Below, piece after piece: positions 1-64,000 of a stretch of DNA of 64,000 bases. Made by a program: the position numbers and the translations under genes. Origin of the DNA: Bradyrhizobium sp. CCGB12 (GTDB lineage: Bacteria; Pseudomonadota; Alphaproteobacteria; Rhizobiales; Xanthobacteraceae). The DNA lies in contig NZ_JANADO010000001.1 of NCBI RefSeq assembly GCF_024199845.1, forward strand, positions 5,766,001 through 5,830,000. Direction: 5' to 3'. The notes under the pieces are model-generated. The model had not been told where the DNA came from, did no database searches, and worked only from the letters and a program-made list of their open reading frames with translations. Positions within the stretch are counted from its first letter, which is position 1; each line of letters starts with the position of its first letter.

Positions 1-978
1 GCTGCCATCGCAGCTACCACGCCAAATACGAAGTCATGGCAATAATTGCTACTCCTCTCACAACTTTGATATGCCTGTCCAGATGCTGGACGCACTTAAC
101 CCATCCCAAGGAAAGACTATTACTGGGCATAATCTTATAGAACGTTGCGAGGGTGGGCATGTTGGAGCGGCTTACCGCCAAACACCTCTGCAAGATGCTC
201 TGTAACATTTGTGCGCAAAGCTCATCGGCTCGAACTAACCGCAGATTCGATTTTCGCCAAGGTCTATCCTCTAAACCCCATTTCGTGTTCTGCCTGCCGA
301 AGTGACCAAGCTTGACAGTTGGAAACGTGGGCGCTTCTGTTGACGTAGTCAGTGGGATTGAGCCACCTGTAGCGGCGCAATGATCATATCGCAATTGTCG
401 GCCGTGCAGGTGATCAACTATGCTATTCATGTCTGTATTCTGGCCGATGCGTATGCACCGATAGTATTCCTCTACACCCTCAACAGGGATCGGGATACTA
501 CCTACTCCGGTGAGGAGCACATCCGGGCGGACTGCGACGCATCAGATCCATCTGAGTTCAATGAACAAGATCGACGGCTTGCGATTATTCGAACCGTATG
601 GGCCCGGCTACTCGCCATGGATCATTGCCGATGGGAAACAAATGCGGCACGCAATTTTTCAAGTGTCCCTCGGACTCAGGAACGGTCAGGCGGTGAACAG
701 CCCGTCGATCCGGAAGAGATCTGAGTACGGATGTCTGAGCATGGATCTGAAGCTGCACACGATGGCATGACGCCAGGCGGCCTGGCGTGCTCAAGCTTAC
801 CATTCGATCGCGACCTCTTGACCGCGGTCGGTCGACCGCTGCGCTTCTTGCCCACAGGGGAGTGAAGGCGGCTCCGAGGAAACGGCGCCGCGGACCCATG
901 ATCGCCTCTATTGAACTTGAGGCCAGAACTGCTCACCGAGGAACTCTCCTGACATCGCGCTCGTTGCAACAATCTGCG
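1..978. other. Gene-poor stretch
   Basis: No gene that I can name. An open minus frame runs 14-520 (about 168 codons) but shows no domain, signal peptide or convincing ribosome binding site, and its composition is mixed. It may be a decayed gene. A perfect 8-bp-arm inverted repeat lies at 770-788, about 190 bp past the end of the phosphotransferase gene. Confidence 0.4.
770..788. other. Inverted repeat downstream of the phosphotransferase gene
   Basis: ACGCCAGG at 770-777 is the exact reverse complement of CCTGGCGT at 781-788, with a 3-nt loop. No T-run follows on either strand, so it is at best a factor-assisted transcription end or mRNA-stabilising hairpin for the minus-strand gene that stops at 979. 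Confidence 0.35.
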
Positions 979-2076
979 TTACCTCGCGCCCGCCTTCTGC
1001 GCATAATTCCACGATGTTTTCGCGAGCGGCACGGTGCGCCTGGCAACTTCCGTCGCCTTGGTGCTGGCGGCAGTGCCATCTCGGATGCGCGCCGCGATGC
1101 CTTGAGTCATGCCGACCAATCGAAAGAGATTATACGCAAAATACCAATTCAAGTCCGGCAGCTCGCTGCCCGTGTAGGCGCAATAGATTTGCGCGGCTTC
1201 GTCCATGCTCGGGATATTGAGCGCTTTCAGGTCGGCGTCCGCAAGGCCTGGCCTGATCCATTGCATCAACAGATAGGTAAAATCGGAGATGGGATCGCCG
1301 AGCGTCGACAATTCCCAGTCGAGTACTGCGGTCACGTGCGGCTGCTTTGCATGAAAGATAATGTTGTCGATCCGATAGTCGCCATGCACGATGGAGACAA
1401 GTTTCTGCTCGGGGATCGTGTTTGGCAGCCACTCAATCAGCTTTTGGACCTCCGGGATATATTGCGTCTCTGAGGCGCGGTACTGCTTGGTCCAGCGATC
1501 GATTTGGCGTACGAAATAATTGCCGGGTTTTCCGAAGTCGGCAAGCCCGATCCTATCGGGATCAAACATGTGCAGCCTCGCGAGAGTCTCGATCTTGCTG
1601 CGGAAAATCTTTGCCCGCATGTCGGCAGGCTGGCTTGGCAAAGTCGGATTCCAATAGATGCGTCCTTCCTCCATCGACATGATGTAGAAGGCCGCGCCAA
1701 TGACGGCATCGTCAGTGCAGAGCGCAAATGCATGTGCAACCGGGAAGCCCTGCTGGCCGAGGGCCGAGATGACGCGGAACTCACGATCGACCGCATGCGC
1801 CGACGGCAGCAACTTGCCGAACGGCTTTCTTCGCATCACGTAGGAGCGACCGGGACTGTCGAGTCTGTAGGTAGGATTGGATTGGCCTCCCTGAAACTGT
1901 AAGATAGTCAAGGGGCCGGTATAGCCATCGACATGCTTGCGCATCCAGCGATCGAGACGGTTCTCGTCGATTCGATGTCGACCTTCGACGGGTCTCGTGC
2001 CCGAGAACTCCTCGTCCTTCCTGAAGCCATCGGCCAAGGTGACACTCCTCGAAATTGTTGAAGCGTGCCGCTTCAT
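979..2076 (-). CDS. ACAD10/LvaA-like acyl-CoA phosphotransferase
   Basis: A 365-residue protein of the APH/choline-kinase fold, in the branch called phosphotransferase family protein that is related to the kinase domain of ACAD10 and to LvaA. Visible motifs are the catalytic loop HGDYRIDN (H231, D233, N238) and the metal-binding DWE (D253-E255). The N-terminal lobe has the GGQSNPTY glycine loop near residue 63. LvaA relatives phosphorylate 4-hydroxyacyl-CoA so that an acyl-CoA dehydrogenase partner can remove the phosphate. No such dehydrogenase gene is in this window, so the substrate is open. An ATG at 2076 was taken. A TTG near 2041 with a better GAGGAG site 7 nt before it would give a protein about 12 residues shorter. 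No sigma-54 site was found upstream, unlike several other genes of this module. Confidence 0.8.
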   Translation of the reverse strand: MKRHASTISRSVTLADGFRKDEEFSGTRPVEGRHRIDENRLDRWMRKHVDGYTGPLTILQFQGGQSNPTYRLDSPGRSYVMRRKPFGKLLPSAHAVDREFRVISALGQQGFPVAHAFALCTDDAVIGAAFYIMSMEEGRIYWNPTLPSQPADMRAKIFRSKIETLARLHMFDPDRIGLADFGKPGNYFVRQIDRWTKQYRASETQYIPEVQKLIEWLPNTIPEQKLVSIVHGDYRIDNIIFHAKQPHVTAVLDWELSTLGDPISDFTYLLMQWIRPGLADADLKALNIPSMDEAAQIYCAYTGSELPDLNWYFAYNLFRLVGMTQGIAARIRDGTAASTKATEVARRTVPLAKTSWNYAQKAGAR

Positions 2077-2897
2077 TGATCACGGAGCAGCTCCATACGT
2101 CCGAACTTCAAGTCGATCGTGCGGCAGTGCACTCCATCGGGGCCATCCGTCAGACGTATGGTGCATGTCGAGCTTAGTCGTGCGGATTCCTCGTCTGATG
2201 CGCGGACACGGTCTGCATCGCCTGCTCGAACGATTCACAAGCTGCTTCGCCTCTAGCGACCAACACAGCAGCACACTTTTATCATCGAACCTCCTTTGCG
2301 GATCTCGGCCGCTTAACTCGCTCAAGAGTGACTTCTTTTGGCGCTTCGATCGGGCGCATCTAACGCTGACGTAGATCTCATTTTCCACATGCCGACAATA
2401 CGATCCTGACTTTCGTGGGAGCGGGCTGCGATGATGCGCAAGATCCCGTTCAGGGTGAGCGACGACTAATGGCGCAGCGCAGCATCTCTCACTGTCGAGG
2501 AATGCGCGCGAATTCGATCCGGATGATCCCCGCATCATTAGCGGCATCGCTCATTCGTTCAGTTCGCTCATTCGTTCAAATGGCTTCCGCTAGCGCGATT
2601 TCACACCCGATTTGTCATCCGACTAAAACTCTACGATCGTTTGTGGCAGGGGCAAGGGTGGTGTCTGGAACCCCGTGTTCGGAGCGCCGGCTCTTGCTCG
2701 CGCTACGGACAGGCAAATGGTCGCCCCCCTTGCGGTCAAAGCGTATCGCTCGCCCGCTACGGAAACAAGGGAAGCACAAGACGGTGATTGCACTTTCGCG
2801 CATATGGCGCAACTTCGACGCCCCCGCAGGTGCTGAGGTGCCTGCAATGCTGCTGACGAGGTGAGGCGCATGACTACCGATCTCAGAACGTTTCTGC
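2077..2897. other. Stretch without recognisable gene
   Basis: Both strands contain open frames up to about 150 codons, but none shows a domain, a good start or consistent codon use. I see no promoter consensus for the downstream phosphotransferase. Probably decayed DNA. Confidence 0.4.
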
Positions 2898-3770
2898 TCA
2901 GCTGGATAACGAACGCCGTTCGCGCACCGAGCCTTCCTGAGAAACCGACGCTACCAGCGTGCCGTCACGCCTGAAGATCAAGCCGCACGCAAGGCCGCGT
3001 CCGCCTTGTGCGCTCGGCGACTCTTTGGCGTAAAGTAACCACTCGTCGGCCCGAAAGGGACGGTGGAACCAAATTGCGTGGTCGAGGCTCGCCGAAATCA
3101 TGCGCCCGTCGAACAGAGTGCGGCCATAGCGCACCGTGATCGCATCGAGTAGCGCCAAATCTGAGGCATAGACCAGCGCGCACATGTGAATCGTCGGATC
3201 ATCGGGCAGCTTTGCTGCGGCCTTCATCCAGATATGAAAGCGGCCGTCATCGATTTTTTGACCGACATAACGGCCAATCTCGACAGGACGCAATTCAATC
3301 GGGCGATCGCGGTCATAGTAGCCGCGGATGAACTCCGGTATGTCGGCGAAGTTCGATCGTTTGAATATTTCTTCTGCAGCGAGCATTTCGGGCGGCAGAA
3401 CAGCGGGCATATTGTTTTGGTGATCGAAAGCGCCCTGTTCGCCTGCATGAAAGGACACCATGATGGAAGAGATGGGCTTACCGTGCTGGATTGCGGTCAC
3501 GCTCCGTGTCGAATAGCTTTTGCCATCACGCAGCCCTCGGACTTCGTAGATGATCGGAACCTGGGGGTCACCGGTCTGAATGAAATAGCCATGTAGCGAA
3601 TGCGGCAGCCTGTCTTTCACGGTGCGACATGCCGCGACCATCGCCTGCGCTATCACTTGCCCACCGAATACCCGTTGGAGGAGAGGATTCGGATTGTTGC
3701 CGCGAAACAGGTTCACCTCGATTGGCTCAAGGTCGAAGATGGAGAGCAGGTCGATCGAGGTTTTGGACAT
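2898..3770 (-). CDS. Acyl-CoA thioesterase II (TesB family), copy 1
   Basis: A 290-residue double-hotdog thioesterase that hydrolyses acyl-CoA to free acid and CoA. The family pattern is clear: an N-terminal hotdog with LFRGNNPNPLLQRVFGGQVI near residue 20-40, a C-terminal hotdog with the catalytic-Asp segment VYASDLALLDA, the SLDHAIWFH strand and the Gln of SAQGGRGL. The length fits TesB. The start at 3770 was chosen because the TesB N-terminus begins there and AAAGG lies 8 nt upstream. A longer open frame reaches 3941 but its extra residues are unlike the family. The gene stands alone behind its own sigma-54 promoter (4024-4039) with a leader of about 240 nt. It is closely similar to the neighbour at 4238-5086. 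Substrate chain length cannot be read from the sequence. Confidence 0.9.
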   Translation of the reverse strand: MSKTSIDLLSIFDLEPIEVNLFRGNNPNPLLQRVFGGQVIAQAMVAACRTVKDRLPHSLHGYFIQTGDPQVPIIYEVRGLRDGKSYSTRSVTAIQHGKPISSIMVSFHAGEQGAFDHQNNMPAVLPPEMLAAEEIFKRSNFADIPEFIRGYYDRDRPIELRPVEIGRYVGQKIDDGRFHIWMKAAAKLPDDPTIHMCALVYASDLALLDAITVRYGRTLFDGRMISASLDHAIWFHRPFRADEWLLYAKESPSAQGGRGLACGLIFRRDGTLVASVSQEGSVRERRSLSS

Positions 3771-4023
3771 TGACGCGCCTTTGTTCTTCTTCGGCATCAT
3801 TCCCTGTATGGCAGCCCTGCGATGAAGCCGAAGTCCGACATCGAGCATCCTTTCGAGCCATAGCGCCGGGGACCCTCGTTCTGGTCTATCCGGTTTGCAG
3901 CTTATGGCGGGGCAACTGCAACTGTGCTGGCGTATTGACATCGTTTCGCAAGCAACGACACGCTTCGTTCAACTCCTGCGCCGGGACTACCGTGTTCGAC
4001 CTTGCCATCGATGCTTCCTGCCC

Positions 4024-4039
4024 AGCAATCACCGTGCCA
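4024..4039 (-). promoter_or_regulatory. Sigma-54 promoter of thioesterase copy 1
   Basis: Minus strand reads TGGCACGGTGATTGCT, a complete match to TGGCAYRN4TTGCW. Transcription would start near 4012 and run into the thioesterase gene at 3770. It is paired with the NifA-type site at 4098-4113. Confidence 0.85.
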
Positions 4040-4097
4040 CGGTAAGGTGATGCGAAATCGATGTCCTCACCCCGCCGGCAACGGTAGTTGCGTTGAA

Positions 4098-4113
4098 TGT
4101 CGGAGTGCCAACA
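4098..4113. promoter_or_regulatory. NifA-type upstream activator site
   Basis: TGT-CGGAGTGCCA-ACA, an exact TGT-N10-ACA. Its centre is about 67 bp upstream of the -24 element of the 4024-4039 promoter, about -91 from the predicted start, inside the usual NifA range. Confidence 0.75.
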
Positions 4114-4237
4114 TAGACTCAACCGGACAAAGGCCGAACGCGACAATGCACATGAGCGAGGGTTGGACGCCTCGCGGCTCGGAATCGACCGCCATGGGAT
4201 TCTCGACGCCATATCACGTTTGTATGGAAGTGACGGC

Positions 4238-5086
4238 TCAGCGCTGCTCACGCACTGAACCTTCTTGGGCGACAGACGCGACCAATGTGCCGCCAGGCTC
4301 GAAGATCAAGCCGCGTACGAGGCCGCGTCCGCCTTGTGCGCTCGGCGACTCTTTGGCGTAAAGCAGCCAGTCGTCTGCTCGAAACGGTCGGTGAAACCAC
4401 ATTGCGTGATCGAGGCTTGCAATCATCATACGTTTGTCGAACAATGGCCGATCATAGCGAGCCGTCACCGCATCGAGCAGCGGGTAATCGGAGGCATACG
4501 CCAACGCGCACATATGCTGCACTGGATCGTCGCGCAGCCTCGTCGCTGCCTTGATCCACACATGAACGCGACCATCTTCAGTTTTTTCACCGATATAACG
4601 GCCGCTCTCAACCAGGCACAACTCTATCGCGTAGTTCTGGCGGACGAAGTCAGTCGTTTCGCAAAATGTCGGCTGCTCAGGCGTTTGCACTGCCATGAGG
4701 GTATCCGGAAACGGCACGCAGGGCATCTTGTCCTGGTGGTCAAGAGCGCCGTCCTCGTCGGCATGGAAAGAGACCACGATGGAGCAGACTGCGGTGCCAT
4801 GCTGGATTGCGCTGACGCGGCGCGTCGAATAGCTCTTGCCGTCGCGCAGCCGTTCGACCTCGTAAATAATAGGCGCCTTTGGGTTGCCGGGCCGGATGAA
4901 GCAGCTGTGCAGCGAATTCGGCAGCCGTCCCTCCACCGTGCGGCATGCCGCAGCCATCGCCTGCCCAATCACCTGGCCCCCAAACACCCGCTGCGCGTTG
5001 GTGTTCGGACTGTTGCCACGAAACAAGTTCATTTCCATCGCTTCCACCTCCAAGATAGCGGGCAGGTTGATCAGGCTTTCGGACAT
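4238..5086 (-). CDS. Acyl-CoA thioesterase II (TesB family), copy 2
   Basis: A 282-residue TesB-type double-hotdog thioesterase, paralogous to the gene at 2898-3770. Long identical blocks are shared around QRVFGGQVI, LRDGKSYSTR, the FHRPFRAD segment and AKESPSAQGGRGL. The catalytic Asp (YASDYPLLDA) and Gln are kept. The start at 5086 aligns with copy 1; upstream codons to 5170 look non-coding. It has its own sigma-54 promoter at 5295-5310, so the two copies are separately controlled and are not one operon, although they point the same way with about 470 bp between them. Divergence in the middle of the protein, between the two hotdogs, suggests different acyl preference, which is inference. 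Confidence 0.9.
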   Translation of the reverse strand: MSESLINLPAILEVEAMEMNLFRGNSPNTNAQRVFGGQVIGQAMAAACRTVEGRLPNSLHSCFIRPGNPKAPIIYEVERLRDGKSYSTRRVSAIQHGTAVCSIVVSFHADEDGALDHQDKMPCVPFPDTLMAVQTPEQPTFCETTDFVRQNYAIELCLVESGRYIGEKTEDGRVHVWIKAATRLRDDPVQHMCALAYASDYPLLDAVTARYDRPLFDKRMMIASLDHAMWFHRPFRADDWLLYAKESPSAQGGRGLVRGLIFEPGGTLVASVAQEGSVREQR

Positions 5087-5294
5087 TGATGCGCATTCCC
5101 CTTCTTGGGCGTCATACATGGCATGCTGCCATAAACAGAACTTTCGAGGTTTCGGAGCGTTGTCTCGCACCGCATGCCGCCAGCGTAAATTCGCGGAACG
5201 GCACGCGGCGGTGCTGCTGTCTATTGATTTGGATCAATCGTGGCCCTCTCATTGTACCGCTAGGAATGATACCTTTCCCTTTCAACGTCACCGC

Positions 5295-5310
5295 AGCAAT
5301 CGGCATGCCA
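5295..5310 (-). promoter_or_regulatory. Sigma-54 promoter of thioesterase copy 2
   Basis: Minus strand reads TGGCATGCCGATTGCT, a full match to TGGCAYRN4TTGCW, about 210 bp upstream of the start at 5086. No exact TGT-N10-ACA was found in the 300 bp upstream, so either the activator site is degenerate or another enhancer-binding protein acts. Confidence 0.75.
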
Positions 5311-5738
5311 TGCATCCGCTGTGCACGCCAGTTAAGACACATCCATCTACTTCGAGCCGCGCCTGAAATACTTCGACCTTAGCGTCGTGCTCCGAACATA
5401 CAGATTTGAAGTCTGACAGAGCTGAGCATGACAACGATCGCGCGAAGGACAACGGTCGCCTCTCGTGCCGAACGCTTGCGAGGGGATGCCCGTCACAATC
5501 ATCGCGCCAGCGCGCTTGGTACTAGGTTCGGCAGATGGACTGAACTCTAAAGCTCCGTTCCCGCGCTGCCTTGGAGACGCAGAACCAGAAGTCGCTTGCG
5601 AGACGCTGTGGGCCTCTGTAACTCTCGCGAGAGTCAGCTGCAACGAACCGCCTTTCGGCTCCTCGGCGAGGTGAGCTACTGCCCATCGACGGCTATGACG
5701 AGCATTATCGCCTCCTCATCCTCGGCGCCCTAGGGTAC

Positions 5739-6600
5739 GCGCTAGGGCCGATCGACATTCATTGCATCCAGATCATGGCGGCTGCGAGATGGATGAAGCC
5801 GGTAAAGTTGGCGGTCCGCCTGTCGTAACGGGTGGCGAAGCGCCGGAAGTGCTTGAGTTGGTAGAAGCAGCGCTCGATGCGGTTGCGCTGTTTGTAGGCG
5901 TCGGGGTCATGCGGGATGATGATCCTGCGGGTGCGGTTTGACGGGATCACCGCCGTTGCGCCGATCTCGGCGATGATCGCGCGCAGGGCGTTGCTGTCAT
6001 AGGCTTTGTCGGCCAGCACGGCATCGCCGCTTTGCCCGTCAAGCAGCGTGGGCGCCTGGGTGATGTCGCCAACCCGTCCGGCCGTGACGATGAAGCGGAG
6101 CGGACGGCCGAGGGCATCGGCCAGCATGTGGATCTTGGTGGTCAGTCCGCCTCGGGAGCGCCCCAGCGCCTGATCTTTGGCCCCCCTTTTCCGCTCGTGG
6201 CCTGCTGGTGGGCGCGAACGATGGTGCTATCAATCATCAGATACTGGTTGTCGCGATCGGCGGTCAGCGCGGCGAACACGCGCTCCCAGACGCCGGCATG
6301 GCACCAGCGGCTGAAGCGCCGGTGCACGGTCTTCCACTTGCCGTACCGCTCCGGCAGATCACACCAGTGCGCGCCCGACCGTAACACCCATAAACACCCG
6401 TTCAAGAACAGGCGGTTATCCCGGGCTGACCGTCCGGGGTCGCCAGCTTTGCCTGGCAGCAATGGCGAAATCTTCGCCCATTGCGCCTCGTTCAACTCGT
6501 ATCGTTTCGCCGCCATCATCCGCTCCGCGTCGAATCACGGAACTCTATGAATCAGCGATCAATCCGCTTGGGAATCCTGAATGTCGATCGGTCCTAGCGC
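5739..6600 (-). mobile_element. IS5-type (IS427-like) insertion sequence
   Basis: An 862-bp element bounded by 23-bp terminal inverted repeats with one mismatch (5739-5761 and 6578-6600, core GCGCTAGG-CCGATCGACATTCA). It carries one transposase split by a programmed frameshift. The ends and catalytic residues look intact, so the element may be active. I could not define a target duplication with certainty. Confidence 0.88.
5759..6519 (-). CDS. IS5-family transposase (OrfA/OrfB frameshift)
   Basis: Two overlapping frames encode the transposase: OrfA 6142-6519 (125 residues, N-terminal DUF4096-like region and first DDE Asp in MIDSTIVRAH) and OrfB, whose frame opens upstream of 6127 and ends at 5759. 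The second Asp is in LADKAYDS and the Glu in RNRIERCFYQLKHFRRFATRYD. At 6181-6190 the minus strand has AAAAGGGGGG. A -1 slip there turns OrfA into a continuous protein reading GKGGAKDQALGRSRGG, which is how IS427-group elements express their transposase. It is therefore a functional arrangement and not a decay frameshift. Confidence 0.88.
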
Positions 6601-7006
6601 TGGTGCCAGCCGCGGGTTCGGATCCGCAACGGCTACGCAGCGCAGTCAGCGAGATCAGAAAGGTGCACGCTTCATACTACGCCGGTACGGCACTTCTCTT
6701 GGCCACGCTCACGCCATTAGCCCTGGTCTCAAGCAGGACATTTACACCACGCGCCTTATCTGACATGACTATGATAGCGTTCACATCTCCGTTTCCGCCG
6801 CAAAGCGCGACCTCCAAGCGTGCCCGGGATCGTTCAAGGCAGACCAAGATTTTACGCCTTCGGCGCCTTTTCGGGATTGTTTTGGGCGCCGCAACGCTGG
6901 CTGTGCCAAACAGCGCCTCGCCATAGCGGCAGAAGTCGTGCCCCACTGGGCTCCGAACCCGCATGGGTGCCGCGCCAATTCGCTTGACATCTTCAGCTAG
7001 GCCAAG
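6601..7006. other. Stretch without recognisable gene
   Basis: Between the insertion sequence and the MaoC gene. Only short frames without domains or starts. No terminator hairpin with T-run was seen after the MaoC gene. Confidence 0.35.
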
Positions 7007-7867
7007 TCAACCCAGCAATGTCTGGCCATTCTTGGCGACGGTAACTTGGCGTTCCCGAACATGAGCTTCGAACGAAATCGAGTTGCCGTCCTGCCAAAGA
7101 TTGACAGTAATGATCTCACCCGGAAACACGGGGGCAGAAAAGCGGACGCGATGACGATGAAAGGCAGAGGGATCGTAGTCAGCATAGGTCTGCAACACGG
7201 CTCTGCACGTCAGTCCATAGGTGCACATGCCATGGAGAACGGGCCTGGGAAAGCCCGCTCGGCGCGCAAATCCCGGATCGCTATGTAAGGCATTTCTATC
7301 ACCGGACAAACGATAGATCAGCGCTTGGTTGGGTTGGGTCGGGATATCTACTGATCGGTCCGGTGCTCGGCGAGGTATTTGATGCGGCTTGGGCATTCCC
7401 TCCGATGGTCCGTCAAAGCCCCCGTCGCCCCTCGCAAACGTCGACGAAACGATTGTGGCGATCTTGTCCTCCGTGCCGTCTTTAACGATGACTTCGTTCT
7501 GAATGATCGCCCCTTTCTCCCTTCCCTTGTCGTACACGCCGCGCACACGCGCATCCGCAGTAACCTCGGCTGCGATGGGAATCGGTTTGTGAAACGTGAT
7601 GTCGCGTTCGCCGTCAAGAACCATGACGCGGTTGAGGTCGATGACCCCGGGTCGTGCCCCCCATACGCAGACCGAAGCAAAAGTCGGAACAACCTTTAGC
7701 GGCTTGGATGTTGCAAATGCCTCGTTGACAAACTGCAGCTCCTCTTCGTTCAGAGGATCGGAGCCCATGCCGACCCCAAGCGCGTAAAGCATCACCTCCC
7801 GATCGCTCCACGAATAGGGCACGGCTTCGGTCTTGAGGTCGAGTATGGCCGGATAGTCGATCGGCAT
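7007..7867 (-). CDS. MaoC-type enoyl-CoA hydratase 2
   Basis: A 286-residue two-hotdog protein of the eukaryotic-type hydratase 2 / MFE-2 group. It should hydrate trans-2-enoyl-CoA to (R)-3-hydroxyacyl-CoA, or the reverse. The C-terminal hotdog carries the hydratase-2 motif with D190, N192, H195 and D197 (YRLSGDRNALHSDPGFA), followed by GFPRPVLHG. The N-terminal hotdog lacks this motif and is the usual substrate-binding half. ATG at 7867 is preceded by GAGGAG. The gene is monocistronic and lies about 290 bp downstream of a sigma-54 promoter with a well-placed NifA-type site, so it is probably made in microaerobic nodule conditions. Together with the thioesterases and hydroxyacyl kinase it suggests acyl-CoA remodelling. 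Confidence 0.9.
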   Translation of the reverse strand: MPIDYPAILDLKTEAVPYSWSDREVMLYALGVGMGSDPLNEEELQFVNEAFATSKPLKVVPTFASVCVWGARPGVIDLNRVMVLDGERDITFHKPIPIAAEVTADARVRGVYDKGREKGAIIQNEVIVKDGTEDKIATIVSSTFARGDGGFDGPSEGMPKPHQIPRRAPDRSVDIPTQPNQALIYRLSGDRNALHSDPGFARRAGFPRPVLHGMCTYGLTCRAVLQTYADYDPSAFHRHRVRFSAPVFPGEIITVNLWQDGNSISFEAHVRERQVTVAKNGQTLLG

Positions 7868-8154
7868 CAGCCGCTCCTCGTTCTCGTTACCATGGCGTCA
7901 GGCCCGCTTACAGAGCGGCAGTGGCGGTCCACTGCTCCATCAGCTCTCGTCCTCGTCAAGTCCGGTCTCCCGGCCAATTCTCGTATTGATGAACGCAACC
8001 AGCATTTTCAGGCGCGGCACCATTCCGCTCTCCGAAGCTGTTGCCAACGCCACGCGCTTCTATGCTCGCCTTTTGTCCAGCAACACACATGTGAGTACGA
8101 GCATCGCGCGTCTTCCTTGACTTGGCACCCTGCTCAGAGTTGTTGAACTTCACT

Positions 8155-8170
8155 AGCAACGGCCATGCCA
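8155..8170 (-). promoter_or_regulatory. Sigma-54 promoter of the MaoC gene
   Basis: Minus strand reads TGGCATGGCCGTTGCT, matching TGGCAYRN4TTGCW at every defined position. It faces the MaoC start at 7867 and has an activator site at 8254-8269. Confidence 0.85.
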
Positions 8171-8253
8171 GAACCGTCAGCGCGTTAAGCGTCTGATGCC
8201 ACATGGCCTTCCGACAACGCCCTCATGTTCCGCACCCGACGGGGGCTTGTGCC

Positions 8254-8269
8254 TGTCAGCAAATGGACA
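8254..8269. promoter_or_regulatory. NifA-type upstream activator site
   Basis: TGT-CAGCAAATGG-ACA, exact TGT-N10-ACA. The centre is about 92 bp upstream of the -24 element, about -116 from the predicted start. Confidence 0.78.
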
Positions 8270-8835
8270 CCGCTTGACGCCCAAAGGCACAGCCTAAAGG
8301 CCCATCGAACCCCTTGCACACTCCATACCCGGCTGCTCCCTTGGCGGAATTCCAATTCCATGCACCCAGACTGAGCTCAGCAGCCAACGTTCAAAGCTTG
8401 CCGATAAGGCCTAGTACGGCGCTATATGCCGCCATTCCTCCTTGGCGGCACCAAGCCGCCGACTCCTCGAATCGCGCTGTCCGCCGATCGCACCATGATC
8501 CATGATAGGTGTGAAAGCGTTTCCTGTTTGTCGTTTAGATAGGCGATTGGCATGGCCATGCAGCTCGACCCTGTTAGTCAAACGGGCAACTTGATCGCGC
8601 CCGGGATATAGTCATCCTTAGACGCGGCAAGCGGCGGCGAATGACCAGCCCGCCGACACGGCAAGTTGCGCCAACTCTGCGCAAATCAACTTCATCCGAC
8701 AAACATATCTTACAGTCAACCAAGGTCCTGAACCAGACGGGGCACGGAACCGGATGATGCTCACGAACGCTAACGACCAAGTCCATTCGCTCACGTGCGT
8801 TCTCATGAGGTCGAGACGGATCAGGTCGTGCCAAC

Positions 8836-10647
8836 TTAATTAGCGACCTTTTTTGCGGACCCACCGAGCGCATCGTGCGTAGCCTGCCGTTCGAATAGCC
8901 CCCGATAGATGCCGCCAGCTCGAGTCAGGGAGCCGTGGTTGCCCTGCTCTACGATCTCACCTCGATCGAACACCAGAATGCGCTCGAAGTTGCGTACCGT
9001 CGATAGCCGGTGCGCAATCACGATCGAAGTGCGTCCCTTCATCAACCGCTCCATCGCCTGTTGGATCAGCCCCTCCGATTCCGAATCGAGGCTTGAGGTG
9101 GCCTCGTCCAGAATCAACACCGGCGCATCCACTAGGAATGCACGCGCTAGCGCGACCCGCTGCCGCTCACCGCCCGACAGCTTTACACCGCGCTCGCCGA
9201 CCAGCGTGCCAGACCCCTTCGGCAGCCGTACGATGAAGTCATGCGCATTGGCGAGCCACGCTGCCTGCTCGATCGCTGCCACGCCTGCTTCTGGCCGCCC
9301 GTAGGCAATGTTCTCAGCCAGCGTGCGGTGGAACAGCATCGGTTCCTGCTGCACGACCGCGATCTGGCTGCGCAGCGATTGCTGTGTCGCCTTGGCAATA
9401 TCTTGGCCGTCGATCAAAATCCTGCCGCCAGAGAGATCATAGAGCCGCTGCACCAATTTGATAAACGTCGTCTTGCCCGATCCGGAACGGCCGACAAGTC
9501 CAACGCGTTCGCCGGCGCGGATGTCGATTGACAAGGCATCGTACAACGGCGCGCGGTGATCCCCATAATGAAAAGTCACGTCCTCAAACGTGATTCTCCC
9601 GCCGCGGATATCAATCGGTTTGGCGCCCGGTGCATCGATGATGCCCATCTGCTCTCGACTGATAGTAACAAGTTCCATCATGTCGTTCACAGAACGCTGC
9701 AGATTGTTGATGTAGATGCCGACCTCACGCAAATAGGCGTGGATGACGTAGTAGCTCGTCAGCATATAGGTCGCGTCGCCCGCCGAGGCACGCCCTGCTA
9801 TCCAGAGCAGGATCGCGCCGCCCATTATCAAACAGCGAAAACACAAAAGCATCACGTGCTGCACGATGAAAGTCGCGTTTCCGCGCTGCCACGTGCGCGA
9901 CATCCGTGCCTGCCATTGTTTGACAACACCATCGAATCGCGCATCCTCACGCGTCTCTGCGCCGAATGATTTCACCACGGCGTTGCAGGTGAGCGCATCT
10001 GCAAGCGTGCCGCCAACCTTGGTATCCCAGGCATTGGATGCTCGGGCCGTTGGCGCGATATAGCCGATCGTCATCACTATCGTGACCGCGACGTAGATGA
10101 CCGCGCCGACAGTGATCACGCCGCCGAGCCACGGCCAGTGCAGACTTAGCAAGATCATTGAGCCTACGAGCACCACGAGCGACGGCTATAATGCCATCAG
10201 AACGGTGGTATTGAGCAGGTCGAGCGCAGACATGCCGCGCGTGATCTGGCGAACGGTCGAGCCGGCAAAGGAATTGGTGTGCCAATCAGTCGAGGAGCGC
10301 TGCACCCGCACGAAGGCTTCGTATGTTACATCAGCGATCGTCTTCAGCGTGAATGGCACAATTGCCTTGAGGCCAACAAATCGTAGGATCAGCGAGATGA
10401 GACCCAGGACCACGATACCGCTGAATGCAACCAGCGCCGCATGCCGGGCGGCCGGATCGTACGGACCCGGCGTTAATGCGTCAACGAGATGGCCCGAATA
10501 AACCGGCATGAACAAGTCGGCGATCGGTGCACCTAAGAAGCCGACGAGAACGATCGCGAGGCGAACAGGCTGCTTCAGCCAGTGCTGGAAGACGAATGGT
10601 ATGACCTCACGGAGCGCGGCGGGTCGTTTGTCATCCTGAACATTCAT
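8836..10647 (-). pseudogene. ABC exporter (fused TMD-NBD) with in-frame amber codon
   Basis: One reading frame of about 603 codons encodes a type-I ABC exporter half-transporter: transmembrane domain, then an ATPase with Walker A GRSGSGKTTF, signature LSGGERQR, Walker B VLILDEATSSLDSE and the H-loop (VIAHRLST). The frame is broken by a TAG codon at 10186-10188, after about 153 residues inside the membrane domain; the frame continues unchanged after it. Either the gene is inactivated, the codon is read through, or the base is an error. The start at 10647 is preferred to the upstream codon at 10665. A sigma-54 promoter at 11264-11279 points this way, about 600 bp upstream. The substrate is unknown. 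In this family drugs, lipids and glycans are all possible. Confidence 0.8.
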
Positions 10648-11263
10648 GGCGCGATTAGGCGGCACTCACAGCGCGAGCCAACTCCATCTGAATTGGCGCA
10701 CGATGGCGCAAGGCACTACTAGGAGAGGCATTGAAAACCGGTTGTTGGATGTCCTGAAAGAGCTGGACGTCGGCTTTATCAACGCCGGCGATCAGCGGCA
10801 CGGCCTAGATTCCTTCAAGAGCAGCAGGCGCAGACAAGCGACCGGTGTTCCAGGCATGATCCGGTAGACCGTCGCCCATTTGGCCGACGAGGCGCGGCTG
10901 ACACATGTATCGGTCACAACCTGCAAGCGCGAGCTTTGGGGCCGTGTAAGAGAATTGCCCTGCCTTTGTTGATGGGTGCACGATGTCGCTCGCAAACAGT
11001 TTGCGTCACGTCTCGACAAGCCGCGCATTCCTTTCAGATAGGACGCTTGGTGCAGGCGCTGGCTAACTCCAACGATAACAGATCTACTCAGTCTAGCCAT
11101 TATCTTGTCCTTGCCCGGCACATGCAACGTGCAACCGAACTGCTTTGTCTGCATGTCGGCTGCAGCACCTGGCTGTGCGATTGATGGTTCGAATGTCATA
11201 ACGTCTCGAACAACTGCAACAGCGCACTAAGGTCGACTTGCGCTACTATTGCTGTCTTTGAGT

Positions 11264-11279
11264 AGCAACAGCCGTGCCA
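11264..11279 (-). promoter_or_regulatory. Sigma-54 promoter facing the ABC exporter
   Basis: Minus strand reads TGGCACGGCTGTTGCT, a full consensus match. The activator site at 11346-11361 is centred about 75 bp upstream of its -24 element. The first clear gene downstream is the exporter at 10647. Confidence 0.78.
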
Positions 11280-11345
11280 ACGATCTGCATACGTGACAAG
11301 CCGTTGTTTGGGGATATAAAAACCCGCATGCCACCGAACAGCTGC

Positions 11346-11361
11346 TGTCTAGAGCGCGACA
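11346..11361. promoter_or_regulatory. NifA-type upstream activator site shared by two promoters
   Basis: TGT-CTAGAGCGCG-ACA, exact TGT-N10-ACA. It lies about -99 from the minus-strand start and about -241 from the plus-strand start. The motif is symmetric, so it could serve both. Confidence 0.7.
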
Positions 11362-11568
11362 GTCGTCATACTTGCCGTTGGAAACCAAACAACATCTGCG
11401 GCCATTTGCGCCCGAATGAATGCCCTACGGCCTCCTCGATCACGGCTGAGCTGACCCCAGCAGACGCCACCAACGTCAGAATTCGTGCTGGCTAATGGGA
11501 GTCACAACTTAAGGTTCGGCACGTAAAAGTTCTTTCTTTCTCAGAGCTGCTCATGCGGTTCATGTGGG

Positions 11569-11584
11569 TGGCACGGCGATTGCT
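11569..11584 (+). promoter_or_regulatory. Sigma-54 promoter of the FAD oxidase gene
   Basis: TGGCACGGCGATTGCT, a full match to TGGCAYRN4TTGCW. Predicted start near 11596, about 200 nt before the ATG at 11794. Confidence 0.82.
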
Positions 11585-11793
11585 ACTGCGGAACACGCAG
11601 CAAGCTCGAGGGCGGTGGAGTTCGTTCGGACGTCGCTGGTGAAGATAGCTAGATCGCTACAATCATGCGCGCGGGCACGATTTGTGCTCTCAAAGAACTC
11701 AATTAGTTCGCTGAGAACCTCCCCTGCCCGCCAACGAGAGCGCTGTAGCGTTCTAATCGGGACATGCCATGACGTTTAACCCGAGTGAGGGAT

Positions 11794-13188
11794 ATGGCCG
11801 ACAATTTCATCGACAGACTGTGCAAGTCGCTCCGCAAGGGTTCGGTGCTGACTGGCACGGACATTGACTCTCGATATTACCACGATTTGGCCGGCAAACC
11901 GGTCGCGAAGCCGCGAGCGGTCGTCCGTCCAAGGACGACGGAGGATGTCTCCGTCTTGCTCCGGCTCTGTCACAGCGAAAAAGTGCCATTAACGACCCAG
12001 GGCGGCATGACCGGATTGGTGCGCGGCGCTCTGCCGAATTCCAGTGAAATTGTGCTTTCGATGGAACTTATGAATGCGGTCGAGGAGGTGGACGCCTCCT
12101 CAACCGCAGCTGTGGTGCAGGCCGGCGCGCCGCTGCAAAAGGTACAGGAAAGGGTCGGGCAGGAAGGCTACATGTTCCCACTCGATCTCGGTGCGCGCGG
12201 TAGCTGTACGATCGGGGGCAACATCTCGACAAATGCCGGCGGGAATCGCGTGATTCGGTATGGCATGATGCGCGACTTGGTCCTTGGCCTGGAAGTCGTT
12301 GCCGCCGATGGCACGGTGCTACAGGGCTTGCGCAAATACATCAAAAACAATACCGGCATTGACCTTAAACAGCTTTTCATCGGCAGCGAAGGGACTCTCG
12401 GCGTGGTGACGCGAGCCGCCTTGCGCATCTTCCCCGCGCCTACTGAGCGCCAAGTTGCGCTTTGTGCCCTACCCTCCTTTGCACGAGTTATCTCGATCTT
12501 GGGGATGGCGCGGAAACATCTGGGCGGAGAACTGACGGCATTTGAAGTGATGTGGAACGAGTACTACCGACTTGCGCTTGAGCGCGTGAACGGCCTGGTC
12601 CGGCCGCTGCCGGTCCATTATCCTTTTTATGTCTTGATCGAGGCCTCCGGTGACGATGCCCATCGCATCCATGCCGATCTCGAAAAGCTTCTTGATATGG
12701 CAATGCGCGCGAACATGATTGCTGACGCGACGCTCTCGATGTCAAATGCATCTGCAGCAGCGATATGGCGCATTCGCGATTGTAGTTTGGAACTTGCCCG
12801 GACGTTTCCTTATGCTGCGCGTATTGCCCTTGACGTCAGCATAGCCCTCAACCGAATGGATCAGTATGTGAGGACAATTGCCGAGCGTATGAGGGAGATC
12901 GATTCCTGCGCATTTGCGATCGTGTTCGGTCACGCCGGCGATGGTAATCTGCATATCGAGCTACATCATGAGCACACGCCCGACAGGCGCCAGGAATTGG
13001 AGGCGCTTGCTTATCAGATCACCAGTGAATTCGGCGGATCGATCTCAGCGGAACACGGCATCGGCATAGTTAAGCGGCCGTACCTGAATTTGAGTAGGAC
13101 GTCGGAGGAAATCGAAACGATGCGTGCGCTCAAGCGAGCGCTCGATCCGAACAATATCCTGAACCCGGGACGCATTTTCACGATGTGA
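11794..13188 (+). CDS. FAD-linked oxidase (D-2-hydroxyacid dehydrogenase-like)
   Basis: A 464-residue member of the GlcD / D-lactate dehydrogenase / D-2-hydroxyglutarate dehydrogenase family. The N-terminal PCMH-type FAD domain shows VRPRTTEDVSVLLRLC, TQGGMTGL and GGNISTNAGGNRVIRYGM, then IGSEGTLGVVTRAALRI. The C-terminal substrate domain ends with FGHAGDGNLHIELHH (metal-binding histidines), SAEHGIGIVKRPYL and LDPNNILNPGRIF. It should oxidise a D-2-hydroxyacid to the 2-oxoacid and pass electrons to a quinone or ETF. ATG at 11794 is preferred because GAGTGAGGG lies just before it; a GTG at 11785 would add three residues. It is monocistronic behind a sigma-54 promoter, so it fits the nodule-expressed module. 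Confidence 0.9.
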   Translation: MADNFIDRLCKSLRKGSVLTGTDIDSRYYHDLAGKPVAKPRAVVRPRTTEDVSVLLRLCHSEKVPLTTQGGMTGLVRGALPNSSEIVLSMELMNAVEEVDASSTAAVVQAGAPLQKVQERVGQEGYMFPLDLGARGSCTIGGNISTNAGGNRVIRYGMMRDLVLGLEVVAADGTVLQGLRKYIKNNTGIDLKQLFIGSEGTLGVVTRAALRIFPAPTERQVALCALPSFARVISILGMARKHLGGELTAFEVMWNEYYRLALERVNGLVRPLPVHYPFYVLIEASGDDAHRIHADLEKLLDMAMRANMIADATLSMSNASAAAIWRIRDCSLELARTFPYAARIALDVSIALNRMDQYVRTIAERMREIDSCAFAIVFGHAGDGNLHIELHHEHTPDRRQELEALAYQITSEFGGSISAEHGIGIVKRPYLNLSRTSEEIETMRALKRALDPNNILNPGRIFTM

Positions 13189-14758
13189 GAGGATGCGAGC
13201 ACCGAGCGGGAAGCTCGGCGTGAACGGCCAAACCTGTGCAAGGCCTTTCCTGCAGGTTGAGGTCCAACGCTTGTCATGGCCCTGGCCCGGCCTCCTCGCA
13301 GTTCATGGGTTGCTTCGCTCGACATCCATAAGGAGAATGCTGATGCGGCGCGCGCTCGGACTGGTCGCATAAACAATTCGGCTCAAGCTCAGCTCTCACC
13401 TTTGGCGGAGATAGAGCTCGCCCCCGATTCAAGGAGGCAATGGTTAAACCGCGCCTGCTCGTCACGGGGAACAGCTTGCAAAGTCTCAATTGTTCTTCGC
13501 GTGCCGTCCAGCAGCGGCTGGCGAAATCGGTCGATCAGGATCATCACCTATCCTGAAAGCACCGCGAAGGTGCTACCTCGATCACAGTTGTTACGTGCTC
13601 GCGCGCCACGCTTGTGCGGATGAGTGGCTTGTTCCGTAACGGAAAGAGACTGGTTATTTCCGTTACAAGGCCGTCGCAGAGGCGCGAACCCAGTCTTGCG
13701 GCGCGAGGCGCTGGCACCGGCGACGACTATGAGGTGCACCGGCGCGCACAGGCGTTCTTTGGTTACTAGACAACCTTACGCCACTGAGACGAAGTCCTCC
13801 CGGGCTAGGTGCGCCCCGGCCGAGCCGATCCTCCCCGCTGGTAGAATTCTGTTAGGCGTCAAGCCAAACCGGACCACGAACTCTCGCCGGTCGAGGATTT
13901 AACTGTTCCCGGTAACGGGGCGTCGTTTTGCTGAACCAGACCAGACGTCTGCTGGGCACGTGAACTTTATAGGAACAAGTCGCCATGCCAATTACGGAAG
14001 AATCGTGCCCCGCCAGCCGCCCAAAGCGGCGGCCCTGAGACTGCGTTGGTCATCAAAGCATAATTGCGACCATGAGATTGAGTAAGGTTTCAAAAGCGTC
14101 GTCACTATCCAGGATGTGAATGCGTTTCATCCAAAAGCGCAGTTTTACTAATTGGTACTGCCGGGTAGCAGAAACGCCGGCCATTAAGCGACATCGGTAC
14201 GTTTTCCGTCAGACAATGCTTTGAGGACTGCATCATCATGCAGGCCGCGCTCCGACTGTAGGCCCGGTGCTGGAGGCACCAACTCGATATTGGCGCAGGA
14301 ACGCCCGCAAGCTCGAAATGCGTGTAGATGATCATGCCGTGCGCTTCACGGACCGATCTCGCGGCTCCAATCGTCGCCTAACATGGCTTGCGCCAATTTG
14401 AGCTGGCGTGATGTTGAGGTCGCAACCAAGGTATGTATTGACCGCCTATCAACTTCCGACCTACAGCTCGCGGGTTCGTCCCGGGAGTTCTGTGCCCGTG
14501 GCGCCTTGGTCGGATGAATCAATAATGCGAAAATGACCTCAGTAGGGATCACTCCGTCCACGGACGAGAATGACAAATGCAAGACAATTTCCTGGTCGTC
14601 CGCATCGCTTGCATCTGTTGGTCATGCTTAGCTCAAATATTTAGATTTGCGCACAACGCTCTCCCTAACATTCTTCGCGATGCCACTTATGATGGGATTT
14701 CAGAAAACAGGCGTCCTGACGTCGCGGGCGGCCGGCTGTTGATCGGTAGAGTGATAGC
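13189..14758. other. Long stretch without recognisable gene
   Basis: About 1.6 kb with only short frames and no domain I can name. It holds palindromes built on TTCCGTTAC (13631-13666), possibly operator-like. No sigma-54 consensus was found ahead of the plus-strand gene at 14759. Confidence 0.45.
13631..13666. repeat. Palindromic cluster
   Basis: GTAACGGAAA (13636-13645) and TTTCCGTTAC (13657-13666) are exact inverted repeats with an 11-nt loop. The left arm also sits in a second palindrome, TTCCGTAACGGAA. There is no T-run, so it reads more like paired protein-binding boxes than a terminator. Confidence 0.4.
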
Positions 14759-16123
14759 ATGACGAGTTCGAGCAGGCGGCACGTGATCATCATCGGCGGC
14801 GGCGCCAGTGGTGTGCTGCTTACCTACCAATTGCTGCATCGGCCGACGAGCGATCTACGCGTCACCCTGATCGAGCAGCGTCCCGATATCGGCCGGGGCA
14901 TCGCATATCATACGGGTAACCCTGATCACTTACTCAACGTACGCGCCTCAAATATGAGCGCGCTGCCCGACAAACCAGACCATTTCTGGCGCTGGCTGAG
15001 CTCGCGTGATGCAGGCGCGCCGCTGTGTCTTGATCCCTACTGTTTCGTGCCACGACGCATCTACGGCGATTACATCGCGAGTTTGCTCGAGCAACAGACA
15101 GCCAACCCTATGGACGCACGGCGTCTATCGATTCTGCAAGGTACTTGCGTCGACATCAACGAGGGGCCCGCCTGCGTGTCGGTTACGCTGGATGATGGCA
15201 GATCGCTAGTGGCCGATACAGTCGTTCTTGCAACGGGACATGATACGAAGGCTAACCGCCCGGCTCATGTAGATCCCTGGGCTCCGCGGTCGTCCGCTCT
15301 TATCGACACTGATGCAACCGTATTGATTCAGGGCACGGGCCTTACCATGGTCGACTATGTCCTGTCGTTGCTGCGTGACGGCCACCTCGGACCGATCGTG
15401 GCGATGTCACGGCGCGGCCTGCTCGCAAAACCCCACCGTCACGTCGATGCTTTGCAAATTGATGAGACGGATGTTCCTTTCGGCGCCGGTATCAACAACC
15501 TGCTACGCTGGCTTCGCGACCTAATTGACCGGAATGCGGCCCAGGGTGGCGATTGGCGCAGTGTCATCGATGGCCTTCGGCCCTATACCCAGCGGCTGTG
15601 GCATGAGCTCCCCAGGGCATCAAAACACCGCTTTCTCGAGCACACGCGCGCCTGGTGGGACGTGCATCGGCACCGGATGGCTCCCGAAGTCGAAGCACGC
15701 ATCACCCAGGCGCTTGACAGCGGACAACTCACCCTGATGGCTGCAAAGGTGGCCAGCATCGAGCCCAATAGCACCGGAGCCAGAGTCACGTACCGCCGCC
15801 GGGGCCATGCCAATCCCCTCGAGATGCAAGTCAACACCTTGGTCGATTGCACCGGCATCGTCAAAGATCCGCGCGCTACGCTCAATCCAGCAGTGCGTAG
15901 TTTGTTCGATCGTGGTCTAGCCCGGGTCGACCCACTCTGCATCGGCATTGAGACGGATCGCAATTGTGCGATCATCGAGCGCGACGGCACGCCTTCGTGC
16001 CGCCTGTTTGCGGTCGGTCCGATCACACGTGCGACTTTTTGGGAAATCGTGGCGATACCCGATATTCGCAACCAATGTGCTGCACTTGCGGCCCTCCTCG
16101 TCAATACGGCAAGGGAGTATTGA
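14759..16123 (+). CDS. FAD/NAD(P)-binding protein (NAD_binding_9 type)
   Basis: A 454-residue flavoprotein. The N-terminus has the dinucleotide-binding loop HVIIIGGGASGVLLTYQLL, followed by LIEQRPDIGRGIAYHTGNPDHLLNVRASNMSAL, which is the signature of the FAD-NAD(P)-binding family found next to siderophore and thioester genes. A second glycine-rich segment (VLIQGTGLTMVDYVLSLL, near residue 187) binds the nicotinamide nucleotide, and VDCTGIV occurs toward the C-terminus. No partner gene is adjacent and no specific substrate can be given. The gene is alone on the plus strand in a long gene-poor stretch. It appears intact. Confidence 0.8.
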   Translation: MTSSSRRHVIIIGGGASGVLLTYQLLHRPTSDLRVTLIEQRPDIGRGIAYHTGNPDHLLNVRASNMSALPDKPDHFWRWLSSRDAGAPLCLDPYCFVPRRIYGDYIASLLEQQTANPMDARRLSILQGTCVDINEGPACVSVTLDDGRSLVADTVVLATGHDTKANRPAHVDPWAPRSSALIDTDATVLIQGTGLTMVDYVLSLLRDGHLGPIVAMSRRGLLAKPHRHVDALQIDETDVPFGAGINNLLRWLRDLIDRNAAQGGDWRSVIDGLRPYTQRLWHELPRASKHRFLEHTRAWWDVHRHRMAPEVEARITQALDSGQLTLMAAKVASIEPNSTGARVTYRRRGHANPLEMQVNTLVDCTGIVKDPRATLNPAVRSLFDRGLARVDPLCIGIETDRNCAIIERDGTPSCRLFAVGPITRATFWEIVAIPDIRNQCAALAALLVNTAREY

Positions 16124-16642
16124 CCAAAACCGCAATCATGAAACGCGTCTGACTATTGGACCTCCCGCCAAGAAATGCCGCTCTTCTTGAGGTCCATACC
16201 ATAAGACAAAAGGGTCGCTATCTATGAACTTGTTCTGAGGTCCGCAGCACTTGCCCAGACGGCACGACTGCGGCGGAGGCGGACGATCTCTCCTTTGCAC
16301 GAGAAATCGAAGGCAGCACGCGTTGGATTTGGCTCGCGCCAAGAAGGATACTCGTGCGCTCCGATCGGATCCGCACTATCAGCGCTTTTAAGAAGAGGTA
16401 CTCAGGTGGACCGAGAACTAGCCCGCGATAAGAGCGCGGCCGCGCGATGACAATTGCCAGCAGGCTTATTGTGCTCCGTGACTAAGCCTTAAGAAGCCGG
16501 CCGGCTCGAACAAGATCGATCGTAGCCGGCAATCTCCCAAAATTCGCAAGCTGGCGTTAGGATTTCCGTTGCGGTCTCCCGCTCAGAACGCGGTGACATA
16601 TTAAACACGCGAGCGCTTGCTCGTGACTTCGCCGCTTCTTCA
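16124..16642. other. Stretch without recognisable gene
   Basis: Between the flavoprotein and the decayed carboxypeptidase. Only short frames without domains on either strand. Confidence 0.4.
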
Positions 16643-17986
16643 TCATCGCTTCGACCTCTGCGCGAAAAGCCTGGCGCGACGCATCACGCGAGTAGAACGT
16701 GTGACGCCCGGATAGACCGCGAGCTTGACGCGCGGCGCCGCAGCAAAGGTGAGCAACAGATCGAGCACAAGCTGCGAGCCAAAATAGGTCGTGGCGAGGC
16801 CGAACAGGCCATGTCCCACCAACATTGTCATCTTTGCGTCCGTCGCAAGGATCTGGCGCAGCTCAAACAAAGAGTGCGGGGGGGCTTACGCCAAAATCCC
16901 AGGCTCGCCAAACCGCGGCGTTGCTCAGCTCATAGTCCGGCCGCCAATTCAGCTTGCGCGAGAGGAGATCGCCGGTGGCGCTGGTCAGGGGCGCCAGAAG
17001 CGTGTCACGCGAGGGATCGCCGAATCCGAGGCTCCCTCCATCCATATATGGATGGAGGCCACGGACGGAAGCATCGAAGCGGCTGGCCACCCCGCCGTTG
17101 TTGTGGTCGAGCTCGCGGCGGAAGGCGTCGACATCGAAGCGGCCCGCGAGCCTGCGGCTCACCGCCTGGTCGATGCCGGTTAGTGCTGCGACCTTGTCGG
17201 CTAGCCGCGTGGCCGCTTCCTCCTCCGCCCTGCCTTTGACGAGGTCTGTCAACAACTCGCCGCGCGCGTAAGCTTCTACTTCGGCGAGATCGAGCGGTCC
17301 TTTGGCTTCGCGTGCAATTGCGACATAGCTCGGCAGCATTGCGACGTTTTGAAGAAGGCTAGTTCCGTCGAACACCGGCGAGATCATGATTAGGCGCTTG
17401 TTTCCGACGCCCTGTTGCATCTGCACTGGCGCACCATCTTTGGCCCGCGAATATCACCATAGTTTTCGCCCGCGACATACATTGGCGACAACAGCCTTTC
17501 ATGCTTCTCGAGCCACCGGCGGATTACCAGAGCGAGCGAGCTGACATCGCCGTCCACCGAAAAGAACCGTTTGCGGACATCCTCGCCGGTCGCGACGAAG
17601 CGGCTATAGCCGGTCCCGACCGGATCGATAAAGACGAGGTCGGTGAAATCGAGCCAGGTCTCCGCATTCGGCTTCACGTCCGGAGAGGTCGATGGTGTGA
17701 CCTCGTCAGCATTGATCGGCAGCCGCCAGGGACCGGCATTGCCGAGCTGTAACCAGGCCGACGATGCACCGGGCCGGCCGTTGAAGAAGAAGGTCACAGG
17801 GCGCGTGACGCGGTCGCTGCCGTCGAGTTGATAGGCGGTGTATGCGATGTCGGCCTGTGGCTCGCCCGTGTCGCTGAACAGGCGGATGGAGCCCGCGATC
17901 GCCGCAAATGCGAGCGTCCGACCGGGCAGCTCGAGCGTTCGCCTGGTGGTGGAGTCCGGCGGAAGTCGGCCGCTGACGGCGTGCAA
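16643..17986 (-). pseudogene. Serine carboxypeptidase (peptidase S10), decayed
   Basis: Three pieces in different frames together spell an S10 carboxypeptidase: 17390-17986 (N-terminal core with VTFFFNGRPGASSAWLQLG and FIDPVGTGYSRF), 16863-17426 (middle, from LIMISPVFDG to the NWRPDYELSN region) and 16643-16870 (C-terminal lid with LVGHGLFGLATTY). At least two frameshifts separate them. The nucleophile motif, normally GESYGG, reads GENYGD, so the catalytic Ser is Asn. The gene is dead by both criteria. Confidence 0.85.
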
Positions 17987-18908
17987 GTGTTTGACTTGCG
18001 CGCGCGGCGGGACCGCCCTTCTGGTGGGCCAGCGTCGCGGCCCCGGGGCGCGACGGCCGATTGTCGGTCCAAGCGCTCCCCATCATGCCTCAGGCAAACA
18101 GGGCCAGTGCAACAGCAGTGCGGCGCAGCGCAGTCCTAGCGAAGTGCACCGAGTCTCTCCCGTCCCGGCCACACTTAGCGCGCATGAGGCGTGTCTCCCA
18201 AAAGGTGCAACGCGCTCAGCTGACAGCCAGGAACACCAAACCTATCAAGTCTGGTAGTACCCATCTCGCAGCTATCGGCAGCACGCCAGTCAGGAAGCCA
18301 TGCTTGCGGACGCCAACCAGTTTTCCGACAAGAAAATGGATGAATTAGGGGCGCTTGGCGCGCGCGCGGCATTGGAAAACACAAATCTCGCCGCATAAAT
18401 GCGCGTTGCGTACTCTCCTCGCCTGTTGGGCGCTTGGTTCGGGGGTAAACCTGGAGCGAGCACCGGCGCGCCCGGCAAGCGGACAAACTCAACACTACGT
18501 GTCCTCATGAAGGTAATGCATTTTGGATCCTTGCGCTAAATGCGAGGCGGGTCGCGAAGGCGCGATCCAAACGGGCGACGCATTCCTGAGTGCGCTTTCT
18601 GCTACCCCAACTTGATGCGCGCTGGGGAGGCAGATTGGAAACCTGCCTGGATCGCTCCCCGCGGGATGATCTTCAACGTGAGATGCGCGAGGAGTTCGGT
18701 CGCCGCTACGGTGGTCTGACCGGCACCAATCGCTGTCTCCTAGACGATTGACGTTCCAATCGCAATGAGCACAAATCGCTCCGATCCAAAAGCTCCCAGC
18801 AATGCCCAAACTCAGGCAACCCGGCCTTCCGCCTTGATCCCGGCCTATATCGTTCGCGCGGCCTCAAATGCGAAGGCCAATCCGACATAAACCTAGATAC
18901 TCGGCAAT
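17987..18908. other. Stretch without intact gene
   Basis: Short interrupted frames only, upstream of the dead carboxypeptidase. Nothing could be named. Confidence 0.35.
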
Positions 18909-18940
18909 AAAAAAGGGGCCGCTCGGATGACAAGCGGCCC
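18909..18940 (-). terminator. Rho-independent terminator
   Basis: GGGCCGCT stem (arms 18933-18940 and 18916-18923 on the plus coordinates) with a 9-nt loop, followed on the minus strand by CTTTTTTATT. It ends the predicted small RNA and would also stop any transcript reading through from the polysaccharide operon. Confidence 0.85.
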
Positions 18941-18994
18941 AAGTCTAGGGAGGAAACGCCCAAGGAGGGCGGCGGCAGCGCGAGGCGCTACCGC
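18909..18994 (-). ncRNA. Predicted three-hairpin small RNA with anti-SD loops
   Basis: Read on the minus strand, this 86-nt stretch folds into three successive hairpins. The first is 18972-18994 (10-bp stem with one G-U pair, CUC loop), the second 18957-18971 (CGCCC/GGGCG stem with a UCCUU loop). A single-stranded UUUCCUCCCU segment follows. The third is a terminator with 8-bp GGGCCGCT/AGCGGCCC stem and T6 tail. Upstream are a -10-like TATTGT (19001-19006) and a -35-like CTTGTG (19024-19029) separated by 17 bp, placing the start near 18994. Pyrimidine-rich CCUCC segments exposed in loops are typical of alphaproteobacterial trans-acting small RNAs that pair with ribosome binding sites. Family membership is not proven. 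Confidence 0.7.
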
Positions 18995-19000
18995 ACCGCA

Positions 19001-19029
19001 ACAATACACGACCGCACTGCACACACAAG
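19001..19029 (-). promoter_or_regulatory. Sigma-70-like promoter of the small RNA
   Basis: CTTGTG (-35, 19024-19029) and TATTGT (-10, 19001-19006), spacing 17 bp, on the minus strand. The match is moderate, but position relative to the first hairpin is right. Confidence 0.5.
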
Positions 19030-19451
19030 TCTTTTCGCCGGCGTTCGCATTCGTTTGCGGCGATTGGGTTCATCGCAGCGAGATCAGGTGCGAGGTCACG
19101 CTGATTTGCCGTGTCTCGGCTATCCTCTCTCATCCTCCGACAGTGCTCCCGCCAGATTCGCACCGCAGCGCCCGGCGAGAAACAGACGCTCAATCGCACG
19201 CAGGAGAGCTTCGCCCCCAAATTCTGGAGAAAAAGACGAGTTCTGATCCAAGCTTTCTACCGGCGTAGGAAGCCGGCAGACAGAACCTTCTCGCCAAGAA
19301 CGGTCAGCAAGAAAGTTATGGACGCGCCAGACTGGAATGGGTGACGGACGTCGACGGCACGGAGATGCGGGTCTTCTTCTTCCCCGAGCCGGGAGAAAGC
19401 CGGAAAAAGCGGCCGAAAATCGGTCGCACGTCTCGCTCTTCGAGCGTCAGG
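19030..19451. other. Intergenic stretch between small RNA and acyltransferase
   Basis: No gene recognised. This is the downstream flank of the polysaccharide operon. Confidence 0.4.
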
Positions 19452-20585
19452 CTATTTCACGCCTATAGGCTGCAGGGCTGCCAGAAACCCCAGCCGTTCG
19501 GCCAACGCAGCGTTCGTCGACTGGCTGAAATTTCGGCGGAAGTGGTCCGGGTCGCGATAGAGAAACTCACCATTGAACCAGACACGGCATCGCCCATCCG
19601 CGCACAAGGCGTTTCCCGGATCGAGGACGATGACATTGGGCCTCCCGGCCGACGCCTCGCGGACGACGTCCTGCGCAGGCTGCTGTACCTCGGTGAGATA
19701 GCGCCAGATGAGCGCTTCCAAATTCGCTGGGCAGGGACGTCGCAAGAGCGCTTGACCCGCCATGGCGCATGCTGTGGGATTTCCGACGGGCACCTTGGGA
19801 ATGTCTACGAATAAGATCACCTTTTTGCTCGGTCCAATCTCATCGAGCAGGTCGCGAAGCGAGTCTCTCAGCAGCCGGAGCCCTATGGCTTCAGAGCGAA
19901 CGTTCGAGTTGCCTCGATAGAGCATCGTTGGCAGGTCCGACCAGCGGGCGGAAAGAATGACGGTCCCGATCTCCGGCCGATTCCTCAGAAGCTCCAGCAC
20001 CGACGCGCGTTGCCGGCCGCATTGACTGCTGTAAGCGGGATTGTCCGGCCAATATCGCTCGACTTTGCCGTTTTCGACGATTCCAGGGCATGGGTTGACG
20101 AGCCCAATGGCAGTGTTGTCGGCCAGTCCTGTCCAGTTGAGTATCGGCAGGAGATGCTCGGCGTTGCTGTCTCCCCAAACGAGTGCGCGATCGCGAGCCG
20201 TCGTCCAGGGTGCACCGAGAGCACAAAGATGCGAACTGCGCGCAGGCCCGGCAAACGTGGCCACTTCAATCGGCGCAATCTCCGGACACGGCCACTTCCA
20301 CATCCCGTCCAGACTCCAGCCGACAATCAGCGTCACGGAAACTGTCGACAACAGTGCGGGCAGGATGCGACGAATCCGCCGCTCGTAAAACCACGCTAGG
20401 GAGAACTGCTGCGTTTTCATAGACGTGATCAAAATGCCGGTGATCAGGTATCCGGAAATGACAAAAAAGACGTCAACCCCGACAAAGCCGCCCGAGACCG
20501 CGGGAACCTCGTAGTGGAAGAGAAATACGAGCAGCACGGAGACGGCTCGCAAGCCGTCAATGTCGGCTCGGTAATTCGAAACCAT
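19452..20585 (-). CDS. Acyltransferase-3/SGNH protein with large internal deletion
   Basis: A 377-residue protein whose N-terminus is that of OafA-type membrane acyltransferases (YRADIDGLRAVSVLLVFLFH, FVGVDVFFVISGYLITGI, YERRIRRILPALL). At about residue 95-110 it passes directly into the extracytoplasmic SGNH esterase/transferase domain (VWGDSNAEHLLP, then LYRDPDHF for the catalytic Asp-His). Full-length AT3-SGNH proteins are about 600-650 residues, with 10-11 membrane helices before the SGNH part; here roughly 250 residues including most helices are missing while the frame is kept. Acyl transfer across the membrane should be lost. It may be an in-frame deletion relic, or a working SGNH domain on a short anchor. 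It closes the polysaccharide operon, and such proteins O-acetylate surface glycans. The start at 20585 matches the family N-terminus. Confidence 0.75.
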   Translation of the reverse strand: MVSNYRADIDGLRAVSVLLVFLFHYEVPAVSGGFVGVDVFFVISGYLITGILITSMKTQQFSLAWFYERRIRRILPALLSTVSVTLIVGWSLDGMWKWPCPEIAPIEVATFAGPARSSHLCALGAPWTTARDRALVWGDSNAEHLLPILNWTGLADNTAIGLVNPCPGIVENGKVERYWPDNPAYSSQCGRQRASVLELLRNRPEIGTVILSARWSDLPTMLYRGNSNVRSEAIGLRLLRDSLRDLLDEIGPSKKVILFVDIPKVPVGNPTACAMAGQALLRRPCPANLEALIWRYLTEVQQPAQDVVREASAGRPNVIVLDPGNALCADGRCRVWFNGEFLYRDPDHFRRNFSQSTNAALAERLGFLAALQPIGVK

Positions 20586-20751
20586 TGGGATTGCCCCCGA
20601 ATTTACGTCGCAGATCGCACGGCATGCGTGCACGCCAGTTTAGACCTCACGCGTCAAGCACCCGCGCATTCGCGCGATTTGCTTTGAGCCAAATCGCCCG
20701 CAAATTTGCCCGATCGGCTTGACCAAACTTTCATCGCCCCAAGTCCACCAT

Positions 20752-23700
20752 TCAACTCGCAGCAATGGATTGCGATTGCCGATAGTAGCTCGCGACAATC
20801 TCTTCATACGCCGGACTTACAGACAGGTAGACGCCGAGCTCTTTGGCTCTCTGTTTGGCCTTGAGAATGTTCGGGGCCAGAATGTCGGGATAGTGGATTA
20901 GATTTTCCGTCTTATCGACCGCCTCATCACCGTCAATGAGGTGGATGAAGTTTACGAAACGAACGCCCAGATCAGCGGCCAACTCGATGAAGGCAGGCAT
21001 GTCCTTGACGTTCGTATGTTGTCCGACATAATTGAAGTAAATTTCCGGTCTGCTCAATCCGCGTTGCTTCTTTAGCCCTTGGAAACTACGGATGTTGGCC
21101 ACCACGCGGTCAAAACTGCTCTTATGCATGATGCCTTCGGCCACTTCCTTTGTCGCGCCGTGCAGCGAGATCGTTATCATGTCCAATCCAGCGTCCAGCA
21201 ACCGATTGGCAAACGCTTCGTTCAAAGCCATCCCGTTGGACGTTACCGCCGTGAAAGCTCCGTTCGAGTTGGCATGGGCGACGAGATCAAATATCTCCTT
21301 GTTGAGCAGCGGTTCGGCATAGGCTCCGACGAAGTGTGCCGTTTTCACGCGCGCGCCGTTGGTGATCTTCTTGTACTCGGCCAGCGTAAGACGATAGTAC
21401 GGATCGCGCTTCTTGCCTTGCACGTCGAAGCGTATGGCCGGCGGGCACATCGTGCAGGACACGTTACAGCGATTGAGCGTGTTGAAGTCCATATAAATCG
21501 GTAGGTCTGCCCCGGTCACCAACGGCTCCGGTGCCAGGCGCGCTTCCATCGGGAGGCCTGAGGTCTTCTGTTGCTCCATAAAGGCCGCCAGTGCGGCGGC
21601 GTGGAGTTCTGGATCCATGGGAAGGGGATTGAGGCCCAGCGACGGCGCCGCCTCCCGATACTCTTCGTAACGCTCGACGCGGCGGCCAAGGAGGGCAAGG
21701 ACCGACGACGTGCGCGTGCCGTTATGGTACGCGTGCAAGGCCAGGTGAATCTGTAACAGCCAGGAGGGACCCTCGTGGCGATACTCGCATTTCCCGCAAT
21801 ACGGTTTGAGCGCGTGTCCCGTTAGGAGACCGCGGCGCACGGCTTGATATCGTTCACCCTGCCAGACCGAGGCCAAGCCATCAGTCTGGCAATTGCCCAT
21901 GTTGGTCTCGTCGTAGTAGGCGAAGATGCTCGACGCCGAGCAGAGCCGGATGCTGCCATCCGGCTCCATGCTCGGATTGGAGAATGGCAGCATGCACATT
22001 TTCGTCCGAGCTTCGCCTTCGGCGACCCGCGCCTTTTGAAGCAGCCCATCAAAGTACTGCCCGAACGGCTTCGTGCGCTCCGACCAATCCCAGGCCTTGA
22101 CGTACTCAAGACTTTCCCCGGACAATCTGGCGAACAGTTCACGGTTGCCTACGAGCCGGCGGAGGGCATCCTTGAGCGCTGAAACGGATCTTTCAGGCAG
22201 AATAAACTCTCTCTGAAGAGGGCCGAGCGCCTGAGGTACGATTCCAACATCGGTTGTCACCACCGGCACGCCGCAGGCCATTGCTTCGAGGACCGGATTC
22301 GGCGTGCCCTCAATCTTCGACGTACACACGAGCACATCGATGCCCGCGTAATAATTCGGCATTTGCGCGTGTGGAATAAAGCGTTCCTTGCGGTCGGCGA
22401 ACTGCATCACGATAGGTAATCCTTCGGCCTGCAGTTCTTCGATCGCCGGTTTGAGAATGCTGTTGACGCCCTTGAAGTCCTCGAGGGATGAAGCCCAGCC
22501 GCTATGTCCCACCCAACCGACCCTTACCAAACGGTCTCCCATGTGGTCGAACCGCTCCAGGTTCGTCGGACTGAACACGGTCAGGTCTACGCCATCCGGA
22601 AGAACCGCGTCCGGACGCGGAATGCTGCCGACAGCATCGTAGATCAGTCGCAGTCGTTCTGAGGAGACGTAGTACCCCGAGGCAAGGACGTTGAAGATCT
22701 TTGCTCGGGCGGACATATCCTCCGGCGAAAGGAAAAGGTGGTCATAGACGCTGATCGAGATGGTTTTGCATTCGATGAACCGACGCCGGAATTCAGGGTA
22801 GGTGAAACCGATGCGGCGCGCATAGTCCTCGAGCAAGGGCGTATCGATGATCGTAAGGAACTCTCGCCAGAAAACGTGGATAATATCGAAGCCTTCGGCG
22901 GCGACGAGCCCAAGTCCCAGGGCACTCGCACCACCCTCGGCGTACAATCCCTTTGAATTGTCCGCCAGCCAACGGCTGTGCTCGATTTCCCCCAATGTCG
23001 TGAGCGGGAAAATCTCGAACTCGTAGTGGTCGGACAAATTCCGCACCAGTTGCCGCGAAATATTGGCGAACGCCCATGAATCAGTGTCGGTCAAGAGCGC
23101 AACACGAGGACGACGCCGCGCCGCCATCGCCTCCTTCCGTTCTCCCCCGGCTTCGGAGCCAGGATCGCCTGGAGCGGCCCACCCTTGCTTCTGCTCGTTG
23201 GAGCGCATCCAGCTCTCGACTTCGTCACCCCAGATCTTAAAGCCCGTCTTGGCCTCAAGATAGCGGGCGGACTCGTACAGCGTCTTCCGCGAGAACCGAG
23301 TGCGCTCGTAGTCGGTATCACCGGACGTCTCAGCCTTCGGGTGATCATGTACGAGAAACCGAAGCGCGCTTGTGCCGATCTTCATGCCTTCGCGGAAGAT
23401 CCGCAGCGAGAAGTCGATATCCTCGAAGCCTATCAACATGTTGTCGTCGAAGCCGCCGAGCCGATGGAATGAGCCGCGGTTGATGATTGAGGCTCCGCCA
23501 AACAGAAATGTGCTCAGGAAGGCCGTGTCGGTTGCACCGTCCGCGTCCGACCGAACATCGCTTCCCGGGACAATGATGGGATTGATCGTAAGGCGCGGAC
23601 TCCCTTCCTGGATGACGGATTGCAGGCAGGCGCCGTGTGAGAACAGCGTCTTCAAGTCAGGATTGAGCAGCGGGAAACTCATGAAATGGCAGCCGAGGAG

Positions 23701-24141
23701 GGCCAACTCCCGTTGAATCTGTCGGATTGGATTGGAAAAGAAGAATATGTCGTTGTCGACGCTGATCACCCAATCGGTGCACGCCTGCTCCATGATGCGA
23801 TTGCGGCCGCCGGCTACGCCGAAATTGCTTTCGAATTCGAGCAGGCGATAGCGATACGGAAACTCGGCGAGACAGGCCTTCAGTTGCCCTAGCTCTTCCG
23901 GGTTCGATCCGTTGTCGCCGATCAGCACCTCACCGGCAAAATTCGCAATATTCGCTGCGATCGACTTGAGAAGCTTGATCGAAAGGCCCGCTCGGTTCAG
24001 CGAAAGGAACGAAATGGTGAGGTTCTGCCCATTCGTTCCAATGTTTGGACCATAGCTTGATGGCGCAGCATCGCTCAGGACCGAGTGGCGCTCGTCGAAG
24101 AAATAGCGGGTCGACTGGAGACCGGGAGAAATAATCGTCAT
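20752..24141 (-). CDS. GT2-GT4-SPASM-radical SAM fusion protein
   Basis: A 1129-residue four-part protein. Residues about 41-300 form a GT-A glycosyltransferase (GDNGSN, then SVDNDI with the DXD-like acid pair). Residues about 345-700 form a GT-B/GT4 glycosyltransferase (VGWVGHSGW, then EGTPNPVLEAMACGVPVV). Residues about 714-790 look like a SPASM cluster domain (C716, PDGSIRLC734, C751, C782-x2-C785). From about 880 to the end is a radical SAM domain with C892-x3-C896-x2-C899. In usual radical SAM/SPASM enzymes the SPASM part follows the radical SAM core. Here it precedes it, and nothing follows the core. The enzyme probably builds and modifies a sugar or lipid carrier intermediate in the cytoplasm. 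Start at 24141 is 33 bp after the methyltransferase stop. The substrate is unknown. Confidence 0.85.
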   Translation of the reverse strand: MTIISPGLQSTRYFFDERHSVLSDAAPSSYGPNIGTNGQNLTISFLSLNRAGLSIKLLKSIAANIANFAGEVLIGDNGSNPEELGQLKACLAEFPYRYRLLEFESNFGVAGGRNRIMEQACTDWVISVDNDIFFFSNPIRQIQRELALLGCHFMSFPLLNPDLKTLFSHGACLQSVIQEGSPRLTINPIIVPGSDVRSDADGATDTAFLSTFLFGGASIINRGSFHRLGGFDDNMLIGFEDIDFSLRIFREGMKIGTSALRFLVHDHPKAETSGDTDYERTRFSRKTLYESARYLEAKTGFKIWGDEVESWMRSNEQKQGWAAPGDPGSEAGGERKEAMAARRRPRVALLTDTDSWAFANISRQLVRNLSDHYEFEIFPLTTLGEIEHSRWLADNSKGLYAEGGASALGLGLVAAEGFDIIHVFWREFLTIIDTPLLEDYARRIGFTYPEFRRRFIECKTISISVYDHLFLSPEDMSARAKIFNVLASGYYVSSERLRLIYDAVGSIPRPDAVLPDGVDLTVFSPTNLERFDHMGDRLVRVGWVGHSGWASSLEDFKGVNSILKPAIEELQAEGLPIVMQFADRKERFIPHAQMPNYYAGIDVLVCTSKIEGTPNPVLEAMACGVPVVTTDVGIVPQALGPLQREFILPERSVSALKDALRRLVGNRELFARLSGESLEYVKAWDWSERTKPFGQYFDGLLQKARVAEGEARTKMCMLPFSNPSMEPDGSIRLCSASSIFAYYDETNMGNCQTDGLASVWQGERYQAVRRGLLTGHALKPYCGKCEYRHEGPSWLLQIHLALHAYHNGTRTSSVLALLGRRVERYEEYREAAPSLGLNPLPMDPELHAAALAAFMEQQKTSGLPMEARLAPEPLVTGADLPIYMDFNTLNRCNVSCTMCPPAIRFDVQGKKRDPYYRLTLAEYKKITNGARVKTAHFVGAYAEPLLNKEIFDLVAHANSNGAFTAVTSNGMALNEAFANRLLDAGLDMITISLHGATKEVAEGIMHKSSFDRVVANIRSFQGLKKQRGLSRPEIYFNYVGQHTNVKDMPAFIELAADLGVRFVNFIHLIDGDEAVDKTENLIHYPDILAPNILKAKQRAKELGVYLSVSPAYEEIVASYYRQSQSIAAS

Positions 24142-24174
24142 CTGACTGTCATCCGCCTAACCGTGATGCAATTC

Positions 24175-25728
24175 TTAAAATTTGAGACGTTTCGCGGCAC
24201 CGATAAGGAGCGGCATTGCGGCCTTCGGGATCATGGGCTTCGCGCCGCGAGCCGCACGGCGAATGAGTCCCTTGGGCGTGCGTCGGCTCGTGGCCTCAAG
24301 CTCCCGCTCAAGGCTCGCGACTTGAGCAATGTAGCTCTCACGTTCTGCCTGGGTGTTGGACAGCATCTCTCGCAATTGATGGGCGTCCATCGCCATCTTC
24401 TGGACATCTGCTTGATAACGCGACTCTGTCGTGGCCAATCTTGACGTTGCGACTTGCAAGCGCTCCACCACGATTTCCGACTCCCGCTGCAATGCGAGGT
24501 TTTTGATGCGGTAGCGATCACGATCCGTCAGAAGCTCCACCGACTGAGAGCGCGCGACATCAAGTTCGGACACCCGCTGCTGCAATTGCTCGTCGACAAG
24601 CTCGAAACTGGCATGTGCATCCGCGATCGCTTTCTCCAGTCGACCAACGTCCACCTGATGTTGGACCCGGCAAGTTGTTAGCTCCGACTTCCCCTCCTGC
24701 ACTTTCTCGCCGAGAATTTCGATCTCGCGCTGCAAAGCAACGCTCTTTATGCGATATCGATCACGTTCAATCCGAAGCTCTGCAAGCTGTTCATCCCGTT
24801 GGCGGATAGTTGCCTCCAACTGCAAGCGCAGTGCAGCGATGTCCGAGCCTGCTTCTTTGACCATCTCGATTTGTCTTCGCAGTTCGTCGGTCCGTTGATC
24901 CAACTCCGATTGAAGCACGCCAATCCGGTCTTCGGCGCCCATCATCACCGCGTAACTGTCCATGGAGATCGGAAACGCGGCCGTCGACTGAGGTTGAGCA
25001 CCTTGTGCTCCCCATATACCGACGAAATAGCTGCACGTCCTAGGTCCGAATTCCTCGCCCGGCTTGCCCGGCACGATGGCAGCGTGCCCAGCTTCGGTCC
25101 CTTCAACCATCTCAACCTGCACAAGCGTGGAACTCGAGCGGGACGGCACTCGCACCGTTCCGAACCCGATCATTGCGCTGCCGATCAGCCATTGTACTTC
25201 TGGACCGAGCACCCTGGAGGTCAGGGCCTGAAATTCACCGATCGAATATTTCCGCTTATGATAGGGATTTCCTGATGACGAGTCTGGATAATACCAGTGG
25301 TCGTTGGGACAGGAGATGACGAAAACGGCGTTCGGCTTGGCCACCTTCTTGAGCGCAGTGAGATACGCCTCCGGATCATTCACGTGCTCGATGGTTTCGA
25401 GCGAGACGATGACGTCAAACTCCCCGGCGGAGAACTTCTCATCAATGCGGGTGGCGTCAAATTGATCGAAACTGATCCCAGGCGCAGCGAACTGGGATTG
25501 CGCGGCCGTGACCGCTTCGGTGGATAGATCAATGCCGTGCACCGAGGACGCACCCCAGGACTTCATGAAGAATGAGCCGTAGCCCTCGCCACACGCGATA
25601 TCGAGAACGCGTTTGCGGACCACGTGCTGTTTGGCCAACAAATACCGCGCGATGTGAATCGACGCCTCAATTGCACTGTATGGTACGTCCTTTGAAAGGC
25701 CTAGTCTTTCCATCACGAGCCGATACAC
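24175..25728 (-). CDS. Class I methyltransferase with long coiled coil (WbdD-like)
   Basis: Residues about 20-200 form a SAM-dependent methyltransferase (motif I VLDIACGEGYG near residue 41, then acidic SLETIEHV motif). From about 265 to 470 the sequence is a heptad-rich coiled coil with repeated DRYRIK(S/N)(V/L)ALQRE-type segments, ending in a basic tail. The gene lies immediately after wzt and overlaps it by 16 nt. In ABC-dependent O-antigen systems, WbdD caps the chain by methylation (with a kinase) and its coiled coil acts as a length ruler recognised by Wzt. The same order and architecture suggest a kinase-free chain terminator here. That role is inference; a general glycan methyltransferase is the alternative. 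Confidence 0.82.
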   Translation of the reverse strand: MYRLVMERLGLSKDVPYSAIEASIHIARYLLAKQHVVRKRVLDIACGEGYGSFFMKSWGASSVHGIDLSTEAVTAAQSQFAAPGISFDQFDATRIDEKFSAGEFDVIVSLETIEHVNDPEAYLTALKKVAKPNAVFVISCPNDHWYYPDSSSGNPYHKRKYSIGEFQALTSRVLGPEVQWLIGSAMIGFGTVRVPSRSSSTLVQVEMVEGTEAGHAAIVPGKPGEEFGPRTCSYFVGIWGAQGAQPQSTAAFPISMDSYAVMMGAEDRIGVLQSELDQRTDELRRQIEMVKEAGSDIAALRLQLEATIRQRDEQLAELRIERDRYRIKSVALQREIEILGEKVQEGKSELTTCRVQHQVDVGRLEKAIADAHASFELVDEQLQQRVSELDVARSQSVELLTDRDRYRIKNLALQRESEIVVERLQVATSRLATTESRYQADVQKMAMDAHQLREMLSNTQAERESYIAQVASLERELEATSRRTPKGLIRRAARGAKPMIPKAAMPLLIGAAKRLKF

Positions 25729-27125
25729 TCCATAGTTAGTCGCTCTTGGCGGCTCTGAAGCTCATGTTCTTGGTGCGTCTCTACGCCAATCGCGCCATCA
25801 ATCGTAACGTCCCAAGTGCGATCCAGATCAATCAGTCCAACCGAGCGGAAGCTATCGATCACGCGGAAGGGGCAGATCCCCTTCGCATCGGCATGAACGA
25901 GGACCCCGCCGCGGTCGTTGATCGCAACACGCCACATGTACTTGCCCGCCAGAAGCGGCAAATTTGGAAATGTGACAGTGACACATCCTTCCCTGCCGCT
26001 TCGGTGTGGACTCATCCCCTCCATTAAAGTGGTGGTTCCACAAATGTAGAGACCGTCATGTCGATAGAGATTGAATACGAAGCTGATCCCATCTACCTGC
26101 GTGTCGGTCGTGGCTCGGAAGCGCATCGTTAGCTTCACCGTATCGTGCGAGTGCACCGTTTCGACAAGCGTTCCGTCTTTGGTATGCAGGGAGACGTCGG
26201 TGATTTCGAACAATTTCCCATGCGGCTGTTCAACTGGTTCGCTGGGCGCGGCCGGTCCATCAGAACCGATGCCGTCGGCACCTTCCGGCGCTGACGTTGT
26301 GGACGGCGCCGAACTCCGCGCGGAATTTTCCTCCGCATTTCGAGGGACGACTGAATCATCCGAAGGCTGGATATCCTCCAGATACTGGCCGGTGACCTCC
26401 GACGCGGAGCCGAACGCTGCGAGTTGCCCGTTCTTGAGGTAGACAGCCCGGTCGCACATTGACCTCACGAGATATCCGTCATGCGCGACAAGCAAGATCG
26501 TACAGCCTGCCTCCTTGATCTCGTAGAAGCGATTCAGGCACTTCTGCTGAAACGGCGCATCGCCGACGGCGAGGATTTCGTCGACAATGAGGATTTTTGG
26601 ATCGACATGGATGGCCACCGCAAAGGCCAACCGGGCATACATGCCACTCGAGTAGGTTTTTACCGGGCGTTCGATATAGGATCCGATGTCCGCGAAGCGG
26701 ACGATATCATCGTACTTTCGGTCGATCTCCGTACGGTCCATCCCGAGTAACTGGCCGTACACCATGATGTTGTCGTGACCCGTGAACTCCGGGTTGAAGC
26801 CAGCACCGAGTTCGATGAGCGGCGCCACGCGGCCCTTTACCTGAACGTCGCCCTCTGATGGAGTTAGCGTTCCAGCCAATATCTGCAACAGTGTTGACTT
26901 GCCCGCACCATTCCGTCCGATCACGCCGACGGTCTGTCCTTCGGCGATTTCAAAGCTTACGTTCTGCAGAACAGTGATTTCTTGATAAAATTGCCGATCT
27001 CGCCAGATCATCTGCTTGAGACGATCTACAGGGCGCGCGAATGAAAGATAACGCTTCGTGACGTTCCGCACGCGAATTGCGGTGTCCGTGCCGTCGAGCG
27101 GGCTCGACTTGATGTTAGACGACAT
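25713..27125 (-). CDS. wzt: Polysaccharide ABC exporter ATPase with C-terminal glycan-binding domain
   Basis: A 470-residue Wzt. The ATPase has Walker A GRNGAGKST (residues 70-78), the family signature YSSGMYARLAF and Walker B ILIVDEILAVGD. After a low-complexity Ser/Pro/Glu linker (about 270-310), a separate beta-sandwich domain follows, of the Wzt C-terminal type that binds the capped end of O-polysaccharide. The start at 27125 is chosen because it lies in ATG overlapping the end of wzm and the next upstream residues are unlike the family. It works with Wzm (27115-27936) in the inner membrane. The presence of the C-terminal domain predicts that the chain is terminated by a modification before export, in line with the adjacent methyltransferase. 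Confidence 0.92.
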   Translation of the reverse strand: MSSNIKSSPLDGTDTAIRVRNVTKRYLSFARPVDRLKQMIWRDRQFYQEITVLQNVSFEIAEGQTVGVIGRNGAGKSTLLQILAGTLTPSEGDVQVKGRVAPLIELGAGFNPEFTGHDNIMVYGQLLGMDRTEIDRKYDDIVRFADIGSYIERPVKTYSSGMYARLAFAVAIHVDPKILIVDEILAVGDAPFQQKCLNRFYEIKEAGCTILLVAHDGYLVRSMCDRAVYLKNGQLAAFGSASEVTGQYLEDIQPSDDSVVPRNAEENSARSSAPSTTSAPEGADGIGSDGPAAPSEPVEQPHGKLFEITDVSLHTKDGTLVETVHSHDTVKLTMRFRATTDTQVDGISFVFNLYRHDGLYICGTTTLMEGMSPHRSGREGCVTVTFPNLPLLAGKYMWRVAINDRGGVLVHADAKGICPFRVIDSFRSVGLIDLDRTWDVTIDGAIGVETHQEHELQSRQERLTMECIGS

Positions 27126-27936
27126 CGGCAAACGCTTTCTTCGTACGCATGAAGCCCCAGTAGCCAATCTGCGCCACCGCAGCGGTCCCCGCGTAAAGTA
27201 GCAGAAGCGGAAGGAACGAGGGCGATTGATGATCAAAAATGGCCGACCTTGTCATCTCGATGATTTGCGTCAGCGGGTTCAGCGCGATGACAGCGCGGAA
27301 CGCTGGCGGCACTGCAGAAAGCGGGTAGAAAATCGGAGATAGGAACGTGAGCAGCGAGACAAGTACCCCAACTAGCTGGCGCAGGTCACGAAGAAACACT
27401 CCCAAGGCGGCGAGAGCCCACCCCAGCCCGGCCGTCAGCAAAATAAGTGGAAGCAGAATAATCGGCATCCAGAAGATTGCGGCTGACGGCAGCCCAACAA
27501 TGATCACGTGGCCAAGTAGGAAAACTCCAAACGACACGATGGCCGCAAACAACGCCACCGTGATCGCGATCGGAACCAGGGTCTCCAGCGGAAACACCAC
27601 CTTCTTTATGTAAGCCGGATTTTCCAATACCAAGCTAGGTGCACGATTGAACAACTCGGCGGCGAACTGAAAGATGATGAGGCCGATGAAAACACGAAGG
27701 ACGAAATCGGAATAGCGCCCGATCGCCCCCGGCCAACTCATCGTGAAGATCTGACTGAAGACGAACGAGTAGATCAGGAGCATCAGGAGCGGCACAACGA
27801 CGTAGTGACCAAGCCCGAGATAGGTGCCTACGATGCGCGATCGAATTTCCCGATCAGCAAGCAACTTGATAGTCGCACGCGAATAATGATCGAAGAGAAA
27901 ATCGTAGAACATCGAAACACACTTTCGAACGGTCAT
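27115..27936 (-). CDS. wzm: Polysaccharide ABC exporter permease
   Basis: A 273-residue ABC-2 type permease with six predicted membrane segments and the typical N-terminus FLFDHYSRATIKLLADREIRSR and middle segment LGLGHYVVVPLLMLLIYSFVF. It forms the membrane channel for an undecaprenyl-linked glycan with the Wzt ATPase encoded just after it; the genes overlap by 11 nt. ATG or GTG codons at 27936 and 27912 are both possible starts. The overlap with the preceding glycosyltransferase (stop at 27933) favours 27936. Confidence 0.9.
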   Translation of the reverse strand: MTVRKCVSMFYDFLFDHYSRATIKLLADREIRSRIVGTYLGLGHYVVVPLLMLLIYSFVFSQIFTMSWPGAIGRYSDFVLRVFIGLIIFQFAAELFNRAPSLVLENPAYIKKVVFPLETLVPIAITVALFAAIVSFGVFLLGHVIIVGLPSAAIFWMPIILLPLILLTAGLGWALAALGVFLRDLRQLVGVLVSLLTFLSPIFYPLSAVPPAFRAVIALNPLTQIIEMTRSAIFDHQSPSFLPLLLLYAGTAAVAQIGYWGFMRTKKAFADVV

Positions 27937-29153
27937 CGGATGGGTCGGGACAACAGGTTCAGTTCAAGTACGGCGTTGATATTCTCTAGGCATGAGAGGG
28001 CGCTGCGAGGAAGGCGGCGAGTTATATTGTCGACCCAATAGCCCCTCCGGATCGAAGGGTCCGCTGCCAGGCGCTCCCGCTCATCACGCTCGTAAGTCTC
28101 GAATGCAGCCCTCACCTGATCGGCAACCGACGAGCGATCAGTCGCTTCGACGTCGTTTAACGACACGATCCAGCGTTCGAACCGAGCGGAGGATTCCGCC
28201 CACGAGGGCCACTGCGATGCCGTGTCCCTTGCGCCTTTCGTAAGGGTGTTCAGGAGAGACCTGTCGCGAAGCAACGTGGTGATGGCTGCCTGAATCCTCG
28301 CTTCGTCTTGATCGGCAATGACGATCGCATTCTCGCCGTGACGAATGTATTCCTCATGGCCGGTTACGTTGAGGACTACCGCAGTCCCTCCGCAGTGGAA
28401 CATCTCCAAAGGAGGCCCGAACATACCTTCTACCGTGCTTAGCTTCACCAACACGTCGCATGATCGATAGACTCGAGCCGCAACGTTGATCGGGACTTTC
28501 GAGAAGACGCGCCGAACGCCCGGGATCCAGCGGACAGGGGTTCCGGTGAGGAGCCAAATGTCTTTCGCTCCCGCTCCCTTCGCCAAGGATATGGCACGGG
28601 CCGTATTCTTGAATGGAACGCGGAAATGGCCTTCGACCAGCACCCTTGAAGATCCTTCTACGCGTTCCTCGATAGGTGAGATGGCCTCAGAATAAATGTC
28701 CTTTCGAATGCCGTTGCGGACGAGAGCGGCGTCTCGCCCCGAGTCTGTTGCAAGACGGTCCCTGATCCACCCCGCTTCGGTAACGAAATTGAGCGGCAAT
28801 CCATATGTCGCATCGATCAGGCGACGGAGTGGCCCTTCGGTCTTCGGATAGAACCTGGACTCGATCGATTGGACGAAGTATCCGAATCTCCCGGCGTTGA
28901 AGCGTGGCAACTCCAAGGCTGTCTTCCACCAGGTGGCGATCACCAGATCGTACTCGTGCTTGCTTGCCTCTTGGAGACCGACGCAGGTCAACTTTCCAGC
29001 GACATCATGCCATGAGATGGTTTCAGGGGTGAACGGTTCCTGAGCCGCGATCAAGACATCATGGCCGCTGGTGACCAGATGTGCGGCGTGTTGGAAGATA
29101 ACGTAGGTGCCGCCGCTGATGGCCAGCGAACCAACCAGGAAGCAAATCCTCAT
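27933..29153 (-). CDS. Glycosyltransferase (GT-B, GT4-like)
   Basis: About 406 residues. The N-terminus MRICFLVGSLAISGGTYVIFQHAAHL is a GT-B nucleotide-sugar transferase start of the rhamnosyltransferase/GT4 type, and the C-terminal donor-binding part has STVEGMFGPPLEMFHCGGTAVVLNVTGHEEYI with the conserved acidic residues. The start at 29153 overlaps the stop of the preceding gene; an upstream codon at 29186 is less likely. It should add a sugar to the growing polysaccharide at the cytoplasmic face. The sugar cannot be told. Confidence 0.85.
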   Translation of the reverse strand: MRICFLVGSLAISGGTYVIFQHAAHLVTSGHDVLIAAQEPFTPETISWHDVAGKLTCVGLQEASKHEYDLVIATWWKTALELPRFNAGRFGYFVQSIESRFYPKTEGPLRRLIDATYGLPLNFVTEAGWIRDRLATDSGRDAALVRNGIRKDIYSEAISPIEERVEGSSRVLVEGHFRVPFKNTARAISLAKGAGAKDIWLLTGTPVRWIPGVRRVFSKVPINVAARVYRSCDVLVKLSTVEGMFGPPLEMFHCGGTAVVLNVTGHEEYIRHGENAIVIADQDEARIQAAITTLLRDRSLLNTLTKGARDTASQWPSWAESSARFERWIVSLNDVEATDRSSVADQVRAAFETYERDERERLAADPSIRRGYWVDNITRRLPRSALSCLENINAVLELNLLSRPIR

Positions 29154-30463
29154 CCGGAGAAGCTCCCCGCAAGAAGCGCCTGCCACATCCGGTAGCGACC
29201 ATACAAGAACGCGGCTCCAGGAACGGCACGTCGACGAATTGTCAGATAAGGCCAGAAGCCCTCTTCCGTCAGCCTGCGGTGTCTGAGCAAATCCAAAGTG
29301 AACCGGATGCGATCGAGAGGGTTCGTATCATTCTTGACCATTAGCCTCGACTGCTCGAACACGCCGAAATTCTCGAAATGCCAAATAGAAGCGATCCAAT
29401 CGAGTTCGGCCGAAGTTGGACGAAACACTAGACGCTTGTGGAACTGGAGCGTCAACGCCATAACTTCCGTCGTCGTAAGACCCATCTCGGTGTGCAAATC
29501 GCGAATGCGTTCGACACTCGACATGACCCCTTGGGCTACTGGAGAAACGATCTTCTCGATCAACTGCCGTTCAACGAACTCGTCGTATATGATTGCGTAA
29601 TTGCCGTTCGCATCGAGCGTATATCGGCTCGGTGCGCCATGATCAGCAGGAAGCATGATCTCGAAGAGCGATCTGTTCTCGTTGAAAATCGGGAAGGAAG
29701 GCGTTGAGCGGTCGAGATGCGAGAACAGCAGCCCATGTTTTTTGTTTCGTGGGTGGACGTGACCGGGCGCGGCGAGGCCAAAGTAATGTCCGATCACGTC
29801 GACACCACCCGCCCAGCGTTCGAACCACAAAAAAAGGTTATCTTGAATGGTTCCTTTCCAGCCCACGTCGACGACGTACAAGCGCCTCGGAAGTGGCCGG
29901 CGGAAGATGTCGGAAAGATACCTGGAGAATGCCGACCCGCCCTCTGTGCGCGCCGCCGCATAGGCCTCAGCGAAACGCTCGGACTTCATGAGTGCAGCGA
30001 ACTCGGGTGAGGTCGGAAGATCGTCCAATGTCTCCTCAAGGCGATCCCTCGACTTGCGCAAGTTATCGGCAATGCCGTCGATGGCATCGTCCAACGAAAG
30101 ACTCCGGAGGAAATCCGCAAGCGAAATTCTCCGATATTGACGGAACAAATTCGCAAACTGCTCGCCTTCCAACGGTCCGCAAGAAAGCAAGAAGGTCGAC
30201 TTGCGAGAGACACGGAAATAGTGCGTCTGAACTTCGGTGGAGGTGCGTGCACCCGACGACTTTCTGTGTGCGTCGAACATTTCTTTCAGTGGCTTTCCTT
30301 CCCGGGAGAGGAACAGCACATGGTCGGCGTCCGCGCTGGAGATGGCGGCGTCCAACCGCAAGAGAAAGACGTAGAGGGACCAAGCGAGGTCCTGAAAGGG
30401 AAGGTCAGTCCTCCTTCGACGCTCGTACTCGGCGGCCGCCGTGCGAAGTCGGTTCGTCAGCAT
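29150..30463 (-). CDS. Protein of unknown family sharing the C-terminal domain of its neighbour
   Basis: A 437-residue soluble protein. It shares two strong motifs with the second half of the upstream protein: FLSREGKPLKEMF (51-63) and VDVGWKGTIQDNL (198-210). It lacks the N-terminal HAD domain. No signal peptide or membrane helix is seen. The gene sits in the polysaccharide operon with a 92-bp gap before it and a 4-nt overlap after it. Related domains occur in surface-glycan gene clusters, often annotated only as HAD-associated or hypothetical. A role in sugar or glycan-phosphate processing is inference. Confidence 0.75.
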   Translation of the reverse strand: MLTNRLRTAAAEYERRRRTDLPFQDLAWSLYVFLLRLDAAISSADADHVLFLSREGKPLKEMFDAHRKSSGARTSTEVQTHYFRVSRKSTFLLSCGPLEGEQFANLFRQYRRISLADFLRSLSLDDAIDGIADNLRKSRDRLEETLDDLPTSPEFAALMKSERFAEAYAAARTEGGSAFSRYLSDIFRRPLPRRLYVVDVGWKGTIQDNLFLWFERWAGGVDVIGHYFGLAAPGHVHPRNKKHGLLFSHLDRSTPSFPIFNENRSLFEIMLPADHGAPSRYTLDANGNYAIIYDEFVERQLIEKIVSPVAQGVMSSVERIRDLHTEMGLTTTEVMALTLQFHKRLVFRPTSAELDWIASIWHFENFGVFEQSRLMVKNDTNPLDRIRFTLDLLRHRRLTEEGFWPYLTIRRRAVPGAAFLYGRYRMWQALLAGSFSG

Positions 30464-30555
30464 TGGCGCCTCCTGCGACGGCCAAGGCCACGATGCGCTG
30501 TCCCCTGACTACATCGATGCAGGTTGCCGGATCGCATTTTCGATCGTGGCGACAT

Positions 30556-32613
30556 TCAGCGACCTCGACGCAATCGGGTTCGCTCGGATGCGACTCTTCC
30601 TCGTTTGTAGAGCCTCGCCAAACGGAACAGTGTACTGGCCATCATTCGATGCGGCCTCGACATCCCGGGATGCTGCACGATGCTCGGTTCCCACTGCGTG
30701 CGTCGCAAATAGAGGATGACGTGGTTCCGATAGCGTCGGTTGAATAAGCCAAACAGCATCTCCATGACCGACGGCACTCGGCCGCGATCGAAGTGTCCAC
30801 CGAAGCCAAATACGTCGTGCTGAGGCACCTCGAGAAATGTCCTAACCAATCCCGCCGGCGGGGATTGCGAAATATGCGTCCAAAGCCGCACACTGAGCTC
30901 TCGGAGCTCATCCGAAGAAACGGCGTAGTTTGCCAACGACGGGCGCCATTCCCGAGTCGCGAATACGACACCGTCCTGGAAGTCGCGGGGAAAGTCGTAA
31001 AGCGTCGCCTTCGGATGAATCGATTTGACGGGAACCATGACATCGCCCTCTTCGCGATAGTCCTCTGTACTCCCGCTCATGGAACTGCAAATCACCTCGA
31101 GCGGCTCAAATGAATCCAGCAACGCGAAGGCGTTCCCACGCCGTTCATCGATCCCATAGGCGTGCTTTTCGACGTTGGGAGGTTGGGGGTTGAGAAACTT
31201 CCTGAGCCCCAGATAATAACCTGTGAACTCCACGTCGGGACGCATCCGGGCGAGATTGTCCTGGATCGTCCCGCGCCAGCCGACGTCGACGAACGCGATT
31301 TTTCCCCTTCGGCCAAGCCCCTGTTGGTCCAGATAGCGATCGAGCCGCTCTCGCCGCTTGCCGTACTGGCGTGACGTAGCCTCCCGGAAGGGAGGAGCCT
31401 CAATCAAGCGAAGAATCCGAGGGTCGCTCTCCGGATGGATGATGAGCTCGTCTTCCTTCAGCCCCAGGTTCGCCAGCAAATCCCCGAACTCCCCCGCCTC
31501 AAGGCCACAGACCCTGAACAGCGTCGAGACACGTTGTTGCCAGTGAAGGCTCCAGACGAGCTTGAGATGCTTATGCCCGATCGGCTCAGGGAACGACGGT
31601 AAGAACGTCGATACTCTGCTGACACCCAAAGCTCTGGAATCCGGGAGGGGCAGTCCGGCCAAGGTCCTTTTGGGAAACAACGCAGCAAAGACCCGGTGGA
31701 GAAAGTCTCCTTCTTGGGATAGGAAAAACAGACTGTCGACTTTGTCGCGGATGGCGCGCTCGGCCACGAAGAGGCAAAAGCCCAAGAACAAGGGAGCCGC
31801 CCGGACACCTGCGCGAAAAGCAGCGGAACGCTCGGCAGGCTCCGCCGCGGTGAGCTCGCGCGCAGCTTCCTCTGCCCGGATGGCAATTTGCTCGAAAAGC
31901 GCCTCACGGGAGCCGAAAGCGATGTGCTGGATCCTGCGGGCCTCCGCGGCCCATTCCGGAACGAAGTGGACGGCTGCAATGCCGAGCGCCCCGGGGATTT
32001 CCACGTCGGAATACGCGCTGTCACCGATGTGGACATGCTGCTCCGGAGCAACGTCAAGCGATTGATGGACGTGACCGAACAAGCGACCTGAACGCTTGCT
32101 CTTGCGGATGTCGCAGGAAACGAAGCCATTCCGGACCAGGGGTCTCAGACCTTTGGAATGAAGCAGACGGTCCAGCATCTCCGACGGCATATAGAAGTCG
32201 GATAGATATATCGTTTTTTCAGCAGGATATCCGGTTAGGAAGCTGAGGATGCCTGGGTCGACATATGAGCACTCCTCCTCGCACGCCAACTCGAACTCCG
32301 AAAACTCGTGCGCGAGTTTCTGCACTTCATCGTCGCTCTTGAGGTCCGCAATCCGAAACAGCCATCTCCTCAGCACGTGGATCAGATCGTACTCGTCGTC
32401 GAATCCGCTCTCAGCAGACCTCAACCCGATCTCTTGCTCGACGGCCAAGCGTTCACGGTAAAGAACCCAATGGCTACCCGCTGGCTTGTACAGCCTCTCT
32501 CGAAGCCGGAGAGACGCATGTCTGGCCAGTTGCAACTTGATCGCTTCGGGGTGACACGTGCGCCGGAGAAGCGTGTCCCAAACGTCGATGCTTCTGAGCT
32601 TGAACTTGGACAA
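30556..32613 (-). CDS. HAD-domain protein with glycan-cluster domain of unknown function
   Basis: A 685-residue protein. Residues 1-240 are a complete HAD phosphohydrolase: motif I D10-V-W-D13-T14, motif II in YLSDFYMP, motif III Lys in RKSKRSGRLFG and motif IV GDSAYSD (197-203). Residues about 265-685 form a second domain with FLSQEGDFLHRVF (297-309) and VDVGWRGTIQDNL (442-454), the same pair of motifs found in the 437-residue neighbour. Translation appears to begin at TTG 32613, since GGGAAG lies 7 nt before it. The gene follows galE with a 20-bp gap. It probably acts on a sugar phosphate or phosphorylated carrier in the cytoplasm, but its substrate is not known. Confidence 0.8.
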   Translation of the reverse strand: MSKFKLRSIDVWDTLLRRTCHPEAIKLQLARHASLRLRERLYKPAGSHWVLYRERLAVEQEIGLRSAESGFDDEYDLIHVLRRWLFRIADLKSDDEVQKLAHEFSEFELACEEECSYVDPGILSFLTGYPAEKTIYLSDFYMPSEMLDRLLHSKGLRPLVRNGFVSCDIRKSKRSGRLFGHVHQSLDVAPEQHVHIGDSAYSDVEIPGALGIAAVHFVPEWAAEARRIQHIAFGSREALFEQIAIRAEEAARELTAAEPAERSAAFRAGVRAAPLFLGFCLFVAERAIRDKVDSLFFLSQEGDFLHRVFAALFPKRTLAGLPLPDSRALGVSRVSTFLPSFPEPIGHKHLKLVWSLHWQQRVSTLFRVCGLEAGEFGDLLANLGLKEDELIIHPESDPRILRLIEAPPFREATSRQYGKRRERLDRYLDQQGLGRRGKIAFVDVGWRGTIQDNLARMRPDVEFTGYYLGLRKFLNPQPPNVEKHAYGIDERRGNAFALLDSFEPLEVICSSMSGSTEDYREEGDVMVPVKSIHPKATLYDFPRDFQDGVVFATREWRPSLANYAVSSDELRELSVRLWTHISQSPPAGLVRTFLEVPQHDVFGFGGHFDRGRVPSVMEMLFGLFNRRYRNHVILYLRRTQWEPSIVQHPGMSRPHRMMASTLFRLARLYKRGRVASERTRLRRGR

Positions 32614-32633
32614 ATCGACACTTCCCTACAGCG

Positions 32634-33677
32634 CTAAGTCGGCGCGTCTCGTTCACCGGTGGGGCGTCTCGGTGGGTGATATCCGTTTGGATTGTTCGAT
32701 TGCCACCGCCAATGGTCGGCACACATTTGGGCCAGCGTCTTCGTCGATTTCCATCCGAGCAAATCGGCCGCAAGGGTGGGATCGGCGTAGCATGCTGCGA
32801 CATCTCCGGCGCGCCGATCACCTATGGTGTGGGGCACGGCAGAGCCGCTTGCGGACTCGAACGCCTGGACGATCTCGAGGACGCTAGTGCCCCTTCCGGT
32901 GCCGAGATTTGCAGTCAGAATGCCCGCACCTGTTAAGTGGTTGAGAGCACTCAAATGACCCGACGCGAGGTCAACGACATGAATGAAGTCGCGTATCCCG
33001 GTCCCGTCATGCGTTGGATAGTCGTTCCCCAAAACGACGAGTTGTTTTCGCTTTCCGATAGCGACCTGCGCCACCAACGGCAACAAGTTGTTGGGAATGC
33101 CCGAAGGATCCTCGCCAATGCGGCCGCTTTCGTGAGCGCCGACGGGATTGAAATAGCGAAGAATCGCGATCGACCAATCGTTGTCGGACCCGTGAAGGTC
33201 CCGCAGCATTTCCTCGATGAAGTATTTCGTCCGACCGTAAGGATTGGTCGGGGCAAGGGAGTGGTCTTCGTCGATCGGCAAGTATGAGGGGCTCCCATAG
33301 ACGGTGGCCGACGAACTGAAAATGAGCTTTTTGACGCTAGCAGTCTTCATCGCGGACACGAGCCGGAGCGTCCCGACGAAGTTGTTGTCGTAGTAACCGA
33401 TGGGATTATCATGGGATTCGCCGACGGCTTTGAGACCCGCTAGATGCACGACCGCCGTCGCATCGAATTCTCTTAAAATGCGGAGAATAGCCTCCTCGTC
33501 GCGAAGGTCGGCCTCCTTGAACGAAATTGACTTCCCGCAAATCGCTTGGACACGATCCAGCGAAGTTCGTTTGCTGTTCGACAGATTATCGACGACGACA
33601 ACATCGAACCCGGCGTCGAGTAATGCGATGCAGACATGAGAGCCAATATAACCGGCCCCGCCCGTGACCATAATCAT
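32634..33677 (-). CDS. galE: UDP-glucose 4-epimerase
   Basis: A 347-residue short-chain dehydrogenase of the extended type. GGAGYIGSH near the N-terminus binds NAD, the catalytic pair is in YGRTKYFIE (Tyr-x3-Lys), and LRYFNPVGAH and the C-terminal GTGRGTSVLEIV segment are GalE-specific. It interconverts UDP-glucose and UDP-galactose and so supplies galactose for the polysaccharide built by the adjacent glycosyltransferases. The start at 33677 (MIMVTGGAGYIGSH) fits the family; the frame is open for another 22 codons upstream, but these look non-coding. It is upstream of the HAD-domain gene in the same operon. Confidence 0.93.
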   Translation of the reverse strand: MIMVTGGAGYIGSHVCIALLDAGFDVVVVDNLSNSKRTSLDRVQAICGKSISFKEADLRDEEAILRILREFDATAVVHLAGLKAVGESHDNPIGYYDNNFVGTLRLVSAMKTASVKKLIFSSSATVYGSPSYLPIDEDHSLAPTNPYGRTKYFIEEMLRDLHGSDNDWSIAILRYFNPVGAHESGRIGEDPSGIPNNLLPLVAQVAIGKRKQLVVLGNDYPTHDGTGIRDFIHVVDLASGHLSALNHLTGAGILTANLGTGRGTSVLEIVQAFESASGSAVPHTIGDRRAGDVAACYADPTLAADLLGWKSTKTLAQMCADHWRWQSNNPNGYHPPRRPTGERDAPT

Positions 33678-33818
33678 TGAAACAGCACCTATCGGTCGCT
33701 TTCTGCCATGAGGATCCAACTGACGCATGGCCCTACTTCGCAATTTGATACACGTCGTGCCAATTGCCGAACTCGCGGTCGCATTCAGGAAATGGATATC
33801 GGTTTCATGTGCCCTAGT

Positions 33819-35060
33819 TCAGCTTGGCGGCCTCGTCCGGCGCGACGTCATCGCGTCGTTCGGATCGCACAAAACAGGACGACGTCCGGTGCCCAGGTTG
33901 TCTGAGTAACTTTTCACGGGCCGCCCACCATCAAGTAGAGAGTGGAAGATCTGCTCATACTTCGCTTGGATGATCTTGTTCGTGCTCGTGGCGCAGACGA
34001 GCGCGCGCGCCGCCTTTCCAAAGGTCAGAATGTCGTTTGGAGAATTGATCAGCCGAATGATCGCATCCTTCAGAGCGAGACCGGAGTCTGTTGGAACGAC
34101 GTAACCCTCCAAACCGTCTCTGATGAAGTCTCGACATCCGGGCACCGCGGTGACGATTGACGCTCGGCCGCAGGCTGAGGCTTCCAGTAGGGCCCGCGGA
34201 AGGCCTTCGCCCCCCCTGCTGGTAAAGATGCCCGCGTGAGCTTCTCGCCATACGTTTGCGACCTGATCGGAGAAGCCATGATAGTGAATCCCGACACGTC
34301 CGCTCCAGATCGCGGGGTTGATCGGGTGCGGGTTGGCAAGGTCTGGAACGCCGTAAATGTGCAGCTCTACCGGATGCCCCTCCTGAGCGAGCGCCGAAAT
34401 CGCATCAACGGCGAGATCGATGCCCTTGGACCAAATCAGGCGAGAAACGGTAGCGAAGCGGAATGGTGGCATTGTTGGGAGTTCAGTCATCCTGAACTCG
34501 TCCGGGTCGACGCCAGCACCCATAAAAACAGAGGTTTTGTGACCATACGCGGCAATCCAGTCAAGAAGACCGTCCGAACTGTTCTCAAAGATGAAGTGAG
34601 ATCTTTTGCGCGAGGCAAGACTCAATATCCCAAAGACCAGCCGGCGCGTTAGCCGTGCCTTGAGGGATTCGGAGATGCCGAGAAGTCCGACGCCGGTCAC
34701 GACGTATACGAATTCGCAGGACCGAACGAAGCACTGAACGAGCGTAAGGATAAGGCACATCCGCAAGGAATAAACGACGACCACGGACGGATTCACCTTG
34801 CGGAGCGTAGCTGCAAACCACAGCGCTTCGCCGACGATCGATTGAGGCGAATTATGAGCCCGGATAGTGGGGCTAGAAATGGTCTTCACCCCATCGATCC
34901 GGCTTCTGTCGCCACTCCGTGGCTCGGGGATGATGGTAATGACTTCTGCCTTTGTGGCTCTTGATGCCTCGATCGCGGGAGAAAAATGCCTAAAAAGAAA
35001 TTCCTCGCTGCTCGCGATTAAACAAATCGGATTCACCCCCGCACCGCCCCGTGCAAACAC
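33819..35060 (-). CDS. Glycosyltransferase family 4
   Basis: A 413-residue GT-B enzyme. N-terminal acceptor domain with ICLIASSEEFLFRHFSPAIEA and a VYVVTGVGLLG segment, and a C-terminal donor domain with VSRLIWSKGIDLAVDAISAL and the EX7E-type run SRGGEGLPRALLEASACGRASIV. This is close to the WbpH/PglA-like branch of GT4. It is the first gene of the minus-strand polysaccharide operon, about 140 bp before galE. No promoter consensus could be assigned upstream. The transferred sugar is unknown. Confidence 0.88.
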   Translation of the reverse strand: MFARGGAGVNPICLIASSEEFLFRHFSPAIEASRATKAEVITIIPEPRSGDRSRIDGVKTISSPTIRAHNSPQSIVGEALWFAATLRKVNPSVVVVYSLRMCLILTLVQCFVRSCEFVYVVTGVGLLGISESLKARLTRRLVFGILSLASRKRSHFIFENSSDGLLDWIAAYGHKTSVFMGAGVDPDEFRMTELPTMPPFRFATVSRLIWSKGIDLAVDAISALAQEGHPVELHIYGVPDLANPHPINPAIWSGRVGIHYHGFSDQVANVWREAHAGIFTSRGGEGLPRALLEASACGRASIVTAVPGCRDFIRDGLEGYVVPTDSGLALKDAIIRLINSPNDILTFGKAARALVCATSTNKIIQAKYEQIFHSLLDGGRPVKSYSDNLGTGRRPVLCDPNDAMTSRRTRPPS

Positions 35061-35326
35061 TTCAAATAATATGTTGCGACTATAACGATTCTCTTATCGT
35101 AATTGATGCGGCGAACCGGTTTTGGCGCGCAAATCCTGCGTTAGAGCGCTCTACGAGGACGTAATTCAACTCTGCATCGACCGGCACTCACCTGGAGCGC
35201 CAGCTTACGGGGGGTCTCGGGTCTTGGGCTCGCTTTAGGCCTCGTGCAAGGCCAGTTCGGATAGCTGCCCTGTCATTGCGTTTCCTTCGCGGAGATTCCG
35301 ACACGATCTCCATATAAATCCGTTCG
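35061..35326. other. Putative upstream region of the polysaccharide operon
   Basis: AT-richer than its surroundings near 35085-35110, just before the first glycosyltransferase gene. A promoter is expected here but no clear -35/-10 pair was found. Confidence 0.35.
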
Positions 35327-35635
35327 CTAAGGAATGCTCTGACGAGGACGGTACGTGAAATACGAACAATCGCCGCTCATATCGGAGTGTGTCATTTCCG
35401 CGTCAGATTTGAGCGCTTCGTACAAACGCCCGCGCGCTGCCGTCTCGGTCAGCCCAGAGTGTCGAATCAGAGAGCTAACGATATCGGCTTCGGCGAAGGC
35501 TATAGCAACAGTGGGAGAATAAACCGCGCTTGCGCAGCCTATTGTCATTTCAAGTGGCCCCACTGTTGTCGGCTCGTACCCTTTCGGCTTCCACGGCCTA
35601 GCGGCGCCCCAATAACCCTTGCCGTGGAATCTCAC
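35327..35635 (-). CDS. Small hypothetical protein, coupled to upstream gene
   Basis: About 102 residues, starting at GTG 35635 behind a very strong AGGAGGGAGG site. Its start codon overlaps the stop of the preceding frame as GTGA, so the two are translationally coupled. The sequence includes a GYWGAARPWKPKGYEPTT run and ends with YFTYRPRQSIP. No domain was recognised. Confidence 0.5.
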   Translation of the reverse strand: MRFHGKGYWGAARPWKPKGYEPTTVGPLEMTIGCASAVYSPTVAIAFAEADIVSSLIRHSGLTETAARGRLYEALKSDAEMTHSDMSGDCSYFTYRPRQSIP

Positions 35636-35868
35636 GACCTCCCTCCTAATTGATCGCCATCCGGCGCCGATACACCCGCCGCGGCGATCGTGATGCCGCT
35701 CCGGGCGAGGCCGCTCACGATTTCATGCGACCGCATGGGCGCAGGGGCTTTCACGATTGCGACAATCTCGTCGTCGACGATGTCATGGTAGTTCAGGGTC
35801 AGCCGGAAACGTGCAACCCATGAACGGTCGCTAACGCAGCCGCCAGCCGGCGCCCACCAGACACACAC
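35632..35868 (-). CDS. Small hypothetical protein, possible winged-helix piece
   Basis: Up to 78 residues. The segment IVAIVKAPAPMRSHEIVSGLARSGI resembles the first helices of winged-helix regulators, but the protein is short and the start is uncertain. It overlaps the next gene by 4 nt. It may be a truncated regulator. Confidence 0.4.
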   Translation of the reverse strand: MCVWWAPAGGCVSDRSWVARFRLTLNYHDIVDDEIVAIVKAPAPMRSHEIVSGLARSGITIAAAGVSAPDGDQLGGRS

Positions 35869-36157
35869 ACTTCTGCTTCTCGTCGTTCATTGCAGCGCAG
35901 AAGAACTGCTCTGGTCGGCGGGCCCAATCCGGTCGTAGCGCATTCCTTTGCTTCGTCGATCTCTCACAATATGATTTCTTGGGGAATGACACGCTCAGCC
36001 GCTTGGCCGGTGCCTGGCTCGTCGGCGCCGACCTCCAACATGCGTCCGAAGCACGTTTCGCCGCCGAGGCGAAACGAAGGCATGCTCGGAAGCGATACTA
36101 ATCTCATCCCCGCCCATCTGGTGGGCGACGCCGAAGCAGCCTTGCGCAGCTCATCGG

Positions 36158-37284
36158 TCACTCCCGCTGCAGCTGCCCGCTGAGAATGCCAACGACAAAC
36201 ACGTGCAGCCAGCCTTGATAAAACTCGAATAGGTGAGAGTTGAAGACCGAGCTCGCAATGTTCTCAACGACGGCAACAAAGCCGATCCACGCCAGGAAAT
36301 TCCCGTTCGGCCCCATCATCCCTGCACGGTACAGCCAGAGATGAGCCCCCGACATTCCAAAAAGAATCCCGCCGCCAAGCATTCCGCATTGGATAGCGAC
36401 GGCAAGCGTTTGATTATGCGGGTTGTCAACTACCAAGCCCGTCAGGCCATCATGTCCCGCCGCCGCTGCAGCGAACAGGCTTCTGGTCGATCCGGTCCCG
36501 CGCCCGAGAGCCGGTGCGGAACGCACGAATCCGATCGACTTGCGCCAAAACTCTAGACGCTCGGCGCCTCCGGCGCGATAGCCGTCAGCGGTGAACACAG
36601 CGTTCGCGCGATAGCTGTCGATTTCCTTGAACAGACGAGTCGTCTTCGTTTGCAGATTCGGTGACGTCGCCAGCAGTCCGGCCGTTAGCGCGCCGATCCC
36701 CGCGAAGAAGGCAAACAACGACCATCCTCGAACATAGCGCAATGCAAGCAACGTCAACATTATCGGCAAGTAGATCAAAGCGGTGCGCGCGACGTTGACG
36801 AACGCGAGATTAGCAAGACGACGCTACGCAAAGAAGAAGCGCCTTGATTCGCAGTCCGTTACGGAGAGACTCCGCGGCAAGCCCCAGCAAGACCACCGCG
36901 ATGAGAACGAATCCCTGACTTTGGTCGATATAGTTCTTGACCGGAACTCCTTCCTCCCTCACTCCGATCAGATGGAAGACTTTGGGCGAGGTGAACAAAA
37001 CAAACGAGAATGCCAGCAGACCCAAAGCAACATAGGTCACGAACACCATCCGCGCGCAACCCGAACTTCGAAAATGAAGGGCGAGCGGTAGCACTCAGAG
37101 CAATTTTGCGACCTTCTAACGCATGCAATCGGTCCGACCACGGCACCTCATGGGCCCAGGTCACCCCGATTGCCGCAATTCCGAAGAGCGCGACCGGAAG
37201 CGCGTAGGCAGGTCGCGTCCAATCTTTAGTCAACGCGAGCGGACCGTACGTGATCAGGACCATGAGCAATACGGGGATTGCCAA
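36158..37284 (-). pseudogene. O-antigen ligase family protein, frameshifted
   Basis: Three minus-strand pieces in successive frames spell one polytopic membrane protein: 37284 to about 37080 (PVLLMVLITYGPLALTKDW), about 37094-36810 (VFVTYVALGLLAFSFVLFTSP, IDQSQGFVLIAVVLL) and about 36778-36158. The last piece carries the Wzy_C region with FEVR-like ERLEFWRKSIGFVRSAPALGRGTGSTRSLF and DNPHNQTLAVAIQCGMLGGG. At least two frameshifts break it. WaaL-type ligases transfer O-antigen to lipid A-core in the periplasm, and the PHN motif holds the key His. It lies upstream of the polysaccharide operon, same strand. If it is the only ligase, the polymer would need another attachment route; an intact copy may be elsewhere. 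Confidence 0.8.
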
Positions 37285-37289
37285 GATGG

Positions 37290-37495
37290 TTGTGGCGGAC
37301 CTAAACTACGGAAGGGCCGCAGCCAGGATCACGATGCTGAAATCGATCACGCGCATCCGGTACAAACCCGTGACGATCGAGATTTACGGCCAACTCGCCG
37401 CCCTGCTCAGGATTTCCGAGAGGGCGGCTGAACCCCTAGAGTCTAGGGGAGCGTTGGTTGCGGGGATAGGATTTGAACCTATGACCTTCAGGTAA
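37290..37495 (+). pseudogene. Probable site-specific recombinase C-terminal remnant
   Basis: A plus-strand frame reads NYGRAAARITMLKSITRIRYKPVTIEIY and GQLAALLRISE, then runs into GIGFEPMTFR, which is simply the tRNA 3' fragment read in reverse. Island recombinases in rhizobia commonly end by reading into their tRNA attachment site in exactly this way. The N-terminal catalytic part is absent. The assignment rests on the ending and the position, not on a catalytic motif. Confidence 0.5.
37455..37493 (-). other. tRNA-Met 3' fragment, attachment-site scar
   Basis: The minus strand reads ACCTGAAGG, then a complete T-arm with TTCAAAT loop and the 3' acceptor end with encoded CCA. This is the 3' half (from the anticodon loop) of an alphaproteobacterial tRNA-Met. 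The 5' half is absent; the match stops abruptly at 37493. Such 3' fragments are left as attR/attL repeats by integrative elements. Confidence 0.75.
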
Positions 37496-37626
37496 GTAGA
37501 GGTTCGCTTCACCACCCGATGCGGTCGCCCCTACTGGCTTGCAGGCCTCCAATAGACTGATCTCTCGTCAATTAGTGCTGCGGTGGTTGGGCCTTTTCAT
37601 ATCAGATCCCCTAAAGATCGGGCCCC

Positions 37627-37896
37627 TCAATCCATATTGGTTTCCTGTGAGCTCGCCGCCCCACCCACCGCTGCCGGATTATCGCAGCGGGAGCCTTTGG
37701 GCCACATCGTCGGAGCGCTGGTCAACGCTGTCTGACCAATTTGCTTGAGGACCTCAACGGACGTCTCTCCTCGGGACGCGGCTTCAAGGATTCTCGAAGC
37801 TACGTGCGTTCGGGTGCCAGTCTCCCGAGCCGAGAGTTCTTTGCAAACTTCATTTAGAACTGCACGCAAGAGGGCTGTGGTTTCGGAGTCGAACAT
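37627..37896 (-). CDS. Small hypothetical protein
   Basis: An 89-residue protein starting MFDSETTALLRAVLNEVCKEL and continuing with a helical RTHVASRILEAASRGETSVEVL segment. Such small acidic helical proteins are frequent in Bradyrhizobium, but I know of no function. ATG at 37896 was chosen over one 12 bp upstream. It lies directly beside the tRNA scar. Confidence 0.55.
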   Translation of the reverse strand: MFDSETTALLRAVLNEVCKELSARETGTRTHVASRILEAASRGETSVEVLKQIGQTALTSAPTMWPKGSRCDNPAAVGGAASSQETNMD

Positions 37897-38094
37897 GAGA
37901 AGTACCAAAAATCTGGTGGCCTGTGGCCTCGATGCGGACCCATTTGCGCTTCAGTCGAGTCACTTCGCGAACGTCGGGTAGAACAGACCAAGATGTACAT
38001 CAGCTACTCAACGTCTCCTTCCGAACGAAAGTCTTTGCGTGGCCAAATTCGAATCACTCCCGTCTGTCGTGAGAGGCGAGATCAGCGACCCACG

Positions 38095-39006
38095 CTAGGC
38101 AGCCCTGGCTGCCTGAGGCTTTGACTTCGTACGCGCCACGCTGCGAGGACCAGCGATACTGAGCGGCACATCGCCATCGATAGCGGTACGCCTCTCCACC
38201 CGATCCCGGTCGCTGGATTCCTTGATGGCGTAGCGCTCGGTCGCCCGGTTATCCCAGATTACGACGTCGCCTGATTTCCAGCTCCATGTCACGGTGTTCT
38301 CGAGCGTGGTGAGGTAGGATTGAAGGCGGTCGAACAGCTTCTGGCTGGCATATTTCTCCAAACCAACGAAGCTCTGCAAGTCATCTCCGAGCACGAGCAA
38401 GCGCTCGCCCGTCTCGGGATGGATGCGGACAACAGGACGCGCGCTTTCGCAGATGGTTCCGGTGAAGACATCATCAAACTGCTTTGCATCCATGTCGTCG
38501 GAGTGCCTGCTCACGGCGCAGTCATAGGCGCTGCAGTGTACCGCCCAGAGATTATCGGCCAGCATCCGCAGTGGCTCCGGAAGATCAAGATATGCGGCCG
38601 CATTGCTTGACCAAACGGTCTCACGGTCATCTGCTGGGATCACAACGCCGCGCAGCACCGAGATTTTCGGACATGTCTCTCCGAAACTGACATCGGTGTG
38701 CATCTGGTCGGCGCGACCGCTGCGACGATCCGCCGCCATTTCCAGCATCGATGCCTGCTTGGTCGTATGCGTTATCAGCGAGCCGAGCCTGAGGGCAAAG
38801 CGCTGCTGTTCGAAATCATCGAGATGTCCCTGATTACGGAAGAAGATGACCTTGTGCTCGAGGAGTAATTGGCTAATGGCCCGGATGACCTCGTCGGACA
38901 ATTCGTCGGATAGCCTGATGTTCTTGATCTCGGCACCCAGCCGGGCCGCGGATTTGATGACATCCGCTCGCGGGATAATGTTATCCGTCATGTTGCTCAT
39001 GCTCAT
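38095..39006 (-). CDS. TauD/TfdA-like dioxygenase with altered iron ligand
   Basis: A 303-residue member of the Fe(II)/2-oxoglutarate taurine dioxygenase family. The first two ligands are present in MHTDVSF (H103, D105), and the Arg of the 2-oxoglutarate site is in DRVERRTAIDGDVP. The third ligand normally lies in WDNRAT-x-HYA. Here it reads WDNRATERYA, so His is replaced by Arg258, a one-base change from CAC. Without this His the usual catalytic triad is incomplete. Substrates in the family are sulfonates, aryloxyacids and similar compounds. It stands alone, with no ABC transporter next to it. ATG at 39006 (MSMSNMTDN) was chosen because the frame upstream to 39033 looks non-coding. Confidence 0.85.
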   Translation of the reverse strand: MSMSNMTDNIIPRADVIKSAARLGAEIKNIRLSDELSDEVIRAISQLLLEHKVIFFRNQGHLDDFEQQRFALRLGSLITHTTKQASMLEMAADRRSGRADQMHTDVSFGETCPKISVLRGVVIPADDRETVWSSNAAAYLDLPEPLRMLADNLWAVHCSAYDCAVSRHSDDMDAKQFDDVFTGTICESARPVVRIHPETGERLLVLGDDLQSFVGLEKYASQKLFDRLQSYLTTLENTVTWSWKSGDVVIWDNRATERYAIKESSDRDRVERRTAIDGDVPLSIAGPRSVARTKSKPQAARAA

Positions 39007-39033
39007 TCTCTCACTATCGTGATGCCTAAACAA

Positions 39034-40700
39034 AGTTGCGTGATAACTTGGTCGCGGGACTAATGACAGAAGCCAATGAAGTCGAACTGGTGATGCACCC
39101 TAGTCGGCAGCAATGTGCCGCAGCGGCCGCCACAGACTGCCAAGACAGGTCGTCCGCTACGGAGCACGACTATCGTGTGACCTGCTTCGTCGCGCACAGC
39201 TCGGCCTCTTGCACCGGCTCTGGTCAGACGACGAAGTTGGCGGGCAACTGTGCCGGGATAGACGTGCAACATGATAAATCACCTCGCTTACATCGCAATC
39301 ATAAGGTCAATCGATGTCCAGTCCATGAAACGAAACCAGCTTTCTTTTCGACGATGGGAAATGTTCGTTTTGTCGACGAGCCGAGCTAAGATAATTTTAG
39401 GACTCTGGCTCCTCACGCGTCCGCAACAGGTTCAATCGAGGTTGTAAGGACGGAATGAATAACTTGACGTCTTAATTGATCGGCACGAATGCACTCTACC
39501 ATAAGTTACTTCCTGCTTCAAATCTCAATTTTACCGTGAATTCTGAATTTCGTCGTCGTATATAATTTGTTCAATTTGCGCGCCGGTTTCATCCGCCTGT
39601 CACATGTGGAGCAGTTGCTCAGTCGTGAAGCGAAAGATCGGTGCCATCCTGGCGCGTAACAATTCCCGCTGCGGTTTAACAACGGGCTATATCACTCGTT
39701 TTGCGGGATATGCTTTCCGGAAAGAGATGCAAACGTAAACTGGGATTTGCATTGATAGCTAAAACATCATCATCGCCGCCACATCGAACGTTGGATTTAC
39801 ATATGTCGACTTGGCAAGGATCCACTCGCAATAAATGTCACGATGCGGTGAGCTCCGTGACATGTCTCTTCGCGGAAAGGAGCCGACACCGGCCAAGCAC
39901 CATCAAGCCGCCAACGACAACGGCCTGGGCGCAGGGACTCGTAAGCCCAACGCGCCCCTCGGTGCCGCGTGATCCTGCGGTGTGCGGTGGCTTGGGCCTC
40001 CATGGACACACCGTTGGCGACTGGTAGGACTCGATTTTCGGAGAACCACTGTGATTGAGTGCTTGCGAGCCCGCCCCGCCCTAGCCGCCCTCGGACAATC
40101 AACGACGGACAAGTTTCCGCGGGGATGGAACGAACGCATGGCTCGCCAAAGAAGGCGCTTCAATCACGCCATGGTCGAGAGCGATCGCTGCCACGCCCAG
40201 ATCGAGCAGCGTGCATTGCTTTACTCCAAGGCACCACACGAACAATCATGGAGAGTAGCGTGAGCGATCTGCGCGCCCCCACCGTCAGAACTGCCAAGCC
40301 GCAGTTTAGTCCGCGCGGCTTAATCTTCGGTCGCAGCGAGACGCTCAGCCTCTTTCAACGAGCAACTTCTTGAAGGGACCGGGGTCATTCTCCTCAGAGT
40401 CAGGCAAGGAGCTCCTGGCCGGGCCGATCCGTTTCCCTCGGCGATGAACCAGCCAGTTTAGATTCCATCCTGTCGCGATAAGACCTCTAGTACAGTCTGT
40501 GTCTTTCTCGGAATGCGCTCCGGCTCGCGGTACATTCCCGGGTTCAAGCCAGGCCATATAGGCCCATCCTGCTGTTATGAAGTCCGGCGTCAAGGAATCT
40601 GCTGGGAGCGAATTTTTCTCGCGGGGCCTAGAATGGAAACACCGCGATTTGCAGCTCAGCTCGACCTTAGGAAACGAGACGATCGTTGTCGCGACGTGAG
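39034..40700. other. Long stretch without recognisable gene
   Basis: About 1.7 kb. The part 39,400-39,800 is AT-rich for this genome. Frames of about 85-120 codons exist (for example 40345-40704, minus) but show no domain or good start. Probably decayed DNA, possibly including unrecognised mobile-element debris. Confidence 0.45.
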
Positions 40701-41210
40701 TCATTCCGGTTGAGCGGCTTCAGGCCAATCCGTGAACTCCAACTCGAATTGACGAGAATTGATGAGTTTGGTCGTGAATTTTATGGTCCTTCCTGAGAGA
40801 GCCGCCAAGGATCCGGATGCGAACTTAAACACCATTTTACCGGAAGCTGCGATGCCAACAGCCCCATTGTCCTCCGTGACAGAGGAACTGGTCCCCTCCA
40901 AGAGCTGACCAATCGCAATTCCGTCGAGCGCGCGGTAAACGTCGATAGAAGCCAGGTACCTTCCTTTCTCATTGTCCCACTCGCTGACCGACAGTCCCGT
41001 TATTCCCGCGTCCCTCAACAGACCATCGGCAACGCGGCAGGTGTATTGCAAGCTGACAATGATGCGTCCATTCCGATCGCCTGTCGGCTCTCGATCCGTG
41101 CCATCTATGATGCAACCGTAGCGCCGCGTGGAGTCCGCGAGAGCAATCTCATTCAGCCCAAGTAGTCCGAGAACAACATAGAGTACCATACAGAGAGAGA
41201 ACCGTTTCAT
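40701..41210 (-). CDS. Hypothetical exported protein
   Basis: About 169 residues. A signal peptide is clear: MKRFSLCMVLYVVLGLLGLNEIALA followed by DSTRRY, with an ALA-type cleavage site. The mature part has a Cys pair spaced for a disulfide (YGCII, YTCRV) and a beta-rich C-terminus. It is probably periplasmic. No family recognised. The start at 41210 is chosen to place the signal peptide at the N-terminus; the frame is open 13 codons further. Confidence 0.6.
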   Translation of the reverse strand: MKRFSLCMVLYVVLGLLGLNEIALADSTRRYGCIIDGTDREPTGDRNGRIIVSLQYTCRVADGLLRDAGITGLSVSEWDNEKGRYLASIDVYRALDGIAIGQLLEGTSSSVTEDNGAVGIAASGKMVFKFASGSLAALSGRTIKFTTKLINSRQFELEFTDWPEAAQPE

Positions 41211-41955
41211 GCCTACACTCCGCTGATGTCCCAGCATCGTGTTGTACAACCTGACGCTACGACCGATTCAAGCCATCAATTTTTGTTCGGATGGATGCTC
41301 CTCACAGTGCCTTCGGCATGTTCCGGGCCTATGCGATTTGCAGGCACGCGATTACTGGCCGAAGCGATCCAACAGCGAGACCTTCTCCTCAACCGCTTCG
41401 CCGGGATTGATCGGCGGTTCGCCGCTGCGGGGCGAACCCACATGGGACTTGTAGGCGAAGCCGGCGCGCCAACGTGCAGCCGCAGCCGGCACCTGCGCCG
41501 GAGCCTGACTATCCCGATGTGAACGATTTCGTTGCTGATGCGGTTAGCGCAGTCGACCCCGCCCATCCAGCGACGACATCTGCGACAATGATCGCTGAGG
41601 TGATTCGCGGCGCAAGCAATTTCAATGCTGCTGGAGAGCGCCTCGAGAAATTCGTTTCAAAGGCAAACGACAGATCAGAACGATGTATCGGCGGGGTTTA
41701 GGCCGGGTTGGAATTCTCCGGTCCCTTCCGCGTCCGGTGCAACACGCGGATCTCGCGATCATGAGCGTCTCAACTGACTGCATCTGAAGTTTCCCCTCGC
41801 CGCTTCGCGAAGTGGTGAGAGGCCTGCTGGCTGCGAAGGATGCAAGATCGTTCGCCGGCATCTGAAGAAGCTGATGCATCGGATGGGATAGAGGCGCTTT
41901 AGCGCCACCTGCGATCCCACCAGATCCGAGCCCGGCAACAGATCCATCCATATCT
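41211..41955. other. Stretch without recognisable gene
   Basis: Short frames on both strands without domains, ending in the IS3 remnant. Confidence 0.4.
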
Positions 41956-42339
41956 GTGCGCGCCATAAAGATTACGCGACCGAACCAGCTCTGGGCGATG
42001 AACATCACAATCCTGACGGCGATTGGTCTCGTCTTTCTCATCGTGGTGCTGGACTGCGCAACAACTTGTGTCTTGTCCTGGCGACTGTCGCTCACGATGA
42101 AAGCAGCCTTCCGCCTCGCGACGCTGGAGGATGCCTTGGCGCATCAAGGCAAGTCAGACACTTTCAATACGGAACAGCGCTCTCAGTTCACGAGAGAGGC
42201 TTTTATCGGCGTGCTCGTCGACAACGGCATCGCGATCAGCGTGGCTGGCATGGGCAAATGGCAAGAAATGTGTTTGTCGAACGGCTCTGGCGTGACGTCC
42301 AATACGAGGGTGTGTGCCTGCTATGACAGCGGCAGCTAG
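41956..42339 (+). pseudogene. IS3-family transposase OrfB remnant
   Basis: A fragment of the rve integrase core. It reads RPNQLWAMNITILTA, LIVVLDCATTCVLSWRLSLTM, LEDALAHQGKSDTFNTEQRSQFT and GIAISVAGMGKW, which line up with functional IS3 transposases (WAMDITY, VLDWFSRRVLSWRLS, FNTDQGSQFT). The last Glu-containing part (NVFVERLWRDVQYEGVCLL) is in another frame, so there is a frameshift near 42270. No inverted repeats were seen. A dead fragment. Confidence 0.78.
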
Positions 42340-42856
42340 GTGCGTAGCTCGATTGGCCTATAGAGACGTCTATGACGGCAGGCGCCCCCCACTCGAATCT
42401 CGACCGAGTGCGCCGAATCAACCCACTCCACCCCGCTGCCTCCGCATGGCAGCCTAACCCTGACAGAGGCCTCACCCACCGGACCAGCTCTATTCACTGA
42501 AAGAACTTCCAACCGGGGCACTCTGCCCAAGCTGCAATTGCCCGATCTGTATCGATCAACCGCCAGCTCAATCAATAAGGTAGCCCTGTAGCTGTAAATG
42601 CAAGTGCGCGAGCAGCACGATCAACGTCAACGTAGTCCGCCAACCAGGCCCAAGGTCAACGGGATCAATGGATGGCCGGACCGTTCGGCTCACAGAATCG
42701 CTTGCGGCTCTTCTCCTCCTGGCGACTCGCCAGCATTTCGAGGAACAATTTGCAATCCAGGAGTCCGAGGTGTCACGCAAAGCCGAAGAGCTTCGGCTGG
42801 AGCGAGAGCAACTCGCAGACATAGGCAGCAGGTTGCAGATGAGATTCCGAAGCCGC
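42340..42856. other. Stretch with a possible helical-protein fragment
   Basis: Within it a plus-strand frame at 42668-42868 (66 codons) encodes a charged helix with ARKAEELRLEREQLADIG-like content that resembles a piece of a longer coiled-coil protein. It overlaps the 3' end of the PanC-like gene on the other strand only at its very end. I consider it a fragment. Confidence 0.3.
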
Positions 42857-43810
42857 CTAGCCGCTTGAATGATCAACGCACGAGCCGCCGCTGAAATCTT
42901 CAGCCCGCGCCTGTGCATGGTGGCCGAACTCCCAAGTTTCGGGGAAATCGATCCATATATCAGCAGGGCCACGCGAGAGTGTATATTGATCCGGTACAAA
43001 GATATTGTCGGGCACTCTGAGGCCGCGACCAACGGCGACTCCACTGATTATAAAGGGAAGCTCGATCTGCTTCTGATCTTCAAAGCTGTCCGCGCCAACG
43101 ATTCGCAGAGATTCCAATTCAAACCGCCGGAATTTGATCAGCGGTCTTGCTGACGCTATCAGATCTTGGGCGCAAGACACTCCCCGCGCGGCCTCTTTTC
43201 TCAAGTGGTCAAGCGCCATGAAGAGAGACGAAATCTCGTCGAGCTCAGAACGATTGAAGTGTCGCAAACGCGACGAAATAGGCACTCCGTTCTTGTATCG
43301 TACTGTCGGCACAAATCGGATCTCGCAATCAAGAAGCAGGTCCGCGACCGCTCGCTTCACGAGAAGGGCTTGTCCGATATCCTTTAAACCGAAATAGCTG
43401 CGAGATGGTCGAGCGAAGCAGATCCAGCGAATGCATCCGGTGATACCTTCCATCAAGAGCCCATGAGGCCCGTTCGCACGCAGCGGATAATCCCCTTGAG
43501 ACACAAACGTTCGATATCCCGGCGGAAACATCTCCGCGTCCGTCGTCGAAATCACGGCAGAAGCGCCAGCCCTCAACGCAAGCGCAATGTCATCCTCCAA
43601 ATTGAATTCGTAATTGGCACCCGGCCTAAGCTGAATCTTGTTCGGATAGACGGTGATAATGGCCACATCGTTCTCGGCCGCGGCCCTTCTGATCAACTCC
43701 GCGTGTCCCAGATGCAAGGCACCCAAAGTGTGTACTGTGCCGATCGTTCGACCTCTTCTTGCCATGTCCTCAATGAAGGTCTTGCCCGCTGAAAGAGACG
43801 CTAGATGCAT
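42857..43810 (-). CDS. Divergent pantothenate synthetase-like ligase
   Basis: A 317-residue member of the PanC nucleotidyl-transferase family, which joins pantoate and beta-alanine via an adenylate. The ATP-binding HxGH is kept as H33-L-G-H36 in TLGALHLGHAELI, and PTVRYKNGVPISSRLRHFN replaces the usual RExDGLAmSSRNxxL, keeping the SSR core. The RPGHFxGVxTVV segment of true PanC is missing, and FGxKDxQQ has become FGLKDIGQ. The substrate pocket is therefore changed and the partner acids may differ. ATG at 43810 has GGAG 8 nt upstream. The gene follows the pentapeptide-repeat gene, same strand, 197 bp apart, so both may depend on the sigma-54 promoter at 45844. Confidence 0.78.
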   Translation of the reverse strand: MHLASLSAGKTFIEDMARRGRTIGTVHTLGALHLGHAELIRRAAAENDVAIITVYPNKIQLRPGANYEFNLEDDIALALRAGASAVISTTDAEMFPPGYRTFVSQGDYPLRANGPHGLLMEGITGCIRWICFARPSRSYFGLKDIGQALLVKRAVADLLLDCEIRFVPTVRYKNGVPISSRLRHFNRSELDEISSLFMALDHLRKEAARGVSCAQDLIASARPLIKFRRFELESLRIVGADSFEDQKQIELPFIISGVAVGRGLRVPDNIFVPDQYTLSRGPADIWIDFPETWEFGHHAQARAEDFSGGSCVDHSSG

Positions 43811-44006
43811 ATATCCAGCTCCGTCGTGTTGATTGCACAGCAGCTCGGCTGCTCGATTGGACAGAAAAGCGTGATGAGGGCTACGCTCACACCGCTCCGC
43901 GCAGCCACGCAAGAGCGCCTGGAGTCCCGCCACGGTGGGGAGGCATCGTGCTCCTCATTTTCCTTCTGCCATGACATCTGGATCGTCATACACGTCTCGG
44001 TTTAGA

Positions 44007-45509
44007 TCAGCTCGATCCCTGTCGACCGCGCCTCATGAGCGATGAGAAGTCGGCCAGATACTCTGAGGGTCTGCATTGCCGATCCTCCACCCCCTCCAAA
44101 GCGGCTTGGAGCCCAGGACACCTGTCGGCAAAGAATGGCGGTTCAAAAGTCGTTATTTCTGCATCCGAAAAATCAGTTTTTACAAAGCTTGCCTGAAAGG
44201 GCGTAACTCCACTCAAGTTGGCGTTGCGCAGGGACGATTGATTCATTCGGACATATGCGGTGCGGGCGGCTTCCAAATTGCTGCCGGTCATTGCTGCCGC
44301 AATGTATGACTGAACAAGGTTGGCTCCTTCGAAATTGGCCCGATTCAAAGCCATAGATTGCGGAGGATCACCTGTAATCATTGATCGATAAAGATACGCC
44401 TGAGAAAAATCAACATCATCCATATCGCAGTCACGTATGAACGCACAGCGCGCTCGAAAACCGCTTAATTGCGCGGTGCGCATCGTGCTCTCGGTGATCG
44501 AAATGGTTTCTCCCGATGCGCGACTTAGATCAGCTCCATCGAGCTGGCAAGATCGAACAGATACTCCGTTCAGCACGGAGCCAACGAGGTTGGCGCCGGT
44601 CAGATTTACAGATAGAAGTCGGGCCTCAGATAGGTCCGCGCCTTCAAGCTCCGCCTTCGCAAGATTTGAGAGGCTGAAATCCGAGAAGGGGGCGCTCAGC
44701 GCTTTGGCGAGGATGCGACCGCTCGCCTTTGCAAGTCGGAAATAGGGAAGATGAGCGTTCTCTAGAACAAGCCCATCGACCGAAGTCGGGCGCAGGATCG
44801 ATAGACACTCTCCCCTTGACTGCAGAAGCGAGCTTCCGGTGAGATTCGCCTTCGTCATTGTCACTTGGCTCAACTTGGCAAATTGGAAGGACGAGCGAGG
44901 TAGGTAGCATTCGTTGATTGTCGATCCTTGCAGTTCGGCGCCATCAAAGACAGCTTGGCTTGCGTCACACTGATAAAAGAAGACGCCACTTAGGACTGCA
45001 TTGTCGAAGCGCGTTCTTTTCAGGCTGCATCCGTGGAACAGGCTACCTGTTGCATCGATGAGATTACGCAAACTTGCGTCGTCGAAATTGCAGACCTGAG
45101 CAGCAATTGCATGCATATACGCAAAGTCGAGCTTGGCTCCGCGGAAACTTGCTCGCTCTAATCCTGGGCAGATAAGGTTGGCCTCGGACAAATCGGCGCC
45201 ATCCAGCTTCGCTCCGTGCAGTTGCGCACGATTGAGGATGCATCGCCGCAAGGGAAATCCAGATAGATCGTAACCGTTAAAGCTCTCGGAAGATAACTGC
45301 AGGCCGATGCCGGTCTTCTTGATCGCTTCCTCGGTTCGCTTTCCCACTGCGGCCAACGCGAGTGCCCGATCACCATTTCGGCTCCAGTAGCGGACAAAAT
45401 CACCATCTGCCGAGGAATGGCTCATCGTCGTCGCGCGCAGACCCAACTTCTCATACACGCCGCCGTGGCTGTTTCTGTCGATAGGTTTCGTCATTGCCGT
45501 ATTATCCAT
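44007..45509 (-). CDS. Pentapeptide-repeat protein
   Basis: About 500 residues, most of them A(D/N)LXX-type pentapeptides that should fold as a right-handed quadrilateral beta-helix, for example LHGAKLDGADLSEANL and LEGADLSEARLLSVNLTGANL. The first 90 residues are not repeats and include VYEKLGLRATTMSHSSADGD, perhaps a docking or enzymatic leader. No signal peptide or membrane helix. Functions in the family range from gyrase mimicry to scaffolding, and none can be chosen. Starts at 45509 or 45494 are both possible and neither has a strong ribosome binding site; the frame also runs open to 45611. The upstream sigma-54 promoter makes nitrogen- or oxygen-linked expression likely. Confidence 0.85.
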   Translation of the reverse strand: MDNTAMTKPIDRNSHGGVYEKLGLRATTMSHSSADGDFVRYWSRNGDRALALAAVGKRTEEAIKKTGIGLQLSSESFNGYDLSGFPLRRCILNRAQLHGAKLDGADLSEANLICPGLERASFRGAKLDFAYMHAIAAQVCNFDDASLRNLIDATGSLFHGCSLKRTRFDNAVLSGVFFYQCDASQAVFDGAELQGSTINECYLPRSSFQFAKLSQVTMTKANLTGSSLLQSRGECLSILRPTSVDGLVLENAHLPYFRLAKASGRILAKALSAPFSDFSLSNLAKAELEGADLSEARLLSVNLTGANLVGSVLNGVSVRSCQLDGADLSRASGETISITESTMRTAQLSGFRARCAFIRDCDMDDVDFSQAYLYRSMITGDPPQSMALNRANFEGANLVQSYIAAAMTGSNLEAARTAYVRMNQSSLRNANLSGVTPFQASFVKTDFSDAEITTFEPPFFADRCPGLQAALEGVEDRQCRPSEYLADFSSLMRRGRQGSS

Positions 45510-46586
45510 TCTCGATGACGAGCGCGCTCCCAAGGCTCGTTGCCCTGCATTTCGGGTTTGCCGCTCAGAGCGACACCTGGGAGCTTGCTCCTGCGACAAA
45601 GATGTCAGCAAGCATCAGCACGTAATTGCCTGACCGCCACTCTGAGAAGCGCCATGACGAACGACGCGCACAAGGCGCCTAACCAAGGTCGTACTATACG
45701 GATTTGATTTCCCACGACATCGCTTCTCCTGCCTTTAATCAGGGTGCCGACAGCCGAGCGAAAAAGGATCGCAAGGTGAGCTGGCCCCCAAATTTCACGC
45801 GGCCGCGATTCCTCGTAACCGGGGCATTGACGCGGTTCACCTAAGCAACGTCTGTGCCAGCCTATGTATGCTCAATAGTCGCCTGTCTATGCGTCGAGAA
45901 ACGGCGCTGTGCAAAAGCCGCCTCGGTTTTGTACCCGACAGTTTCGCACCTCTGGCGCAAAGTCGACAACAATCTGGCAATGCTCCAATCGGCGCGTCCT
46001 CCTTGTTCCCTGTATCTTCCAGGGCAGATGGATGCCCCCTCTCCCTTTCGTATCGAGCAAGACGCCTTGGGCTGCACGCAAGCGTATGCGCAGCCGCTTA
46101 TCTACGCAGGCCTCAGAGGTCGGCGCCAAGTTGTCCGGGGGATCTACGCGTCCCTCATCGCCGGGTGCCGTTCCAGGTTCTAGCGAAGATGAGCGAGTGC
46201 CTCGTTTTGCGCCTGCTGGGCAAGCGGCCTGTCTCAGTCTTGCACGGGGCGCCCAGCTTCTCATCGTCTGCGCCGCGGCGGTCAAGAGCGAGATCCATCC
46301 TCATCACGAGGAAGTCCTCTGCCGATCCGGCAACTACTCCTCAAATCGAGCCTGAACAACGGTGAGTTGCTTGGGAGATGCAGCCTACGCGCCTTCGCCC
46401 ATCGCCATTGAATCGGCCGGCCGGTCGCGCAGCTTCGCGACAACGGACTGTTAGTCTAGGGTGCAGACCGAAGAGTTTGAACAAGTGATGAACGATCCGT
46501 TCGCCACGGCTGTCGAGCCGGCGAGAGCGCCCCACGCACTTCGTTCATGACAGGGCATTGGAAATGAGCCCATCTATGCGGACGTC
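45510..46586. other. Regulatory and gene-poor stretch
   Basis: Holds the sigma-54 promoter of the pentapeptide-repeat gene (45844-45859). The remainder, about 45900-46580, has overlapping frames on both strands with no domain or credible start. Confidence 0.45.
45844..45859 (-). promoter_or_regulatory. Sigma-54 promoter of the pentapeptide-repeat gene
   Basis: Minus strand reads TGGCACAGACGTTGCT, a full match to TGGCAYRN4TTGCW. The predicted leader to 45509 is about 320 nt. No exact TGT-N10-ACA was found in the 240 bp upstream. Confidence 0.75.
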
Positions 46587-48293
46587 TCAGACGCGGCTGA
46601 ATGTACTATTGGCCGCCCTGCTGCGCGCAAGGCTTGGGACCGCGGCGAGCAAGCGTTGGGTATAGTCGGTGCGCGGATTGAGGAATATCTCATCCCTGGT
46701 GCCGGTCTCGACGACGCGGCCTTGGCGCATGACCATGACGCGATCGCTGAGCTGGCGGACCACACCAAGATCATGCGAAATGAAGATGTAGCTCATATTG
46801 AGATGCGCCTTGAGATCGGTCAGCAGGTCCAGCACTTGCGCCTGAATTAAGACATCGAGCGCCGAGACCGGCTCGTCACAGACGATCACGGCAGGCCGTG
46901 GAGCGATTGCGCGGGCGATCGCAACGCGCTGGCGCTGACCGCCCGAGAGTTCGAGCGGCCGGCGATCCAGCAAAACTGGAGATAGTCCGACCAGATCAAG
47001 GAGCTGAACAACGCGCATCTCGCGCTCGCCTCTGGTCAAGAGGTCACCTGCGAGGCTATCGGATATGATGCGCCCCACAGACCAGCGCGGATCAAAGGAG
47101 CTGAGGGGATCCTGATAAATGACCGAGATCGCCCGGCGCCTTGCCCTACGGTCGCGTTCGGCCAGCCTGGTCCAGGCCCGACCTTGAAACAGAACGGCTC
47201 CTTCATCGGGCAGCTCAAGCGCTAGCGCGATTCGTGCCATCGTTGACTTGCCAGATCCAGACTCCCCGACGACGCCGAGAGTTTCGCCAGATCGCAGCTC
47301 AAAGGAGACACCATCGACGGCCGTCCGGAGCACGCCGTCTGGTCCTTTGAACCGCTTCACAAGATTTGCCGCGCTGAGCACGATCGAAGGCAATCTCGAT
47401 GGTGATTGCTCTTGAGCGCTTGACTGCGGCTTCGGCAGAGCAGCGGGCGACAGTGAGAAGCGCGAGCCGCGCGGGCGCGCAGAGGGCACCGCATCGTGGA
47501 GCTGGCGCGTATAGGCGTGCTGGGGGTCTTGGAAGACCTGGTCTGCCGATCCGCGCTCGACGACCTTGCCTTCATGCATGACCAGGACCTCGTCAGCTAT
47601 CCGGGAGACCACCGCCAGATCATGGCTGACCAAGAGAAGCGCCTTGCCCCGCACCTTGGTCTCTTCCAGCAGCCCCAGCACCTGCGCCTGCACGGTGACG
47701 TCGAGCGCCGTGGTCGGCTCGTCAGCGATCAGGATGCGTGGATCGAGCGCCAGGGCTGCAGCGATCAGTGCGCGTTGGCGCTGGCCACCCGATAGTTGAT
47801 GCGGCAGTTGCCGGGCCTTGACCTCTGCTTCAGGCACCCCGACGAGCTCAAGGAGTGCGACGACGCGCCGTTCGAGCTCCTCACTTGATGCAACCGCTCG
47901 GTGGAGAAGCAATGCTTCCCCAATCTCCTTACCTACCTGGCGTAGCGGGTCGAGCGCGACGAGTGCATCCTGCAGAACGAAGCCGATCTCCTTGCCTCGG
48001 ACGCGCCGCCAGCTGCGATCATCGAGAGCTGCGAGATCGGTGCCGGCGAAGGTCAGTTGGCGCGCATTGACATGAGCCCGGCGGCCGGCAAGACCGACAA
48101 TAGCGCGCGAAGTCACGCTCTTGCCGGAGCCGGACCCGCCGACGATAGCCAGGCAGCGCCCAGCCTGGAGAGAGAATGAGACGTCGCGCACGGCTGTTCC
48201 CTGCCGGAGATCCCGCCCGAACGAGACACAGAGCGAATCGACAGTCAGCAGGTCCGCCTGCGGAGGAACTTGCGGAGGGAGCACGTGGAGCAT
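46587..48293 (-). CDS. Peptide/opine-type ABC importer, fused double ATPase
   Basis: A 568-residue fusion of two DppD/DppF-like ATPases. The first has Walker A GGSGSGKSVTSRA and signature HQLSGGQRQRALIAAAL; the second has GESGSGKSTMARI and LELSGGQRQRVAIARAI. Each has its own Walker B (ILIADEPTTALD and VIVCDEPVSALD). The fused form (GsiA/YejF-like) energises import across the inner membrane with the two permeases just upstream. The stop of the DppC-like gene is two bases away, so it is the last gene of the five-gene operon. Confidence 0.93.
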   Translation of the reverse strand: MLHVLPPQVPPQADLLTVDSLCVSFGRDLRQGTAVRDVSFSLQAGRCLAIVGGSGSGKSVTSRAIVGLAGRRAHVNARQLTFAGTDLAALDDRSWRRVRGKEIGFVLQDALVALDPLRQVGKEIGEALLLHRAVASSEELERRVVALLELVGVPEAEVKARQLPHQLSGGQRQRALIAAALALDPRILIADEPTTALDVTVQAQVLGLLEETKVRGKALLLVSHDLAVVSRIADEVLVMHEGKVVERGSADQVFQDPQHAYTRQLHDAVPSARPRGSRFSLSPAALPKPQSSAQEQSPSRLPSIVLSAANLVKRFKGPDGVLRTAVDGVSFELRSGETLGVVGESGSGKSTMARIALALELPDEGAVLFQGRAWTRLAERDRRARRRAISVIYQDPLSSFDPRWSVGRIISDSLAGDLLTRGEREMRVVQLLDLVGLSPVLLDRRPLELSGGQRQRVAIARAIAPRPAVIVCDEPVSALDVLIQAQVLDLLTDLKAHLNMSYIFISHDLGVVRQLSDRVMVMRQGRVVETGTRDEIFLNPRTDYTQRLLAAVPSLARSRAANSTFSRV

Positions 48294-48295
48294 AC

Positions 48296-49159
48296 TCAGA
48301 TCCTTCCTTCCAGGCGATCCTGCAAATAGCGTCCGACGACAGTTAAGCTGAGCGCAAACGCCACAACGGCAACGCCCGGCATGATCTCAAGCCACCATGC
48401 GAAGATCACATAGTTCCGCCCAGCATTGAGCAGCGCGCCCCATTCAGGCGCGGGGGGAGCTACGCCGAGACCTAGAAATGCAACACCCGCCGCCCAGACG
48501 ATGGCTTGTCCGACGCCAAGCGTCATCATCGCAGTGAGCGGGCTCATCGCATTCGGGATGATATGCCGCCATAGGATACGCGAATAAGGATGGCCGAGGG
48601 CCTTGGCAGCCTCCACATAAGGCGCCCCCTTTACAGACAGAACCTGTCCTCTGATCATGCGAGCATAGCCCGGAGCTGTGCCAACTCCGACCGCTATGAC
48701 GAGGGTCAGCACTGACGGTCCGAATAGGCTCACTAACAGAAGCGCAAGGAAAAGCGTGGGAAGTGCGAACAGCACGTCCAAGAGCCGGCTGAGAACATTG
48801 TCGAGAGCGCCACCCACAAGGCCGGCAACAACGCCAAAAACCAACGCAACGCCGATGCTCAGCGCGGTTGCGCCAAGCCCGATGGTAAGAGATTGACCTG
48901 CTCCTTCGACAATTCGGGAGTAAAGGTCCCGGCCCGATTGGTCGGTTCCGAACCAGTGCGCCAGCGAAGGAGCTTGCAAAGGCGCCGTCAAATCAATGGC
49001 GAGCGGGTCGTGTGGCTGCAACAGACTTGGCGCGATTGCCGCGATGATAAAGAAGCCGATGAAGATCAGAGCGACGTAAACCCGAAGAGGAGCACGATGG
49101 ATGCTCCTTGATTCCTCTCCGGGCTGCGCAGCCACGTTCAACTCGCCTACCCCGCTCAT
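48296..49159 (-). CDS. ABC importer permease, DppC-like
   Basis: About 287 residues, six membrane helices, with the BPD inner-membrane motif around EAAKALGHPYSRILWRHIIPNAM (EAA loop). The N-terminal extension of the open frame to 49369 is discarded: the start at 49159 (MSGVGELNVAAQ) overlaps the stop of the DppB-like gene as ATGA. Forms the channel with the DppB-like partner. Confidence 0.92.
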   Translation of the reverse strand: MSGVGELNVAAQPGEESRSIHRAPLRVYVALIFIGFFIIAAIAPSLLQPHDPLAIDLTAPLQAPSLAHWFGTDQSGRDLYSRIVEGAGQSLTIGLGATALSIGVALVFGVVAGLVGGALDNVLSRLLDVLFALPTLFLALLLVSLFGPSVLTLVIAVGVGTAPGYARMIRGQVLSVKGAPYVEAAKALGHPYSRILWRHIIPNAMSPLTAMMTLGVGQAIVWAAGVAFLGLGVAPPAPEWGALLNAGRNYVIFAWWLEIMPGVAVVAFALSLTVVGRYLQDRLEGRI

Positions 49160-50121
49160 GTCATTTTGATCCTTGGATCGATGCGCCGGTAGGTGAGATC
49201 GACGAGGATACTGGTGACGGCGAACAGTCCGGCGGAGATCAGAATAGCCCCCGAGACGACTGGAATGTCTCGAGAGGACGTCGCAGCGACAAGAACTCCA
49301 CCAAGGCCTTGACGCGCAAACACTGCCTCGATCAGAATCGCACCGGAAAGAAGCTTTCCGATCGCCCAACCGGACAGAGTGATGCCGGGCAACGCTGCAT
49401 GACGCAGGACATGGCGAAACCTGACGCCGAGCTCACCCATGCCTCGTGCCCGCGCGGAGATGACAAATGGCTGCTCGAGGACACGTGTGAATTCGCTGCG
49501 AACGATTTGCCCCAAAAACCCCGACAATTCCAAAGCCAACGCAATCGTTGGAAGGACGAGCCCGATCGGGGAATTGCCCCCGATGACCGGGACAATGCGA
49601 AGCTGGACCGCAAACACGACGAGGAGGATCGTCGCCAGCCAGTAGGGCGGCACAGTCGCCAGGAACACCTGTATTCCGCTGAGCAAGGTCGACCACATGT
49701 TGTCTCTGCCGGCGACGAGGACGGTTGTCAGAATGGCGATGACCCATGCCGCAATCAGCGCCGCAACCGCCAGAATGATGGTTGGGCCAATCTGTTCTGC
49801 GATGATGTCAACGACCGGCCGATGCTGCTGGTATGACAGACCAAGGTCCCCATGCAGGATACCCCATATGTATTTGGCATATTGCAGAGCAAGCGGCTGA
49901 TCAAAACCGTACTTTGCGTTGACCGCCGCGAGCTCCGCTGGAGAAGCCTCTCCAACATTGCCGCTGGCCATGTTGATGATGATCTGGGCGCGGTCGCCGG
50001 GCATCAGGCACTGGACAACGAACGTGAACGTCGCAGCAAGCCACACGACAGTCGCAGCTGACAGGAACCTGCTCGCAAGCGAGCCTATCCGAACTTGAGC
50101 TGTGATATTCACACGCATCAC
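49156..50121 (-). CDS. ABC importer permease, DppB-like
   Basis: A 321-residue permease with a typical N-terminus (VRIGSLASRFLSAATVVWLAATFTFVV), the periplasmic loop with YGFDQPLALQYAKYI, and the EAA loop ISARARGMGELGVRFRHVLRHAALPG. Its GTG start overlaps the TGA of the substrate-binding protein gene (GTGA); an ATG follows directly. Second gene of the importer part of the operon. Confidence 0.92.
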   Translation of the reverse strand: MMRVNITAQVRIGSLASRFLSAATVVWLAATFTFVVQCLMPGDRAQIIINMASGNVGEASPAELAAVNAKYGFDQPLALQYAKYIWGILHGDLGLSYQQHRPVVDIIAEQIGPTIILAVAALIAAWVIAILTTVLVAGRDNMWSTLLSGIQVFLATVPPYWLATILLVVFAVQLRIVPVIGGNSPIGLVLPTIALALELSGFLGQIVRSEFTRVLEQPFVISARARGMGELGVRFRHVLRHAALPGITLSGWAIGKLLSGAILIEAVFARQGLGGVLVAATSSRDIPVVSGAILISAGLFAVTSILVDLTYRRIDPRIKMT

Positions 50122-51815
50122 TTCTCGTCTACGAAATGAGCGTCATAAAAGACGGGTTCACCGACCGATCCACGGTCCAGCCAGACATCTTTCAGATTTG
50201 GCCTGGTCGCCAACGTGACATCGAGCACCGTGAAGCCTATGACGGCGGCTTTCTCCACGATATTGCGTTCAGCCTGCTGATAAAGAGCAGTCCGCCCGGC
50301 ATCATTGAACTCCTGTTCCGCTGTCAGGATGACATCCCACAGGGCCTCATCCTGATAGCGCGACGGGTTATAACGGTTCCGCTGGCCGTTCTGATCAGGC
50401 TTCCATGAGATGCGGAAGATCTCTGCGCCCGGTGCGACCCAATAGAGGAGGACGACCTCGTAGTCGTTCGGACCGAGATTCTTTCCGGCAAAGAAATCCG
50501 CTTGGTTTGTCGGCTGCAGACGCACCTCGAAGCCGGCAGCCTTTGCCTGCTGCTGGATCACCTGCAATGCCTGCTCGCCATCGGGCTTTAGAAAAGCGCT
50601 TGAATAGGAGATACGCACGACCAGAGGCTTGCCATTTTTGAGGCGAACACCATTCTTGTTGTGTTCAGTCCAACCCGCTTGATCGAGCAGCTGATTGGCC
50701 TTTCCAACGTCGTAACCATAGGAGCGCCCGAGCCCGCTGATATATTCCGGCGAACTCTGGCTGAGCGCTCCATTAGCCTCGAATGGCAAAGCGCCGAGGA
50801 ATGACAATTCCACAGCGGCTCTTCGGTCAGCCGCGCTTGCAAACGCCTGGCGGACGCGCACATCGTCAAACGGCGGCCGTGCGGCATACAGCGCCAGGCG
50901 TAACGGGGTGCCGCCCGTAATATGCCGCAAGACCGCGAAGCGGGAATTGGCGTCCTTCCAGGCGACCGGCGGAATATCATAGACGACATCAGATTCGCCC
51001 GTCAGCAGCGAGCCATAGCGGACGGTCTGGTCCGCAAGGAACCTCCAGTTGATGCCATCAACGTAAGCCGGCCCCTGGTGCTTGGCGTGACTTGGCGCCG
51101 AATTGTAATCCGGGTTGCGTCGAAACACGACGTTCTCGCCGTGATTCCATTTCTCCACGATAAAGGGACCTGATCCGACCGGGCTATTGCAGTTCTCAGC
51201 AAGCCCGCGCTTGAGTGCGGTTGGCGACAAAATGCCTTGAGAGGATTGCGCGAGAACGTTGAGCAACGGCTGAAAAGGCGCCTTCAGCGTTATCTGCAGC
51301 GTGAGAGGCCCAATTGCTGTCGCCGATTCAAAGCTGTCTTCGAGGTAAGGAGCGGCAGTCGGGTTGCGACGATCAGGATCGTCGCCGAGCCATCCGTTGA
51401 TGTTCTCGGCAACGGCTCGTGCATCGAGAGGCGTCCCATCGGTAAATTTGACATTCGGCTTGATCTCAAAGGTGTATGCCTTCCTGTCGTCGGAGATTGT
51501 CCAGGACATTGCGAGCCAAGGCACAATCTTTCCATCTTCCCTCCGAGCAACCAGATTGTCGCTATACTGCCGCTGAAGATACCACTGCTGCACCCATCCT
51601 CCGAACAGGCAGGGCGGCTCTTGAAAATGCCCATAACGAATGATGCCTCCTCGCCTCGCGCTGCCGGCTGACGCCTCTTGGGCAGAGCAGTTCGCCATCA
51701 TCGAGACCTGCAGGAGGGCTGAGAGCGCCAACAGGACAGCCGCCCCCTTTTGCTTTCTTCGCGTGTTCGCCCGGATGCCGAGACGGCAGATGCTCGCGCG
51801 TTCGATGACAGACAT
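50118..51815 (-). CDS. ABC importer substrate-binding protein (SBP_bac_5)
   Basis: A 565-residue periplasmic family 5 binding protein. The signal sequence is at the N-terminus (KGAAVLLALSALLQVSMMANCSAQEA), and the body has the family motif SWTISDDRKAYTFEIKPNVKFTDGTPLDARAV and NSPVGSGPFIVEKWNHGENVVFRRNPDY. Start 51815 places the signal peptide correctly; the frame is open upstream to 52208 only because it shadows the monooxygenase gene. Family 5 proteins bind peptides, opines, nickel or glutathione. The neighbouring flavin monooxygenase suggests a nitrogen- or sulfur-containing organic compound as ligand, which is inference. Confidence 0.92.
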   Translation of the reverse strand: MSVIERASICRLGIRANTRRKQKGAAVLLALSALLQVSMMANCSAQEASAGSARRGGIIRYGHFQEPPCLFGGWVQQWYLQRQYSDNLVARREDGKIVPWLAMSWTISDDRKAYTFEIKPNVKFTDGTPLDARAVAENINGWLGDDPDRRNPTAAPYLEDSFESATAIGPLTLQITLKAPFQPLLNVLAQSSQGILSPTALKRGLAENCNSPVGSGPFIVEKWNHGENVVFRRNPDYNSAPSHAKHQGPAYVDGINWRFLADQTVRYGSLLTGESDVVYDIPPVAWKDANSRFAVLRHITGGTPLRLALYAARPPFDDVRVRQAFASAADRRAAVELSFLGALPFEANGALSQSSPEYISGLGRSYGYDVGKANQLLDQAGWTEHNKNGVRLKNGKPLVVRISYSSAFLKPDGEQALQVIQQQAKAAGFEVRLQPTNQADFFAGKNLGPNDYEVVLLYWVAPGAEIFRISWKPDQNGQRNRYNPSRYQDEALWDVILTAEQEFNDAGRTALYQQAERNIVEKAAVIGFTVLDVTLATRPNLKDVWLDRGSVGEPVFYDAHFVDEK

Positions 51816-51849
51816 ATCCAAACTCCCATGATAGTGGACAAGCACTGCG

Positions 51850-53193
51850 TCACAGAGACGACGGCGTCGCCAGCTTCTCGGCAGCAACGTCGTGTTGAGG
51901 GATTCCGAGGTGCTCGCGCAGCGTTTCCCCCTGGTATTCCGTACGAAACAGACCGCGGCTCTGTAGGATCGGCACGACATGATCGACAAAGGCCGCCGAG
52001 CCGTCTTCCAGCACGTCTGGAATGATGTTGAAGCCATCAACCGCACCAGCGCGGAGCCATGACTCGATGGAATCGGCGATCTGCGCGGGTGCACCCACGA
52101 CCAAACGATGACCGAACGCTTGAACGCTGCCGATGATCTCGCGAACCGTGCGGCCTTCCCTTGCCAATGCTTCGAACGTGCGGTGGTGACCGACCGAGAA
52201 CGCAACATTGTGCGGATCCGGCAAGAGCTCCTCGGGAATGGGCCGGTCGAGGTTCAGTTTCTCCACCGGCACGTCCATGCTCCGTGCGAGAGCGTCCATA
52301 GCGCGTTTCATATCAAGCAGCGCGTCGATTGCTTTTTTTCGCTGCTGCGCCTCCTCTTCCGTGCCGCCGATGAAGGTGACGAGGCCGGGGAGGATCAGAG
52401 GAGCTACACGGCGGCCAAATTGACGCGAGAGCGCGCGCAGGCGCTCGGAATCCCGAGTGGCCGTTTCCAAGTCGCCTGCTGCGGCAAAAACGACATCGGC
52501 GCTGCGCGCAGCAAGGCGCACGCCAGGATCCGAACCTCCAGCCTGTATGATAATGGGATAGCCCTGGCGCGAGCCGGGATGGGTGAGCGGGCCACGGATT
52601 GCGAAAGCATTCTTGCTGGGATCGAGCAGCCGGAGATGATCGCGATTGGCGTAAATTCCAGATACCGGATCAGCGATGATGGTCTCATCGCCCCAGCTCA
52701 GCCAGAGAGCGCGGACGGTTTCAACGAACTCCTCCGCGCGCTTGTAGCGCTCGTCGCGTCCGATCTGGCGACCGCCAAAGTTTGCGACCGTCGCTGGGCT
52801 GGAGGTCGTAACCGCATTCCAGGCGGCTCGGCCGCCACTGATGACATCGAGCGACTGGAAACGTCGTGCCAGATTGTATGGCTCATTGTAGGTCGTCGAG
52901 GCCGTTGCGATCAGCCCGATGCGCGTTGTCTCGCGCGCGATCACGGAAAGGACGAGCGTAGGCTCAAGCCCGTTGAGGGGCGGCTGGCGAGAGATGTCAT
53001 AGGAGATGGCCGGGGTATCCGCCAGAAACACCGCATCCAACAGGCCCCGCTCGGCAATCTTCGCAGCACGAACGTAATGCTCGATGTCGAAGAAGGCGCT
53101 CGGGTTGGTGCCGGGCCAACGCCAAGCTGCGGTGTGACCGCCCGCACCGTGAAGGTTAAGGCCAAGATGAAGGGTGCGGAGAACGGAAGACAT
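51850..53193 (-). CDS. LLM-class flavin monooxygenase (NtaA/SnaA/DszA family)
   Basis: A 447-residue luciferase-like monooxygenase. The N-terminus LRTLHLGLNLHGAGGHTAAWRWPG and the segments FLADTPAISYD, YNEPYNLARRFQSLDVISGGRAAWNAVTT and PIIIQAGGSDPGVRLAARSADVVF are those of the nitrilotriacetate / dibenzothiophene-sulfone branch. It needs reduced FMN from a separate reductase, which is not in this window. ATG at 53193 has GGGAG 5 nt before it; the frame extends to 53241 but the extra residues are not family-like. First gene of a five-gene operon with a peptide-type ABC importer; the gap to the next gene is 34 bp. Confidence 0.92.
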   Translation of the reverse strand: MSSVLRTLHLGLNLHGAGGHTAAWRWPGTNPSAFFDIEHYVRAAKIAERGLLDAVFLADTPAISYDISRQPPLNGLEPTLVLSVIARETTRIGLIATASTTYNEPYNLARRFQSLDVISGGRAAWNAVTTSSPATVANFGGRQIGRDERYKRAEEFVETVRALWLSWGDETIIADPVSGIYANRDHLRLLDPSKNAFAIRGPLTHPGSRQGYPIIIQAGGSDPGVRLAARSADVVFAAAGDLETATRDSERLRALSRQFGRRVAPLILPGLVTFIGGTEEEAQQRKKAIDALLDMKRAMDALARSMDVPVEKLNLDRPIPEELLPDPHNVAFSVGHHRTFEALAREGRTVREIIGSVQAFGHRLVVGAPAQIADSIESWLRAGAVDGFNIIPDVLEDGSAAFVDHVVPILQSRGLFRTEYQGETLREHLGIPQHDVAAEKLATPSSL

Positions 53194-54618
53194 GACACTC
53201 CCAAATGCGGCGACCTCCGAAGCTGGTGGGAACGCCTTCAATTACAAGCTGACCTTGATCACGTTATTCGACGACTTTTCCACCCCTCGCGGAGAGGCTT
53301 GACCAGAGTGCGCCGGAAGGAGGGCGGCGACAGGACCATGCTTCTAGGACAGCCCCCAAAAGGTGAGACGTTGGGCATTGCGCCGGCCAGCGGACGGCCG
53401 CTTGGCACAGCTTGACAGGCATCACGAGACGCCAAAATGATCCTGACTCTGGTGCTGAGCCGACTGCGCAACGGCGCAGTTCATCTCAACTCGAGGACCC
53501 GCAGCCACCGTCTGCGACACGTACATGCCGGGCTAGACAACGAGCCGCCAGACAACGAGTCGCCTCGCGCACATTGACCGTCCTTCCAAGTTGCAATCAC
53601 AAATTGTCTCATGAAGAGCGGTTTCCCTCTGCTGATAAGCCAACGCAAGCGCGCCTCCAACAAAACAACGTGTAGCTGTGAGAAGCACGTGAACGCAATA
53701 GTTGAGAATTTTAATCTACTAACGCGCGATGGTATCGTTTTCTAAGGCAAGCTCTTGTTCACTTCATTTGATACGCATTGGCCGCCTCGTGCATATCGCG
53801 AACTCCGCCGATGCAAGGGTGGCAGTTTCGTTATTGCGCATCCTTACTCGAAGCATCACCATAGGATTAGTGCACAAACATCGCGCCTGAGACGTGCATT
53901 GGAGTCGGCGACGCGGAGCAGAAGTTTGACGCCGGCCAATACTGATCACACGGCAACATCGAATAATGCGATGGGTTGCTCTTCTTTTTGCGATGGATTG
54001 CGAGAGAATTGGCAGCTCATCCGGACCCTAGCGGGTTGCCGTGCCTTTCGAATCTCTATTCGTGCTGCGCACCGCGGCGCCTGACGTGATCACATCTTCG
54101 CCGACCGAGAGGCGACGACAAGCTTCGTGCAGACCACAGAGCGCCTGAGGCCAACCGCCTCATACCCGAGTGCGCTTACTGTCATAAAAGCCAGCGTAAT
54201 GCCGCGCAGGTGAGCGAAGGGTTCGAGATCACAATCGCGCGACACGGCCTATCTAATGATTGACGCAGATCATCGCCGGAAATCCACTTCCTTGCAGGCT
54301 CCTTCCAGGATGGTAACGACGTTGCACGGGAAACGTGAACCGGGGAGTTATGGCCGGCGCGAAGTAGCAAGAGCCGGCAATGCCTCCCCCGTCGACGCTG
54401 TCGGCCCCGGCATCGAGGAGGAGCCAATACGTCCCAGATGCTGTTCGTCATGAGGCGTCAGCACCAATTCATTCGGCGCCGCGTGCGCCACATCTGAATC
54501 TAACGCCGCCGCCTTCATGTAAGCTTACGCGGCGAGAGCGCTATCGCTGCCGAACTTGCGGACAATAGAGCGGTTAGAGCCAGTGGTTTGATGGCCTGCC
54601 GAATGGCTGCTTTGACGC
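53194..54618. other. Long stretch without recognisable gene
   Basis: About 1.4 kb upstream of the monooxygenase operon. Its promoter should be here, but I found no sigma-54 or clear -35/-10 match. Frames up to about 110 codons have no domain. AT-rich around 53,680-53,760. Confidence 0.4.
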
Positions 54619-54900
54619 ATGAAAGCTCGTGCGCTTGTGGCCTGGAATGTGCGACGGATCCGCGTGGATCTCGGTGTTCCGCAGGAGCAATTGGCTTACG
54701 ATGCGGCGATTGATCGTTCATATATGGGCGCTATTGAGCGGCAAGATGCGAATCCAACAATTGATCTTCTCGATCAGATCGCTAAAGCACTTGGCGTCCA
54801 TTCATCTGAGTTCTTTGTGCAACCACCGAATGGAGCAACGTCCTATGAGACATTGCGCAAAGGTCGCAAGCCAGCCCGTCTACGTCACAACTCGAAATAG
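54619..54900 (+). CDS. XRE-family transcriptional regulator
   Basis: A 93-residue protein consisting of one Cro/C1-type helix-turn-helix. It reads WNVRRIRVDLGVPQEQLAYDAAIDRSYMGAIER and then NPTIDLLDQIAKALGVHSSEFF, the full HTH_3 pattern with the QEQLA and SYMGAIER recognition region. A short basic tail follows. Single-domain regulators like this are common on rhizobial mobile DNA, where they often control a neighbouring operon or a toxin. No partner toxin is visible next to it. Confidence 0.85.
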   Translation: MKARALVAWNVRRIRVDLGVPQEQLAYDAAIDRSYMGAIERQDANPTIDLLDQIAKALGVHSSEFFVQPPNGATSYETLRKGRKPARLRHNSK

Positions 54901-55228
54901 CTCTCTGCTCGCATGAGTCCCGCTGAGAACAATGCAAGTTGGCGAACACATTACGAAGTTGCGGAAGCGGAAATGCTGCGCAGCAGAGCCAAAATTTCCG
55001 GCGTTACTCAACAGAACATCAGGTGAATTGGAGTGTCGAGGCAAATCCGCCAGCTTCTCGACGAAGATCTTCGTTGGTTGCGAAGCTCATTATGGTGGAG
55101 GGAGCTGCTACCCTTCTGATCTAGTCGATGCCAATTGTTATCATCTGTGGCGGCTTAGCGAATGACGACGCGGAACAGCGCCCGAATAGCCTCCTGGTTG
55201 GTGGTGATGCTTTAGAGATCGCACATCG
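54901..55228. other. Stretch without recognisable gene
   Basis: A short plus-strand frame begins near 54913 (about 37 codons) but shows no domain. Probably decayed. Confidence 0.35.
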
Positions 55229-55714
55229 TCAGGACGCTTTCTTGCTACGCCTTCCCGGTGCTGCGGGTTGTGCATCGCCGACCGGGCGGAGACCCATCAG
55301 GTCAGGCCGGCGCTTCTTACCGAGGGTGCGCTGGCAGGGGCCGCAGTAGAGATAGTTACGCATCAGCGCGACCTGCCGGTCGCGTGGTTGCACGACCAAT
55401 GCGAGGTCAATCATCTCGGTATGCTTGCAGTGTTCGCAGCGCACCTCGAGCAGAGGAAAGCCGCCGGCGATCGCTGCCGCGATCGTGGGGGAGGTGTGGT
55501 CGAGCTCTCCTACAAACAGCGCTGTGTTCCAGGCCCCGCAGTCGAGCGCGTAAGCCTTGGCCCGCGCGGCGTCTGCGGCCGCGTGGGTCGTTGCTGCCTC
55601 CTCAATGAGATGTGCAAAGGTGACTTCCGCCTTGTGGATCTCACGGGTGAAATGCTTGCGGTCGCCGCCAGACATAGGCGGCGGCTTGATGATGCGGGCG
55701 GCTGACATGCGAGC
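55229..55714 (-). CDS. Hypothetical protein with zinc-ribbon motif
   Basis: About 161 residues. Two CxxC pairs, RCEHCKH and YCGPCQR, are 33 residues apart and could bind a zinc ion. The N-terminal half is helical (REIHKAEVTFAHLIEEAATTHAAADAARAKAY) and the C-terminus is basic. No catalytic motif or family recognised. Start 55714 (MARMSAARI) is preferred to the codon at 55768, since the extra residues look unlike the rest. It may be a small DNA- or RNA-binding protein. Confidence 0.6.
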   Translation of the reverse strand, partial: ARMSAARIIKPPPMSGGDRKHFTREIHKAEVTFAHLIEEAATTHAAADAARAKAYALDCGAWNTALFVGELDHTSPTIAAAIAGGFPLLEVRCEHCKHTEMIDLALVVQPRDRQVALMRNYLYCGPCQRTLGKKRRPDLMGLRPVGDAQPAAPGRRSKKAS

Positions 55715-55896
55715 CATAAATACGACCAAGTGCAGGCACGCAATTCTTCGATATATTGGGTAGACCATGCTCCACGGCTACTGTCTCTCGTGGGTGTGGA
55801 TAAGCACTCCAGTGCAGAACCGCAAAACTGCTGATTGTTAAGGGTGTTTCGAGGTCACTTGGTTCCGGTTACGATGCCAACACAAGGGCAGCCCAG

Positions 55897-56394
55897 TTGA
55901 ACGAACAATTTCGCCGAGCAACCGCAGCAATTCCTGAGCTGTTCCACCGGTTGATCACGTCAGAGCCGTTCCTAGAGAAGGGCATCGCCGCCCAGAAAGG
56001 GAAGTCCGGCGTCTACGCATTTTTCGAAAACGATGTCCCGGTGCACGTTGGGCGAACTCGCAACTTAGGGGGGCGATTAAGGGGTCATATTACCAAGAGC
56101 CACTTTTCAGCTTCGTTTGCATTTAAGCGCACTCGTCGGGAGAAGAACGTTGTCGCGACCTATGTTACAGCAGGTTCGCGGGCTGCACTCGTAAAGGAAG
56201 CGGAATTTGAAGCTGAGTTCTTTCGCCAGATCGGGCTGGTAAAATTGATACACGTTCGGTTTGTAGAAATCGCAGATCCGATCGCCCAATATTTGCTTGA
56301 GCTATATGCTCATCTTACTCGGATTGCCTTTAGACAAGTTCGAGACCCATTGACCGATGAGTTTCGATCGTGCCAGTTCCGAAAGCGTCTCTAG
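55897..56394 (+). CDS. GIY-YIG nuclease-domain protein
   Basis: A 165-residue protein. GVYAFFENDVPVHVGRTRNLGGRLRGHI matches the GIY-YIG core: GVY for GIY, HVG for YIG and the catalytic Arg in RTRNLGGRLRGH. The last family acid is probably in AEFEAEFFRQIG. The domain is alone, without a DNA-recognition module. It starts with TTG at 55897. Single-domain GIY-YIG proteins occur in mobile and defence-rich regions. It points away from the SIR2 operon. Confidence 0.78.
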   Translation: MNEQFRRATAAIPELFHRLITSEPFLEKGIAAQKGKSGVYAFFENDVPVHVGRTRNLGGRLRGHITKSHFSASFAFKRTRREKNVVATYVTAGSRAALVKEAEFEAEFFRQIGLVKLIHVRFVEIADPIAQYLLELYAHLTRIAFRQVRDPLTDEFRSCQFRKRL

Positions 56395-56431
56395 CCTCAC
56401 CTTTTTCGGTGAGGCGTCGCAACATCGATGA

Positions 56432-56911
56432 CTACACCGCCTCCATCTCGGGTGAACGCCCGACATGAACAGTTGCGTCCGAAAGCGTTGCGTTTGCTTG
56501 TTCGTCTGCTTGCTTCAGCGCAGCTCGATGACATCGATGGGCCGCGAGCTCCAATTGCTTCACATTAGCGCCTGTGACCGCATTCCCCGCCTTTGCGACT
56601 AGATTGAACCACTCATCAGAAGGAAAGCCGCTCGTATCCCAGTTCAAGGAGACATACGTCACGAAACTCGGATCACAGATCAGAACCATATCCGGTCGCT
56701 TGAAGAAGACACTGCCGCCAGACGGCGACAAATGATCGAAATGCGTGCTTGTCCGTTTGATGATCCGGGCCGTGCACTCAGGCGTCTCGACTGAATGCTC
56801 GCCGGCCCACGCAAAAGCGGTGAACAATAGGCTTATAGCGCCGCAAACATAAACATTTGTCAGGCGCTGCGTTTTCGTTGCTCGTCGAAGCTCGGTTTGC
56901 AGAAGTGTCAC
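56432..56911 (-). CDS. Hypothetical exported protein coupled to the SIR2 module
   Basis: About 159 residues. A GTG at 56911, four bases after the stop of the large upstream gene and behind AGGTCG, is the likely start. It gives a short basic N-terminus and a hydrophobic stretch, LTNVYVCGAISLLFTAFAWA, that ends in an AWA-type signal cleavage site. The mature part has several Cys (TPECTAR, ILICDPSF-like VLICDPSF, AAHRCHRA). The product is probably periplasmic. No family was recognised. It is the third gene of the SIR2 operon, and an exported member is unusual for such modules. Confidence 0.55.
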   Translation of the reverse strand: MTLLQTELRRATKTQRLTNVYVCGAISLLFTAFAWAGEHSVETPECTARIIKRTSTHFDHLSPSGGSVFFKRPDMVLICDPSFVTYVSLNWDTSGFPSDEWFNLVAKAGNAVTGANVKQLELAAHRCHRAALKQADEQANATLSDATVHVGRSPEMEAV

Positions 56912-56915
56912 CGAC

Positions 56916-59636
56916 CTACAATCGGCGCGCAGCGGTCGAAAGGCGCCGATAGGCTTGCGTATCCGCCAGTTGTGGCGAGACATTGGAAATTCGGTCAAGG
57001 GCGTCAGTCAGATCGTAGGGAATAACCGCTCCTTCCGACGTACCGACTGTTAGGTCGAGCAGCCGGAGAAGCGACTTCGCTTTTGCACCATCGTCGATCA
57101 TTGCTAGTTTTCGATCGCCGTCTTCATCGCCGTATAGACCATAATCAAGCATTGACCAACAATCAAAGGGCACTAGAAATCGTTCGATTGTGGCAACTGC
57201 CTCCGCGAACGCCGCTCTTGAAGTCGCCGGAAGATCGGCAAAGGCTTTACTCACGCCCGGTGTGGAGAGAGAGCGTTCCTGCGGCCACACCATTTGTAAA
57301 AATGGTGCAGCCGCAGTCCGAAACAAAAGGTCTGCAGGCTTGTCTGATCGTGCTGACATATCTCTGATGAATTGTTGCACCGCATTTGCTGCGGTGGCTC
57401 TGACCTCATCCTCAAGCGTGCGGATCATCTGCGTGACCCGCCGGTTTGGAATAGCCGGAGCGCGATCCGCCAGGAATGCGTGAAGGCTCTCGACGACCAC
57501 ACTGAAGGCGAGCCTGCCACGCGTTTCTCGACCCAATCGCGTATCACAGGCCCGCTCGGCGATGGGACTGCCTATTGCCGAGAGCGTATCAACGAAGCGC
57601 GTTCGCCTTGCGATAGCCCTCCACAGAGCCAACGATGCAGGGTCGTCCTTAAGCAAGGGTCGGACGAGCTGCCGTTCTGCCCAATCGTGATCGGCCCGTA
57701 AGAAGTATGGCAGCGCTTCTATAAGTCGGTGTCGCGCTATTAGTCCACTTCGACCGTCTGCAAGCATCAGGGCATCGCGCATTTTCCGTAGGTTTTGATC
57801 GACGTCGATCGGATCGGGTTTTGTTTGAAGCGAAGGGCACGCCGTAAGGAATACGCCTACCAGCTTTCCGGCTGGCGTGTTGAGCGTGTCGAGGTCCATT
57901 GGCTCCCGAGCAGCATCTGGACTAAGAGCTGTAGCACCGAGATCAGCATCGTCTGCGTCATTCTTGCCTGTCTCGTTGGTGGCGCGCACAGCTAGGGGCC
58001 ATACTCTGAACCATACTGCGTAACCAAATGGCGAGGTAGCAACCGCCTGGCTCCACCGACCTAGCCAATTGCTGATGCCTTCAACGGCGAGATGCAAGGT
58101 ATTGTCGGATTGATCGAGGAGAAGCGCGAGCACGCGATCCGCTTCGTTCTGCAGGCTGTCGGGTGCATCATTCGGCTGGAGCTGCTTCGGGGAGTGCGCC
58201 CATCCGAAGCGCTCCAAAATCTTTGGAAACTCGTCGCCCTCAATATCAGCAATCTCTAGATCGCGCAGCACAAACTTGGTTCTATCTGGCTGACGCAGCC
58301 AATCATCCGCGCGACTGGCTGGGTCATTTAGCCAGCTGCGGGCGCTCCCTAGTGCCGCTTCCAATGCTCGTAAGCGAGGAAGCCCTTCGAGGGCATCAAA
58401 CCGATCGTCTGGCTCGGCGATGACGTCTTTTACAACTGGCCCCTCCGGAAAACCTTCGTTCGGCGGCATGGCCCGTAGGTCCGGAAAAAGCTCGAGGTTT
58501 GAAGCCAGGACGTTGCTAGCGCGCGCGGGTAAATTCGCGCCGAATTTTGATATTCGAGCCAACTCTCGAACGGTCCAGTAAAGACGCCCGTTTCTGACTT
58601 TTTCAGGTTCGGTCCGGCGCGGCCAAAAGTTGCGGGGCGGCCCCTTAGTCAATCGTTCCGCAAGCAACTGTTGCGTGGCCTCATCGAGCTGATGAAACCG
58701 AGCAGCTCTAAGCTCGGCAATTTCAGGAAAGGCGTGCAAGCGCCAAAATAGACGATCGTTCAGTTCGACTAGGAACGCTGCAACCTCCGAGATGGGTATA
58801 AGCGCAAAGCTCTTGGCGGCCGCAGCCCAGAGCCGGACATGGATTGCCGATGCTGCGGATTTCCAGCGCGATACAAAAGGAAGACTTCGCGCCGGGCTTA
58901 CGGCGCCGATCTGTGCAACGACCGCAAACAACAACTTCACGGACGGCGCGATGCCATGATGATACGCGTCCGGGTCTTCGATGCCGTCGGCTGTTCGTCG
59001 GCCTCGCACAATGTAATTGACGCGATACAGGTCTCCCAGCTGCCAAAGCCGGCTCCATCCATCCCAGCCTATGCGCCGTCCGATATCGAGGCCGTGAGTT
59101 ACGGCACTCTCTAATGCTTCCGCCATAGCTGATAGGAAGGCGACATCCTCAATGCGATCGAGTTCGAGGACGTCTAAGTTTACGAGATCGCCACTCGCTA
59201 GCTTTGCAGACAATAAGTCACGAAATGATTTGGGCCGGCGAGGAGTTTTAGTGAGGCTGCCAAACGAGGAACCTACGGGGCTAACCGAGAGCCGAGGCGC
59301 CACTAAATCGACAATGGCGGAAATGACCGATCCAGATCGATCGCCAGCTCGTAGTCTGCCCTGTATAAAATAGATTGAGGTTGAGGCGCCCGTATCGATG
59401 GGGCTCTCCGACCAACTTTCCTCGATCAGTCGCCACGCGGTTGCCCAGGGCTCGTTCAGTTTTCGAGCGCCGGGCCCGCTCAGCAGATTTTCGATAGCTC
59501 GTCGTTGCACTCGGTTGCCAGGTCCCAATCTGACAGCCCACTCAACTGTGCTTGCCTCTTCCAGGCGATCGCTCAGAAAGACATAGGTTGCCCTAAATGC
59601 AGCACGATCTTGCTCATCCAAATAGCCCGAGATCAT
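56916..59636 (-). CDS. Large helical protein, DUF4020-like, partner of SIR2
   Basis: A 906-residue soluble protein made almost entirely of helices, consistent with a helical-repeat scaffold. No Walker A or nuclease motif is visible. The C-terminus has WPQERSLSTPGVSKAFADLP, FLVPFDCWSMLDYGLYGDED and DLTVGTSEGAVIPYDLTDALDRI, which I associate with DUF4020 proteins found next to SIR2 genes in candidate phage-defence loci. The gene overlaps the SIR2 gene as ATGA and is followed at 4 bp by a small exported protein. It probably senses a trigger and controls the SIR2 enzyme. The DUF4020 link comes from memory of the family pattern. Confidence 0.75.
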   Translation of the reverse strand: MISGYLDEQDRAAFRATYVFLSDRLEEASTVEWAVRLGPGNRVQRRAIENLLSGPGARKLNEPWATAWRLIEESWSESPIDTGASTSIYFIQGRLRAGDRSGSVISAIVDLVAPRLSVSPVGSSFGSLTKTPRRPKSFRDLLSAKLASGDLVNLDVLELDRIEDVAFLSAMAEALESAVTHGLDIGRRIGWDGWSRLWQLGDLYRVNYIVRGRRTADGIEDPDAYHHGIAPSVKLLFAVVAQIGAVSPARSLPFVSRWKSAASAIHVRLWAAAAKSFALIPISEVAAFLVELNDRLFWRLHAFPEIAELRAARFHQLDEATQQLLAERLTKGPPRNFWPRRTEPEKVRNGRLYWTVRELARISKFGANLPARASNVLASNLELFPDLRAMPPNEGFPEGPVVKDVIAEPDDRFDALEGLPRLRALEAALGSARSWLNDPASRADDWLRQPDRTKFVLRDLEIADIEGDEFPKILERFGWAHSPKQLQPNDAPDSLQNEADRVLALLLDQSDNTLHLAVEGISNWLGRWSQAVATSPFGYAVWFRVWPLAVRATNETGKNDADDADLGATALSPDAAREPMDLDTLNTPAGKLVGVFLTACPSLQTKPDPIDVDQNLRKMRDALMLADGRSGLIARHRLIEALPYFLRADHDWAERQLVRPLLKDDPASLALWRAIARRTRFVDTLSAIGSPIAERACDTRLGRETRGRLAFSVVVESLHAFLADRAPAIPNRRVTQMIRTLEDEVRATAANAVQQFIRDMSARSDKPADLLFRTAAAPFLQMVWPQERSLSTPGVSKAFADLPATSRAAFAEAVATIERFLVPFDCWSMLDYGLYGDEDGDRKLAMIDDGAKAKSLLRLLDLTVGTSEGAVIPYDLTDALDRISNVSPQLADTQAYRRLSTAARRL

Positions 59637-60844
59637 GTGCGGCGCGTCCGTTCATGTTCTAACCCAATTCTAATGATCGCATCCAACCAACCGAGATCGG
59701 CTTTCGCTTTCGACGCCACCGATGACAATCGAACGCGCTCGCTTGTATTGCTGCGTCTGATGAGGTGATCAAATAGGTCTCTGTCGGCCTCCGGCGCGGC
59801 AGACCGAGCATCTTTTACGAGGCGCCGAATTTGAGCGTCAATCTTGGTCGGCTTTCCATTTATTGCCGAGAACTCGGCCCAGCGATCTAGGATCGCTTGA
59901 AGGGCTTTGTGATTATCTGCGGCATCATAGTGTATTGGGGTGATACCCCGGGCCTTCCAGTCTTCCAATGCGACCGAATCAGGGCTGTGCGTACCGAAAA
60001 ACGTGAAGCGCTCCTTCAGATCGTCGAAGCGCGATCCGTCCGCAGCAACTGCATTCAAAAGGTAGCGCATCGGAGGATCGTTCGCGCTGTATCCGACGAG
60101 CACAAGATGGAAGAGACGGGCCGCGTCGTAAATGAAGTCAGGCACGACGCGCCGCCTCAAGTAGAACTCACCGAAATCCTGATCTGATAGAACAAGCTCC
60201 GAAAATCGGTTTGGATCGCGGTCTAGAGCACCGTGGACATGGAGCACCCCGGCAAATTCAGTCTGTCTGGTTGGTCGCGGAATTGAGCCAAGCGCATAAG
60301 TCTCGACTTGTGATCCGCGCTTTCGGCCTGCTTCGAGCAGCAGATCGAAGTTCGTTGTCACGATAGTTGTGGTCCCGCCACGGTCGGCCAGTCGCATCAG
60401 CGTTCGATGAACGTCCGCCGGTACATTTCCGTGTCGTCGCAATCGATTAGCCACTTCGCGCCTGACTTGGCTATTGCCGCTGGTCTTTTCATCTAAACGA
60501 CGCTCCAGCATTCCGAGTACGACATCGTAATCGCCGACAGTGAAGCGTTTGACTTCCGCAGTTTGCCGATCGGTCAGACTATTACAATCAACTTCCCACT
60601 GGTTGCACACTCCGCGCGGCAGTCGGGAGAGAACTGTGTGAACGCCCGGGTCGAGAGCCTGATATACGTCGATGACTAACTCTCGGAAGTCTGGGAGGTT
60701 AGCTGGCCGGGAGATGCCAGCACCACAAATGAAGAGCACCTCTCCGCGAGCGTGTGCAAGGAGCAGTCTCTCCGGAATGGCGGCCAAACCGGAGCCCAGA
60801 GAAATGACCCGTTCCTGCAGTGCAGCTGTATCCGATCGGTCCAT
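59633..60844 (-). CDS. SIR2-like NAD-consuming protein
   Basis: A 403-residue SIR2_2-type protein. The NAD-binding loop is FICGAGISRPANLPDFREL (GAGIS 41-45), with TTNFD at 163-167, the catalytic His in HVHGALD (H204) and LVGYSANDPP at 250-258. These bacterial SIR2 proteins usually break down NAD during phage infection. The residues after about 340 (DLFDHLIRR, LGWLDAIIRIGLEHERTRRT) probably contact the partner protein. ATG at 60844 (MDRSDTAAL) was chosen; an upstream codon at 60916 adds 24 residues unlike the family. Overlaps the next gene by 4 nt. Confidence 0.85.
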   Translation of the reverse strand: MDRSDTAALQERVISLGSGLAAIPERLLLAHARGEVLFICGAGISRPANLPDFRELVIDVYQALDPGVHTVLSRLPRGVCNQWEVDCNSLTDRQTAEVKRFTVGDYDVVLGMLERRLDEKTSGNSQVRREVANRLRRHGNVPADVHRTLMRLADRGGTTTIVTTNFDLLLEAGRKRGSQVETYALGSIPRPTRQTEFAGVLHVHGALDRDPNRFSELVLSDQDFGEFYLRRRVVPDFIYDAARLFHLVLVGYSANDPPMRYLLNAVAADGSRFDDLKERFTFFGTHSPDSVALEDWKARGITPIHYDAADNHKALQAILDRWAEFSAINGKPTKIDAQIRRLVKDARSAAPEADRDLFDHLIRRSNTSERVRLSSVASKAKADLGWLDAIIRIGLEHERTRRT

Positions 60845-61008
60845 AGGTGTCCGTCGAAGCTCCGGTGTGTTTGCTTGATCACGGTAGTGGCGCCAGCTTT
60901 GCCGGGCGCCACTCAAAGCGATACTACGGCCCGTTCTTCAATCGTCTTCGGCCGATCCGGCTCCAGCCACGTCCATGATCGATCGCAATGATAGTCCCAA
61001 CGCTACCG

Positions 61009-61242
61009 TCATGCCTCTGGGGCTCGCGCTAGCACTGCGCAGCCGTCTTTCAGCGCCGCCTCAAACACCGGCTTCAGGCGCGGCTCCGCAAGGATCGCTT
61101 CGCCAGGCATGAAATCACTCACAACGTGCCACTCAAAGCCGCGGCTCGGATTAGGTAGCTTCGTCGGATCAAGCACGTACGCCGCGCGGCCGGGGCCTTC
61201 TCCGAAGGCGCCTCGTTCGACGAATTTCTGAAGCCGGTTCAT
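61009..61242 (-). CDS. Small hypothetical protein
   Basis: A 77-residue protein (MNRLQKFVERGAFGEGPGRAAYVLDPTKLPNPSRG start) behind a clear AAGGATCAG site. No domain recognised. It lies between the CHAT/phosphoesterase pair and the SIR2 operon, same strand. Confidence 0.5.
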   Translation of the reverse strand: MNRLQKFVERGAFGEGPGRAAYVLDPTKLPNPSRGFEWHVVSDFMPGEAILAEPRLKPVFEAALKDGCAVLARAPEA

Positions 61243-61275
61243 TCTGATCCTTCAAATGTAGTTTTGCGTCTGTTG

Positions 61276-61566
61276 CTATGACTGGCGCGGCGCGGCCGCC
61301 GGTTGCGAATGCAAGCGCCACGCTCTAATCGCGGCGATCTTCTGTCGGATATGGAAGCTGCCTGAACCGACGCCATCGACAAGCTTCTCAATGCAATCGA
61401 GGTTGGCCTCGCTGAAGTCTGCATGGACGTAGCGCAGTAGACCGTTGAGCATGTACAACGTGTTGCTGAGACCGAAATCCGATGCGTCTTCTTTTGGAAG
61501 TTTTGCAGCTGCGAGAGAGAGAGCAGTCTCTAGGTCGATGCTGCAACGTGTCGAAGTGTGCCTCAT
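61276..61566 (-). CDS. Small hypothetical protein
   Basis: About 96 residues (start MRHTSTRCSIDLETALSLAAA), mainly helical, with SFHIRQKIAAIRAWRLHSQP at the end. No ribosome binding site was clear and the start is uncertain. The open frame extends upstream to 61731 and overlaps the end of the phosphoesterase gene. No function can be given. Confidence 0.4.
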   Translation of the reverse strand: MRHTSTRCSIDLETALSLAAAKLPKEDASDFGLSNTLYMLNGLLRYVHADFSEANLDCIEKLVDGVGSGSFHIRQKIAAIRAWRLHSQPAAAPRQS

Positions 61567-61714
61567 CGGGTTGTCACATGCAGGACGCGGTACCGTCCCA
61601 CTGCACGGCCCCATGCAGGAGGACACATCTCTGCGGCTCTGCCGTCGTACCTTGGTCCGAGCTACCGCGAACGACGGGCAAGCTACGACAACTATTGTGG
61701 TGCACACATCTACC

Positions 61715-63304
61715 CTACCTGCAACGGCCATTTTCGGCCGTTACTAGCGCGCCGATGCCGTCTTCCGGCATATGCCAAGCATAAGCCTCCGGATTGGAAT
61801 TGGCGTCTGCCACGATGACGGCGGTGTAGCACGGTGGCAGCTGTTCCAAACGCAGGGTACGCAACCCCTCTTGGGGCGGTGTTCCGCCTATGACACGTAG
61901 AAATCCTTCTTCATCTATCAGTCGCTGGAAGGCCCCGGTATTGGCCACAGTTATGCTTACTAGATCATTTAGTGCCACGGACCAAGGCGTCTCGTATTGG
62001 TGCGTGTGGCTATAAATGAATACGCGCATGGCGCGGAACTGCAATTGCCTCGCTCGAAAATGCCGACTCAGAATCTGTGCCTTGGCCAGAAACAAATACT
62101 GGCCCGATTGACCGAGTTCAGGGTCCGCACAGAGCGGCTTTCCCTGATCGGCAACCAGATCGCACAGGTGCAGAATGGCCTCATCAGGCAGGCTGGAAAT
62201 ACTCTTCGCCATCGCGGCGAGTTCGGCCTTGACGGTTTCTGCGTTGCCCCCGCCCGCTTTTATCTGGTTGCTTAATTCGTCATCGGGTGGCAATGCCTTC
62301 AGAAACAGATCAGCCCCGAGCGTACGCGCGACCGTAGTACTCCACTCCCGCTTGTCGATCGCGTCTGGGCCAAGGAAAGCTGCGCGCTGCTTAGGGGACG
62401 TCTCCCAGAGGTTGAAAAAGATAAAGCGTGCGATGTCTTTCGCGGAGCCCCAAAATCCGCGATCCGCGGCTCGATAACGCGCCCCCGCGCTCTCCGGGCT
62501 CAGGTTGTCGATGACTGGATACGTCTCTTCCTGCTCATTGAAGAGTCTCTGCACGAAGAGCTCTCCCCATGGCCGAATGACGTATTCGACTCCGCCTTCT
62601 CGCCGAACGATGTGCGGCCACTGTTCGTACCGGTTGACATCCATCCCGATCTGATGACCGTGCTCTGCGACGATCCGCTCGTCAGGTGAGGTCCAAATGC
62701 CGCTTTCGACCAAGTTGATGCGGCCGCTCGTTACGTTTAGCACCTCTCCGAGTGGCCGCCATACGCGCTCGTAGCGCAATGTGGCGTCGTGGTTGCCCGG
62801 CACGACATGCAATCGGTTCTCCCCCCGCTCGGCGAAAGCGCGTAGAATACTCAGGGAGTCGGAATGGGCAGCCACTACCAGACGTGAAAGCGCTTCCATC
62901 TCGTCCAAGGTGCAACCGAGGTCCGCGCTTGTACCTTTGCAAGGAATGCTCGCGGGCGGCTGCCACAGTTCTAGGAAATCACCCACGATGACGAGATCGA
63001 CTTGGTCCCGCCCGCGGCGGGATACTTCCTGCAAAAAACCGTCGAGCGCTTTTGGCCAACGGAAGTCCTCGGTCGGATCCCAACTTCCGTCCGGTCTCCG
63101 CCCTACGCCAAAATGCAGATCGCTTATGAACACCAGATAACGCGATCCCGCAGGCGGAGTCCTATAGGGGGTAATGGCGATGGCAGGCTCATCCGGAGAA
63201 GTGCGTTGACCCGTCGGTTGGCTTTGCGTCACCGTAGTAGTGCTAAAAAGCAGCAGTCCCACCAGGAGACTCAGGCAGGCCGCGAAATCAGGACGAGAGA
63301 TCAT
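61715..63304 (-). CDS. Exported calcineurin-like phosphoesterase
   Basis: A 529-residue metallophosphoesterase with an N-terminal signal or anchor (DFAACLSLLVGLLLFSTTTVTQ). All metal-binding blocks are present in order: ISDLHFG (D-x-H), VGDFLELW, PGNHDAT, a His block in AEHGHQIGMD, and IYSHTHQYETPWS. It should hydrolyse a phosphomonoester or phosphodiester, with the active domain in the periplasm or outside. ATG at 63304 overlaps the TGA of the CHAT gene (ATGA), so the two proteins are made together. The length, about 530 residues, is long for the family, with an inserted region of about 150 residues between the His blocks. Confidence 0.85.
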   Translation of the reverse strand: MISRPDFAACLSLLVGLLLFSTTTVTQSQPTGQRTSPDEPAIAITPYRTPPAGSRYLVFISDLHFGVGRRPDGSWDPTEDFRWPKALDGFLQEVSRRGRDQVDLVIVGDFLELWQPPASIPCKGTSADLGCTLDEMEALSRLVVAAHSDSLSILRAFAERGENRLHVVPGNHDATLRYERVWRPLGEVLNVTSGRINLVESGIWTSPDERIVAEHGHQIGMDVNRYEQWPHIVRREGGVEYVIRPWGELFVQRLFNEQEETYPVIDNLSPESAGARYRAADRGFWGSAKDIARFIFFNLWETSPKQRAAFLGPDAIDKREWSTTVARTLGADLFLKALPPDDELSNQIKAGGGNAETVKAELAAMAKSISSLPDEAILHLCDLVADQGKPLCADPELGQSGQYLFLAKAQILSRHFRARQLQFRAMRVFIYSHTHQYETPWSVALNDLVSITVANTGAFQRLIDEEGFLRVIGGTPPQEGLRTLRLEQLPPCYTAVIVADANSNPEAYAWHMPEDGIGALVTAENGRCR

Positions 63305-64000
63305 TGCTTGCGCGCTCCAGTTTTGTCGCACAGAACCAGCCCGGGATTTCCGAGCAGCAGGTATTCGAGTCCGATTTCTTCGTATCGTCCCTTCCCAAAG
63401 TCGCGCTCCAGACGGCTGGCGGTCCGTTCAAGAGCGAGGTTGAACAGATCGGTTATCGTAGGCACACCCTTACTTTCCATCAGGTCCTGCAGTGCCCCTG
63501 GAAATTCGGCGGCCAGCCGAGTACCATAGGTTGCTGGGATCGAGAAAGGCGACGCAATGAGCGCATCAATTCCACGCGCATTAAACTGCTGCAAGAATCC
63601 GGCGTCGTAAGCGGCTGTCACCGCGCAGGCAGCGAACACTCCGACGCTCCCTTCGGGATACCTACGTTTGACGTTCGACACGATAACGCGATCTTGCTCT
63701 CGTTCGAACCATATATGTCCTCTGCCATGATGAGCGAGGAGGAGAAATCCCTGTCCGAGTTGACTCTTTTCCGATGGGCCGTCGCTCTGCGGGTCGCCTA
63801 GCAGGTACGTTTGCAGTTTCGCAAAATCATGAAACCAGGCCCCCGGCGGATCTCGCGGCATCAAATCGGCGACATTCTCGTTGACATCTTGCAACTTGTT
63901 TGGGACGCCGAAAGTCCACTTATCAATGCAGGTATTCTTGGTTGCGTATCGCTCTCGGGGGAGCGGCTGCACTACGGTGATGGGCTGCTTCAGGACCGCT
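63301..64000 (-). CDS. CHAT-type caspase-like protein, partial
   Basis: The C-terminal part of a longer protein; the frame is open to the window edge, so the true start is outside. The visible 230 residues have LLLAHHGRGHIWF (catalytic His region) and GVFAACAVTAAYDAGF (catalytic Cys region), the His-Cys order of CHAT proteases, then SPFSIPATYGTRLAAEFPGAL and the ending LLLGNPGLVLCDKTG. It is coupled to the exported phosphoesterase by a 4-nt overlap. CHAT proteins occur in bacterial immune and programmed-death systems, where they cleave a partner. The missing N-terminus would show whether it has a sensor. Confidence 0.72.
   Translation of the reverse strand, partial: AVLKQPITVVQPLPRERYATKNTCIDKWTFGVPNKLQDVNENVADLMPRDPPGAWFHDFAKLQTYLLGDPQSDGPSEKSQLGQGFLLLAHHGRGHIWFEREQDRVIVSNVKRRYPEGSVGVFAACAVTAAYDAGFLQQFNARGIDALIASPFSIPATYGTRLAAEFPGALQDLMESKGVPTITDLFNLALERTASRLERDFGKGRYEEIGLEYLLLGNPGLVLCDKTGARKQ

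Follow-up and report, generated by a model that had tools for sequence, protein, structure and literature searches.

A candidate NifA/sigma-54 sub-regulon of acyl-CoA genes on the symbiosis island of Bradyrhizobium sp. CCGB12

NifA is usually treated as the nitrogenase activator. In Rhodopseudomonas palustris, dicarboxylates are degraded through the pimFABCDE operon, while peroxisomal dicarboxylate chain-shortening employs an MFE-2 hydratase together with an ACOT8-type thioesterase, of which TesB is the bacterial relative. The NifA and sigma-54 regulon of Bradyrhizobium diazoefficiens USDA110 (nif, fix, nrgA, nrgBC and others) resembles the cluster described here in promoter type and island location, and non-nif metabolic genes are known members of it, according to the accessible part of one account (PMC10454721). 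The nifA-dependent genes listed for this strain at a 16-fold cut number 137 (PMC4926349, Table 3); the list names no pimC/pimD, tesB or maoC, many of its entries are named only as unknown or hypothetical, and the nearest one is nrgC (bll2063), given there as a phenolhydroxylase homolog and called an AidB-related acyl-CoA dehydrogenase in the available section of PMC8632152. Mesorhizobium loti R7A also possesses a NifA-RpoN regulon with promoters scattered over its island, combining -24/-12 elements with UAS of the form TGT-N10-AGA, and a term search of that paper (PMC3538637) returned no thioesterase, acyl-CoA or MaoC. Our literature search, covering sources that were available in part, found no report of NifA-controlled pimCD, tesB or maoC.

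We analyzed a 64-kb stretch of the CCGB12 genome (hereafter the window), in which the strict -24/-12 pattern TGGCAYRN4TTGCW occurs six times, five of them in the acyl-CoA cluster (Table 1), precisely where the earlier note had located them; the mean expectation is 0.07 matches, and six or more occurred in none of 100 shuffles. The cluster extends to the left of the window, where a further (sixth) cluster site lies at a distance of 1.65 kb, ahead of island copies of pimC and pimD. Across the whole 9.43-Mb genome the pattern has 33 matches (two with the reversed pattern as control), 19 of which fall within 5.443-5.965 Mb, i.e., approximately 0.52 Mb around the nif genes, and 14 in the remaining ~8.9 Mb. 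Hence, control windows do not have such a density, which settles in favor of the earlier claim the comparison that could have overturned it. Moreover, the combination of a -24/-12 site and an exact UAS was found 14 times across 554 kb of the island and not once on the reversed sequence, this architecture being common to the cluster and to fixA-/nif-like genes (gene names judged by eye), and none of the 11 non-island sites examined (14 exist) has an exact UAS. Chance clustering of the motifs is ruled out by the shuffles, the reversed controls and the genome-wide density.

Table 1. Positions of promoters, UAS and genes in the window
Feature	Position	Strand	Remarks
APH-fold phosphotransferase	982..2076	-	Pfam PF01636, 174.8 bits; 822 nt behind tesB1
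tesB1, acyl-CoA thioesterase II family	2901..3770	-	TIGR00189, 287 bits; Pfam 4HBT_3/Acyl_CoA_thio
tesB1 -24/-12 promoter	4024..4039	-	predicted start ~4013; 243-nt leader
tesB1 NifA-type UAS (TGT-N10-ACA)	4098..4113	.	92.5 nt upstream of start
tesB2, acyl-CoA thioesterase II family	4241..5086	-	TIGR00189, 264.2 bits; tandem tesB1 paralog, 65%
tesB2 -24/-12 promoter	5295..5310	-	predicted start ~5284; 198-nt leader; one-mismatch UAS at 106.5
Insertion sequence, two ORFs	5759..6519	-	between tesB2 promoter and maoC; Pfam DDE_Tnp_1 (5762-6127), other ORF by eye
maoC, (R)-specific enoyl-CoA hydratase 2 / MFE-2 type	7010..7867	-	PF01575, 97.8 bits; PF22622; PDB 3khp, 1s9c
maoC -24/-12 promoter	8155..8170	-	predicted start ~8144; 277-nt leader
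maoC NifA-type UAS	8254..8269	.	117.5 nt upstream of start; one-mismatch partner at 89.5
MsbA-like ABC exporter gene, broken	8839..10665	-	in-frame TAG at 10186-10188
-24/-12 promoter facing ABC gene	11264..11279	-	predicted start ~11253; 606-nt leader; in 5/5 genomes
NifA-type UAS, ABC side	11346..11361	.	100.5 nt upstream of ABC-side start; 241.5 nt upstream of GlcD-type start
FAD oxidase -24/-12 promoter	11569..11584	+	predicted start ~11595; 199-nt leader
FAD-linked oxidase, GlcD / D-2-hydroxyacid dehydrogenase group	11794..13185	+	PF02913, PF01565; PDB 3pm9, 6lpn, LctD 7qh2
Isolated strict -24/-12 match	45844..45859	-	ahead of pentapeptide-repeat gene 44010-45611; outside acyl-CoA set; no exact UAS found

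The layout of the promoters is that of a NifA/sigma-54 regulon, and profile scores above cut-off identify one NifA and one RpoN in the genome. The units pimC-pimD, tesB1, tesB2, maoC and the FAD oxidase gene (GlcD-type), all from ordinary families of acyl-CoA or 2-hydroxyacid genes, have leaders of about 200-430 nt. NifA-type UAS, singly or in pairs and exact or nearly so, usually lie ~90-130 nt from the predicted starts. Exact TGT-N10-ACA elements, sought ~80-150 nt upstream, precede three of the six promoters (tesB1, maoC and the ABC gene); the distances of 91, 116 and 99 bp reported earlier differ from ours only by start placement, and two of these three promoters also carry a one-mismatch partner. 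One-mismatch UAS accompany tesB2 and pimC, and no exact element is present near the starts of tesB2, pimC or the GlcD-type gene in this genome; the latter has no UAS near its start here and an exact one in its relatives G057 (117.5 nt) and G066 (108.5 nt). No RNA element was detected in the leaders, the window's one Rfam match at gathering score being mmgR (18901-18977), outside the cluster.

The profiles uphold the proposed identities of the two TesB thioesterases, the MaoC hydratase and the FAD oxidase, some of them at the level of broader families. Pfam thioesterase domains are present in tesB1, tesB2 and tesB3, all of which score under the TIGR00189 equivalog cut-off of 292.85 bits (283.4 for tesB3). 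MaoC exceeds the PF01575 gathering score and, aligned with 3khp, contains what we take to be the hydratase-2 motif, as in an (R)-enoyl-CoA hydratase 2. The FAD oxidase reaches 292.1 bits against TIGR00387 (cut-off 567.9), so that only the broader FAD-oxidase families fit. The intact ABC exporter that had been assumed did not survive the analysis, whereas the promoter pointing toward its gene did: 606 nt separate the predicted start from the ATG, the codon at 10186-10188 is TAG here and TGG in the relatives G079 and G144, the G144 copy is frameshifted, and the C-terminal ORF alone scores 347.3 bits against a TIGR02203 cut-off of 602. In CCGB12 the MsbA-like exporter has probably lost its function. 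The APH-fold gene is perhaps read from the tesB1 promoter, no strict sigma-54 site being found between the two genes; it has an 88% ortholog in G079.

The proposed acyl-CoA pathway became more specific through the island PimC and PimD, which score 765.4 and 723.6 bits and exceed their NCBIfam cut-offs (623.85 for TIGR03204 and 652.7 for TIGR03203). Similarly to R. palustris, the CCGB12 genome also holds a pimF-A-B-C-D-like operon elsewhere (F, A and B judged by eye), this core pim operon reads open, and the island pimC, pimD and tesB are diverged copies of the genome's own core genes. Unlike the R. palustris operon, the island copy comprises pimCD only, has a sigma-54 promoter and is grouped with maoC and tesB rather than with pimF/A/B. 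No PimB thiolase relative was found on the island; the best PimA match there (23%) is a ligase whose nearest -24/-12 candidate, a one-mismatch site that has no UAS, lies 2.8 kb upstream, and which has a different activator gene beside it; the island pimF relative is fragmented, with no -24/-12 promoter ahead of it. NifA control of pimF copies was likewise rejected (none of eight loci read, of 20 fetched). The core paralogs do not appear to be under sigma-54 control in general either, since the 700 nt read for core pimC and for core tesB contain no such site. In beta-proteobacteria, PimCD-like pairs influence fitness when C8-C12 dicarboxylic acids are supplied, according to the accessible part of one report (PMC12543098), and the profile matches point to medium-chain dicarboxylyl-CoA as the probable PimCD substrate.

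The same cluster promoters are present in G144, G079, G034 and G080, four further Bradyrhizobium genomes, and in five of the six leaders the -24/-12 block is among the most conserved windows. All 16 positions of the tesB1 promoter are invariant in three of three genomes, as is the maoC promoter, and none of 339 non-overlapping 16-bp windows is equally conserved in either case; for pimC, 128 of 339 windows are as conserved as the promoter block, which does not stand out in an alignment where the G034/G080 sites are not superposed on the others. The promoter lies upstream of the island orthologs of tesB1 (3/3), tesB2 (5/5 cluster-bearing genomes), pimC (5/5) and the GlcD-type gene (7/7, orthologs at least 82% identical). 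Among the other loci read, 26 of 27 for tesB and 22 of 23 for GlcD have no such site. The exact tesB1 UAS is found at 99.5 nt in G079 and 103.5 nt in G144; the UAS-like site of tesB2 is kept in both, and G034 and G080 have none at up to one mismatch. Island pimC at E <= 1e-235 is present in only 5 of 265 Bradyrhizobium genomes, hence the module is restricted.

We put roughly 60% on the reading that the cluster is a NifA/sigma-54 sub-regulon of acyl-CoA genes on the symbiosis island, with the proposed dicarboxylyl-CoA chemistry. As far as sequence can indicate, its regulatory part appears well supported: one NifA/sigma-54 promoter per gene, as the earlier note had proposed, agrees with the motif statistics, the conservation, the absence from nearly all core-type paralogs read and the presence of nifA and rpoN. 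Expression in nodules is what we infer from the NifA assignment. In the low-oxygen nodule, NifA would bind the UAS and activate sigma-54 polymerase at each promoter; PimCD would dehydrogenate medium-chain dicarboxylyl-CoA, MaoC would then hydrate the enoyl-CoA, and the TesB enzymes would hydrolyse CoA esters to free acids, chain-shortened or 3-hydroxy. For the FAD oxidase the substrate to be oxidised would be a 2-hydroxy acid, and activation and thiolysis could be supplied by the core pimFABCD operon. These are the substrate and product that we infer for the gene set. The cluster MaoC is of the hydratase-2 type of MFE-2, and TesB corresponds to ACOT8, so the peroxisomal pathway may serve as an analogy of parts only, with an acyl-CoA dehydrogenase in the place of the oxidase. 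Duplicated acyl-CoA genes behind the nitrogen-fixation switch suggest a possible nodule-specific metabolic side pathway; were this true, nitrogen-fixing bacteroids would also run a defined organic-acid pathway under the nitrogenase switch, and the reading makes predictions: transcription starts at defined positions, and a set of genes that can be probed by removal in nodules of laboratory Bradyrhizobium strains carrying the cluster. That some Bradyrhizobium symbiosis islands built a nodule-only, peroxisome-like module by placing duplicated core acyl-CoA genes each behind a NifA/sigma-54 promoter, so as to shorten medium-chain dicarboxylyl-CoA and release free dicarboxylic or hydroxy acids as a plant signal or exchange metabolite, is a speculative and rather doubtful extension, and an acyl-CoA dehydrogenase feeding FixAB is offered as an idea.

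The earlier pathway proposal is partly supported, and a single complete pathway does not emerge from the sequence, given the broken ABC and enolase-like genes, the members missing from the relatives' fetched stretches, and the failure to find PimB or a close PimA on the island. Possibly the promoters are real but serve no common pathway: the island would then have acquired the genes separately and retained or lost each on its own, every one of them enhancing a different acyl-CoA reaction. Presence is indeed patchy and single members decay: ABC is broken in CCGB12 and G144, APH is frame-broken in G144, the enolase-like gene is broken in CCGB12, the fetched stretches of G034/G080 lack both tesB1 and APH and have maoC in part or not at all, and the GlcD-type gene with its promoter stands without other cluster genes in the 8.6 kb fetched from G057 and the 20 kb fetched from G066. 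A satellite enoyl-CoA hydratase has the NifA-type site only in CCGB12 among six genomes examined (one of 12 ECH-type loci read), and NifA control of this gene in relatives was rejected. However, five genomes share the order pimC-...-tesB2-...-ABC-GlcD, and in G192 a tesB with NifA-type promoter is grouped directly with a pimD fragment and with what looks by eye like an enoyl-CoA hydratase; we consider separate accretion unlikely, though by no means negligible. The broken genes and the insertion sequence, which has no match at the same place in the G144 and G079 clusters, could also mark a decaying remnant whose promoters persist by chance and whose genes no longer matter, but omega is 0.10-0.26 in every gene compared (0.17-0.24 for tesB1), indicating purifying selection, and in five of six leaders the promoter blocks are conserved beyond most of their surroundings, making this very improbable. 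Slightest of all is the prospect of sigma-54 promoters answering another enhancer-binding protein (e.g., AcoR- or DctD-type): besides NifA, the genome contains nine AAA+ activator regions that score with the NifA model, including two island ones (5856478 and 5895581), and some promoters have no exact UAS, but the exact elements at 92-118 nt, the one-mismatch partners at two promoters, the architecture common to fixA-/nif-like genes and the absence of exact UAS from the non-island sites examined argue for NifA.

Several candidates for membership of the NifA/sigma-54 sub-regulon were rejected. The left-flank aminotransferase/ALDH/Lrp genes have no -24/-12 site upstream, the FAD-NAD(P) protein at 14759-16120 is unmatched in the relatives' fetched stretches, and plasmid records did not contain the cluster (best matches 64.7% for pimC and 48.3% for MaoC). 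No sigma-54 site was found for the enolase-superfamily (MR/MLE) gene by pattern, or by eye in four sequences; despite this, exact UAS are present upstream of the gene.

The window occupies 5766001-5830000 of the main contig of a 9.43 Mb genome, in a region whose G+C content is mostly 0.55-0.60. This region is taken to be a symbiosis island, since nifH-, nifD-, nifV-, nifB- and fixA-like genes (named by eye from translations) all lie inside 5.50-5.96 Mb, and since the NifA gene is at 5498545-5500212. The six matches to TGGCAYRN4TTGCW (strict -24/-12, or sigma-54, sites) that the earlier note had counted in the window were all recovered at their places, shuffled sequence giving 0.07. Genome-wide, the strict pattern occurs 33 times and its reversed form twice, and 19 of the 33 matches fall within 5.443-5.965 Mb. 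Six strict sites lie in the 13.3 kb between window positions -1669 and 11584, five inside the window and one, at -1669, beyond its left edge and ahead of pimC and pimD. The exact NifA-type upstream sites (UAS, TGT-N10-ACA) previously claimed for three promoters were likewise found, 92.5 (tesB1), 117.5 (maoC) and 100.5 nt (ABC exporter) upstream of the predicted transcription start. An exact UAS at 85-145 nt accompanies 8 of the 19 island sites, and none of the 11 sites read among the 14 outside the island. A combined search across 554 kb of island, which allowed up to two mismatches to TGGCACGN4TTGCW and required an exact UAS about 70-160 nt away, gave 14 hits, and 0 on the reversed sequence. 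When no UAS was required, sites with up to two mismatches numbered 56, versus 41 on reversed sequence; thus, weak -24/-12 sites alone carry little meaning.

Comparison with relatives revealed an island pimC ortholog (E <= 1e-235) in 5 of 265 Bradyrhizobium genomes, namely the window's own genome, G144, G079, G034 and G080. The -24/-12 site is retained at pimC, tesB2, the ABC gene and the GlcD-type oxidase gene in all five (in G079 the GlcD site differs from the strict pattern at its last base), at tesB1 in all three genomes having this gene, and at maoC in each of the three genomes where it is full-length, maoC being partial in G034 and absent from the stretch examined in G080. The site stands out against drifting surroundings: among 339 non-overlapping 16-bp windows, none was as conserved as the -24/-12 block of tesB1, maoC or GlcD, and 5 and 8 were as conserved as those of tesB2 and ABC, respectively. 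For pimC, 128 of 339 were as conserved, the G034 and G080 sites not being superposed in the alignment. The UAS windows kept 13 (tesB1), 14 (maoC) and 9 (ABC) of 16 positions.

Among 30 loci read from part of the tesB matches, a site was present 265-269 nt upstream of all three tesB1 orthologs and at 1 of the 27 others. The latter, locus L116 of genome G192, adjoins an enoyl-CoA hydratase gene (by eye) and a pimD fragment, and is a relict of a similar cluster. Of 42 GlcD matches 30 were read; all seven with at least 82% identity carried a site, as did 1 of the remaining 23, at a distance of 582 nt. No -24/-12 site was seen upstream of core pimC or core tesB in the window's own genome, nor at another tesB/maoC pair that G079 carries (69% and 80%), which has one exact UAS between its two genes.

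The gene identities proposed earlier hold, with two TesB proteins (65% alike), a MaoC, an FAD oxidase of GlcD type and an ABC exporter resembling MsbA. The MaoC belongs to the MFE-2 hydratase type. Island PimC and PimD exceed the curated cut-offs for pimeloyl-CoA dehydrogenase. A core pimF-A-B-C-D-like operon is also present, its pimC and pimD sharing 81% and 76% identity with the island copies, and core tesB shows 74% identity to tesB1. Of the Asp, Gln and Thr of E. coli TesB, the first two align with 4qfw in TesB1 and Ser replaces the third. The closest proteins to the oxidase are 3pm9, a putative oxidoreductase whose role is unstated, and dehydrogenases of D-2-hydroxyglutarate and of lactate. 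In the pairs compared, omega was 0.10-0.26 for pimC, pimD, tesB1, tesB2, maoC, GlcD, the APH phosphotransferase gene and the C-terminal part of ABC. Decay is also evident: in the window's own genome an in-frame TAG interrupts the ABC gene (TGG in G079 and G144), and in G144 this gene has a separate frameshift and APH is broken as well. Between pimC and APH, an enolase-superfamily gene (MR/MLE, sugar-acid-dehydratase-like; MR_MLE domains confirmed in the G144 copy) forms an uninterrupted reading frame of 377 aa in four relatives and is fragmented in the window's own genome. An exact UAS precedes it in all four relatives, despite which no -24/-12 site was seen upstream.

Alongside the observed promoter architecture, conservation and gene families, we consider regulation of the cluster by NifA and sigma-54 highly probable (about 0.9), with NifA presumably activating these promoters in nodules. 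The proposed chemistry is more tentative, at somewhat under even odds, and its substrate and product are less certain than the activation. PimCD may act on medium-chain dicarboxylyl-CoA, our best guess because PimCD-like pairs of beta-proteobacteria strongly affect fitness on C8-C12 dicarboxylic acids (PMC12543098), and TesB would hydrolyse CoA esters. The island has no PimB thiolase relative that we could find and its best PimA match, a ligase gene, reaches 23%. The PimA- and PimB-type steps would have to come from the core pim operon. A NifA regulon with non-nif members is already known (PMC10454721 and PMC3538637; PMC4926349, Table 3, where many genes lack a functional name), and a computational survey describes beta-oxidation genes under sigma-54 control in Clostridia and Bacilli (PMC12316311). 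No report of NifA-controlled pimCD, tesB or maoC was found in the literature searched, a scope outside which most papers of subscription journals and the main USDA110 regulon paper fall. We thus assign the cluster genes to a known regulon, as members new to it; the module that they form seems undescribed.

Coordinates of features in and around the window (G000, the window's own genome; C1, its main contig; L031 and L207, loci read out from it)
Feature	Position	Strand
NifA gene	G000 5498545-5500212	
Enolase-superfamily gene, fragmented	L031 18942-19863 (window about -1058 to -137)	
In-frame TAG, ABC gene	window 10186-10188	-
Satellite locus (5.662-5.666 Mb)	G000 5662445-5665399	
Satellite ORFs	L207 6445-7311 and 8548-9399	
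Hydrolase, transporter-like and ligase-like ORFs (by eye)	G000:C1 5851129-5855880	-
Activator gene beside these ORFs	G000:C1 5856478	
pimF relative, fragmented	G000:C1 5703988-5707212	
TauD-like gene (by eye)	G000:C1 5461212	
TauD-like gene (Pfam)	G000:C1 5645348	
Pentapeptide-repeat protein gene with its strict site	window 44010-45859	-
mmgR/suhB small RNA	window 18901-18977	-
SGNH/acyltransferase	window 19455-20633	
Putative glycan gene cluster	window 20755-35060	-
Second glycosyltransferase	window 33822-35060	

Elsewhere on the island, a satellite NifA-type locus encodes a third TesB as well as an enoyl-CoA hydratase, the latter with three exact UAS. The promoter of this TesB has one mismatch, and so does each of its UAS, at 115.5 and 138.5 nt; it has no exact UAS. 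The ligase gene that is the best PimA match has a one-mismatch -24/-12 site 2.8 kb upstream, ahead of the hydrolase and transporter-like ORFs; this site has no UAS and adjoins the gene for another activator. The pimF relative lacks a NifA-type promoter. Two similar TauD-like dioxygenase genes each lie behind a strict site, and the pentapeptide-repeat protein gene has one without an exact UAS. The window also carries an mmgR/suhB small RNA (Rfam RF00519, 71.6 bits) and what looks like a glycan gene cluster, in which the gene for a 1129-aa protein with glycosyltransferase, radical SAM and SPASM matches adjoins the SGNH/acyltransferase gene.
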